Below, in pieces: positions 1 through 37,082 of a stretch of DNA of 37,082 bases. The DNA comes from Planctomycetaceae bacterium. Its GTDB lineage: Bacteria; Planctomycetota; Planctomycetia; Pirellulales; Pirellulaceae. The stretch spans positions 1-37,082 of the forward strand of contig PBOG01000048.1 of assembly GCA_002724245.1 (NCBI GenBank), written 5' to 3'. Within the stretch, counting starts at the first letter, position 1; every line of letters begins with the position of its first letter. Both the position numbers and the translations under genes were made by a program. The notes below the pieces were generated by a model, which saw only the letters and a list, made by a program, of their open reading frames with translations, searched no databases and had not been told where the DNA came from.

Positions 1-336
1 GGTGCCCGGAGTATTGGCCCAGCTGCGTGTCCCGGTTGAGTTGGGCGTAGTGCTGGGCAGGGTCTCTGCGGCTTCGTTGCGTCGCTCGCTGTTGGGTTGG
101 TAGGAGGTATCGGGGGCGGTTTCCCAGCTGCGTGTCCCGGTTGAGTTGGGCGTAGTGCTGGGCAGGGTCTCGGGGGAATCGTTGGATCGATTGTTGTCGC
201 GTTGGTAAGGGGTGCCCGGAGTATTGGCCCAGTTACCCGTCCCTGTACCGGGTGCCGCAGGGCCAGGCAATGTTTTCGCGGATGCGTTGTGTCGATTGCT
301 ATCGGGTTGGTAAGCGGTGTCGGGGCGGGCGTCCCA
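1..336 (-). repeat. Tandem 105-bp coding repeats (35 residues each)
   Basis: Three whole units and one partial unit have an exact 105-bp period. The Trp codon that opens each unit lies at 334-336, 229-231, 124-126 and 19-21. The bases around 18-66 and 123-171 are nearly identical, while the unit at 232-336 has diverged more. Shared residues are W, P5, T7, Y9, Q10, R15, N17 and TLP at 22-24. The repeat runs off the left edge, so copy number is unknown. Confidence 0.93.
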
Positions 337-1470
337 ACTCTCCGAGGCAGTTGTCTTCTGCAGAGCGATATCCGGTTGGACTCCGGTTGACGGCGCACGG
401 TAGGTTCGGGAAGGGGCGGTTTGATTCCTTGCGACGGGATTGCCTGCTGATCGGTCATGCCGCAGGGAGTTTTCATCGGTTTCGGCCGAGTATGCCGGGC
501 CGCCGGAATTGAGGCGTTTGGTTTCCGGCGGAACTGTCGTCGAAATGAACTTTTCGCCGTCGGTGTCGTCATCCCAGGATTGAAGTCGTTCACGGCTAGT
601 GGCTGGAGCGGCAGCAATGGATTCGCTGGCGCTGGCTGATGGCGGAGGAGCGTGATCGGCGTTGGTTGCTTGCGATTTCGGTAGCCTGCCGGCGATGGAG
701 TTTGTAGGTGGCCGCCGTAACGCGACGGCAGGCAGGAAAAGTCGACCTGTTTGGATGGCCTGGTTCCCAGCTTCATCTTCGATTGTGCCGCGTAGTACTA
801 GTGATCGTGACCTGGTTTCAGGCCACCAGAGCTTTTGGCCATTCCAGCGTTGTTTGACGGATGTGGCTGGTTGGCCAGGCGGAATGGGAATCCAGTTCGT
901 TTCACCCAATGGCTGGTACTGTAATTGAAACGAGGCTGTCTTCAGATGCGCATCGGAGATTTCCCAGGTGGTTTGAACCTGCCCGGATGGATTTACCATA
1001 GACGTCATCTTGAAAACAGGTCTGGTAGTGTCGATCACGACACGCAATTCAGGGCGTTGAGCTTCGCGTGTCGTCCCCTGCTCTTCCTCTTCCTGGTGCA
1101 GCGTACGGGAAGCGAACCAGAATTCGCCATCGTGGGGCGCACGAAATAGAAAGCGACGCGCGGCTGGGACCTTGCGATCGTAGAGTTTCCAGTGTGCCCC
1201 CTGGTCCGAAGAGACGTGCAGTTGTACTTCTCTGGCGTCAGTGGTCGTTTTAATATTAAAGGGGATCGGCAGGCGATGTTGTTGCCAGAAAATGAGCGGC
1301 GCCGTAGTCGCCAGTTTCTCTTGTTGCTTTCTGCCCGCCTGCTCTGCGCTGGTGCGATGGAAGGAACTTTGCGCTTCAGTCACGCTGTTGCTGTACTGGC
1401 CGACAGCGAGTCCGCTGTACAGAATGCCGAGTAAACTAGAGGCCAGCACGAACGTTTTGGAGGTAGACAT
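1..1470 (-). CDS. Secreted repeat-tailed protein, 5' part only (C-terminus off the left edge)
   Basis: An open frame of 490 codons runs from ATG at 1470 to base 1 with no stop, so the gene continues beyond the window. Residues 1-24 form a signal peptide (hydrophobic VLASSLLGILYSGLAVG). Residues 60-140 look like a beta-rich domain with VQLHVSSDQGAHWKLYDR and APHDGEFWFASRTL, phrases I associate with planctomycete surface proteins. A second Ig-like stretch follows at about 147-265, opening with PELRVVIDTTRP. From about residue 270 the protein is rich in Pro, Ser, Thr and Asn, and from residue 379 it becomes 35-residue tandem repeats. GGAGGT inside codons 2-4 is not a ribosome site; the leader shows only weak purine matches. 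The gene is divergent from the amidohydrolase-like gene. Function unknown; a cell-surface structural or adhesive role is inference. Confidence 0.8.
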   Translation of the reverse strand, partial: MSTSKTFVLASSLLGILYSGLAVGQYSNSVTEAQSSFHRTSAEQAGRKQQEKLATTAPLIFWQQHRLPIPFNIKTTTDAREVQLHVSSDQGAHWKLYDRKVPAARRFLFRAPHDGEFWFASRTLHQEEEEQGTTREAQRPELRVVIDTTRPVFKMTSMVNPSGQVQTTWEISDAHLKTASFQLQYQPLGETNWIPIPPGQPATSVKQRWNGQKLWWPETRSRSLVLRGTIEDEAGNQAIQTGRLFLPAVALRRPPTNSIAGRLPKSQATNADHAPPPSASASESIAAAPATSRERLQSWDDDTDGEKFISTTVPPETKRLNSGGPAYSAETDENSLRHDRSAGNPVARNQTAPSRTYRAPSTGVQPDIALQKTTASESWDARPDTAYQPDSNRHNASAKTLPGPAAPGTGTGNWANTPGTPYQRDNNRSNDSPETLPSTTPNSTGTRSWETAPDTSYQPNSERRNEAAETLPSTTPNSTGTRSWANTPGT

Positions 1471-1691
1471 GAGTCGATTCCGGAGAGTGAATTGTGCGCA
1501 GCGCATCACTGTCAAGTATCGTCGAGTAATTTGGATGGCTTGAAGGATGTTCGTTCACCAGGGGGACAGGACGGCAACGAGTCGCTGCCAGCCAGCGAGT
1601 TGATCCTCGGGGCCATAATTTGGAACGGTTATGTCGGTTTTTCGGATTGGGTGGTGGTGGGCTTCGCCAGCAACTGGAGGTCAAAGTCAAA

Positions 1692-2621
1692 ATGCGCCGC
1701 AGGGAATTTATCGAATACACAGCCAACGGGTTCGGGGCACTTGCTGTGCCGCAGCATGCCTGGTCAGCATTGCGAGAGGAGCCCGAACTGTCGATCGTCA
1801 ACGGAGCCGAGCATGCCTGGGTGTTGGACAATCCACGTTTCCCGATGAACGCGAGGTACTCAAATTGTCCCAACAGCCGTCCGCAGCGCAATTACTCGCG
1901 ACAACACTTGTTGGCTGAGATGAAAGTCCATGGTGTTGACAAGGTCGTCATCAGCCAGGTGTGTTACTACGGCACCGATAATTCGTACACGATCCACTGT
2001 GTGCGTACTGATCCTGAGCGATTTTCCGGAATCGGGTTGCTAGTTGGGTCCGGTTTGTACCGCCCAGACGATCCGCTGAATCCCATGCGTCTCGAGTCCC
2101 TTATGGAGGCCGGGTTGGCAGGGCTTCGCCTCAGTCCTATCTACGACCCGGAGACCACTTGGTTAAATGATCCCGTCAGCTATCCACTCTGGGAAAAGGC
2201 CCAGGACTTGGGGGCGGTGTTCAATATTTTTCTCAAACCGCACCAATTGGGTCAGGTGGCTGACATGGCCCGTCGATTTCCTGGAGTTAAAGTCGTCATC
2301 GATCATTTTGCGATGATCGACCTTGGTCGGCCGGACGAGGAGGGAATCGACCTTATTCTTGGCTTACAGCCATTGAGCAACGTCTATATACGGACATCGC
2401 TCCACAATCCCTCCAGGCAAGGATTGCCGTTTCGCGACATGTGGCCTTATCTGCGACGCGTCTACGACGTGTTTGGACCGCGCCGCATGATCTACGCTAA
2501 CTTTTATGAGTTACTGATCATCAAAGACTTGATCCCGTTTTTCAGTGCTGAGGATAAAGCCTGGATTCTGGGGGAAACAGCACGCGAGGCCTATTCGCTT
2601 TCTGGCACTGCTAGGCGGTGA
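1692..2621 (+). CDS. Tat-exported amidohydrolase-family (Amidohydro_2-like) protein with degenerate metal site
   Basis: 309 residues. The start at 1692 is chosen because GGAGG at 1676-1680 precedes it and the product opens with a twin-arginine leader (MRRREFIEYTANGFGALAV). The body matches the Amidohydrolase_2 TIM-barrel family: a strand ending EHAW near residue 40, GVDKVVISQV, GLAGLRLSP, a KPHQ histidine at 184, VIDHF with His205, and a late strand GPRRMIYANF. Family members usually have DxHxH at the first strand and Asp in a GSD/GTD motif on the last. Here the first reads NGAEHAW, keeping one His (41), and the last reads YANFYE with Phe271 where Asp is expected. It may be a non-catalytic or altered-chemistry member. 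Upstream is the divergent repeat protein; the convergent zinc-site membrane gene ends 12 bp downstream. Confidence 0.75.
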   Translation: MRRREFIEYTANGFGALAVPQHAWSALREEPELSIVNGAEHAWVLDNPRFPMNARYSNCPNSRPQRNYSRQHLLAEMKVHGVDKVVISQVCYYGTDNSYTIHCVRTDPERFSGIGLLVGSGLYRPDDPLNPMRLESLMEAGLAGLRLSPIYDPETTWLNDPVSYPLWEKAQDLGAVFNIFLKPHQLGQVADMARRFPGVKVVIDHFAMIDLGRPDEEGIDLILGLQPLSNVYIRTSLHNPSRQGLPFRDMWPYLRRVYDVFGPRRMIYANFYELLIIKDLIPFFSAEDKAWILGETAREAYSLSGTARR

Positions 2622-2633
2622 CTCACCGGCAGG

Positions 2634-3077
2634 TCAACCTTCGTTTGGGTTCTCGGCGGTGTTCAGGTCGCTGGCAGCTAGATCAGGACTGCATGGCATC
2701 CCCAGGAAGCCTTCGATCTCCTGGCCACACGCATCACATGAACTACGGGGTATTGGGGAATCCAGTTGTCTCCAGTGATGGTCGCAGACTTCCGAAGTAC
2801 GTTCTGCTTCCAGTCCGCAGTGGCGGCAAACCCGTCGGAATGTCGAACCGGGCCCATCTTCAAACTGGTGGTCACAGCCAGTGTTGAGGCGATCTCGATT
2901 GGCATGGGCCCGACGTGCTCTCCAGTCTGTGACCTCGGATTGCAGCGCAGCCAGTTCGTGTCCCAGACGCCAGTCGCGATAGACCTGGTAAACCGCACGA
3001 ATTACGAGCCAGACAAAATACCCTGTCAATGCCACCCCGGTACCCGCCAGAATCGAAAGCAGGATGATGTTCCGCAT
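2634..3077 (-). CDS. Small membrane protein with duplicated CxH-CxxC zinc-binding motif
   Basis: 147 residues. One N-terminal transmembrane helix (about residues 4-27, IILLSILAGTGVALTGYFVW) is followed by a basic helical stretch at 30-62 and a cytoplasmic-looking tail. The tail carries two potential zinc sites: Cys68-x-His70 with Cys84-x2-Cys87, and Cys98-x-His100 with Cys114-x2-Cys117. All four ligands recur at exactly 30 residues, so the domain is an internal duplication. The C-terminal 30 residues are acidic and look disordered. The ribosome site is weak (AGGA about 10 nt before the start). It is convergent with the amidohydrolase-like gene, 12 bp apart. I do not recognise a named family; zinc binding is inferred from ligand spacing alone. 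Confidence 0.72.
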   Translation of the reverse strand: MRNIILLSILAGTGVALTGYFVWLVIRAVYQVYRDWRLGHELAALQSEVTDWRARRAHANRDRLNTGCDHQFEDGPGSTFRRVCRHCGLEAERTSEVCDHHWRQLDSPIPRSSCDACGQEIEGFLGMPCSPDLAASDLNTAENPNEG

Positions 3078-3697
3078 GGGGGATAGGTCCTGGGGCAGGC
3101 TGATCGTATTGCCGAGCGTAGCCGTTCTGGCGTGTCATGGACGTTGCAAAGGATTCGGTCGTGCGGAGTGGCTGCCGGTTCGGTTCAACGTGGCCGGTCG
3201 CTTGTGCCTTGTGCTGGGATGACAGTGATCAGGCAAGAAACGTTGCGCCAGCGGCATTCTAGGGCGTCGCGGAAATCGAGCAAAGTGCGATTTTGACCGC
3301 CTGTTCTGTGGACCGGCAGGTCAGTAGGGCGTGTGGTGGGGATTGAGGTGGCTGTTGAGTTAACATCCGGGGCAGGTTCGACCTGACGCCTCTACAGACT
3401 TCCTTGTTTTTGCCGTGTGGCTGGGGGCCAAGGGAAGACACAGGCGCAGGTAAAGGCGGAACGCTTATGCGAAAGTTCTACGATTCGTTTATGTAATGCC
3501 GATATTATTCGGGCAAGGATTCCACAGCACACGGCGTCTTGGGGCCGGCGACACCACGGAAAGCTCGAGAGAGATCTCCAGGGAAGAGGCCCCAGTATTC
3601 GGTCAATGTTGACTACGAATGACTCTCCTGGAATCGTTGCGTTACCCCCCCCCTGGATGTACTGAAAAGTGGGATTGCCAGCGCCTGGGAAACGTCG

Positions 3698-3727
3698 TTG
3701 CGTGGTATTTGTGATCCAGCGTAAAAT
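3698..3727 (+). promoter_or_regulatory. Possible sigma70-type promoter of the first DUF1501 gene
   Basis: TTGCGT at 3698-3703 is followed after 18 nt by TAAAAT at 3722-3727. This would give a leader of about 130 nt. The -35 match is poor (three of six), so this rests mainly on the -10 box. Confidence 0.3.
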
Positions 3728-3813
3728 AGCGGCAGAGAATGGAAGTCGTCCCGTGGTGGGTACGACAGGCATTTGTTGCTTGTCTGTCGGCTCAAGTTGG
3801 CGGTGGTTGGTCC

Positions 3814-3830
3814 CGGGCCTCCCTGGCCCG
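3814..3830 (+). promoter_or_regulatory. GC-rich hairpin in the DUF1501 leader
   Basis: CGGGCC at 3814-3819 pairs with GGCCCG at 3825-3830 around a five-base loop. It ends 32 nt before the DUF1501 start codon. There is no U-tract, so it is not a normal terminator; it could affect translation or mRNA stability. Confidence 0.35.
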
Positions 3831-3862
3831 AGTTCGAATGACTCGCGATGGAGTGTCTGTAG

Positions 3863-5269
3863 ATGTTGACGATTAATGATGGAAGTCGCCAGCCAGATTG
3901 TCGTCGGACGCAAAGGCGAGAACTGTTACGTATTGGTACTCTGGGTTTGGCCGGGTTGAGTTTGCCACAATTGCTGGCAGCGCGGGCCAGTGGCTCCGAA
4001 TCTGCGGTACTGCGGGATAAATCCGTGGTCCTGCTGTTCTTGCAAGGAGGGCCATCCCACATTGAACTTTTTGATCCCAAGTTGACGGCACCTGCGGAAA
4101 TTCGCAGCATCACTGGCGAAGTCTCGACTCGGTTACCGGGTGTCACATTTGGAGGCACCTTTCCACGTCTCGCGAGTTTGGCGGATCGTTTGACCGTCGT
4201 ACGCTCGTACGCCTCTGGGAATTCGAGCCATACTTATGGCGCCGTTGCCAGTGGTGGCAACACGTTGCGTGCAGCGATGGGTGCGGTGTATGCGCGCGTA
4301 GCCGGTAGTAATGATTCACGGACCGGTATACCAGAAAATACCCTGGTGTTACCGGAAGCGGTTGCCGAGGGCTTGAAGTTAAAACGTAACTTTGAAACCC
4401 AGGCGTTGCCAACGTTGACGGACCCGGGAGCATTGGGAACGTCCTGCGCCGCTTTTGATCCGAGTGGCGGCGGCCCGCTGCAGGAGAGCATGCGACTCAG
4501 CATTGGTCGTGGTCGGTTGGATGATCGCAGGGCATTGCTCGGGCAGCTGGATCGTATTCGGCGTACTGCGGATGCCTCGGGTGCATTGCGTGGTCTTGAT
4601 CAATACCAGCAACAGGCTTTTGACATGATCGTGCGTGGGATTGCACGGGCATTCGATCTCAAACGCGAGGATCCAGAGACCGTTCGCCGTTACGACACGT
4701 CACAGGTGTTTCGTAATCAAGATATTCAACGGTACGGTGATATGCGACGATCGACGAATCTGCTGGGACGTCAGATGTTGCTCGCGCGCAGACTCTGTGA
4801 GGCCGGGTGTGGGTTTGTGACGGTATCGGATTGTGGCTGGGACATGCATGCCAACAACAACAGTCCCAAGAATATGCAAGGCATTTACCCCTTGGGTCAT
4901 CAAGTGGACCAGGCAGTGGCCGCATTTATCGAAGATCTTCATGCGCGTGGTTTGCAAGAGAAGATTTTGCTGGTGGTCACCGGAGAAATGGGACGAACGC
5001 CTCGGATCAACAACAACGGTGGTCGCGATCATTATGGCGCGTTGACAAGTTTGTTGTTTGCCGGAGGGGGCTTGAACATGGGGCAGGTCGTCGGGCAGTC
5101 CGATCGTCATGCGACCCGACCTGCGACCGAACGCTATGGACCTGCTAATCTGATGGCGACAATCATGCACACGTTGTTCGATGTCGGCGAACTTCGCTTG
5201 CAAACGGGTTTGCCGAATGAATTGATACGGACGATTGAGTCCGGTCGCCCGATTCCGGGTTTGTTGTAG
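3863..5269 (+). CDS. DUF1501 family protein, Tat-exported (orphan copy 1)
   Basis: 468 residues, usual length for the family. A twin-arginine leader covers residues 1-42 (RR at 18-19, then LLRIGTLGLAGLSLPQLLAA). DUF1501 features follow in order: VVLLFLQGGPSHIELFDPK near 55-73, RLPGVTFGGTFPRLASLADR, a YASGNSSHTYG segment, GWDMHANNN, and TGEMGRTPRINNNGGRDHYG near 374-393. The fold is related to the alkaline phosphatase/sulfatase superfamily, but the activity is unsettled. DUF1501 genes usually sit directly after a DUF1549/1553 gene; here none is adjacent, so this is an orphan. A PAL-like propeller gene follows 138 bp downstream on the same strand. The extracytoplasmic location is inferred from the leader. 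Confidence 0.9.
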   Translation: MLTINDGSRQPDCRRTQRRELLRIGTLGLAGLSLPQLLAARASGSESAVLRDKSVVLLFLQGGPSHIELFDPKLTAPAEIRSITGEVSTRLPGVTFGGTFPRLASLADRLTVVRSYASGNSSHTYGAVASGGNTLRAAMGAVYARVAGSNDSRTGIPENTLVLPEAVAEGLKLKRNFETQALPTLTDPGALGTSCAAFDPSGGGPLQESMRLSIGRGRLDDRRALLGQLDRIRRTADASGALRGLDQYQQQAFDMIVRGIARAFDLKREDPETVRRYDTSQVFRNQDIQRYGDMRRSTNLLGRQMLLARRLCEAGCGFVTVSDCGWDMHANNNSPKNMQGIYPLGHQVDQAVAAFIEDLHARGLQEKILLVVTGEMGRTPRINNNGGRDHYGALTSLLFAGGGLNMGQVVGQSDRHATRPATERYGPANLMATIMHTLFDVGELRLQTGLPNELIRTIESGRPIPGLL

Positions 5270-5407
5270 GGCTTCCCGGTCGCAGCGTGATCACGAGTTC
5301 GCCTTGCGTCAGCTGCGTTACAGTGCAGTTGCGACGTTGGTGTCCCGGCAGGTCAACCGGGAAGCGGTCCTGAAGAATGCTATTGGTGTGTGAAAGGGAG
5401 CTGCATG

Positions 5408-6406
5408 ATGAATCAAAGTCGTCCCCAGCCCGAAGACGTGGGACAAGGGGAGCATGTCTACCAGCCAATGGATGCGTGGCATCAAGTTCCCGCAGACATG
5501 TCCATGGGAGAGGCGGTCGGCATCGCGGTTGATTCACAGGACCAGGTATTTGTTTTCAATCGAGGCCAGCATCCGGTCATGGTGTTTGATGCGGATGGGA
5601 AGTACGTGCGATGCTGGGGGGAAGGTGAGTTTCGACGACCACACGGCATTCACATTGACTCTGACGACGTGTTGTACCTGACTGATGATCAAGGGCACTG
5701 TATCTACAAGTGCACGGCTGATGGTGAGCGACTGGTGACTTTCGGAAGTCCGGGCGTACCGAGTGACACTGGTGTTGTCGACGCGAACTATCGCACTCTC
5801 CAGCAGCCAGCGGGACCGTTTAACCTTCCTACGAATGTGGCTTTCTCTGCCCACGGTGAGATGTTTGTCAGCGATGGATACGGAAACTGTTGCGTCCACC
5901 GTTATTCAGCGGCCGGTGAACTTCAATTGTCGTGGGGGGAGCCCGGGTGCGAGGAGGGACAGTTTCACCTGCCGCATGGAATCGCTGTTGACAGTCGGGG
6001 TCGAGTGATCGTCGCCGATCGGGAGAATAGTCGCCTGCAGTTTTTCACGCCTGAGGGTGAATTTTGTGAACAATGGACCGATGTCGTACGACCCTGTAAT
6101 GTGTTTGTTACCGCAGACGGCAACCTGTTTGTTGCGGAAATGGGTTGGCATGCTGGAACATCAGAGCCTCGGCCAGACGAGGCTGGCGGCCGTGTCAGCG
6201 TGTTTTCCCCGGACGGTGTCTTGCTAAGCCGTTGGGGCGGCGGCTTGGATCCTTATGTGGCAGGTGACTTTATTGCACCGCATGACATCTGGGTGGATCG
6301 GCGGGGAAATGTGTACGTAGCAGAAGTGACACTTTCCGCGGGTGTCAGTCGTGGGTTGGTGACCGCGCGTTGTGCGACACTTCAGAAGTTCGTGCCGCGA
6401 CGTTGA
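5408..6406 (+). CDS. NHL six-bladed propeller resembling peptidyl-alpha-hydroxyglycine alpha-amidating lyase
   Basis: 332 residues. ATG at 5408 is preferred because GGGAG at 5396-5400 lies 7 nt upstream; ATG at 5405 is possible. The protein is a chain of NHL-type blades (GIAVDSQDQVFVFN, GIHIDSDDVLYLTD, NVAFSAHGEMFVSDGYGN, GIAVDSRGRVIVADREN, NVFVTADGNLFVAEMG, DIWVDRRGNVYVAE). In animal PAL three His bind zinc, and Tyr and Arg line the active site. Here His79 (PHGI), His190 (LPHGIAVD) and His292 (APHDIWVD) recur with similar spacing. Tyr158 lies in DGYGN, and Arg205 and Arg209 lie in DRENSR. No signal peptide is seen, so it is probably cytoplasmic, unlike animal PAL. The acetamidase gene follows 310 bp downstream. 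Lyase activity is a hypothesis; related propellers may only bind ligands. Confidence 0.82.
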   Translation: MNQSRPQPEDVGQGEHVYQPMDAWHQVPADMSMGEAVGIAVDSQDQVFVFNRGQHPVMVFDADGKYVRCWGEGEFRRPHGIHIDSDDVLYLTDDQGHCIYKCTADGERLVTFGSPGVPSDTGVVDANYRTLQQPAGPFNLPTNVAFSAHGEMFVSDGYGNCCVHRYSAAGELQLSWGEPGCEEGQFHLPHGIAVDSRGRVIVADRENSRLQFFTPEGEFCEQWTDVVRPCNVFVTADGNLFVAEMGWHAGTSEPRPDEAGGRVSVFSPDGVLLSRWGGGLDPYVAGDFIAPHDIWVDRRGNVYVAEVTLSAGVSRGLVTARCATLQKFVPRR

Positions 6407-6716
6407 CCCGCTTTGCGGTTTCTCGCCGTACCGATTGCTCGTGTGCGGGAGACGCAGTACGATCGTTTTGGTTGCTCTGCCAGCACTTCTGCGCGGGTAG
6501 GTTCATTGGTTTGAGAATCACTGCGAGCTGGCATGGGCAGGTGCGGATTGCTGGTGAATGTCCGTTTCTCAGCGCGATGTTTTCGTGACCGTTCCTGTCA
6601 GGTAACCGTCCTGCCCTTCAAGGGCTACGCTGCGAATTGTAAGCCGACTACGGGTGTGGCAGGTTCGGCCCGACGGCCTGTCGATTGGATCGTGGATTTC
6701 TACTGGAGGCTACGCG
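6407..6716. other. 310-bp intergenic region, no gene seen
   Basis: The stretch separates the propeller gene from the acetamidase gene. Short frames here lack ribosome sites and family resemblance. I see no strong hairpin or terminator. GGAGG at 6705-6709 at its end is the acetamidase ribosome site. Confidence 0.55.
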
Positions 6717-7628
6717 ATGGAACACCGATTTGTCCCTGCGACGTATTATCGATCTTTGGGGCCGCACCCAGCGGCGTTGCATGTCGCTGCTGGTGATACG
6801 GTGATCACTTCCACGGTGGATGCCAGGGGATACGATCTAAATCGCGAACAAGCCACGCCTCGCGGCAACCCTCAGACGGGACCTTTCTATGTTGAGGGAG
6901 CTGAGCCAGGGGATACGCTGGTCGTGCAATTGGATAAGGTGCAGCCGAACCGCCGTTATGGATGGTGTGGGTCGTCGGTGGCCCCGAATGTCGTTGATCC
7001 CGCGTATGTTCGTGAGTTACCCGAAGCTCCGCTTGCCGAGTGGGATATTGATACGCAAGCAGGAACCGCGACGCTCTTATCGCCTCAGTCGAATCTAGGC
7101 GACCTGGTGTTGCCACTGGATCCGATGATCGGCTGCTTTGGAGTTGCGGCGCGAGGTGGACAGGCAATCTCAACTGCGACCTCTGCCGAGCACGGTGGTA
7201 ACATGGACTACCGAGGTTTTGTCGCCGGTACGACGGTCTATTTCCCGATCTTTGAGCCCGGTGCGCTGTTCTTTCTGGGGGATGGGCATGCGGTTCAGGG
7301 TGACGGTGAGATCGTCGGGTCGGGAATTGAGATTTCAATGGATGTCCAGGTAACGTTAGATGTGCAAAAAGGCCGGGAGATCGGTTGGCCACGTGGTGAG
7401 AATGATGACTGGATATTCACCGCAGGTAACGCGCGTCCGCTCGATCAGGCAACGCAACACGCGACCACGGAAATGTTGAAATGGCTGCAACAGGATTACG
7501 GCTTGGATCCGTTGGCCGCGAACCTGCTGATGGCGCAATGCGTGCGTTATGATCTGGGCAATGTGTTTGATCCGGCCTACACCATGGTCTGCAAACTCAA
7601 CAAGCAATGGCTCCCGACACGTACTTGA
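6717..7628 (+). CDS. Acetamidase/formamidase family amide hydrolase
   Basis: 303 residues. The start at 6717 is fixed by GGAGG at 6705-6709, 7 nt upstream; an earlier ATG at 6654 has no such site. The family (FmdA/AmdA) hydrolyses short aliphatic amides to the carboxylate and ammonia in the cytoplasm. Diagnostic stretches are NPQTGPFYVEGAEPGDTL near 50-67, LPLDPMIGCFGVA, AEHGGNMDYRGF near 158-169, LFFLGDGHAVQGDGEI near 183-198, and a C-terminal AANLLMAQCVRYDLGNVFDPAYT. The length matches the shorter bacterial members. It lies between a PAL-like propeller, whose expected product is an amide, and a PLP lyase, all on the same strand. The true substrate is unknown. Confidence 0.92.
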   Translation: MEHRFVPATYYRSLGPHPAALHVAAGDTVITSTVDARGYDLNREQATPRGNPQTGPFYVEGAEPGDTLVVQLDKVQPNRRYGWCGSSVAPNVVDPAYVRELPEAPLAEWDIDTQAGTATLLSPQSNLGDLVLPLDPMIGCFGVAARGGQAISTATSAEHGGNMDYRGFVAGTTVYFPIFEPGALFFLGDGHAVQGDGEIVGSGIEISMDVQVTLDVQKGREIGWPRGENDDWIFTAGNARPLDQATQHATTEMLKWLQQDYGLDPLAANLLMAQCVRYDLGNVFDPAYTMVCKLNKQWLPTRT

Positions 7629-7735
7629 TGGCTGCGTGGGTTTGTTCCGCTTGATGGTGGATGGCGTGCACAATTGGTGTCGGATGGCTCATGGTTGAGT
7701 AGTTGCCCCGGTAGTTCGATTGGAAGCATGCGAAG

Positions 7736-9004
7736 ATGAAACGTACTGAATTGCCTGCGGAGGGATTGGCTCCGGACAAGGTTGTGCACGCCATGGGTAA
7801 GATTCGGGCAGATGATGCTCCATGGTATGGTCCACGTCGTTTTATTGGAGGCAGTTATTACGGCGGCGAAGAAGTCCAGCAGGTTGCCGATCGAGCCAGT
7901 CAGGACTATCAGCACTACAACGCGTTATACGCCGGCAAGGTCTTTCCCAGCCTGGTGCGTTATGAGCGGGAGGTGGTGGACATTCTTTTGAGTCTGTTGC
8001 AAGCGCCTCAGACGGCTAGTGGATGCGTTACTTCAGGAGGTACAGAGAGCCTGCTGCTGGCGGTGAAGACGGCTCGCGATTGGGCCGCGGCCGAACGGCG
8101 TGGCGCCCAGTCTCCAGAGGCAACCCCTGAGATTGTCGTGCCGTATGCCGCGCATCCCGGCTTTGACAAAGCAGCTCACCTGTTGGGGATGCGGTCGATT
8201 CGCGTGCCGGAGGGACCCGGGTATCGAGCCGACGTGGGAGCAATAGCGCAGGCGATCACCAGCAATACGGTGATGCTGGCGGCTTCCGCGCCCTCCTACC
8301 CCTACGGGGTGACGGATCCCATCGACGAGTTGGCAGAGTTGGCGAGGACACAGCAGCTCTGGCTGCATGTCGATGCCTGTCACGGTGGTTTTGTGTTACC
8401 GTTTGCCCGCAAGTTGGGTCATGCGGTTCCCGCTTTCGATTTTGCCATTCCGGGAGTGACTTCGATTTCTGTTGACGTGCACAAGCTAGGTTACGCGAAT
8501 AAGGGCGTTTCGGCTTTGTTATTGCGGGACCACGAACTCAGTGAATTTCAGCATTACGGATTTACGAACTGGCCGGCGGGTGCCTACCGGACCGCAGCGG
8601 TCAGCGGATCACGTTCTGCCGGGGGCCTGGCCTCAGCCTGGGCTGTGATGCAGTTTCTCGGCGAGGCGGGGTATTGCGAGATTGTCGAGAATATCATTGC
8701 CACACGTGAAAAACTGGTTACCGGCATCGGCCGAATTGCCGATCTTCAGGTACGGGGAAAGCCTGATGGGTATTTGGTCGCATTCGGGTCTGATGATTAT
8801 GACAGCCATGCCGTGGCGGACGGCATGGAAGACCGTGATTGGGTTTTTAACCGCCTGCGAAATCCGCCATCGTTACATCTGTTCCTTGACCGTTCGCATA
8901 GCGATTCGGTCGACGTATTTCTGGCGGATTTGCACCAGGTCATGGAGGAGGTGCGATCGGGCCGGCGTCAAGCGCGTGCCGTAGACGCAGTGTACGCGGT
9001 CTGA
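7736..9004 (+). CDS. PLP-dependent lyase resembling sphingosine-1-phosphate lyase (group II decarboxylase fold)
   Basis: 422 residues, fold type I. Family marks in order: NALYAGKVFPSLVRYEREVV near 61-80, which corresponds to the NPLH-x-x-FP region of sphingosine-phosphate lyases; CVTSGGTESLLLAVKTARDW; LHVDACHGGFVLPFARKLG, with the Asp that pairs with the PLP ring nitrogen; and GVTSISVDVHKLGYANKG, with Lys250 as the expected Schiff-base lysine. The usual HKYGY reads HKLGY. There is no N-terminal membrane helix, so it resembles the soluble bacterial enzymes. Known members cleave long-chain-base phosphates to an aldehyde and phosphoethanolamine; glutamate or tyrosine decarboxylase activity is the alternative. 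No sphingolipid synthesis gene is visible nearby. The ribosome site is weak (GGAAG 10 nt upstream). Confidence 0.85.
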   Translation: MKRTELPAEGLAPDKVVHAMGKIRADDAPWYGPRRFIGGSYYGGEEVQQVADRASQDYQHYNALYAGKVFPSLVRYEREVVDILLSLLQAPQTASGCVTSGGTESLLLAVKTARDWAAAERRGAQSPEATPEIVVPYAAHPGFDKAAHLLGMRSIRVPEGPGYRADVGAIAQAITSNTVMLAASAPSYPYGVTDPIDELAELARTQQLWLHVDACHGGFVLPFARKLGHAVPAFDFAIPGVTSISVDVHKLGYANKGVSALLLRDHELSEFQHYGFTNWPAGAYRTAAVSGSRSAGGLASAWAVMQFLGEAGYCEIVENIIATREKLVTGIGRIADLQVRGKPDGYLVAFGSDDYDSHAVADGMEDRDWVFNRLRNPPSLHLFLDRSHSDSVDVFLADLHQVMEEVRSGRRQARAVDAVYAV

Positions 9005-9046
9005 ATACCTCTCTGTCGGGGTGTGATGAAAGCTGGTGAGTTGTAT

Positions 9047-9075
9047 TTCCTGAAAGCCGTCCGGCAGGTTAAGAT
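9047..9075 (+). promoter_or_regulatory. Possible promoter with TAAGAT box before the second DUF1501 gene
   Basis: TAAGAT at 9070-9075, within GGTTAAGATA, lies 56 nt before the DUF1501 start. The segment 17 nt upstream (TTCCTG at 9047-9052) is a poor -35. The box matters because the same TAAGATA occurs before three other genes in this window. Confidence 0.35.
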
Positions 9076-9131
9076 ATCAAGCAAGTCATGAGCCGCACCG
9101 GTTCCCGAATCGTTGGATGTGGAGAGTGAGC

Positions 9132-10478
9132 ATGCTCAATTTTTCCGATCGTCGAAAGTTCTACCAGTGCGATGGAATCGCACGACGTTCATTTTTGCAG
9201 GTTGGTGGGTTGGCACTCGGTGGAATGGCCCTCCCGCAGATGCTGCAGGCTGAGGCGACTTCGGGCATTCGCGATTCGCAAAAATCCGTCATTATGATTT
9301 ATTTGACGGGCGGCCCACCGCATCAGGACATGGTCGATCTGAAACCGCATGCTCCGGCAGAAATCCGTGGCGAGTTCTCGCCCATCTCGACCTGTTTGCC
9401 AGGGATCCAGATCAGTGAGCACATGCCGCGTTTGGCGCGCATGTTGGATCGTTTTGTCACCATTCGTACGCTGGTGGGTTCCAATGGTGGACATACCTCT
9501 TTTCAATGCGTCACGGGACGTAGTTCCGGGAACCAGCCACAGGGTGGCTGGCCGGGGGTTGGTTCGGTTCTCTCCAAGTTGCACGGCCCGCGCCATACAG
9601 GCGTGCCACCGGCGATGAATTTGTTCATGAAGATGGCCCACAAACCCTACAACCATCCGGGCCCCGGATTTTTGGGAATGAGCCATCAGGCATTCCAGCC
9701 TGAGGCGGAGGGCCAGGAAAACCTCAAGTTAGAAACTCTTGGCGTGAACCGTCTGGATGACCGTCGCGAATTACTTCGCGCATTCGATGGCTTTCGTCGA
9801 CAGGTCGACCGTCGCGTCGAGGGCGGGGGGCTCGATCCCTTTACGGAGCAGGCGCTGAATGTTCTCACTTCCAGTCAGCTTGCCGACGCGCTTGATCTCG
9901 AGAAAGAGGATCCACAGATCCGTGCGAGTTATGGAAAAGACGATACCAAGGTGCTTTCATATGGCCACTTGGGTTACCAGGCAATCATGTCGAAGTTTCT
10001 GTTAGCACGCAGGCTGGTGCAGGCCGGAGCTCGCAGTGTGACCGCGACGTTTGCGGATTTTGACTGGCATGGCGGTAATTTTTCGAATGGTCGCAAGGTG
10101 TTGCCATTGCTGGATCAGGGCCTTACGGCGTTGATTGAAGATCTTTACCGACACGGAATGCAGGATGATGTGACTGTCGTGGTGTGGGGTGAATTTGGGC
10201 GGACTCCCCGGATCAACAAGAGCGCGGGGCGAGACCACTGGAGCCGCAATGCGTTTGCCTTGCTGGCAGGCGGAGGAATGCCTGTTGGCCAGGTCATCGG
10301 TTCTACTAATGCTTACGCGGAAGAGCCGGCAGACCGTCCCGTGCATTTCCAGGAAGTGTTTGCCACGATCTACCGCAACCTGGGAATTGATGTGCAGCAG
10401 ACCACAATCACAGACCTGAACGGTCGGCCTCGCTACCTGGTCGACGACGGTTATCTGCCGTTACAAGAATTGATGTAG
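9132..10478 (+). CDS. DUF1501 family protein, Tat-exported (orphan copy 2)
   Basis: 448 residues. The start at 9132 is preferred to ATG 9117 because GGAG at 9121-9124 sits 7 nt before it. A twin-arginine leader is present (ARRSFLQVGGLALGGMALPQMLQ, RR at 18-19). DUF1501 core motifs are VIMIYLTGGPPHQDMVDLKP, SEHMPRLARMLDRF, GGHTSFQCVTGR, FDWHGGNFSNG and WGEFGRTPRINKSAGRDHWS. The first motif has Pro-Pro-His where most members have Pro-Ser-His. It shares only the family core with copy 1, so the two are not recent duplicates. No DUF1549 partner is adjacent; the HpaI-type aldolase gene follows after 87 bp. Function is unsettled. Confidence 0.9.
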   Translation: MLNFSDRRKFYQCDGIARRSFLQVGGLALGGMALPQMLQAEATSGIRDSQKSVIMIYLTGGPPHQDMVDLKPHAPAEIRGEFSPISTCLPGIQISEHMPRLARMLDRFVTIRTLVGSNGGHTSFQCVTGRSSGNQPQGGWPGVGSVLSKLHGPRHTGVPPAMNLFMKMAHKPYNHPGPGFLGMSHQAFQPEAEGQENLKLETLGVNRLDDRRELLRAFDGFRRQVDRRVEGGGLDPFTEQALNVLTSSQLADALDLEKEDPQIRASYGKDDTKVLSYGHLGYQAIMSKFLLARRLVQAGARSVTATFADFDWHGGNFSNGRKVLPLLDQGLTALIEDLYRHGMQDDVTVVVWGEFGRTPRINKSAGRDHWSRNAFALLAGGGMPVGQVIGSTNAYAEEPADRPVHFQEVFATIYRNLGIDVQQTTITDLNGRPRYLVDDGYLPLQELM

Positions 10479-10565
10479 TTAGTGGTTTGGAAGTAACCGG
10501 TTGGTTACGAAGATACGTCTACCGTATCTATTTTCCGGTTTGATTGATCGCGGGGTGGCATTAGC

Positions 10566-11318
10566 ATGACTGACGGTTTCCGTGCGCGGTTACAGCAGCG
10601 AGATCCACTACTAGGTACGATGATTACCTTACCGTTGGGCTCCACTGCGGAAATTCTCGCAGAAGCGGGGTTTGACTGGTTTTTTGTTGATGGTGAACAC
10701 GGCCCTTTGGAAACAGCCGATTTACTTGGCATTTTGCAAGCTGTTGGGCAGCGGGTTCCCTGCGTGGTTCGCGTACCGGTTCGTGGTGAAGCGCCGATCA
10801 AGAAGGTGCTTGATCTGGGGGCGGATGGTGTGATTGTGCCGCAGGTCAACACTGCGGCGCAGGCGGCCGAAGTTGTCGGACATGCCCGGTACGCGCCGGA
10901 GGGTTCGCGGGGAGTAGGCCTGGCACGTGCCCATGGGTACGGGTATCGGTTCCAGGAGTACGTCGATTCGGCGAATGACCGTATTGCCGTGATCGTACAG
11001 GCAGAACACGCCGACGCAGTTGAGAATATCGATGAGATCGTGAAGGTTGATGGAGTCGATGCCGTTCTTTTAGGACCCTATGACCTGGCGGCCAGCCTCG
11101 GGAAAATGGGACAGATTGATGATCCCATCGTGACTCAGGCGATTGACCGTGTGACGCAAGCCTGTCTGGATGTTGACATGCCGTTAGGGATTTTTGGTGT
11201 GACGTCAGATGCGGTGCGTCCCTATATGGAACGCGGTTATCGCTTGATCGTGGCAGGGGTCGATGTCTTGTTTCTGGGCAGTGGAGCGCGGAAGATGCTC
11301 GGAGAGCTGCGCGGGTAG
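10566..11318 (+). CDS. HpcH/HpaI family metal-dependent class II aldolase (copy 1)
   Basis: 250 residues, the normal length for this family of divalent-metal, pyruvate-type aldolases. Motifs: FVDGEHGPLE near 40-49 (catalytic His), VVRVPVR with the substrate-binding Arg, LGADGVIVPQVNTAAQA, GSRGVGLARAHGYG, VIVQAEHADAVENIDEI (metal Glu), and LLGPYDLAASLG (metal Asp). Most homologues have QIET where this protein has QAEH, which keeps the Glu. Enzymes of this kind cleave 2-keto-4-hydroxy acids to pyruvate and an aldehyde, or run the reverse with acceptors such as glyoxylate. It is 87 bp behind DUF1501 copy 2 and convergent with the DUF58 gene. The physiological substrate cannot be read from the sequence. 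Confidence 0.92.
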   Translation: MTDGFRARLQQRDPLLGTMITLPLGSTAEILAEAGFDWFFVDGEHGPLETADLLGILQAVGQRVPCVVRVPVRGEAPIKKVLDLGADGVIVPQVNTAAQAAEVVGHARYAPEGSRGVGLARAHGYGYRFQEYVDSANDRIAVIVQAEHADAVENIDEIVKVDGVDAVLLGPYDLAASLGKMGQIDDPIVTQAIDRVTQACLDVDMPLGIFGVTSDAVRPYMERGYRLIVAGVDVLFLGSGARKMLGELRG

Positions 11319-11357
11319 TTTGGTGCCTGGATCATGGCGTCTCGCCCAAGGCGGGCG

Positions 11358-12326
11358 CTATGAAGGCGAAGTTCGCGAACGCAGGCCGCTTTGGCGGCCT
11401 GCAGCACGGCGCTTCTGCGGTATTGTTTCCGAGCGGTGCTTGCTACTACTGCGTTCCACCAGCAAGCGGCTCAATACGGTGTCGATAGCACTGTCAGTGC
11501 GTACCAGAGTGTAGTCGATTGCTTGCTGGTAGCAGTGGTTCTGCAAGGCATCTCGGAATGCCTGGAATTCGGACAAGTAGGCGGACCTCACGGTTTGGGG
11601 ATCCGTGATGACGCCTGGCTCTTGTTCCAGGTCGAGGAAACGCATTCGCTGTTTGAAGGGGAAGTCGAGTTCAGCCGGGTCGAGGACCTGGAGAAGAGCC
11701 ACTTCATGCTGGCGGTGTCGCAAGTGTTTGAGGCCGGCTGCGAACGGTTCCAGTTCGTCGATGCAATCACTCAGGATGATGACGATTCCTCGTTTCTGAA
11801 AGCGTTCAGCCAATTCATGAAAGAGAGGGCCAGCGCGGGTTGTGGTTGATTCAGGACTGGATTGGAGTACTTGTAGGATTGACTCCAGGTGTGTTGCGTT
11901 TGAGCTGGGATTCAAAGTGGAACGCACGATTTCATCGTATGTGGTTAACGACACGGCATCGTGGCTGTTCAGAACGATCCAGGCCAGGGAAGCTGCCAGG
12001 CACTTTGCGTATTCCAACTTGCTTAAAGGCGCAGCAGGACCCTGGTAACGCATGCTGGCACTTACATCGAGCACCAGGTAGCAAACAAGATTGGTTTCAT
12101 CTTCGAATTGTTTGACGTAGTACTTGTCAGTCCGACCGAACACCTTCCAATCGACGTAGCGGATTTCATCCCCCGGGACATAGGCGCGATGTTCCGCAAA
12201 TTCAGTCGAGAATCCGCGATAAGGGCTGCGGTGCGGGCCGGCCATAAAGCCTTCTACGATCTTGCGGGCACGCAGCTGCAACCCTTCGAGTTTCGCCAGA
12301 TCATGGGGGTCAAGGAAAGAGTTCAT
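11358..12326 (-). CDS. DUF58 domain protein (von Willebrand A-like)
   Basis: 322 residues. DUF58 signature YVPGDEIRYVDWKVFGRTDKYYVKQFEDE lies near 50-77. The VWA-like MIDAS start LVLDVSASM follows near 86-94, and VIILSDCIDEL near 180 supplies the later strand. DUF58 proteins normally partner with a MoxR-type AAA ATPase and membrane VWA proteins. No MoxR gene is next to this one: its upstream neighbour is a DUF1501 gene 151 bp away on the same strand. The C-terminal 30 residues are basic and low in complexity (RRAAGRQSGLRSRTSPS). The gene is convergent with the aldolase, with 39 bp between stop codons. Confidence 0.92.
   Translation of the reverse strand: MNSFLDPHDLAKLEGLQLRARKIVEGFMAGPHRSPYRGFSTEFAEHRAYVPGDEIRYVDWKVFGRTDKYYVKQFEDETNLVCYLVLDVSASMRYQGPAAPLSKLEYAKCLAASLAWIVLNSHDAVSLTTYDEIVRSTLNPSSNATHLESILQVLQSSPESTTTRAGPLFHELAERFQKRGIVIILSDCIDELEPFAAGLKHLRHRQHEVALLQVLDPAELDFPFKQRMRFLDLEQEPGVITDPQTVRSAYLSEFQAFRDALQNHCYQQAIDYTLVRTDSAIDTVLSRLLVERSSSKHRSETIPQKRRAAGRQSGLRSRTSPS
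11381..11402. terminator. Perfect 9-bp-stem hairpin between convergent genes
   Basis: GCAGGCCGC at 11381-11389 pairs with GCGGCCTGC at 11394-11402 around a four-base loop. It lies inside the last codons of the DUF58 gene and about 60 bp past the aldolase stop. A weaker stem (CGCCC 11343-11347 with GGGCG 11353-11357) sits between the stops. Neither has a U-tract, so a bidirectional terminator role is only possible. Confidence 0.35.
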
Positions 12327-12477
12327 GTCGAGAGTGTGGTTTGAGGAATTGTGTCACCGTGACGGTAACGGGCTGGGCTCAATAGATGCTTCATCAAGTC
12401 ATCGAATGACAACACGGCAGTCTGCGCAAATTCAGGCATTGCAGACGCGGTAAAGGAGGTACGAACTACCCGCGAGC

Positions 12478-13905
12478 TCAACTAATCAGGTCGTCGAGCA
12501 CTTCACCGCCGATATCGGTCAGTTGTCGGTTGCGGCCGGCATGCAGATAACGCAGCCGTTCGTCATCGAGGCCCATCAGGTTCAATAGCGTCGCATGGAC
12601 ATGTCGGATGTGAATTGGTTCCTCCACACTTCGGAGGCTGAAGTCGTCGGTTTGTCCGACGGTTGCGCCAGGTTTCACATTGCCGCCGGCCATCCACATC
12701 ACCAGTCCATAGGAATTATGATCGCGTCCAGGCTTGTCGTTCATTTTTCCGTTCTTGAACGGGGTTCGACCCATCTCGGAAGCCCAGACGACCAGAGTTT
12801 CCTCCAACAGTCCTCGCTGTTCGAGATCGCTCAGCAATGCTGCGACCGGTTGGTCGACTTCACGAGAGTGGCGGATCATGCGGCCTTGTACATCGCCGTG
12901 GTCATCCCAGCTGTGCTGGTTGATTTGCACACCGTGTACCAGGAGTGTGTAACGTACTCCACTTTCAGCGAGTCGCCGTGCCAGCAGGCATTGCCGTCCA
13001 AAACCCGCAGTCTCAGCTCGATCGAGGCCATAGAGCTTATGGATGTGTTCGGGTTCTTTGGAGAGATCTACTAACTCGGGCGCACGTGTTTGCATGCGAA
13101 ATGCGAGTTCGTAGGCGTGAATACGGGCTTCCAGCTCGCCACTGTCATCGCGATTTTCGAGATGCTTCTGGTTGAGCCATCGCAGTTGTTCCAGTTCTTG
13201 TCGTTGCCGACTTGCGGACAGCCCTTGGGGCGCTGAAAGATTCAGGATGGGAGTACCCTTTGCCCGCAGTAATGTGCCCTGATGGGCAGCAGGCAGGTAG
13301 CCATTGCTCCAGACCGCAGCGCCATTCACGGGAGCACCTCGTGGGTCTTGCACTACCATGTAGGCAGGCATGTCCTGATTCTCGCTGCCCAGACCGTAGG
13401 CCATCCACGAACCCACTGAGGGGCTTCCAGGAAATTGACTTCCCGTGGTGACATGGAGCGTTGAAGGCCCATGGTTTTGGTTGTCCGTTTTGATGCCGTG
13501 TACAAAGGCCAGCCGGTCGACTTGCTTTGCCAGATGTGGGAACAGTTCTGAGATATAACGCCCTGATTCTCCGTGTTGCTGGAACTTGAAAGCGCTACCC
13601 ACACAGACATGTTCAAACGACAGGCGTCCTTGTAGTTCTCCGCGGACATTCGGGTTGCCTGGCAGTTGCTTGCCATGCAGTTTGTTCAATTCAGGCTTGT
13701 ATTCGAACGAATCCATTTGGCTCACGCCGCCTTGCATGAACAGGAAAATGCAACGTTTCGCGCGCCGTGGAAGATGCGCAACGCGAGGTGCAAATGGGTT
13801 ACTGTTATCGGCTTGTACAGGATTATCCTGCGCCAGCAGACTGGCGAGCCCCAGTGTTCCCAGGCCGTTGTAGGACTGCTGGAGAAAAGCACGCCGTGAT
13901 GACAT
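12478..13905 (-). CDS. DUF1501 family protein, Tat-exported (copy 3, paired with DUF1549/1553)
   Basis: 475 residues. A twin-arginine leader opens the protein (SSRRAFLQQSYNGLGTLGL). The DUF1501 core shows CIFLFMQGGVSQMDSFEYKP near 51-70, where the family's usual Ser-His is Ser-Gln. It continues with PHLAKQVDRLAFVHG, SVGSWMAYGLG, a WDDHGDVQGR segment, ASEMGRTPF and GRDHNSYGLVMWMAGG. The gene starts 32 bp after the DUF1549/1553 gene on the same strand, the classic planctomycete pair, so the two are probably co-transcribed. Both are exported, suggesting they act together in the periplasm or at the surface. The function of the pair is not established; links to polysaccharide use have been proposed. 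Confidence 0.93.
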   Translation of the reverse strand: MSSRRAFLQQSYNGLGTLGLASLLAQDNPVQADNSNPFAPRVAHLPRRAKRCIFLFMQGGVSQMDSFEYKPELNKLHGKQLPGNPNVRGELQGRLSFEHVCVGSAFKFQQHGESGRYISELFPHLAKQVDRLAFVHGIKTDNQNHGPSTLHVTTGSQFPGSPSVGSWMAYGLGSENQDMPAYMVVQDPRGAPVNGAAVWSNGYLPAAHQGTLLRAKGTPILNLSAPQGLSASRQRQELEQLRWLNQKHLENRDDSGELEARIHAYELAFRMQTRAPELVDLSKEPEHIHKLYGLDRAETAGFGRQCLLARRLAESGVRYTLLVHGVQINQHSWDDHGDVQGRMIRHSREVDQPVAALLSDLEQRGLLEETLVVWASEMGRTPFKNGKMNDKPGRDHNSYGLVMWMAGGNVKPGATVGQTDDFSLRSVEEPIHIRHVHATLLNLMGLDDERLRYLHAGRNRQLTDIGGEVLDDLIS

Positions 13906-13937
13906 GGCTGTTTTCCTTCGCGGTGTCGGGTTTTACG

Positions 13938-16841
13938 TCAGTCGACGTAGAGGAATTCGTTGCTGTTGTAAAGAATTCTGCAGAGGCTGGTGAGCGCTTC
14001 GGATGGTGTGGGTGATGCCGCGTAGAATTCTTTCAGACGCGAAAGCTCTTCATCGGTCGGTTGCCGAGAGAGTGCAATCTGAAAAGCGTGTTGGATTTGT
14101 GCTGTGACGTCGGTCCCCGCGTGATCCATCACACGCTTTACGAAAAAGGGAAGTTCGGTGGCCACCAGATTGCCGTTGTACATCGCTAATGCCTGGAGTG
14201 GCGTTACGCTGCTACGACGTTTGGGGCGTGACTCGTCGCAGACCGGCGCGTCAAAGGTCTGCAAGAGGGGCATGTTCAAGGTGCGCTGTTGGTAAATATA
14301 GATGCTTCGTTTTCGACCTTCCGGACCATGCTGAGTGTCCCATTTCGTGGTGTCGTATTTGACACGGTTGGCAATGTCATTGGGGAGTGGTGGGAAGATA
14401 GGCAGCCCGAAGGATTCCGCATTCAACCGGCCACTGACACTGAGAATACTGTCACGGATGGCCTCGGCGCCCAGGCGACGGACACGGGATCGCCACATTA
14501 GGGCATTTTCCGGATCTTTATTGTGGGCGACCTCATTGCGGATCCGCGCCGCTTGGCGGTAGGTTGCGCTTTGGCAGATCAAACGGTGAATGGTTTTGAG
14601 GCTCCATTTCTTTTCGATAAGTTTTGACGCGAGCCAATCGAGCAGATGAGGATGCGATGGGTCACCGCCGAGGGCGCCAAAATCGCTCGGCGTGGCCACG
14701 ATTCCGCGACCAAAGTGGCGGTACCAGAGTCGGTTGACAATCACGCGGGCGGTGAGCGGATTCTGCGGGCTCGTAATCCACTGTGCCAATGCCATGCGAC
14801 GGCTGCGAGTTGGCCAGCGTTTGAACGGATCCAGGCGAATTTCCGCTGCCTTGCTGTTGCCGGTAAGGAGGCTCAGGAATCCTGGTTTGACAGCTTCTCC
14901 GGGATTGTCCCATTCACCACGAATCATCACGCGTGACGTGGGAACACCAGGCTCGTAGGGGGGGCCGTACGAATGCCTTAGTGACATTGCCAATGGAGAC
15001 AGCCGTTTCATTGCTTGCGGCAGGAATTTCTTGCGGCTCGAAAGATAGGCAAATTTCTGGCGTTCCGAGTCGGTGACTTGTTGGTTTTGCGGGTCGTTAA
15101 TGATCTGTGCCAGATTTGTTTTCTGAGCGGCTGCTGGATTCACAAAAGTTGTTAGCATGCTGCCGCCGCCACCGACTTCCATTCCGTAGGCTTCTCCCGT
15201 GTTGGTTGCCGTATAGACGATTACCAGTGAGCCTTCCTGGTCTTCCAGGAACGTCGCTTTTTCGAGTTGACCTTTGAGGAAATCGTTACTGAAGAACACT
15301 GCCGGCTGATCGGATTCTGGAAGCGTTTGCAGAACTGGGGTCTGTTTTTCGTCCGGGGCGTTGAGTGAAAGTCCAGACGTTATGTCGACCCAATCCGACA
15401 CAGGGCTTTCGATTGCGGGATTGGGAGTGTCAGGGTTTCCATCCAGGTCGGCGGCATCGAGGTGAAACCGGATGCCCTTAATGGTCAGCGGCTCCGCGGT
15501 GCCACTGCGATAGCGTCCGTTGAGGTAGCGATCGAGTTGCTGCCGTTCTGGATCATCGAGCGGATGGTCGAAAACAAGCACTTCTGCGATGCCCCCCTCG
15601 TGCCCGGATTCCTTAGGGGTCCCTGAACCGGCGGTGTACATTCCCAGAGTGATGTGCTGGGGTTTCGGTAACGCACCGTACCAGTGGCCACGATTGCTTC
15701 CCGAGAGAGAACCGGTTGTTGGGGCTGGTCTTCCATCGGTAAAGAAGTGCCACTTACCGGCTTGTGCGTTAATGAGTGAGTAATGCCACTTGCCGTCATT
15801 CACAGGCTGGCGATCGAACACATAATCATTTCCGAACGGTGGTCCCATGGCCTGGATACCGAATCCTGACTGGATGCCCAGCCGCGTTTCGAGTTCTTTC
15901 TGAAAAGACTTGAGCTGTTGTTCTGCGAGATTGGCGGCTTTTTCTAGGGCCGTTCGTTTTTTCCCTGCCCATTCTTTTTCACCGGGTCGATAAAATGCGG
16001 CCGGCAGAGGCCCGCCGATCTGAAAACCATCTCCTGGCAATGGCCGTGGTATCTGGATTGTCGCGAAAAACGCTTGCATTCGGTAAAAATCACGCGTGGG
16101 AATCGGGTCATATTTGTGGTCGTGGCATTTAGCACATCCGACGGTCAAGCCCAGGAAAACGGAGCCGACCGTCGAGGTCATTTCACTTAGTAATTCGTGA
16201 CGGGTTTCGTCGCCGCGCGGTTCCGTGAAGGGAGCAAGTCGCAGGAAGGTCATGGCGACAATGTTTTCAGGTGGGGCCGATGGCAAGTCCCCTGCCCCGA
16301 GGATTTCAGCAAACTCATCTCCGGCCAACTGTTCTCGGATGAACAGATCGTACGGTTTGTCGTTATTGAACGCGTCGATCACATAGTCACGATAACGCCA
16401 TGCATGTGGCAGATCCGGATCTCCTTCATATCCGGCTGTGTCAGCGTAGCGTGCCAGATCGAGCCAGAACCTTGCCCAGCGTTCTCCGTAGCGACGGTCG
16501 TCGAGTAGTCGATCAACTAGTTTGCCGGCAGCTTGCGGGTCGGAATCCTTGACAAAACTAGCGACCTCCTCAGGCAGAGGAGGCAGCCCGATCAGGTCAA
16601 AATAGACTCGACGTATGAATGTTTCGCGCGAGGCTTCCGGCGCTGGGCTCAGTTCCTGATCTTCGAGCCGTTTGAGCACGAAATGGTCGATTTCATTGCG
16701 TGCCCAGCCCGTATTTCCAATGGGAGGAGGAGAGGTCGGCTGGAGCGGCACAAAAGGCCATTGCAAGGCCTCTTCTTCAGCGTGTGACCAGGTTCCCGCC
16801 AGCACGAGTGCGACAGCCAGTGGCATCCGGCAGTAAGGCAT
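13938..16841 (-). CDS. DUF1549/DUF1553 cytochrome-like protein with LamG-like insert
   Basis: 967 residues. The start at 16841 is chosen because GAGG lies 7 nt upstream and the product then opens with a signal peptide (MPLAVALVLAGTWSHA). DUF1549 spans about 40-270: NEIDHFVLKRLEDQ, FIRRVYFDLIGLPP, RWARFWLDLARYADT. It includes GCAKCHDHKYDPIPTRDFYR with a CxxCH haem motif near 235. DUF1553 spans about 640-950 (RRMALAQWITSPQNPLTARVIVNRLWYRHFG onward). Between them lies a concanavalin/LamG-like segment of roughly 250 residues, with its end-type motif (EVLVFDHPLDDPERQQLDRYLNGRY) before its start-type motif (FHLDAADLDGN). The paired DUF1501 gene follows after 32 bp. A c-type haem in the periplasm is likely; the substrate is unknown. 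Confidence 0.92.
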   Translation of the reverse strand: MPYCRMPLAVALVLAGTWSHAEEEALQWPFVPLQPTSPPPIGNTGWARNEIDHFVLKRLEDQELSPAPEASRETFIRRVYFDLIGLPPLPEEVASFVKDSDPQAAGKLVDRLLDDRRYGERWARFWLDLARYADTAGYEGDPDLPHAWRYRDYVIDAFNNDKPYDLFIREQLAGDEFAEILGAGDLPSAPPENIVAMTFLRLAPFTEPRGDETRHELLSEMTSTVGSVFLGLTVGCAKCHDHKYDPIPTRDFYRMQAFFATIQIPRPLPGDGFQIGGPLPAAFYRPGEKEWAGKKRTALEKAANLAEQQLKSFQKELETRLGIQSGFGIQAMGPPFGNDYVFDRQPVNDGKWHYSLINAQAGKWHFFTDGRPAPTTGSLSGSNRGHWYGALPKPQHITLGMYTAGSGTPKESGHEGGIAEVLVFDHPLDDPERQQLDRYLNGRYRSGTAEPLTIKGIRFHLDAADLDGNPDTPNPAIESPVSDWVDITSGLSLNAPDEKQTPVLQTLPESDQPAVFFSNDFLKGQLEKATFLEDQEGSLVIVYTATNTGEAYGMEVGGGGSMLTTFVNPAAAQKTNLAQIINDPQNQQVTDSERQKFAYLSSRKKFLPQAMKRLSPLAMSLRHSYGPPYEPGVPTSRVMIRGEWDNPGEAVKPGFLSLLTGNSKAAEIRLDPFKRWPTRSRRMALAQWITSPQNPLTARVIVNRLWYRHFGRGIVATPSDFGALGGDPSHPHLLDWLASKLIEKKWSLKTIHRLICQSATYRQAARIRNEVAHNKDPENALMWRSRVRRLGAEAIRDSILSVSGRLNAESFGLPIFPPLPNDIANRVKYDTTKWDTQHGPEGRKRSIYIYQQRTLNMPLLQTFDAPVCDESRPKRRSSVTPLQALAMYNGNLVATELPFFVKRVMDHAGTDVTAQIQHAFQIALSRQPTDEELSRLKEFYAASPTPSEALTSLCRILYNSNEFLYVD

Positions 16842-16892
16842 GGGCGACCCTCGATCCAAATCAGCGAGAAAATACGTCGGCAGCACTCCTCT

Positions 16893-16921
16893 ATCTTATC
16901 AGGTCAGCAGGATTGAGTCAG
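16893..16921 (-). promoter_or_regulatory. Likely promoter of the DUF1549/1553-DUF1501 pair
   Basis: On the minus strand CTGACT (16921-16916) is followed after 17 nt by TAAGAT (16898-16893). The leader would be about 45 nt to the start at 16841. Four of six bases match in the -35 and the spacing is ideal. Confidence 0.45.
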
Positions 16922-17070
16922 ACCCTGTCTCCGGAGCCCGGCGGTTGGTATTGGCGACCGGCCAGAGGCTTCTGGTCGTCTGTCGAAGAGAGCCATACAA
17001 TGGGCGATTCCGCCTTTCCCAGAAGGTCCCTGCACTTGCTTCTTTCCAGTTGTTGTTTTGAGGAGCCGCG

Positions 17071-18777
17071 ATGAGCGAGCCACTGAACCGGTACAGTCAA
17101 CGTATTACTCAGCCCCGTAGCCAGGGTGCGTCGCAGGCGATGCTCTACGGTACCGGAATGACCGAAGAGGACATGGCGAAGCCTCAGGTAGGCATCGCCA
17201 GCGTTTGGTATGAAGGCAACACCTGCAATATGCACTTGTTGGACCTGGCAGCGAAGGTGAAAGAGGGTGTGGCTGGCACGGGCTTGCATGGAATGCGGTT
17301 CAACACGATTGGCGTTAGTGACGGAATTTCGATGGGTACCGAGGGGATGAGCTATTCGCTCCAATCCAGAGACCTCATCGCCGATTCGATAGAGACAGTA
17401 ATGGGAGCACAATGGTACGACGCGCTGGTTGCCCTGCCGGGTTGTGACAAGAACATGCCCGGCTGTTTGATTGCCATGGGGAGATTGAACCGTCCGGCAA
17501 TCATGGTTTATGGAGGCACCATTCGACCTGGCTGTACCAGCTTCCGCGACAAGGATGATTCTCAGGCAGAAACGCCGCGGGATATCGTTTCCGCCTTTCA
17601 ATCTTATGGAGAGTACCTGGCCGGCAAAATCACGGATGAGCAGCGTCAGGAAATTGTCCGAGTGAGCTGCCCTGGAGCAGGCGCCTGCGGTGGCATGTAC
17701 ACCGCCAATACAATGGCCTGTGCGATCGAAACTCTAGGCATGTCCTTGCCTTACAGTTCATCAATCCCCGCAGAGTATCCAGAAAAACTAGAGGAGTGTG
17801 TGCGGGCCGGTGCGGCAATTCGAGTTTGCCTGGAAAGGGACATCAAGCCTCGTGACGTGATGACGCGTGAGGCATTTGAAAATGCCATGGTCGTTGTCAT
17901 GGCCCTGGGCGGGTCGACCAACGCGGTTCTGCATCTGATCGCAATGGCGCGTAGTGTGGACGTTGAGTTAACGATCGACGACTTTCAGGCCGTCAGCGAT
18001 CGGATTCCCTACCTAGCGGATTTGAAACCCAGTGGTCGTTACGTTCAGGAGGATCTGCACGCAGTTGGTGGGACTCCCGCCGTGATCAAGTATCTGCTCG
18101 AGGCTGGTTTACTCCAAGGCGACTGTTTGACGGTCACGGGGCAGACGTTGGCAGAAAATGTGGCCAACTGCCCGGGCCTCAAAGAGGGGCAGACGATCAT
18201 TGGCACGGTAGAAGAGCCCATTAAGGCAACCGGGCATTTGCAGATCTTGAAAGGTAACCTGGCACCAGAAGGGGCGGTCGCCAAGGTCACAGGTAAAGAG
18301 GGCTTGCACTTTACAGGGACGGCGAATGTTTTTGATTCCGAAGAAGAGATGATCAAGGCGCTGGAAGAAGGCCGCATTCACAAGGGGGATGTGATCATTA
18401 TCCGTTACGAAGGCCCCAAAGGTGGGCCAGGCATGCCCGAAATGCTGACTCCGACATCCGCAATCATGGGAGCCGGGCTGGGCGCCGACGTAGCACTTCT
18501 TACGGACGGCAGGTTTTCAGGTGGGTCGCACGGGTTCATTGTTGGCCATATCACCCCCGAGGCGCAAGAAGGAGGGCCGTTGGCTCTGGTGGAAAACGGG
18601 GACCGAGTCACTCTGGACGCCGAAAACAATCGTCTCGATGTCGAGCTCGATGAAGCACAGTTAACCGCGCGACGGGAAGCCTGGCAGGCGCCACCGTATC
18701 GGGCCACACGCGGCACGCTCTACAAGTACATCAAGAACGTGAAATCAGCTTCGTTGGGCTGTGTTACGGATGAATAG
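17071..18777 (+). CDS. ilvD: Dihydroxy-acid dehydratase
   Basis: 568 residues, normal length. The enzyme removes water from 2,3-dihydroxy-isovalerate or 2,3-dihydroxy-3-methylvalerate in valine and isoleucine synthesis (EC 4.2.1.9) in the cytoplasm. Iron-sulfur cluster cysteines are Cys52 (GNTCNMH), Cys125 ([11 protein letters not shown]) and Cys206 ([14 protein letters not shown]). [20 protein letters not shown] and [15 protein letters not shown]-type motifs are present ([16 protein letters not shown] near 476-491). These favour a true IlvD over the related sugar-acid dehydratases. GAGGAG at 17060-17065 gives a 5-nt ribosome-site spacing. TACAAT at 16996-17001 is a possible -10. The last codons (VTDE and the stop) lie in the first copy of a 16-bp repeat array. 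The aldolase operon follows on the same strand. Confidence 0.96.
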
Positions 18778-18865
18778 CGTTACGGATGAATAGCGTTACG
18801 GACGGATAGCGTTACGGACGGATAGCGTTACGGACGGATAGCGTTACGGACGGATAGCGTTACGG
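18763..18865. repeat. 16-bp minisatellite starting inside the ilvD stop region
   Basis: Six full 16-bp copies start at 18763, 18779, 18795, 18811, 18827 and 18843; a 7-bp partial copy follows at 18859. The first two read GTTACGGATGAATAGC. The next four read GTTACGGACGGATAGC. Copy 1 encodes the last four IlvD residues and its stop. The array ends about 58 bp before the next gene. It has no spacers, so it is a direct tandem repeat, not CRISPR. Confidence 0.97.
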
Positions 18866-18923
18866 TGTGGCAGGTATGCGTCGGGCGCGGTTTTGAGGCA
18901 ATTCATTTTTGGGGAGCAGTTTT

Positions 18924-19712
18924 GTGCGAAAGAGCAAGACATTGGGCAAGTTGCGTTCAGGGCAGACTGCGCGCATTTGTGGGTTGGGGCACTTTATCCC
19001 CGCTTTCTTGAAGCACGCGGCCCATTTTGGTTTCGACTGTATCTGGCTTGACAATGAGCATCGCGCGATGGAGCAACGTGAGGTGCAGGCGTTACTGGCA
19101 TACTTCCATCTTTTTGATATCGACTGCATGTTGCGTCCGCCGACGCTGGAACCCACCAAACTGTATCGGTATTTCGAAGACGGCGCGACGGGTTTGATGA
19201 TTCCCTTTGTGTCGACTGCTGAGAAGGCTCGAGAGTTGGTGCAGGCCGTCAAGTTTCCCCCGATCGGAGACCGGGGTCTGGATGGCGCCGGCCTGGATAG
19301 TGACTTTTATCTTCGTGGCGATGAGGGATTTACCGATCGCGCCAACGCCGAAACGTTTCTGGTGGTGCAGATAGAAACTCCGGAGGCGGTGGAGAACGTG
19401 GACGAGATTGCGGCGGTCGAAGGTGTTGATGGCCTGTTTGTTGGTCCTGCTGATTTGTCATTGCGGTTACGTACCGGTGATAGTTCTCTGACGCTGGAGT
19501 CGGCGACCGAACAGGTCGCGGTAGCGGCGGCGCGGCATGGAAAAGCCTGGGGACGCCCGGTGGCTGACCAGGAGCAATTGCAGACGCTCCATGCGCAGGG
19601 CGCACGCTTATTGGCCTATGGAGGTGAGTTTGCAGCATTCTTGAATATGCTCCGTGAACGCGGTGAGGAATTTGACCAATTACTGCGGGCGACTGAGCAA
19701 GAAGGTGGATGA
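18924..19712 (+). CDS. HpcH/HpaI family metal-dependent aldolase (copy 2)
   Basis: 262 residues from a GTG start at 18924, chosen because GGGGAG at 18911-18916 lies 7 nt upstream; a TTG-initiated longer form would overlap that site. Family motifs: FDCIWLDNEHRAME (catalytic His), MLRPPTLEP (Arg), DGATGLMIPFVSTAEKA, DRGLDGAGLDSDF, LVVQIETPEAVENVDEI (metal Glu) and LFVGPADLSLRL (metal Asp). It differs clearly from copy 1, so the two probably have different substrates. The SDR gene starts 6 bp after its stop, which indicates co-transcription. It likely cleaves a 2-keto acid from the pathway encoded by the following genes. Confidence 0.9.
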   Translation: MRKSKTLGKLRSGQTARICGLGHFIPAFLKHAAHFGFDCIWLDNEHRAMEQREVQALLAYFHLFDIDCMLRPPTLEPTKLYRYFEDGATGLMIPFVSTAEKARELVQAVKFPPIGDRGLDGAGLDSDFYLRGDEGFTDRANAETFLVVQIETPEAVENVDEIAAVEGVDGLFVGPADLSLRLRTGDSSLTLESATEQVAVAAARHGKAWGRPVADQEQLQTLHAQGARLLAYGGEFAAFLNMLRERGEEFDQLLRATEQEGG

Positions 19713-19718
19713 TCTGAC

Positions 19719-20507
19719 ATGCGATTTGAGAACAAGGTTGCGCTGGTGACGGGCGCGGGACGTGGGATCGGTAAGGGGTGTGCGTTGGAGCTGGCTCGTG
19801 GTGGTGCTCATGTGATCATCAACGATCGACCAGACAGCCCTGATCTCTTGACGACGCAGCGCGAAATCGAAGAGTTGGGTGCGCAGGCGACGCTGTTGGA
19901 GGCAGACGTATTTCAGCAGTCAGGCAGTGAAGAATTGGTCAAGTCCGCGTTGGCTGCCGCCGGACAAATTGACATCCTGGTAAGCAATCCGGCGTGGGGG
20001 AAGCGTTGCTCCTTTCTGGAATACCAGCGCGAAGACTTTGAGCGCGTAATTCAAGGGACGTTGATCAGCGGGTTCGCGATTGGTCAGCAGGTTGCCCGTC
20101 ACATGGTTGCCCGCGGTGGTGGTGGAAAAATCGTTTTCATTTCCAGTGTTCAGGCAGAGATTCCCTTTGCACTGAGCATTGCCTACGGCGCAGCCAAGGT
20201 GGCTTTGAATCACATGACTCGCACGATTGCTGTGGAATTGTTTTCGCACCGGGTCAATGTCAATGCGATTGAACCGGGTTGGATTGATACACCGGGTGAA
20301 CATGAGTCGTTTGGAGATGATGCAATCCAGGCAGAAGGGCAGAAACTACCCTGGGGACGCTTGGGAACTCCAGCTGACATCGGCCAGGCAGCTGCCTTCC
20401 TGGCATCGGAAGAAGCGGACTATATCACGGGTAGCATTCTGGCGGTGGATGGTGGTTTTCGCTTTCGACATTGTCGCGCCGATGACATGATCTCGGCCGC
20501 GGATTAG
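19719..20507 (+). CDS. Short-chain dehydrogenase/reductase (SDR)
   Basis: 262 residues, classical SDR. The Rossmann motif is VTGAGRGIGKG near 10-20. The catalytic triad is Ser in FISSVQA, Tyr in AYGAAK and the Lys four residues later. PGWIDTPG, the substrate-loop start, follows, and the protein ends with a typical GSILAVDGGF. The usual NNAG reads SNPAWG, an unusual replacement that may affect the central helix packing. It uses NAD(P)H to oxidise or reduce an alcohol or carbonyl group in the cytoplasm. It sits 6 bp after the aldolase and 68 bp before the enolase-superfamily gene, which places it in the same catabolic operon. Confidence 0.93.
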   Translation: MRFENKVALVTGAGRGIGKGCALELARGGAHVIINDRPDSPDLLTTQREIEELGAQATLLEADVFQQSGSEELVKSALAAAGQIDILVSNPAWGKRCSFLEYQREDFERVIQGTLISGFAIGQQVARHMVARGGGGKIVFISSVQAEIPFALSIAYGAAKVALNHMTRTIAVELFSHRVNVNAIEPGWIDTPGEHESFGDDAIQAEGQKLPWGRLGTPADIGQAAAFLASEEADYITGSILAVDGGFRFRHCRADDMISAAD

Positions 20508-20575
20508 GGCGTCGGTATATGGCGGTCATTTTGATGATTTAACTCAGCGCCAATCTGGTTATCAGGGTTCCTGGA

Positions 20576-21730
20576 ATGAAAATCACAGCGATTAAGACAC
20601 ATACCATGGGCGTGCCGGGGCCCGGGGGATTTGCGCCATCACGCAATTGGATTTTTGTTGAAGTCGAGACAGACGCCGGTATTGTGGGGCTTGGCGAAGC
20701 GACGACCGAGTACCACGAACAGGCTGTGATCGCCATGGTACAAGAGCATTTTGCTCCGCTGTTGATCGGCCAGGACCCGACCCGTGTCGACCATCTTTGG
20801 CAGCAGATGCAACGCTTTTCGTGGTGGCGCGGCGGCGTTGTTGCCAGCAGCGCGGCGAGTGGAATCGAACAAGCGCTCTGGGATATCACGGGAAAAGCGT
20901 ACGGGGTGCCAGTCTATAAACTGCTTGGGGGTGCAGTCCGTGATTACGTTCGCTTGTACGCGCGCACTGATCTGGGGCTGGCGACTTACGGGGAAGAGGC
21001 ACGCGCTGCAGTCTCCGAAGGTTTCGACGGATTCAAGTTTGGTCCCGGCCCCTATGTGAGACCCTATAACGACGAGCAGCAAGTGGATGTCGCACTGGGG
21101 ATCTCCCGCGAAATTCGGGATGCGGCCGGACCCGATTGTGAACTCATGATTGATTGCGGTGGAATTTTCTCCCAGCAGGCCGCGGTGCGTCTGACCGAAG
21201 GACTACGTGAAGTCGAAATGCTGTTTGTCGAGGAACCCGTCAATATGGATACGCCACATGGATTACGCGCGATGCGGCGTTGTTTCCCGGATGTTCGGAT
21301 TGCCGCAGGAGAAAGGTTGATGACTCGCTGGCAGTTTCGTGAATGGCTGGAAAGTGAAGCGGTCGATGTGATCCAGGCGGACATTTGTCATTGTGGCGGT
21401 ATCGGAGAATTAATGCGGATTGCGACCTGCGCCGAGGTCTACAACGTACAGATTGCACCGCACAATCCCTATGGACCTGTCGCGTTGGCCGCTGCAGCGC
21501 ATGCGGCGTTGGCCATGCCAAATTTTCTGATTCTGGAACATTGTCGCCACCGCCCCTGGTTGGACGAGGTCCAAATCCATGGAATGCCGGTCGCGAAAGG
21601 GCGCATTGAAGTTCCTGATCGTCCTGGTTTGGGGGTCGAGTTGGATTGGGATTACGTGAAGCGCCATCCGTATCAACGGCTCGATCTGCGTACGTTCCAT
21701 GATGCGGATGGCAGCTTGCCACTGGTTTGA
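20576..21730 (+). CDS. Enolase-superfamily acid-sugar dehydratase (mandelate racemase/galactonate dehydratase type)
   Basis: 384 residues, full length for the mandelate racemase group. N-terminal capping domain 1-125 (MKITAIKTHTMGVPG, GLGEATTEYHEQAV). Barrel domain: FDGFKFGPGP, then metal ligands Asp in LMIDCGG, Glu in LFVEEPVN and Glu in RIAAGERL. A His follows in QIAPHNPYGP. These match D-galactonate or related acid-sugar dehydratases, which abstract the proton alpha to the carboxylate and give 2-keto-3-deoxy acids. Its neighbours, two aldolases and an SDR, fit breakdown of such an acid. The exact sugar acid cannot be decided from sequence. The ribosome site is weak. Confidence 0.92.
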   Translation: MKITAIKTHTMGVPGPGGFAPSRNWIFVEVETDAGIVGLGEATTEYHEQAVIAMVQEHFAPLLIGQDPTRVDHLWQQMQRFSWWRGGVVASSAASGIEQALWDITGKAYGVPVYKLLGGAVRDYVRLYARTDLGLATYGEEARAAVSEGFDGFKFGPGPYVRPYNDEQQVDVALGISREIRDAAGPDCELMIDCGGIFSQQAAVRLTEGLREVEMLFVEEPVNMDTPHGLRAMRRCFPDVRIAAGERLMTRWQFREWLESEAVDVIQADICHCGGIGELMRIATCAEVYNVQIAPHNPYGPVALAAAAHAALAMPNFLILEHCRHRPWLDEVQIHGMPVAKGRIEVPDRPGLGVELDWDYVKRHPYQRLDLRTFHDADGSLPLV

Positions 21731-21791
21731 TCGAGTCGTTTCTTTTGTTTCGCCGTTCAAGATCTTTTTTTGCCATCGAAAGCCAATTGCA

Positions 21792-22709
21792 ATGCCTCTT
21801 GCTGAAGCTGGACCGCAGGGAGTGGTGCCGATTATCCCAACCTTGTTCAATGCGGATGAGGAGATGGATCTCGCGGCCACCGCCGCCTGCGTACGATTTG
21901 CAGTGGAAAGTCAGTTGTCCGCGGTCTGTTTGCCGGCGTATGGCAGCGAATTCTATAAGCTCACCGACTCCGAACGAACGGCCCTGGTTGGTGCTGCGGT
22001 TGAGGCTGCGGAGGGACGCACACTTGTCATTGCACAGTCCAATCACCCTGCCGCACGACATGCCGCCGACTTGGCGAAAGCCAACGAAGGACGCGGTGCT
22101 GACCTGATTTCATTTGCGCTACCGCGAATGTTTGCGCTGCCAGAAGCGGATCTCTTGGCTTACAGCCAAACCATTTGTCGAGCGGTGAAAATTCCAGTGC
22201 TGATTCAAGATTTCAACCCCAGTGGCCAGACAATTGGAGCGGATTTTTGTCGCAGGTTGTCTGAAGACTGTGATAATTTTTCGTTTGTAAAGCTCGAAGA
22301 ACCATTGATGGCTCCCAAGGTACGAGCCATCCGAGAGGCAACGGAGGATCGGGTTGGCGTGCTGGAAGGTTGGGGTGGAATGTATCTGCTGGAACTCATC
22401 GGGCCCGGGATTTGTGGGCTGATGCCTGGTCTGGCATTAGGTGACTTGCTGCAGAAAGTCTGGCAATTAGCGAGAGCGGACAACGGGTCCGAGGCCGCGG
22501 ACCTTTTTGAGAAATTGTTGCCACAGATTGTCTATTCGTTGCAGAACATGGAGTTGTTTCTGTGGATGGAAAAGGATCTGTTGGTTCGCAGAGGTGTTAT
22601 TTCACGCGGCCAGGCGCACGTGCGCACCGCAACGTGCACGCCCGATGAAGATGCCTGGCAACATGCAATCTGGCTCAATCAACGCATCGCTGATTTGGCA
22701 GGTGAGTGA
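21792..22709 (+). CDS. DapA family class I aldolase/lyase
   Basis: 305 residues from ATG 21792; the upstream extension to 21699 overlaps the previous gene and is unlikely. It is a dihydrodipicolinate synthase/N-acetylneuraminate lyase-family barrel: GVVPIIPTLFNADEEMD at the N-terminus, AYGSEFYKLTDSER near the usual GTTGE site, and FSFVKLEEP with Schiff-base Lys167. The position of the conserved catalytic Tyr (Y-N-x-P in DapA) reads Asp-Phe141-Asn-Pro, so Tyr is replaced by Phe. Such members often act on 2-keto-3-deoxy sugar acids rather than aspartate semialdehyde. It follows the dehydratase by 61 bp, so a role downstream of it is likely. The gene is convergent with the DUF1549 gene, 122 bp away. 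Confidence 0.9.
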   Translation: MPLAEAGPQGVVPIIPTLFNADEEMDLAATAACVRFAVESQLSAVCLPAYGSEFYKLTDSERTALVGAAVEAAEGRTLVIAQSNHPAARHAADLAKANEGRGADLISFALPRMFALPEADLLAYSQTICRAVKIPVLIQDFNPSGQTIGADFCRRLSEDCDNFSFVKLEEPLMAPKVRAIREATEDRVGVLEGWGGMYLLELIGPGICGLMPGLALGDLLQKVWQLARADNGSEAADLFEKLLPQIVYSLQNMELFLWMEKDLLVRRGVISRGQAHVRTATCTPDEDAWQHAIWLNQRIADLAGE

Positions 22710-22831
22710 ATCTGGTTGCCTGGCCAGACCGGTTACAGGGGGCACCGCGTGAGTTCGTTGCAGCGCAGGCCACGCCAGAACGGAGACCAGCTACTCGGAG
22801 ATGAGCTGGCAGGTCAGATCCAGGGGCGTCA

Positions 22832-25330
22832 TCACCGGATAAACAAGAAATCGTACGAATTAAGCAGAGCCCAGAGAAAATCCTCCGCTGCTTGCGGCCT
22901 GGGATAATCTCTGAAAAGCGTTCCGGCCACCCGTTTTTCTTTGTCGCCGGGGAACCGTCCCAGCACCGCCAGGCAGAGTTCTTCGACGAGTTTTTCGTCG
23001 GAGATTGTCTCCGCCTGCAGCTTTGCAAGTCGCCCCTCAGGGTGGCTGATTTTGGCGTCGATTTCAGGCGCGTTCATCAAGTGCAAGGCTTGGGCCATCG
23101 TGGGTTCGCTCGATTTGGCACACTCACAGGGAGACTTGCGTTCCGATCGGCCGAAGGTCTCCAGGAAATAGGAAGGCATGCGATTGTCCCAGAGTTGTAT
23201 CGCTCGTGTGCCTTTTGGCATGCCGTCAAAAGAATCAGGTGTTCCAGTGGCCTTACTGATTGCGTCCAGTAGAACTTCTGCAGGCAGGCGTTTTACGACA
23301 AAATGCGAAAAGTTCTGGTTGTCGTCTCGATTTGTTGCATTGGTCTGGCTGGAAAGCTGGTACGTGCGGGACTGCATGATCATTCGCATCACAGCTTTCA
23401 AGTCAAATCCACTGGACACCATTTGCTCTGCCAGGTAGTCCAGCAGTGGTTCATTCGTGGCCGGATTGGTTGATCTCAGGTCATCCTCCGGTTCTACCAA
23501 CGCGCGGCCCATGAAGGATTTCCAGATGCGATTTACGACCAGGCGGGCAAAGTAGGGATTGTCGTCAGCCGTTGTCCAGTCGGCGAGTAATACGCGAGGA
23601 TCCTGATCGTCTACCATCGCTGCAGTGATCAACGGTCCTCCCGGTGCTCGCATGGGCACAGGTACACCGGTCGTCGGATGCTGGGTTTCCCGGAAGCCGC
23701 GATGGAAGACCAGTTCCCGGTCTGCGGAATTGTCGTATGGGTTACTGTCCTGGAGCGTCTTCTTCTCCAGGCCATTGAAAAAACCGGCCATGCCATAAAA
23801 GTCTTCTTGTCCCCATTTTTCGAAAGGATGGTGGTGGCATTGGGCGCAGTCCATACGAATCCCGAGAAACGCCTGGCTGATGGTCTTTGTGAGATCTTCC
23901 TTGGTTTGTTCACCACGAAAGAAATTCACCGGACCATATTTCCCGGAGTTTCCTGATGCCGTCAACAATTCACGCACCCACTCGTCATACGGACGGTTTG
24001 TGGCAAACTGCTGTCGCAGCCAAGTGTGCAACGCATAGGCGCCCCGCTCTCCCAGGGTCTCTGCGTTGACCATCATGATGTCCGCCCATTTGAGCGTCCA
24101 AAAATCAGTGTATTCGTCGCGTTTGAGCACGCGATCCACAGCCAAACGGCGTTTGTCGCTAGCATCATCTTTCAGGAAGCTGCGGAGTGCGCTGGGATCT
24201 GGCAGGCTGCCTAGCGTGTGGAGGTGAATACGGCGGAAGAATGTGGCGTCGTCGCAAAGTTCCGAAGGGGTGATTCGGAGCTTGTCCAGTTTGTTCAATA
24301 CCAGTTCATCGATGCGGTTGTGAACGGGTGGAGGAGTGTTTTCATTGTCGCTTTGCGAACGTGGGATGAGCATTCTGGCGGCGCCGACGTGTCCCATGTA
24401 GTTGATTGTGATGGCAGCTTCACCAGGACGATTACCGGTCGCGATTCGCCCGGTCTGGTTGGTTTGCGCCACCAATTCCGCATTGCTCGTGTAAGCGGCT
24501 TCGCTCGTGACGTCGCGCCGGCTGCCGTTATTGAAGATTGCGGTGACGCGTAGTTGCTGCTCGCTACCCGGCTGCAGGACTCGCTCGGCGGGATCGATTT
24601 CGATACGGGTGACGCGAGGCGCGTTTGGCGACCCCCAGGGCATGCCCTGGTAAATCCATTGCACGAGCAGTTCCGCGTCCAGAGAGTCGGGAGTCATACG
24701 GGCCCCACCGCCATGCGGTACCGTGCCGATGGCTTTTCGCAGCAGCAGGCTGCGTTCGGGGGCGGCCGGAAAGATCCGTCTGCCGCGGGCTTCTTTGAGT
24801 AACGCGCCATAATCAGCCCGCGCGTCAAATCCGAAAACCGATAGTTTGAAACCATTTTGCCCCGACTGCTTTCCATGGCAGCCTCCACTGTTGCAGCCTC
24901 GTTTCGAGAACAGGGGCATGATGTCGTTCTGGAAGTCGATGGCTGGATACGTTTCTAGATCCGTGACCACGACTTGTGTGGCGTGCTGTTGGCCGCCGTA
25001 GTGGATTTCCAGATCCGTGGTTCCAGAGGCAGTACCCAGGATCAGGCTACCTTGGATCGTTGCGACGGTCGGCTGCCTGACGACCAGTTCGCAGAGGTGA
25101 GTTACATCGAATTGAAGTCCCGTTGGTGAGGTCGCGGTCACGACCAGCTGTTGCCGCCGGTTTTGTCCGTCCAATTCGATCACCGCGGGCGAGATTTGCA
25201 GGGCTGTCACTTCTGCACCCGTGGTAGTAGGTTCGGCAGCTGCCAAGCTCGTGCTCAACAGGCACACCAAACCCAGCAGGCAGATTCCGAGCTGTCGAAT
25301 CACGTTAACCTCATTGAACGAAGTCATCAT
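22832..25330 (-). CDS. DUF1549/DUF1553 protein with Ig-like and cytochrome-like N-terminal domains
   Basis: 832 residues. The start at 25330 is preferred since AGAGGA lies 6 nt upstream and a signal peptide follows (QLGICLLGLVCLLSTSLAAA). N-terminal order: a bacterial Ig-like stretch (VTALQISPAVIELDGQNRRQ), then a region with FSKRGCNSGGCHGKQSGQNGFKLS, a CxxxxCH haem-like motif. A second Ig-like stretch follows (RIEIDPAERVLQPGSEQQ). DUF1549 comes next, with MDCAQCHHHPFEKW (CxxCH), and then DUF1553 with PYFARLVVNRIWKSFMGR and a terminal NSYDFLFIR. It differs in architecture from the DUF1549 gene at 13938-16841. No DUF1501 partner is adjacent, which is unusual. Exported; substrate unknown. Confidence 0.92.
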   Translation of the reverse strand: MMTSFNEVNVIRQLGICLLGLVCLLSTSLAAAEPTTTGAEVTALQISPAVIELDGQNRRQQLVVTATSPTGLQFDVTHLCELVVRQPTVATIQGSLILGTASGTTDLEIHYGGQQHATQVVVTDLETYPAIDFQNDIMPLFSKRGCNSGGCHGKQSGQNGFKLSVFGFDARADYGALLKEARGRRIFPAAPERSLLLRKAIGTVPHGGGARMTPDSLDAELLVQWIYQGMPWGSPNAPRVTRIEIDPAERVLQPGSEQQLRVTAIFNNGSRRDVTSEAAYTSNAELVAQTNQTGRIATGNRPGEAAITINYMGHVGAARMLIPRSQSDNENTPPPVHNRIDELVLNKLDKLRITPSELCDDATFFRRIHLHTLGSLPDPSALRSFLKDDASDKRRLAVDRVLKRDEYTDFWTLKWADIMMVNAETLGERGAYALHTWLRQQFATNRPYDEWVRELLTASGNSGKYGPVNFFRGEQTKEDLTKTISQAFLGIRMDCAQCHHHPFEKWGQEDFYGMAGFFNGLEKKTLQDSNPYDNSADRELVFHRGFRETQHPTTGVPVPMRAPGGPLITAAMVDDQDPRVLLADWTTADDNPYFARLVVNRIWKSFMGRALVEPEDDLRSTNPATNEPLLDYLAEQMVSSGFDLKAVMRMIMQSRTYQLSSQTNATNRDDNQNFSHFVVKRLPAEVLLDAISKATGTPDSFDGMPKGTRAIQLWDNRMPSYFLETFGRSERKSPCECAKSSEPTMAQALHLMNAPEIDAKISHPEGRLAKLQAETISDEKLVEELCLAVLGRFPGDKEKRVAGTLFRDYPRPQAAEDFLWALLNSYDFLFIR

Positions 25331-25385
25331 CGATGATCCTCTGCAGGTGGTGAGGGTACTGTGTCCCTGACCCATGTGGACCCAA

Positions 25386-25414
25386 ACCGAACTGTGTACC
25401 CGAACCGAACTGTG
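25386..25414. repeat. Short direct repeat in the DUF1549 leader
   Basis: The 11-mer ACCGAACTGTG occurs at 25386-25396 and 25404-25414, an 18-bp step. It lies between the likely promoter and the DUF1549 start. It may be an operator pair or chance. Confidence 0.5.
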
Positions 25415-25441
25415 GTCCGGCATCCGCGGGTACCTGTATCT

Positions 25442-25470
25442 ATCTTATCGAGCCAGGCATACTCTGCCCA
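25442..25470 (-). promoter_or_regulatory. Likely promoter of the DUF1549/1553 gene
   Basis: On the minus strand TGGGCA (25470-25465) is followed after 17 nt by TAAGAT (25447-25442), extended as GATAAGATAG. It gives a leader of about 105 nt that contains the direct repeat. The -35 matches four of six consensus bases. Confidence 0.45.
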
Positions 25471-25567
25471 GCTTGTACGTTGGCATAGTCGACGGTCGTC
25501 CTCCGACTCCGGTGCCAGGATCGAACGCCCAGCTGGAGAGATCTGCGGCGCCGCTGGGCGCATGGTG

Positions 25568-27049
25568 TCAATATCGCGCGGCTCCCGTCGATCGTTTGAG
25601 CTGGTTCCGCATGACTTCCTTGGGCGCTTCTTGACCAGTAAAGTGCCTGAATTGAAGTTCAGCTTGCCGGATGAACATATCGACGCCTGTAATCACGCGG
25701 CAGTTTTGTTCCCGTGCATATTTGACCAGCAAGGTCTGTTCCGGGTTGTAGACGGTGTCAAAGACGACCATGCCGCGGTCGATGTGACGCTTTTCGTAGG
25801 GAGATTCATCTACCTTGGGATGCATGCCAATGGGCGTGGTGTTGATCAGGATTCCGGCTCGGATGTTCTGGCGTTCTTCCCAGGGGACCGTGCGGCAGTT
25901 AAATCGTTCGGCGAGAGCATTGCTGCGTTCCTCATTGCGGCTCGTGATAACCACGTCGGATCCAAGTTGGGTCAGACCGTATGCTACAGAACTGGCTGCA
26001 CCGCCGGCCCCTAGAATCAGTGAAGTCTTGCCCTTCAGGGGAGTCGCGCCACTGCTTGTGTGGGCCTGCAACAAGGAGTCGACGGCGGCTTGATGGTCGG
26101 TGTTGTAGCCGGAAATTTGTTGGCCATTGAACACGGCCGTATTGCAGGCGCCGATGGTGGCGGCATCGGTATCTACCTGATCGAGGAATTGCATGATTTC
26201 CCCTTTGTGCGGAATCGTGACGCTGAGCCCCTTGATTCCCAGCTCTGGGCAATCGCCCAGGAACGACCCGAGTTCGTCAAGTGGAACGCGAAAGGGAATG
26301 TAGACCATGTCGAGGCCAGAATCCTGGAAGGCCGCGTTGTGGATGACGGGGCTGAGACTATGCCCCACCGGATCCGCGACCACACCATAGATAACAGTTG
26401 ATTTGGAAATGTTGGTGTAGCGGTACATCTCCGTCATCTGGCGGTAGCTGAGCTGCCCGGGGGCCAGAGCGCGGTCTTCGTGAAACGTCGCGTAGGTAAA
26501 GGGAGCTCCGAACCTTCCCGAGAGCAGGCGTGAAAGGATTCCCTGCTCTCCCATGCAGAAAGCCACTGTGGGCACGCTGCTGTTCTCAATGAGCCGGAGC
26601 AAACGCAAATTATCGTGCGGATGATGTGCCAGTGTCGCGATCTTGACGATGTCAGGATCTTTGGTGCACATGCGATCGTGAATCGATTGTACGTCCTCGG
26701 GAGTCTCCACAAAATTATGATAACTGACGATGCGTTTGGTTTTTCCATAGCGGGGGATTTGCCCCGCGACGTCTTCTTCCAGGTCAACGTAGTCGACACC
26801 CTCGGCAATTGCCTGACGCAGCAGCGTCAGGCGGTCGGCGTCGCTGGCGGTCCACTTGCCGCCATCTTCTTCGCGGCGGCAGGTCGCGATGATGGGGCAG
26901 CGGCGATTGGCGAGCAAGCGTTTGATGTTCACCGCGCGGCGGATGTAGTCCAGTCGCAACTCGACCAGCTGAGCCCCCTGTTCAGCGACATGGCGAGCTT
27001 CTGCAATCATGCTACGGTGGCGACCACGGCCGATACTAACGCAAATCAT
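25568..27049 (-). CDS. aroDE: Bifunctional 3-dehydroquinate dehydratase/shikimate dehydrogenase (AroD-AroE fusion)
   Basis: 493 residues, two domains. Type I dehydroquinase at about 1-215: QLVELRLDYIRR, DYVDLEED, SYHNF with His111 and VKIAT with the Schiff-base Lys136. Shikimate dehydrogenase at about 218-485: VVADPVGHSLSPVIHN, LSVTIPHKGEIM with the catalytic Lys, GYNTDHQAA with Asp, and the nucleotide-binding GAGGAASSVAYGL. These are steps 3 and 4 of the shikimate pathway: dehydroquinate to dehydroshikimate, then NADPH reduction to shikimate. Such fusions are known in plants and some bacteria and I consider them common in planctomycetes. No other aro gene is adjacent. All catalytic residues I can check are present. 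Confidence 0.95.
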   Translation of the reverse strand: MICVSIGRGRHRSMIAEARHVAEQGAQLVELRLDYIRRAVNIKRLLANRRCPIIATCRREEDGGKWTASDADRLTLLRQAIAEGVDYVDLEEDVAGQIPRYGKTKRIVSYHNFVETPEDVQSIHDRMCTKDPDIVKIATLAHHPHDNLRLLRLIENSSVPTVAFCMGEQGILSRLLSGRFGAPFTYATFHEDRALAPGQLSYRQMTEMYRYTNISKSTVIYGVVADPVGHSLSPVIHNAAFQDSGLDMVYIPFRVPLDELGSFLGDCPELGIKGLSVTIPHKGEIMQFLDQVDTDAATIGACNTAVFNGQQISGYNTDHQAAVDSLLQAHTSSGATPLKGKTSLILGAGGAASSVAYGLTQLGSDVVITSRNEERSNALAERFNCRTVPWEERQNIRAGILINTTPIGMHPKVDESPYEKRHIDRGMVVFDTVYNPEQTLLVKYAREQNCRVITGVDMFIRQAELQFRHFTGQEAPKEVMRNQLKRSTGAARY

Positions 27050-27337
27050 GAAGCCGGTATTTCCGTTGAAGTGAGCATTCCCCGGTGATCGCCGGGAAAT
27101 GCAGGTGCTGTAAGGTAATGGCGTGTGATCAGGAATCCAGTGTGCATTTTGATGCGTGCCGGGTTTGTTTGGTTGTCCCCAGCGTTTTGTAGGGCCGCTG
27201 CCTGGAAAGGTCTCGCCTGGCAGTACGCAGGAACGGGCCTTGCCTTTCTCCGTAACGCTGCGGCACGGTCACAGCTATTTTGATTCATTCGCTGCGTGTG
27301 GGCAAATCATTACGTCAAGTCGAATGAGTTCACGCCT

Positions 27338-27359
27338 GACAGGGTGACTTTTCCCTGTC
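27338..27359. promoter_or_regulatory. Hairpin between divergent genes
   Basis: GACAGGG at 27338-27344 pairs with CCCTGTC at 27353-27359 around TGACTTTT. It lies about 70 nt upstream of the algH-like promoter. It cannot terminate either flanking gene, so it may be an operator or the end of an unrecognised small RNA. Confidence 0.3.
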
Positions 27360-27427
27360 CTGCCACCATTTTATCTGGCGGTGCAAGTTCGACCAGGGAG
27401 GGGCCGTTCGGTGCCGCTCCGTCGTGA

Positions 27428-27456
27428 TTTCCAGGATATACTGAACTGGTTAAGAT
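27428..27456 (+). promoter_or_regulatory. Likely promoter of the AlgH-family gene
   Basis: TTTCCA at 27428-27433 (four of six -35 bases) is followed after 17 nt by TAAGAT at 27451-27456. Transcription would begin near 27463, with a 23-nt leader containing AGGAG at 27473-27477. Confidence 0.5.
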
Positions 27457-27485
27457 AGTCGGTGTACTTGTCAGGAGATCAGTCA

Positions 27486-28037
27486 ATGGACTCGTTGCGT
27501 GGTCAATTTCTGGTAGCTTCACCGCATCTGCCGGATCCCCACTTTTCGCGCTCGGTTGTGTTCATGCTGCAGCATGAACCTGCGGGCGCGGTGGGTGTGG
27601 TTCTCAATCGGCCCACGGATAACACGATTGAGGACTTGTGGAAGCACGTCAGTGATGAATCGTGTAGCGTCACAGGCTCGGTGCATGCGGGCGGCCCTGT
27701 TGCCGGCCCACTGATGGCATTGCACACAAATCCTGACTTGTCGGAACGTGAGATCCTGCCAGGTGTTTTCGTGGCTACAGATCGAGATACATTGACACAG
27801 CTGATACAGGGGGAGGAGTCGGAGTTTCGCTTGTTTTCGGGGTACGCAGGCTGGTCTGCCGGGCAGCTTGAAGAGGAGTTGCGGGTCGGTGGCTGGCTGA
27901 CAGCGCCTGGGGCTTCGTCGCTGGTATTCTCCGATTGTGAGCAGCTCTGGAAACGAGTGCTTGATTCCATTGGCATTGATCTTCTTTCCACGGTTGTTGA
28001 CAAAGTGGACATACCCCAGGACCCTTCCTTGAATTGA
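27486..28037 (+). CDS. UPF0301/AlgH (YqgE) family protein
   Basis: 183 residues. The start at 27486 is fixed by AGGAG 8 nt upstream (27473-27477). Family signatures are MDSLRGQFLVASPHLPDPHFSRSVV at the N-terminus, HEPAGAVGVVLNRPTD, HAGGPVAGPLMALH, FRLFSGYAGWSAGQLEEEL and a C-terminal region with VFSDCEQLWKRVL. The length is typical. The family is widespread and probably cytoplasmic; in Pseudomonas AlgH was linked to alginate regulation, but the molecular function is not established. A promoter with TAAGATA lies close upstream, and the gene appears monocistronic. Confidence 0.95.
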   Translation: MDSLRGQFLVASPHLPDPHFSRSVVFMLQHEPAGAVGVVLNRPTDNTIEDLWKHVSDESCSVTGSVHAGGPVAGPLMALHTNPDLSEREILPGVFVATDRDTLTQLIQGEESEFRLFSGYAGWSAGQLEEELRVGGWLTAPGASSLVFSDCEQLWKRVLDSIGIDLLSTVVDKVDIPQDPSLN

Positions 28038-28130
28038 CCGGGGCGCGTTTTTCGCGGCTGTCCCAAATTGCCGCTGTTCGTGGGGCTTTCCGGCACGCCC
28101 TGATAACGGGATTTGGCCGAAATTCCGGGC

Positions 28131-28160
28131 TAGTCACGGAATGAGCAATCTGGCTATAAT
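28131..28160 (+). promoter_or_regulatory. Likely sigma70-type promoter of the giant secreted protein
   Basis: TAGTCA at 28131-28136 (four of six) lies 18 nt before a consensus TATAAT at 28155-28160. The leader would be roughly 90 nt. Confidence 0.5.
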
Positions 28161-28256
28161 CCGCGCGCTATGCTCGTACCCTCCTGGGATGGATAGTTGG
28201 TACGCATCGCGTTCCACTTGTAGAGCGCCATGGCAGGACATGGAGGTCCGCTGGTC

Positions 28257-31200
28257 ATGCCCTTGCGCAGACGTTACAGGGCAGTTCGATTCGTTCCGTT
28301 ACATTGGCGGCATTGGCTATTGCTCGTGTCGGTGTGTTGCTGTGCGGTTGCGGCTTGTCTCGCCCCGCCCGGCTTTGCCGATGAACAAGGCCAGGCGGAC
28401 CAAGAGCTGCAGGTCCGTCTGCGTGTTGAGTGGGGCTACGGTCAGCCCAGGCAGTGGAATGGCAGTTTGCGCGTGTCGGATGGAACGGTACGTGATCTGG
28501 CTGTGTTAGGGTGGTCTGCAGATGCGCCCGGTTGCGTGTTGCTTGACCAGAACGCTGTACGAGTTGCCCACCGCCAGCAGCTTGATTATGACGGCTTCGA
28601 TATTACGGTGACCGGGTCATTGGACAGCCGTGTGCTCCTCGAGTTTGCTCCCCGTGACCAGCCTTCGGAACGGCGTTACCTGGAGATTCCGCTACAGAAG
28701 TTTCTGCCCTCGGACGGCCTCCATGATTCGTCTTTGGACCAGCAAGCAAACCGCCTGGTAGTGCGCCGCGCACCTGGTGATCGTTTGCGACTGGATGTCG
28801 AACCTCGGTCGCTGGTATTTTCCAAGGGCGAGCAGTTTGAAATGGAGGTTTCCGTTTATCGCCCCGGTTTCCTTTTGGATTCAGAGGGGGCTCTGCACGT
28901 GAAACTTCGGCGAGGCCGTCAAGGTGAGGAAATCTGGAATCGCCAGTCGGTCATTTCCGCGATGCAGGGTGCTGTCCAGGCAGACTTTCGTCCGCTGCGT
29001 TTTCCGGTTCCCGACCAGGAAGGGGTTTACCAGCTGGAGTTTGAGTTTTATCGCAACCGCAGTCGTCTGGTTGTACCGCTGGTAGCAGACGTGCCTGATC
29101 TGACCAGACAAGTCCAGTTTGTGGTGATCGACTCCAAGTCGACGGCACCAAGTCAGGCGGAATGGACGACGGTGCTGGATCTTGATCCCACGAGTAAAAG
29201 CTGGTGGGATCAATTGGCCCGGCTGACACAGATGGAGTGGCTGGTCTCGGAAGATGCGGCGGTCAGTGGGCAGGGTGCGGCCGGGCGTGTCAAACACTTG
29301 GGCCGGGAGTGGGTCGATTTGCCGCCGGAAGGATGGAAGATCTATCCTTTAGCAATTGAACGCGTCGGTGCCCCGCACGTGCTGGAAGTCGACTATCCGG
29401 ATGTGGCTGCGCAGTCGCTAGGCATTAGCCTGCTTGAACCCAACGTAATCGGGAAGGTGGGGCCGCTCGGTGTTGATTCCGGCGTTGAGGTGGATCCGCC
29501 GCGCAAAGACCAGGCTCACGTTGTTCGTACACATCGCCTGGTGTTTTGGCCCAAGACCGCCAATCCGATGCTGCTGATCACCAACCGGCGGGCTGAAGAG
29601 TCTGCGTTGTATGGAACGATTCGTGTGCGTAGTGGTCCAGAGCGGTTGCCTTCCAGGGGGGATGCCGGGGAGCCCCTCGGCACGAAAACATCTCCTCGGT
29701 TGTTGGCAGCTTTCTTCGACAAGCCTTTGTTTCCCGAGAATTTTCAGGCAACGCAGAGCGGGGTTGCGGGTATTGCACCACTCGATGATTGGGTCACGTT
29801 TTATGAGGGGGGGCGACGGCTAACAGAGTACTTGCGTTATGCGGGTTACAACGCAGCGATTCTGTCGGTCAACTGTGAAGGTAGTACGCTGTACCCGAGT
29901 GAACTCGTGTCCCCGACGCCCAAGTACGATTCGGGAATCATGCTGGGGGAAGCGAAGGATCCTTATCGTAAAGATGTGCTCGAGATGCTTTTTCGCCTGT
30001 TTAACCGGGAGGGCATGCGTCTTGTTCCGGTGGTTGAATTTGCTTCGTTGTTGCCTGAGCTGGAGCGGTTGCGTTTGGACCGTAACCTCGCATCGAAGGA
30101 ACTGGTTGGGGTCGATCTGGTGCGGCGCGACGGGAAGTCGTGGTCCGACGTTCACGTGCCGCGCGGCGGTTTGGCGCCCTATTATAACCCTCTGGACCCA
30201 CGTGTTCAGACTGCCATGCAGAACGTGGTTGACGAGCTGGTCGAGCGCTACGCGCACCATCCCGCGTTTGCAGGAGTGGCGTTGCAGCTGGGCGCTGAGA
30301 CCTTTGCTCAATTTCCGGATGACAACTGGGGCTATGACCGGGTGACTCGGAAACGATTTGCGGACGCTGTAGGTGTGGAAGCGGTTTCTCGTTTGCAGGA
30401 TAGTTTGGCCGCGGACGCGGAAAAGTCGCTCTGGTTGAATTGGCGGGCGACACAGCTGGGCGCGTTTTATAAGACTTTGCGGACTACCATTAGCCACCGC
30501 CGCGAAAACGCCAGGCTATTCCTGCTCGGTTCGCGCATGCTGGATTATCGGCGCGTGCAAAGGGAGTTGCGGCCGCAGTTAGCACGTCGTGGAAGGCGGA
30601 GCGGTGTCGTCGAGAAGAGGCCTCTCGGGCCGGAATCGACCGGCGGGATGCAGCCGGCCGATCGCAACGTCCGCGAATTAATGTTGCGAGTCGGGATCGA
30701 CGTAGAGAGCTTTCAAGACGACGGGCAGGTCGTGCTGCTGCGACCGCACCGGTCGGCCCTGCAAGCACCGCTCACGGAGCGGTCGGTTGATTTGCGATTG
30801 GCGCACTCGGCTGCGTTTTCTCGTTATTTTGCCAACGCGGGCGGTACCGGAAGCCTGTTGTTCCAGAAAGCGACTCCGCTGGCCCTGCCCGCGCTGGAAG
30901 AACGTAGTCCGTTCGGGAAAGAGAATACGCAGGCCTGGCTGTTGGCGCACTTCTCGCCTGGTGGATCCGCTAATCGCCGGCGTTTTGTACATGCGTTGGC
31001 AACGCTCGAATCCGACACTCTGGTGGCGGGTGGCTGGTTGCTTCCGATTGGCCAGGAGGATTCGCTGCTGCCGTTCTTCTCGACTTTCCGTGGATTGCCT
31101 GCCCGCAAGTTTCGGGACGTCTTGCCGCAATCTGGCAAGACGCCAAGCCAACCTGTTGTGGTCCGAACGCTCGTCGATCAAGGTCAAACGCTTGTTTATC

Positions 31201-32258
31201 TACTGAATGATTCTGCCTGGCCGGTAGAAGCACACCTTGAGTTTCAAGTGCCACGGGAGTGCCGGATTCGCTCTCTGGGGCCTCAGCAAGTGCGGCCACT
31301 CGTTCTGCGTGGCTCTCGAGCCACCTGGTCGGCCTCGCTCGAACCCTATGACCTGGTGGCGGTTGCACTCAGTGCCAAAGATATCGAGGTGCTCGGCTGG
31401 ACTGTGTCCTATTCTGAACACTTGACTGAGACCTTACAGACCGAATTGCAGGACTTGCAGAAACGGACCCGGGTCGCGAGAAAACGGCCTCAGGTCACAC
31501 GCCTGGAAAACGCTGGGTTTGAGCGATCCGGTGCGGTCGATGAGTTGCCCGGGTGGATGCGGGCACAGTTGGTGCCTGGCGGCGACTTGCGTGCCGAGAT
31601 TGACGCGAGTTGCGCTTATGCCGGGGACAAGTCGCTCTATCTAAAACATAGCGACCGCAGTCGACGGCCACCCATCTTATGGGTTCGCAGTGGGCCGCTG
31701 GAGCGACCGCTCTTGGGGCGTCTTACGCTGGGTGTGCGCGCCCGGATTCCCGCGGGTGCGAAACAGCCTCCATTGCGATTGGCAATCGAGGCACAGGTCA
31801 ATGGCCAGCCTTATTACCGCTACGCCTGGGTAGGGGCCAACGTCTCCGATGAGCGTTTCAAGCTTGACAGCCATTGGAAACTCTTTCATGTGCCATTTGG
31901 AAAATTGCCTCTGGATGGGCTTCAGGATCTGCGCATCGGTTTTGATTTGATGGGGCCTGGCGAGGTCTGGGTTGACGACGTGCAGATTCTGGACACGTGG
32001 TTCAGTCGAACTGAACTTGGGCAGTTGGAGAAAGATCTGGCGCTGGCCCGTTTTCAATTGGAGCAGGGCCGTGTGCTGGATTGCCAGGAATTCCTGGACA
32101 GTTACTGGCCACGGTTCTTCAAGACGTATGTGCCTTTGATACCTGCGTTGCAACCGGTGCAGCGCAATCAGCCGCTGGACGTAATGGAACGGCCGGCAGC
32201 CAGTACAGCCGAGCGTCCGGTTCCCCCCTGGTACCGTCGTTGGCTGCCCAGATTCTAA
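28257..32258 (+). CDS. Large secreted protein with glycoside-hydrolase-like barrel and C-terminal binding domain
   Basis: 1333 residues from ATG 28257 (GGAGG at 28242-28246, 10 nt upstream); ATG 28230 would add nine residues. The N-terminus is a basic region and signal peptide (MPLRRRYRAVRF, then HWLLLVSVCCCAVAACLAPPGFA). Residues 45-475 are beta-rich with no family I recognise. Residues about 480-790 look like a TIM barrel of the glycosidase type: LRYAGYNAAILSVNCEG, REGMRLVPVVEFASL, GGLAPYYNPLDPRVQTAM near 637-654, and HPAFAGVALQLGAETFAQF with a candidate acidic residue. Residues 1083-1246 (ENAGFERSG to GEVWVDDVQIL) resemble a galactose-binding-like carbohydrate module. The gene stands alone. 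Glycan binding or hydrolysis is inference; I cannot name the catalytic residues. Confidence 0.8.
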   Translation: MPLRRRYRAVRFVPLHWRHWLLLVSVCCCAVAACLAPPGFADEQGQADQELQVRLRVEWGYGQPRQWNGSLRVSDGTVRDLAVLGWSADAPGCVLLDQNAVRVAHRQQLDYDGFDITVTGSLDSRVLLEFAPRDQPSERRYLEIPLQKFLPSDGLHDSSLDQQANRLVVRRAPGDRLRLDVEPRSLVFSKGEQFEMEVSVYRPGFLLDSEGALHVKLRRGRQGEEIWNRQSVISAMQGAVQADFRPLRFPVPDQEGVYQLEFEFYRNRSRLVVPLVADVPDLTRQVQFVVIDSKSTAPSQAEWTTVLDLDPTSKSWWDQLARLTQMEWLVSEDAAVSGQGAAGRVKHLGREWVDLPPEGWKIYPLAIERVGAPHVLEVDYPDVAAQSLGISLLEPNVIGKVGPLGVDSGVEVDPPRKDQAHVVRTHRLVFWPKTANPMLLITNRRAEESALYGTIRVRSGPERLPSRGDAGEPLGTKTSPRLLAAFFDKPLFPENFQATQSGVAGIAPLDDWVTFYEGGRRLTEYLRYAGYNAAILSVNCEGSTLYPSELVSPTPKYDSGIMLGEAKDPYRKDVLEMLFRLFNREGMRLVPVVEFASLLPELERLRLDRNLASKELVGVDLVRRDGKSWSDVHVPRGGLAPYYNPLDPRVQTAMQNVVDELVERYAHHPAFAGVALQLGAETFAQFPDDNWGYDRVTRKRFADAVGVEAVSRLQDSLAADAEKSLWLNWRATQLGAFYKTLRTTISHRRENARLFLLGSRMLDYRRVQRELRPQLARRGRRSGVVEKRPLGPESTGGMQPADRNVRELMLRVGIDVESFQDDGQVVLLRPHRSALQAPLTERSVDLRLAHSAAFSRYFANAGGTGSLLFQKATPLALPALEERSPFGKENTQAWLLAHFSPGGSANRRRFVHALATLESDTLVAGGWLLPIGQEDSLLPFFSTFRGLPARKFRDVLPQSGKTPSQPVVVRTLVDQGQTLVYLLNDSAWPVEAHLEFQVPRECRIRSLGPQQVRPLVLRGSRATWSASLEPYDLVAVALSAKDIEVLGWTVSYSEHLTETLQTELQDLQKRTRVARKRPQVTRLENAGFERSGAVDELPGWMRAQLVPGGDLRAEIDASCAYAGDKSLYLKHSDRSRRPPILWVRSGPLERPLLGRLTLGVRARIPAGAKQPPLRLAIEAQVNGQPYYRYAWVGANVSDERFKLDSHWKLFHVPFGKLPLDGLQDLRIGFDLMGPGEVWVDDVQILDTWFSRTELGQLEKDLALARFQLEQGRVLDCQEFLDSYWPRFFKTYVPLIPALQPVQRNQPLDVMERPAASTAERPVPPWYRRWLPRF

Positions 32259-32434
32259 GGTGCGTGGCAGGGGGAGCCTCGGATAACTCATGGTGACTGG
32301 TCGGGACAGGAAGTTAAGGCAGTGGATCCGGTTGAGCCACAGGAGCTGTTGAATTCGTTACAATGGATCCCTTTGCGGTGTGGCAATTCACCCCTGTGCC
32401 GCGACTCGCTTTGATGTTGGCAGCGGTACCATGA

Positions 32435-32462
32435 TCAACCAGGTTGGGATCAACCTGGTTGA
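32435..32462. promoter_or_regulatory. Perfect 11-bp inverted repeat before the oxidoreductase gene
   Basis: TCAACCAGGTT at 32435-32445 and AACCTGGTTGA at 32452-32462 are exact reverse complements around GGGATC. The right arm ends 33 nt before the start at 32496. No U-tract follows. It could be an operator for a dimeric regulator or an mRNA hairpin. Confidence 0.6.
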
Positions 32463-32495
32463 ATGGCAAAGCTCATTCCCAAATGGAGATGTGTT

Positions 32496-33824
32496 ATGAA
32501 CCACGAGACGACACGAAGACGCTTTCTACAGCGGGGTTCCGAAGTGGCAGCTGTCACTGCGGTCGTTTCAACCATGGGAGGGGTGCATTCCGAGGCAGCT
32601 GTGCAAAAAGACATTGTGCAGCTGGGCATCATCGGTTGTGGCGGCATCATGACGCATCATGTGAAGGGGTTGGCTGAGAATCGACCAGGAGTTTCCATTG
32701 CCTGGTTCTGTGATGTCGATTCTGCACAAATTGATAAGATTGCGCCTCATTACGCGGCGGCCCAAAGGGCGGCGCCGAAACGTACTTCCCGTTATGAAGA
32801 TGTGTTGTCAGACAAGAACGTGGATGCAGTGATCGTAGCGACGCCGCATCATTGGCATGCTCCGATTGCGTTGCGGGCAATGCAGGAAGGTAAGGATGTT
32901 TACCTCGAGAAACCGATCTCACATGTTTACAACGAAGGGCTCCTGGTGTCGCAAGCGGCTCGCAAGTATGGGCGGATAGTCCAGCAGGGAAGCCAGATGC
33001 GCAGTAGTAAAGTTACCGAGAAGGCGGCTCGTCTGATGAAGCAAGGCATTCTCGGTGAGGTCAAGGTGGCACGTGCCTGGACTGCCGAATTGAGGCGTGT
33101 GGTCCGGCCTGTGCCGGATAGTGCAACGCCGTCAACCGTAAATTACGACCGATGGCTGGGGCCTGCGCCGTCGCGCGGGTTTAACCGCCATCGATTTCAT
33201 GGGACATGGCGTCTTTTTCAGGATTACGGTAATGGAGAAATTGGTGACGATGGGATCCACGACCTGGATATGGCCTGCTGGGGTTTAGGGGTCGATACCG
33301 TTCCCAGCCAGATTACCGCTCGAGGTGGCCGGATGCTGCTTCACGGGCACGCGAGTGAGTACCCAGACAACCTGTGCGTCAACTACGAGTACCCTGACGG
33401 CCGTTTGTTGATTTATGAAAATTACCCGTTTACCAGTTATGGATTGCATGGCTTTGATAACGGCAACGTGTTTTACGGCACCGAAGGCTACATGATCTTT
33501 TCGCGTCGCGGCGCGTTCAGTGTATTCCTCGGACCCAAATCCAAACCGGGGCCGACGGAAGGAAGAGATATCCGTGGTCAGCGGGGATACAAGGAACACA
33601 TGGAAGATTTCCTGAACTCGGTCCGAACCCGTAAGCCCAACCGTATTCCACCCGAAGTAGCGCACCGCTCATGTGCGCTGGTGCATCTGGGGGAAATTGC
33701 TTACCGCACCGATGGCCGCCTCGATTTTGATGTCAAGGCTCAGCGATTTACCAATTCAGAGTCGGCAAATGCCCTGCTGACCAAGGAGTATCGGGATCCA
33801 TTTGTGCTGCCGGAACTCGGTTAG
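32496..33824 (+). CDS. Gfo/Idh/MocA family oxidoreductase, Tat-exported
   Basis: 442 residues. The start at 32496 is preferred to 32463 because GGAG at 32485-32488 precedes it by 7 nt and the twin-arginine leader then starts the protein (ETTRRRFLQRGSEVAAVTAVVS). The Rossmann motif is LGIIGCGGIMTHH near 43-55. DAVIVATPHHWHAPIALRAMQEGKDVYLEKPISH contains the family EKP motif with its catalytic Lys. NGEIGDDGIHDLDMACWGLGVD carries the conserved Asp and His of the C-terminal domain. Such Tat-exported members are abundant in planctomycetes; cofactor NAD(P) and a sugar substrate are expected, but the substrate is not clear. An inverted repeat lies in its leader and a terminator follows. Confidence 0.94.
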   Translation: MNHETTRRRFLQRGSEVAAVTAVVSTMGGVHSEAAVQKDIVQLGIIGCGGIMTHHVKGLAENRPGVSIAWFCDVDSAQIDKIAPHYAAAQRAAPKRTSRYEDVLSDKNVDAVIVATPHHWHAPIALRAMQEGKDVYLEKPISHVYNEGLLVSQAARKYGRIVQQGSQMRSSKVTEKAARLMKQGILGEVKVARAWTAELRRVVRPVPDSATPSTVNYDRWLGPAPSRGFNRHRFHGTWRLFQDYGNGEIGDDGIHDLDMACWGLGVDTVPSQITARGGRMLLHGHASEYPDNLCVNYEYPDGRLLIYENYPFTSYGLHGFDNGNVFYGTEGYMIFSRRGAFSVFLGPKSKPGPTEGRDIRGQRGYKEHMEDFLNSVRTRKPNRIPPEVAHRSCALVHLGEIAYRTDGRLDFDVKAQRFTNSESANALLTKEYRDPFVLPELG

Positions 33825-33919
33825 GCGACGGTTGGGTGACCGGTGCCGGAAGCCTGGGGGTGGGAATAGGTTTTAGATTTTGCTGATGGGTTCATCCGTT
33901 CATGCAGCTGTGTGGTGCC

Positions 33920-33952
33920 CCGGCCTGAATGCGGCAGGTCCGGTTTTTGTTT
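33920..33952 (+). terminator. Intrinsic terminator after the oxidoreductase gene
   Basis: CCGGCCTG at 33920-33927 pairs with CAGG (33935-33938) and CCGG (33940-33943), with a single bulged T. The loop is seven bases and the stem is followed by TTTTTGTTT at 33944-33952. It argues against the upstream start for the protease gene at 33912, which would lie across it. Confidence 0.8.
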
Positions 33953-33989
33953 GGCTAGATTGAGTCGGATCGATCGGGAACGCTTGCAG

Positions 33990-34715
33990 ATGGAAAGCCA
34001 ACAGAGTTCCCCGTCGCTGGCGTGGTACCACCAGGAATCGCGACGGCCCCTGGCCAGCCTGGTGTTTGTGATTCCAATACTGGTAATTTACGAAGCAGGC
34101 GGCCTGATGTTAGGCCCGCAGGCCATGCGAAACGCGGCCGACGGTTGGCTGCGTGAGTTGCTTCGGTTCCTGGGGTTCGGCCAGTACTTTCTTTTGCCGT
34201 TGCTGACTTGCGCGATTCTGTTGGGCTGGCATCACCTCAGTGGAAAAGCCTGGCGTGTTGGTTCGGGCGTAGTGAGTGGCATGTGGGTGGAGTCTGCCGC
34301 TTTGGCGGTTTTACTGGTGATAGGTGCACGAGGACTTCCCGAATTACTTCTCGATGTCCAGGGCGACCCTGACCTGGCAGGCACGTGGCTCGACCAGTGT
34401 GTTTCATTCATGGGTGCGGGGATTTATGAAGAACTTTTGTTTCGTTTAATGCTGTTGCCCGCGGTGATTGGTCTGTTCAGGCTCACGGGGGTTCCTTTAT
34501 CGACTGCGGTAATGTCGGCCGTGATTTTGACCAGCCTGTTTTTTTCTGTAGCGCATTACGACTGGTTTTTGACGGCGGGAGAGCCTTTTGAGATTTCCAG
34601 CTTTGTTTTTCGGACGTTGGCAGGTGGGTTCTTTTCCGGGTTGTTTTTGTGGCGAGGTTTTGGCATTGCTGTCGGGACACACGCGTTGTATGACATTTTT
34701 GTCACCGCATTTTGA
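33990..34715 (+). CDS. CPBP (CAAX/Abi-type) intramembrane metalloprotease
   Basis: 241 residues from ATG 33990, chosen because the longer frame crosses a terminator. Several hydrophobic helices are visible (SLVFVIPILVIYEAGGLM, YFLLPLLTCAILLGW, SAALAVLLVIGARGL and later ones). The family motif is IYEELLFRLML (EExxxR near residue 146). Further members of the active site are His in FFSVAHYDWF near 187 and His in VGTHALYDIFVT near 230. CPBP proteases cut within membranes; in bacteria roles range from prenyl-protein-like processing to bacteriocin immunity. The substrate here is unknown. No partner gene is nearby; the neighbours are an oxidoreductase and a DUF2617-like gene. Confidence 0.93.
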   Translation: MESQQSSPSLAWYHQESRRPLASLVFVIPILVIYEAGGLMLGPQAMRNAADGWLRELLRFLGFGQYFLLPLLTCAILLGWHHLSGKAWRVGSGVVSGMWVESAALAVLLVIGARGLPELLLDVQGDPDLAGTWLDQCVSFMGAGIYEELLFRLMLLPAVIGLFRLTGVPLSTAVMSAVILTSLFFSVAHYDWFLTAGEPFEISSFVFRTLAGGFFSGLFLWRGFGIAVGTHALYDIFVTAF

Positions 34716-34719
34716 GTTG

Positions 34720-34740
34720 GCCGTCGGGAGAGGAGACGGC
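34720..34740 (+). terminator. Hairpin just after the protease stop
   Basis: GCCGTC at 34720-34725 pairs with GACGGC at 34735-34740 around a nine-base loop, starting 5 nt after the stop. There is no U-tract, so this is a weak or factor-dependent terminator at best. Confidence 0.35.
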
Positions 34741-34790
34741 GACTTGTCAATCGGCAGTTTCAGGGTCCCGTAGCGATCTCAAAAGTGCCT

Positions 34791-34819
34791 TTGTTCATCT
34801 GACAGTGAGCGAATATAAT
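34791..34819 (+). promoter_or_regulatory. Likely promoter of the DUF2617-like gene
   Basis: TTGTTC at 34791-34796 is followed after 17 nt by consensus TATAAT at 34814-34819. The leader would be about 70 nt. Confidence 0.5.
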
Positions 34820-34896
34820 AGATCAGGTTATGACAAAATTATCTCTGGTTTGAGCTGGTAGGTTTTGCAGACAAGTGTTTTGAAAGGGTGTGTTTC

Positions 34897-35433
34897 GTGT
34901 TAGTCACTCGACCAAAAATCGCCGAGTTGACGTTTCAAGTTTACGGACGGTCCCTGCACCCTGAGCTGTTTCAGATTCACCAGACGCGGGAACTGGAACG
35001 TGGCTATCGCGCAAAGATTGAAATCACAAGTGCTGGCCATGTCATCACCTGGCGATATGAGGGGCTGACGCTGACCGAAGTCGCCGCGTCTGCACAACAT
35101 CCGTTGCCACAAAAACGACGGTTGATGTCCTACGGCCTGCGTGGCGAACGGACCGATCGTATCGAATGTCGCGGCGGTGTGACTTACGAAGTCGGTTTTC
35201 AACTGGAGACGGTAGACCCCAGTGTCTTCTGGATTTTCCAAGAAGAACTGGCGAATGACGGAGAGCGTCAGGGGTTATTGCATCGCTTTGATGCCAGCGA
35301 GCGTATGTGCCTAGGTGCGCTCAGTTATGTGAATGTGGAGACGCGCAATCGCAGCATGCTAGTGCAGGCTTTTCACACCTTCCCGGATGACTGTGCCATT
35401 GTGAAGAGCCAGTCCATGTTTCGTTTGCCGTAG
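34897..35433 (+). CDS. DUF2617-like conserved hypothetical protein
   Basis: 178 residues from a GTG start at 34897, with AAGGG at 34884-34888, 8 nt upstream; an earlier GTG at 34888 would overlap that site. No signal peptide or membrane segment. Recognisable stretches are RPKIAELTFQVYGRSLHPELF, AGHVITWRYEGLTLTEV, RRLMSYGLRGERTD, and FHTFPDDCAIVKSQSMF at the C-terminus. I recall these from a conserved planctomycete family that I associate with DUF2617, but the assignment is from memory. The protein is predicted soluble and mixed alpha/beta; function unknown. It is convergent with the ornithine cyclodeaminase-like gene, 41 bp apart. Confidence 0.8.
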   Translation: MLVTRPKIAELTFQVYGRSLHPELFQIHQTRELERGYRAKIEITSAGHVITWRYEGLTLTEVAASAQHPLPQKRRLMSYGLRGERTDRIECRGGVTYEVGFQLETVDPSVFWIFQEELANDGERQGLLHRFDASERMCLGALSYVNVETRNRSMLVQAFHTFPDDCAIVKSQSMFRLP

Positions 35434-35474
35434 TCGCGCTCTTTGGATTGCTTCTTGGTGGCCAGGTCGCCAGC

Positions 35475-36431
35475 TTAGAACGGTAATGCAATCCCTTTGT
35501 GTTCCTGCTGGGCTCGGTCCAGTAATTGACCGCCTAACGCCACGTCTTCGAGGGCCATTCCTACGGACTTGAAGACAATGATGTCCGAGTCATCTTGTCG
35601 CGTTGGTGTTGCTGCCGCAACGACTTCTGCCAAGGCGCGAGCCTGATCCCACTCGAACAGCCCCTGGTCCAGTGCCTCGCGGAAGTCTCCCGCTTCGTGT
35701 TGACAGCAGGCGACGTCATCGCACACAACAAGCCTGGCACGAGAGACAGTTGTGGTGTCAATTTCTGTTTTCTGTAGCCAGTTCGATCCGACTGCGCAGA
35801 TAAGTGCTCCAGGTTCAATCCAGGAACCTTCGAAGACAGGATCGGCACTGGTGGTCGCAGTGATCACGATGGGCATTTCGTCGACGGCTTGGCGCGGTGT
35901 ATCGACAGCGGTGACCTCGATTGCAAGTCGCTCCGACATCTTCTCGGCAAAATTTCGCCGATGTTGTGGATTGGGACTGAATACGAGTGCGCGCTCAATG
36001 GGCCGAACTGCGCAGGCTGCTTCTAATTGACTCTCTGCCTGCCATCCACTTCCCAGGATTCCTGCAACGCTGGCATCCGTTCTTGCCAGCTGTTGAATCG
36101 CCAGCCCTGTTACTGCTCCAGTTCGCATTTGTCCAAGTCGGTTGGCCTCAATGAGTGCCAGAAGTTCTCCGCTTGCGAGCGCGTACAAGCCGACCAGAAA
36201 CTTGGCGCCGTGGGAGGTCGTGGTGTACTGTTTCCAACCCCCTAGACCAAGGTACTCCGCGGTGGCACTCATCGAATGCAGCACGAAGCCCTTTGCGCGG
36301 GCTCGTTGGCGCGGAACATTCTCGGCACGCTGCTGTGCAAGCTGGGTAAAGCCCTGGTGCATGGCATCGACCGCAACGGACATGGTGAGCAGGTCATCGA
36401 CGTCGGCTTCGGAAAGGTAGAGGACGGACAT
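35475..36431 (-). CDS. Ornithine cyclodeaminase/mu-crystallin family protein
   Basis: 318 residues. Motifs: GGWKQYTTTSHGAKFLVG with the substrate-binding Lys, LLALIEANRLGQMRTGAVTGLA (RTGA signature), a Rossmann region GILGSGWQAESQLEA near 123-137, VITATTSADPVFEGSWIEPGALICAVGSN, and the EID segment that supplies the usual Asp. The family reduces imines or deaminates amino acids with NAD(P)H; examples are ornithine cyclodeaminase, ketimine reductase and alanine dehydrogenase. The exact substrate cannot be assigned. It is cytoplasmic, and the ribosome site AGAGAA is modest. It is convergent with the DUF2617-like gene and divergent from the lipoprotein. Confidence 0.93.
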   Translation of the reverse strand: MSVLYLSEADVDDLLTMSVAVDAMHQGFTQLAQQRAENVPRQRARAKGFVLHSMSATAEYLGLGGWKQYTTTSHGAKFLVGLYALASGELLALIEANRLGQMRTGAVTGLAIQQLARTDASVAGILGSGWQAESQLEAACAVRPIERALVFSPNPQHRRNFAEKMSERLAIEVTAVDTPRQAVDEMPIVITATTSADPVFEGSWIEPGALICAVGSNWLQKTEIDTTTVSRARLVVCDDVACCQHEAGDFREALDQGLFEWDQARALAEVVAAATPTRQDDSDIIVFKSVGMALEDVALGGQLLDRAQQEHKGIALPF

Positions 36432-36601
36432 TTTGATTTCTCTGGAATGATGAATAACAGGTGATTACAGGCGCGTTCCATTGGCAGGCACACCAAAGAA
36501 TACGTTTTCGCAGCAAGAGGAGGGATGTTGGCGGGCAAGAGACGTTGACAATTAAAACCGACGACGATTGAATTCTCCAGATGCCGATCTGGCGGGCTGA
36601 T

Positions 36602-36631
36602 CTGAACTGATCGCATCGAACAGCGTATAGT
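36602..36631 (+). promoter_or_regulatory. Possible promoter of the right-end lipoprotein gene
   Basis: TATAGT at 36626-36631 lies 18 nt after CTGAAC at 36602-36607. The -10 box matches five of six bases but the -35 only three. Confidence 0.3.
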
Positions 36632-36728
36632 AGTTTGGGTCTTTGTTGGTAAACCATCCGTTATGGTAAATCGACGGCTAATCGGCAAAAGAGGGACGAC
36701 TCGTGGCCATGGGAAAGTGGGACTATTA

Positions 36729-37082
36729 ATGGTGATCCAACAGGGACGAGCGTGGTGGAATTGTGGTTTTCTGCTCTGGGTTGTGATTCCATTTGCGTTG
36801 GCGACAGGGTGTCAGCCATCTGCGCCGTCCACGGAAGACGTTACAGTTGATTCAGCTGACGAACCCCCCGTGCGAGTTCTTGTCATTCAAGACGCAGTTC
36901 TCGCGGAAGAGATCCAGCGCCAATGGGAACTTCGCACGGACCAACAGATTGTGGTTCGCGAGCGGCGGTGGGAAGAATTGGCCGCCGCGAAACGGCTCGC
37001 TGCGGATGTGGTGATCTACCCGGCTGGTTACCTGGGCGAACTGGCGGAACGCCGCCTGCTGGCTCCGATTCCGACGGATGTG
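36729..37082 (+). CDS. Lipoprotein resembling an extracellular solute-binding protein, 5' part only
   Basis: 118 codons are visible before the right edge. The N-terminus is a lipoprotein signal: FLLWVVIPFALATGC, with Cys28 as the likely lipid-modified residue, and a Ser/Thr/Asp linker follows. The mature part begins VRVLVIQDAVLAEEIQRQW and continues with a strand LAADVVIYPAGYLGELAERRL and APIP. This is the pattern of family 1-type ABC transporter solute-binding proteins. An in-frame ATG at 36663 is possible, but 36729 sits nearest the signal peptide. The assignment rests on a third of the expected length. Confidence 0.72.
   Translation, partial: MVIQQGRAWWNCGFLLWVVIPFALATGCQPSAPSTEDVTVDSADEPPVRVLVIQDAVLAEEIQRQWELRTDQQIVVRERRWEELAAAKRLAADVVIYPAGYLGELAERRLLAPIPTDV

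Follow-up and report, generated by a model that had tools for sequence, protein, structure and literature searches.

A planctomycete relative of the amidating lyase PAL, encoded beside an acetamidase, suggests that bacteria use PAL chemistry for small-molecule breakdown

Introduction

In animals and in Chlamydomonas, peptidyl-alpha-hydroxyglycine alpha-amidating lyase (PAL) takes part in peptide amidation, its step following that of a copper hydroxylase; the animal enzyme is secretory. The same kind of carbinolamide is split to glyoxylate by the ureidoglycolate lyase AllA, which differs in fold from the propeller discussed here.

An excerpt of PMC5461114 describes the PAL reaction, and passages of PMC12636437 discuss hemiaminal cleavage in peptide biosynthesis, naming PAL only as a precedent. 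According to extracts of PMC12508155, MgdL, an N-(hydroxymethyl)guanidine lyase, is a bacterial lyase for hemiaminal decay encoded in a nitrogen-scavenging operon, in which it resembles the system proposed below. In contrast to the proposed reaction, MgdL releases formaldehyde, and its authors state in the same extracts that it is not homologous to PAL in sequence.

A bacterial PAL as such is not new, since public records already list relatives of the protein described here under the name of the PAL family. These proteins are homologous to it at 31–41% identity, and those of Bradyrhizobium and Priestia keep the same six active-site residues. Yet the neighbors of PAL-named relatives differ from those at our locus and include a gene for 4-carboxy-4-hydroxy-2-oxoadipate aldolase and ectoine genes. 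We recognized no experimental work on any bacterial PAL homolog in the open-licence literature searched.

The DNA analyzed here (the window) is a stretch of 37,082 nucleotides from a Planctomycetaceae bacterium (GCA_002724245.1, contig PBOG01000048.1). An earlier note on it had outlined a three-step route: a PAL-like propeller splits a carbinolamide, the acetamidase encoded by the next gene hydrolyses the amide, and an HpaI-type aldolase takes up the glyoxylate. We find this route plausible and partly supported, while its substrate and glyoxylate steps are what we infer.

The locus

The window is planctomycete DNA, as it carries DUF1501, PSD1 and PSCyt2 genes and the three named genome records that match it are planctomycete MAGs. 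Six genes on the forward strand encode, in this order, a DUF1501 protein, the propeller, the acetamidase, a PLP-dependent decarboxylase, another DUF1501 protein and the HpaI aldolase (Table 1), and the order is conserved in a congeneric MAG. No Rfam family reached its gathering score in the window, so no riboswitch or other RNA was recognized. Promoter-like sites numbered 0 (shuffle mean 4.2) and terminator-like sites 10 (9.2 in shuffles); with such counts, an operon boundary cannot be drawn from the window.

Two further regions were observed. The cluster at 17071-22709, which encodes an ILVD/EDD dehydratase, an HpaI aldolase, an SDR, an MR_MLE enolase-superfamily protein and a DHDPS-family aldolase, looks like a sugar-acid degradation pathway. 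The 1342-aa protein encoded at 28230-32258 has a weak GHL10 glycosyl-hydrolase-like match as its sole Pfam match at the threshold used.

Table 1. Positions of the features discussed (in the window unless a locus is named)
Feature	Position	Strand	Basis
DUF1501 protein upstream of the propeller	3863..5269	+	Pfam; order shared by congeneric MAG
PAL-type six-bladed NHL propeller, 332 aa	5408..6406	+	Pfam NHL, hhalign to rat PAL, AlphaFold2 model, 3fvz superposition
R52 codon	5561..5563	+	counterpart of PAL Arg533 by alignment
H79 codon	5642..5644	+	counterpart of PAL His585 by alignment
Y158 codon	5879..5881	+	counterpart of PAL Tyr654 by alignment
H190 codon	5975..5977	+	counterpart of PAL His690 by alignment
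R205 codon	6020..6022	+	counterpart of PAL Arg706 by alignment
H292 codon	6281..6283	+	counterpart of PAL His786 by alignment
Acetamidase/formamidase FmdA_AmdA, 303 aa from ATG	6717..7628	+	Pfam PF03069, PDB 5ubu, GGAGG and ortholog alignment
PLP-dependent decarboxylase, MfnA-like, under the cut-off of that model	7736..9004	+	profile match
Second DUF1501 protein	9117..10478	+	Pfam
HpcH/HpaI aldolase, candidate glyoxylate sink	10566..11318	+	Pfam and NCBIfam matches
Amidase-family and propeller genes (4-bp overlap), Paracoccus and Sulfitobacter	L112:6808-8846 and L115:4682-6738

A propeller with the active-site residues of PAL

The propeller gene is preceded by GGGAG, and its product contains NHL repeats (Pfam E 1.4e-20), with no signal peptide seen when the N-terminus was inspected by eye. 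NCBIfam names no family for the protein, the top match being ScyF with 93 bits vs a cut-off of 350. About ten related propellers are encoded in the same genome (a 7.79 Mb assembly), a point overlooked by the earlier note. The nearest of these paralogs is that of locus L042 (58%), and a propeller 85% identical to ours is present in a MAG of the same genus (L041).

The resemblance to PAL that had been pointed out turned out to be homology across most of the protein, with six known active-site residues retained. An alignment of 35 sequences (A1) matched rat PAL in hhalign with a probability of 100 and an E value of 8e-42 over 271 columns; the rat reference sequence is identical to the PDB chain at 323/323 residues. 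Two MAFFT modes concurred in equating R533 with R52, H585 with H79, Y654 with Y158, H690 with H190, R706 with R205 and H786 with H292, and also Asp787 with D293, and they counted 83 identities in 276 and 277 aligned pairs, respectively. We take His585, His690 and His786 of PAL to be zinc ligands, and the roles of the matched residues in the PAL active site are presumably those of zinc ligands, base and carboxylate binding. Membership in the PAL superfamily was judged by homology over most of the length, found with hhalign, by the three zinc-His positions, occupied by H79, H190 and H292, and by counterparts of Arg533, Tyr654 and Arg706, present as R52, Y158 and R205. All residues listed beforehand (H79, Y158 of the DGYGN motif, H190, R205 and R209 of DRENSR, and H292) are exactly where they had been placed; R52 was absent from that list and completes the set of six.

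Both rat PAL and the window protein are NHL propellers with the six active-site residues at matching positions. Unlike rat PAL, the window propeller is stand-alone and apparently cytosolic. It lacks the 24-residue insert that PAL has after RGD and has loops of its own, absent from PAL, at about 122-134 and 311-323.

Across A1, H79, Y158, H190, R205 and H292 are invariant and R52 is conserved in at least 90% of sequences, a set that omits five of the six exception-bearing rows found in a wider list. In that list of 44 loci, in which L009 and L041 are duplicates, all 44 retain the three His, 43 retain Y158, 43 R205 and 40 R52; such losses of single residues, seen in more distant rows, count against the lyase reading, as does the Asp of Mesorhizobium noted below. 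The aligned sequences indicate conservation beyond chance, because five residues are invariant and the sixth reaches at least 90% across A1. All six residues are complete in 39/39 loci of the near clade (about 38% identity and more), in 8/8 more distant planctomycete rows chosen from 20 available and in 6/8 plasmid relatives; thus in 53/55 chosen bacterial rows. Both Mesorhizobium proteins (L110, L111) have Asp at the R205 position.

The near clade forms a single branch (support 100/99) in a tree rooted for drawing only. Rat PAL is not part of this branch; it lies among the other bacterial rows, and its own branch is long and of unsure position. Judged by eye, near-clade N-termini are without signal peptides, in contrast to many of the more distant rows. 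Of 296 genomes in the host's order, 46 contain a propeller match with an E value of at most 1e-60. Near-clade members, 28 rows with E values up to 4.3e-138, come from 23 of the 296.

The proposed reaction

In the reaction that we propose, the three His (79, 190, 292) would hold zinc in the central channel of the propeller, Arg52 and Arg205 would anchor an alpha-hydroxy acid by its carboxylate, and the substrate hydroxyl would give up its proton to Tyr158. R-CO-NH-CH(OH)-COO- would thereby be split into a free amide and glyoxylate; alternatively, the substrate could be a close hemiaminal, e.g., ureido- or formamido-glycolate. The acetamidase/formamidase encoded next to the propeller would then hydrolyse the released amide, giving ammonia and a carboxylate. 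What we infer from these data comprises the presence of zinc, the reaction and its substrate, a coupling with the amidase and the assignment of the genes to one operon. A cytosolic member of the PAL superfamily, acting as a PAL-type lyase in small-molecule catabolism, is, jointly with hemiaminal cleavage and the amidase step, the best explanation of the locus, and we give it about an even chance of being right.

As for the third step, an HpaI-type aldolase gene does lie further along the same strand, and its product might consume the glyoxylate. This is the weakest part of the route, because the gene is 4.2 kb downstream, its product matches four aldolase models, all of them below cut-off, a second HpaI aldolase belongs to the sugar-acid-like cluster, and, the congener aside, an HpaI match is found in the stretch covered at only two near-clade loci (L047, L052).

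We also considered the propeller as a replacement for ureidoglycolate lyase. A partial Ureidogly_lyase match elsewhere in the genome, which exceeds its cut-off, weakens this candidate, as ureidoglycolate may then not need the propeller. A search for allantoicase gave no match, and the control was silent too.

Genes associated with the propeller

Partner families were sought by tblastn after the neighbors had been seen, and the counts carry no formal odds. The 39 near-clade loci are not independent: window/L041, L042/L043, L055/L056 and L059/L060 each represent a single genus, and further loci also have genera in common; several contigs end near the propeller. The most frequent same-strand partner is Ldh_2 (16 loci), followed by Zn-ADH (8) and acetamidase (5), and in two loci a 2-hydroxyacid dehydrogenase and an isochorismatase-family protein adjoin the propeller. 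A dehydrogenase partner is thus present in 26/39 loci. None of the tested partners is adjacent in 8/39; among these eight, the propeller has HpaI beside it in L052, a luciferase-like monooxygenase in L103 and an MR_MLE-like protein in L101. On the tree, loci with the same partner tend to group together (12 changes vs a shuffled mean of 28.7), an effect to which near-copies contribute.

The near-clade Ldh_2 partners recall AllD, in that 15 of them (alignment A4) match the 'malate/lactate/ureidoglycolate dehydrogenase' model; relative to its cut-off of 336 bits, the protein of L091 lies above (352) and that of L107 below (287). The AllD equivalog cut-off is not reached by the two Ldh_2 members shown. 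The window's own genome has four Ldh_2 genes, one of them on contig C85 around 45 kb from a weak propeller match, and the other three share no contig with the listed propeller matches.

At L042:7770-10688 and L043:7683-10597, the nearest paralog and its congener are followed by genes for a 2-hydroxyacid dehydrogenase and an isochorismatase-family protein. The L042 dehydrogenase matches PGDH and glyoxylate-reductase models only below their cut-offs. This locus adds another combination of a 2-oxo-acid handler and a possible amidase, which speaks for the proposed reading.

For relatives in other phyla, we inspected eight of 54 plasmid records, selected among the rows listed and with no frequency implied. 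In Bradyrhizobium, the propeller gene directly follows the 4-carboxy-4-hydroxy-2-oxoadipate aldolase gene, with hydantoinase/oxoprolinase genes further on. In Sinorhizobium (L109), it is preceded by genes encoding amidohydrolases, a Rieske protein, a PDR/VanB reductase and a VOC protein. The two Mesorhizobium plasmids (L110, L111) carry a divergent 2-hydroxyacid dehydrogenase gene and, downstream, genes for ectoine uptake and degradation, while in Thioclava a convergent dihydropyrimidinase gene adjoins the propeller. Paracoccus and Sulfitobacter encode a TRAP transporter and an amidase-family protein, the gene of which overlaps the propeller start by 4 bp (Table 1). No amidase- or dehydrogenase-type partner of these kinds is found beside the propeller of Priestia. 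The amide and 2-oxo/2-hydroxy-acid enzymes that recur near the family are what the products of PAL, an amide and glyoxylate, would call for.

The chief rival explanation is that the PAL site serves another alpha-hydroxy or 2-oxo acid, such as a sugar acid or hemiacetal, in carbohydrate-acid breakdown, with no amide released. The prevalence of Ldh_2 and Zn-ADH among the partners speaks for it, as do the 76 further neighbors scanned, which include seven MFS transporters (upstream of the propeller in L092, L099 and L102), five sulfatases, three SGL and three HpaI proteins. The MR_MLE proteins of L052 and L101 point the same way, and so does the dehydratase-HpaI-SDR-MR_MLE-DHDPS cluster of the window itself. 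Against it, two Arg and the Tyr are kept along with the three His, beyond the need of a generic metal propeller, and amidases recur as neighbors in separate groups. Dehydrogenase-rich neighborhoods fit both readings, and we regard this rival as a serious one, although rather unlikely to be correct.

The acetamidase neighbor

The gene next to the propeller, named as an acetamidase/formamidase in the earlier note, indeed encodes an FmdA_AmdA protein (Pfam 2.2e-26). Its PF03069 score of 93.1 bits vs a cut-off of 27, together with the HGGNMD and GDxHAxQGDGE motifs that it has in common with the solved 5ubu protein (2.6e-44), places it in this family; the NCBIfam formamidase equivalog is not assigned, with 61.3 bits vs a cut-off of 500. 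The most likely start, to judge from the sequence, is the ATG at 6717 behind GGAGG rather than the GTG at 6654, which leaves 310 bp between the two genes.

We found the acetamidase within 549 bp and on the same strand in 5/39 near-clade loci (the window, its congener L041, L010, L011 and L045), representing four genera at most. In the tree, the window groups with L041 and L010 (support 100/98), L011 stands in an open fork, and L045, whose acetamidase is a different one (33%), is placed elsewhere. Chance adjacency is unlikely, since the window's genome has only two AmdA genes in 7.79 Mb. A search of the 296 genomes of the order for acetamidase gave 41 rows in 38 genomes, three rows being the known adjacent pairs (the window, G276 and G040). 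No propeller was seen in the flanks covered of 12 other acetamidase loci, two of which (L133, L139) have short flanks; the closest one whose flank is long enough, L132 (acetamidase 58% identical), shows no propeller over 7.3 kb upstream. The acetamidase is thus an occasional partner, and the idea of a general one was rejected. These loci slightly weaken the amidase link.

The expectation that propeller homologs would be found near amidase genes therefore stands in part: the adjacency recurs with acetamidase and, in Paracoccus and Sulfitobacter, with an amidase-family gene, yet dehydrogenases dominate the neighborhoods.

The propeller could also be a PAL-type lyase with an acetamidase that serves another step, the two being neighbors but not consecutive in one pathway. 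The confinement of AmdA adjacency to five loci, the 12 acetamidase loci with no propeller in the flanks covered (short in two) and the 310-bp gap in the window would suit such an arrangement. In turn, the matched stretches lie only 22 bp apart in L010 and 65 bp in L011, and the scarcity of AmdA genes in the genome also counts against it; we hold it to be improbable.

Fold and remaining alternatives

The homology, residue set and two-gene adjacency in few genera computed here were complemented by a predicted fold. The AlphaFold2 model of the propeller is confident (mean pLDDT 95.5, pTM 0.93), and in it H79, H190 and H292 each occupy position two of their strand (78-83, 189-194 and 291-296, respectively). 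Their spacing of 111 and 102 residues fits ligands contributed by every other blade, which would meet in the central channel. The expectation that the three His come together in one site of a model therefore stands in part, the agreement being one of strand register and not of distances.

Superposed by VIA-align on PAL (3fvz), the model gave Z 33.6 and rmsd 2.3 with 278 residues aligned at 29% identity, and on Thin (6xg7), an NHL protein other than PAL, it gave Z 34.0 and rmsd 2.2 with 270 aligned, which is a tie. In sequence searches, too, Thin or TRIM71 NHL propellers rank above PAL, since the scores of repeats accumulate there. Fold likeness alone was dropped as an argument for PAL, as Thin or TRIM71 tie with or precede it in structure. 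As far as the sequences indicate, it is the residue set, not the fold, that carries the argument for an enzyme over a scaffold, since a non-PAL propeller superposes equally well. A non-enzymatic NHL binding propeller, for which the comparable superposition of Thin and TRIM71 would speak, is hardly credible given the six catalytic positions kept in nearly all chosen bacterial rows and the TRIM71 repeats shown without the His.

A true peptide-amidating lyase with an unrecognized peptide hydroxylase would account for all six PAL residues, but it is very improbable: PAL is secretory in animals and no signal peptide was seen here, the neighbors look metabolic, and, unlike in animal PAM, no PHM partner was found above cut-off in the genome (PF01082, 0 matches; PF03712, 2 under cut-off), the 14 control genomes being equally silent. 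Two 682-aa frames of the genome, L081 (G000:C108:22677) and L082 (G000:C197:22976), have Cu2_monoox_C matches under cut-off and are possible copper-oxygenase relatives.

Implications for bacterial PAL relatives

Beside the propeller in the window, we recognized no hydroxylase able to make the carbinolamide. At L103:7807-8913 (reverse strand), a luciferase-like (LLM) monooxygenase gene lies directly upstream of the propeller gene, and its product is a possible hydroxylating partner. Hydroxylation of this kind is supplied by NTA or EDTA monooxygenase, and by analogy the L103 enzyme, or the Rieske protein and VanB-type reductase of Sinorhizobium L109, may supply it.

Tentatively, and as a possibility short of a probable one, bacterial PAL-type propellers in general could be the lyase of a PHM-free catabolic module that converts R-X-CH(OH)-COO- into R-XH and glyoxylate, acting on hemiaminals and perhaps hemiacetals. 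The partner would have been exchanged during evolution according to the product handled: a released amide would call for acetamidase, amidase-family or isochorismatase-type proteins, and the 2-oxo acid for Ldh_2, Zn-ADH, 2-hydroxyacid dehydrogenase or an aldolase. Some loci would have their own hydroxylation supply.

The finding of a planctomycete PAL relative beside an amide-cutting enzyme suggests that bacteria use PAL chemistry for small-molecule breakdown. The amidase-propeller pairs of Paracoccus and Sulfitobacter offer a culturable system for the idea of amide release. If the proposal is true, PAL chemistry in bacteria would serve ordinary nitrogen and carbon scavenging, apparently without a copper hydroxylase, and the automatic gene name, which implies peptide amidation in bacteria, would be corrected.
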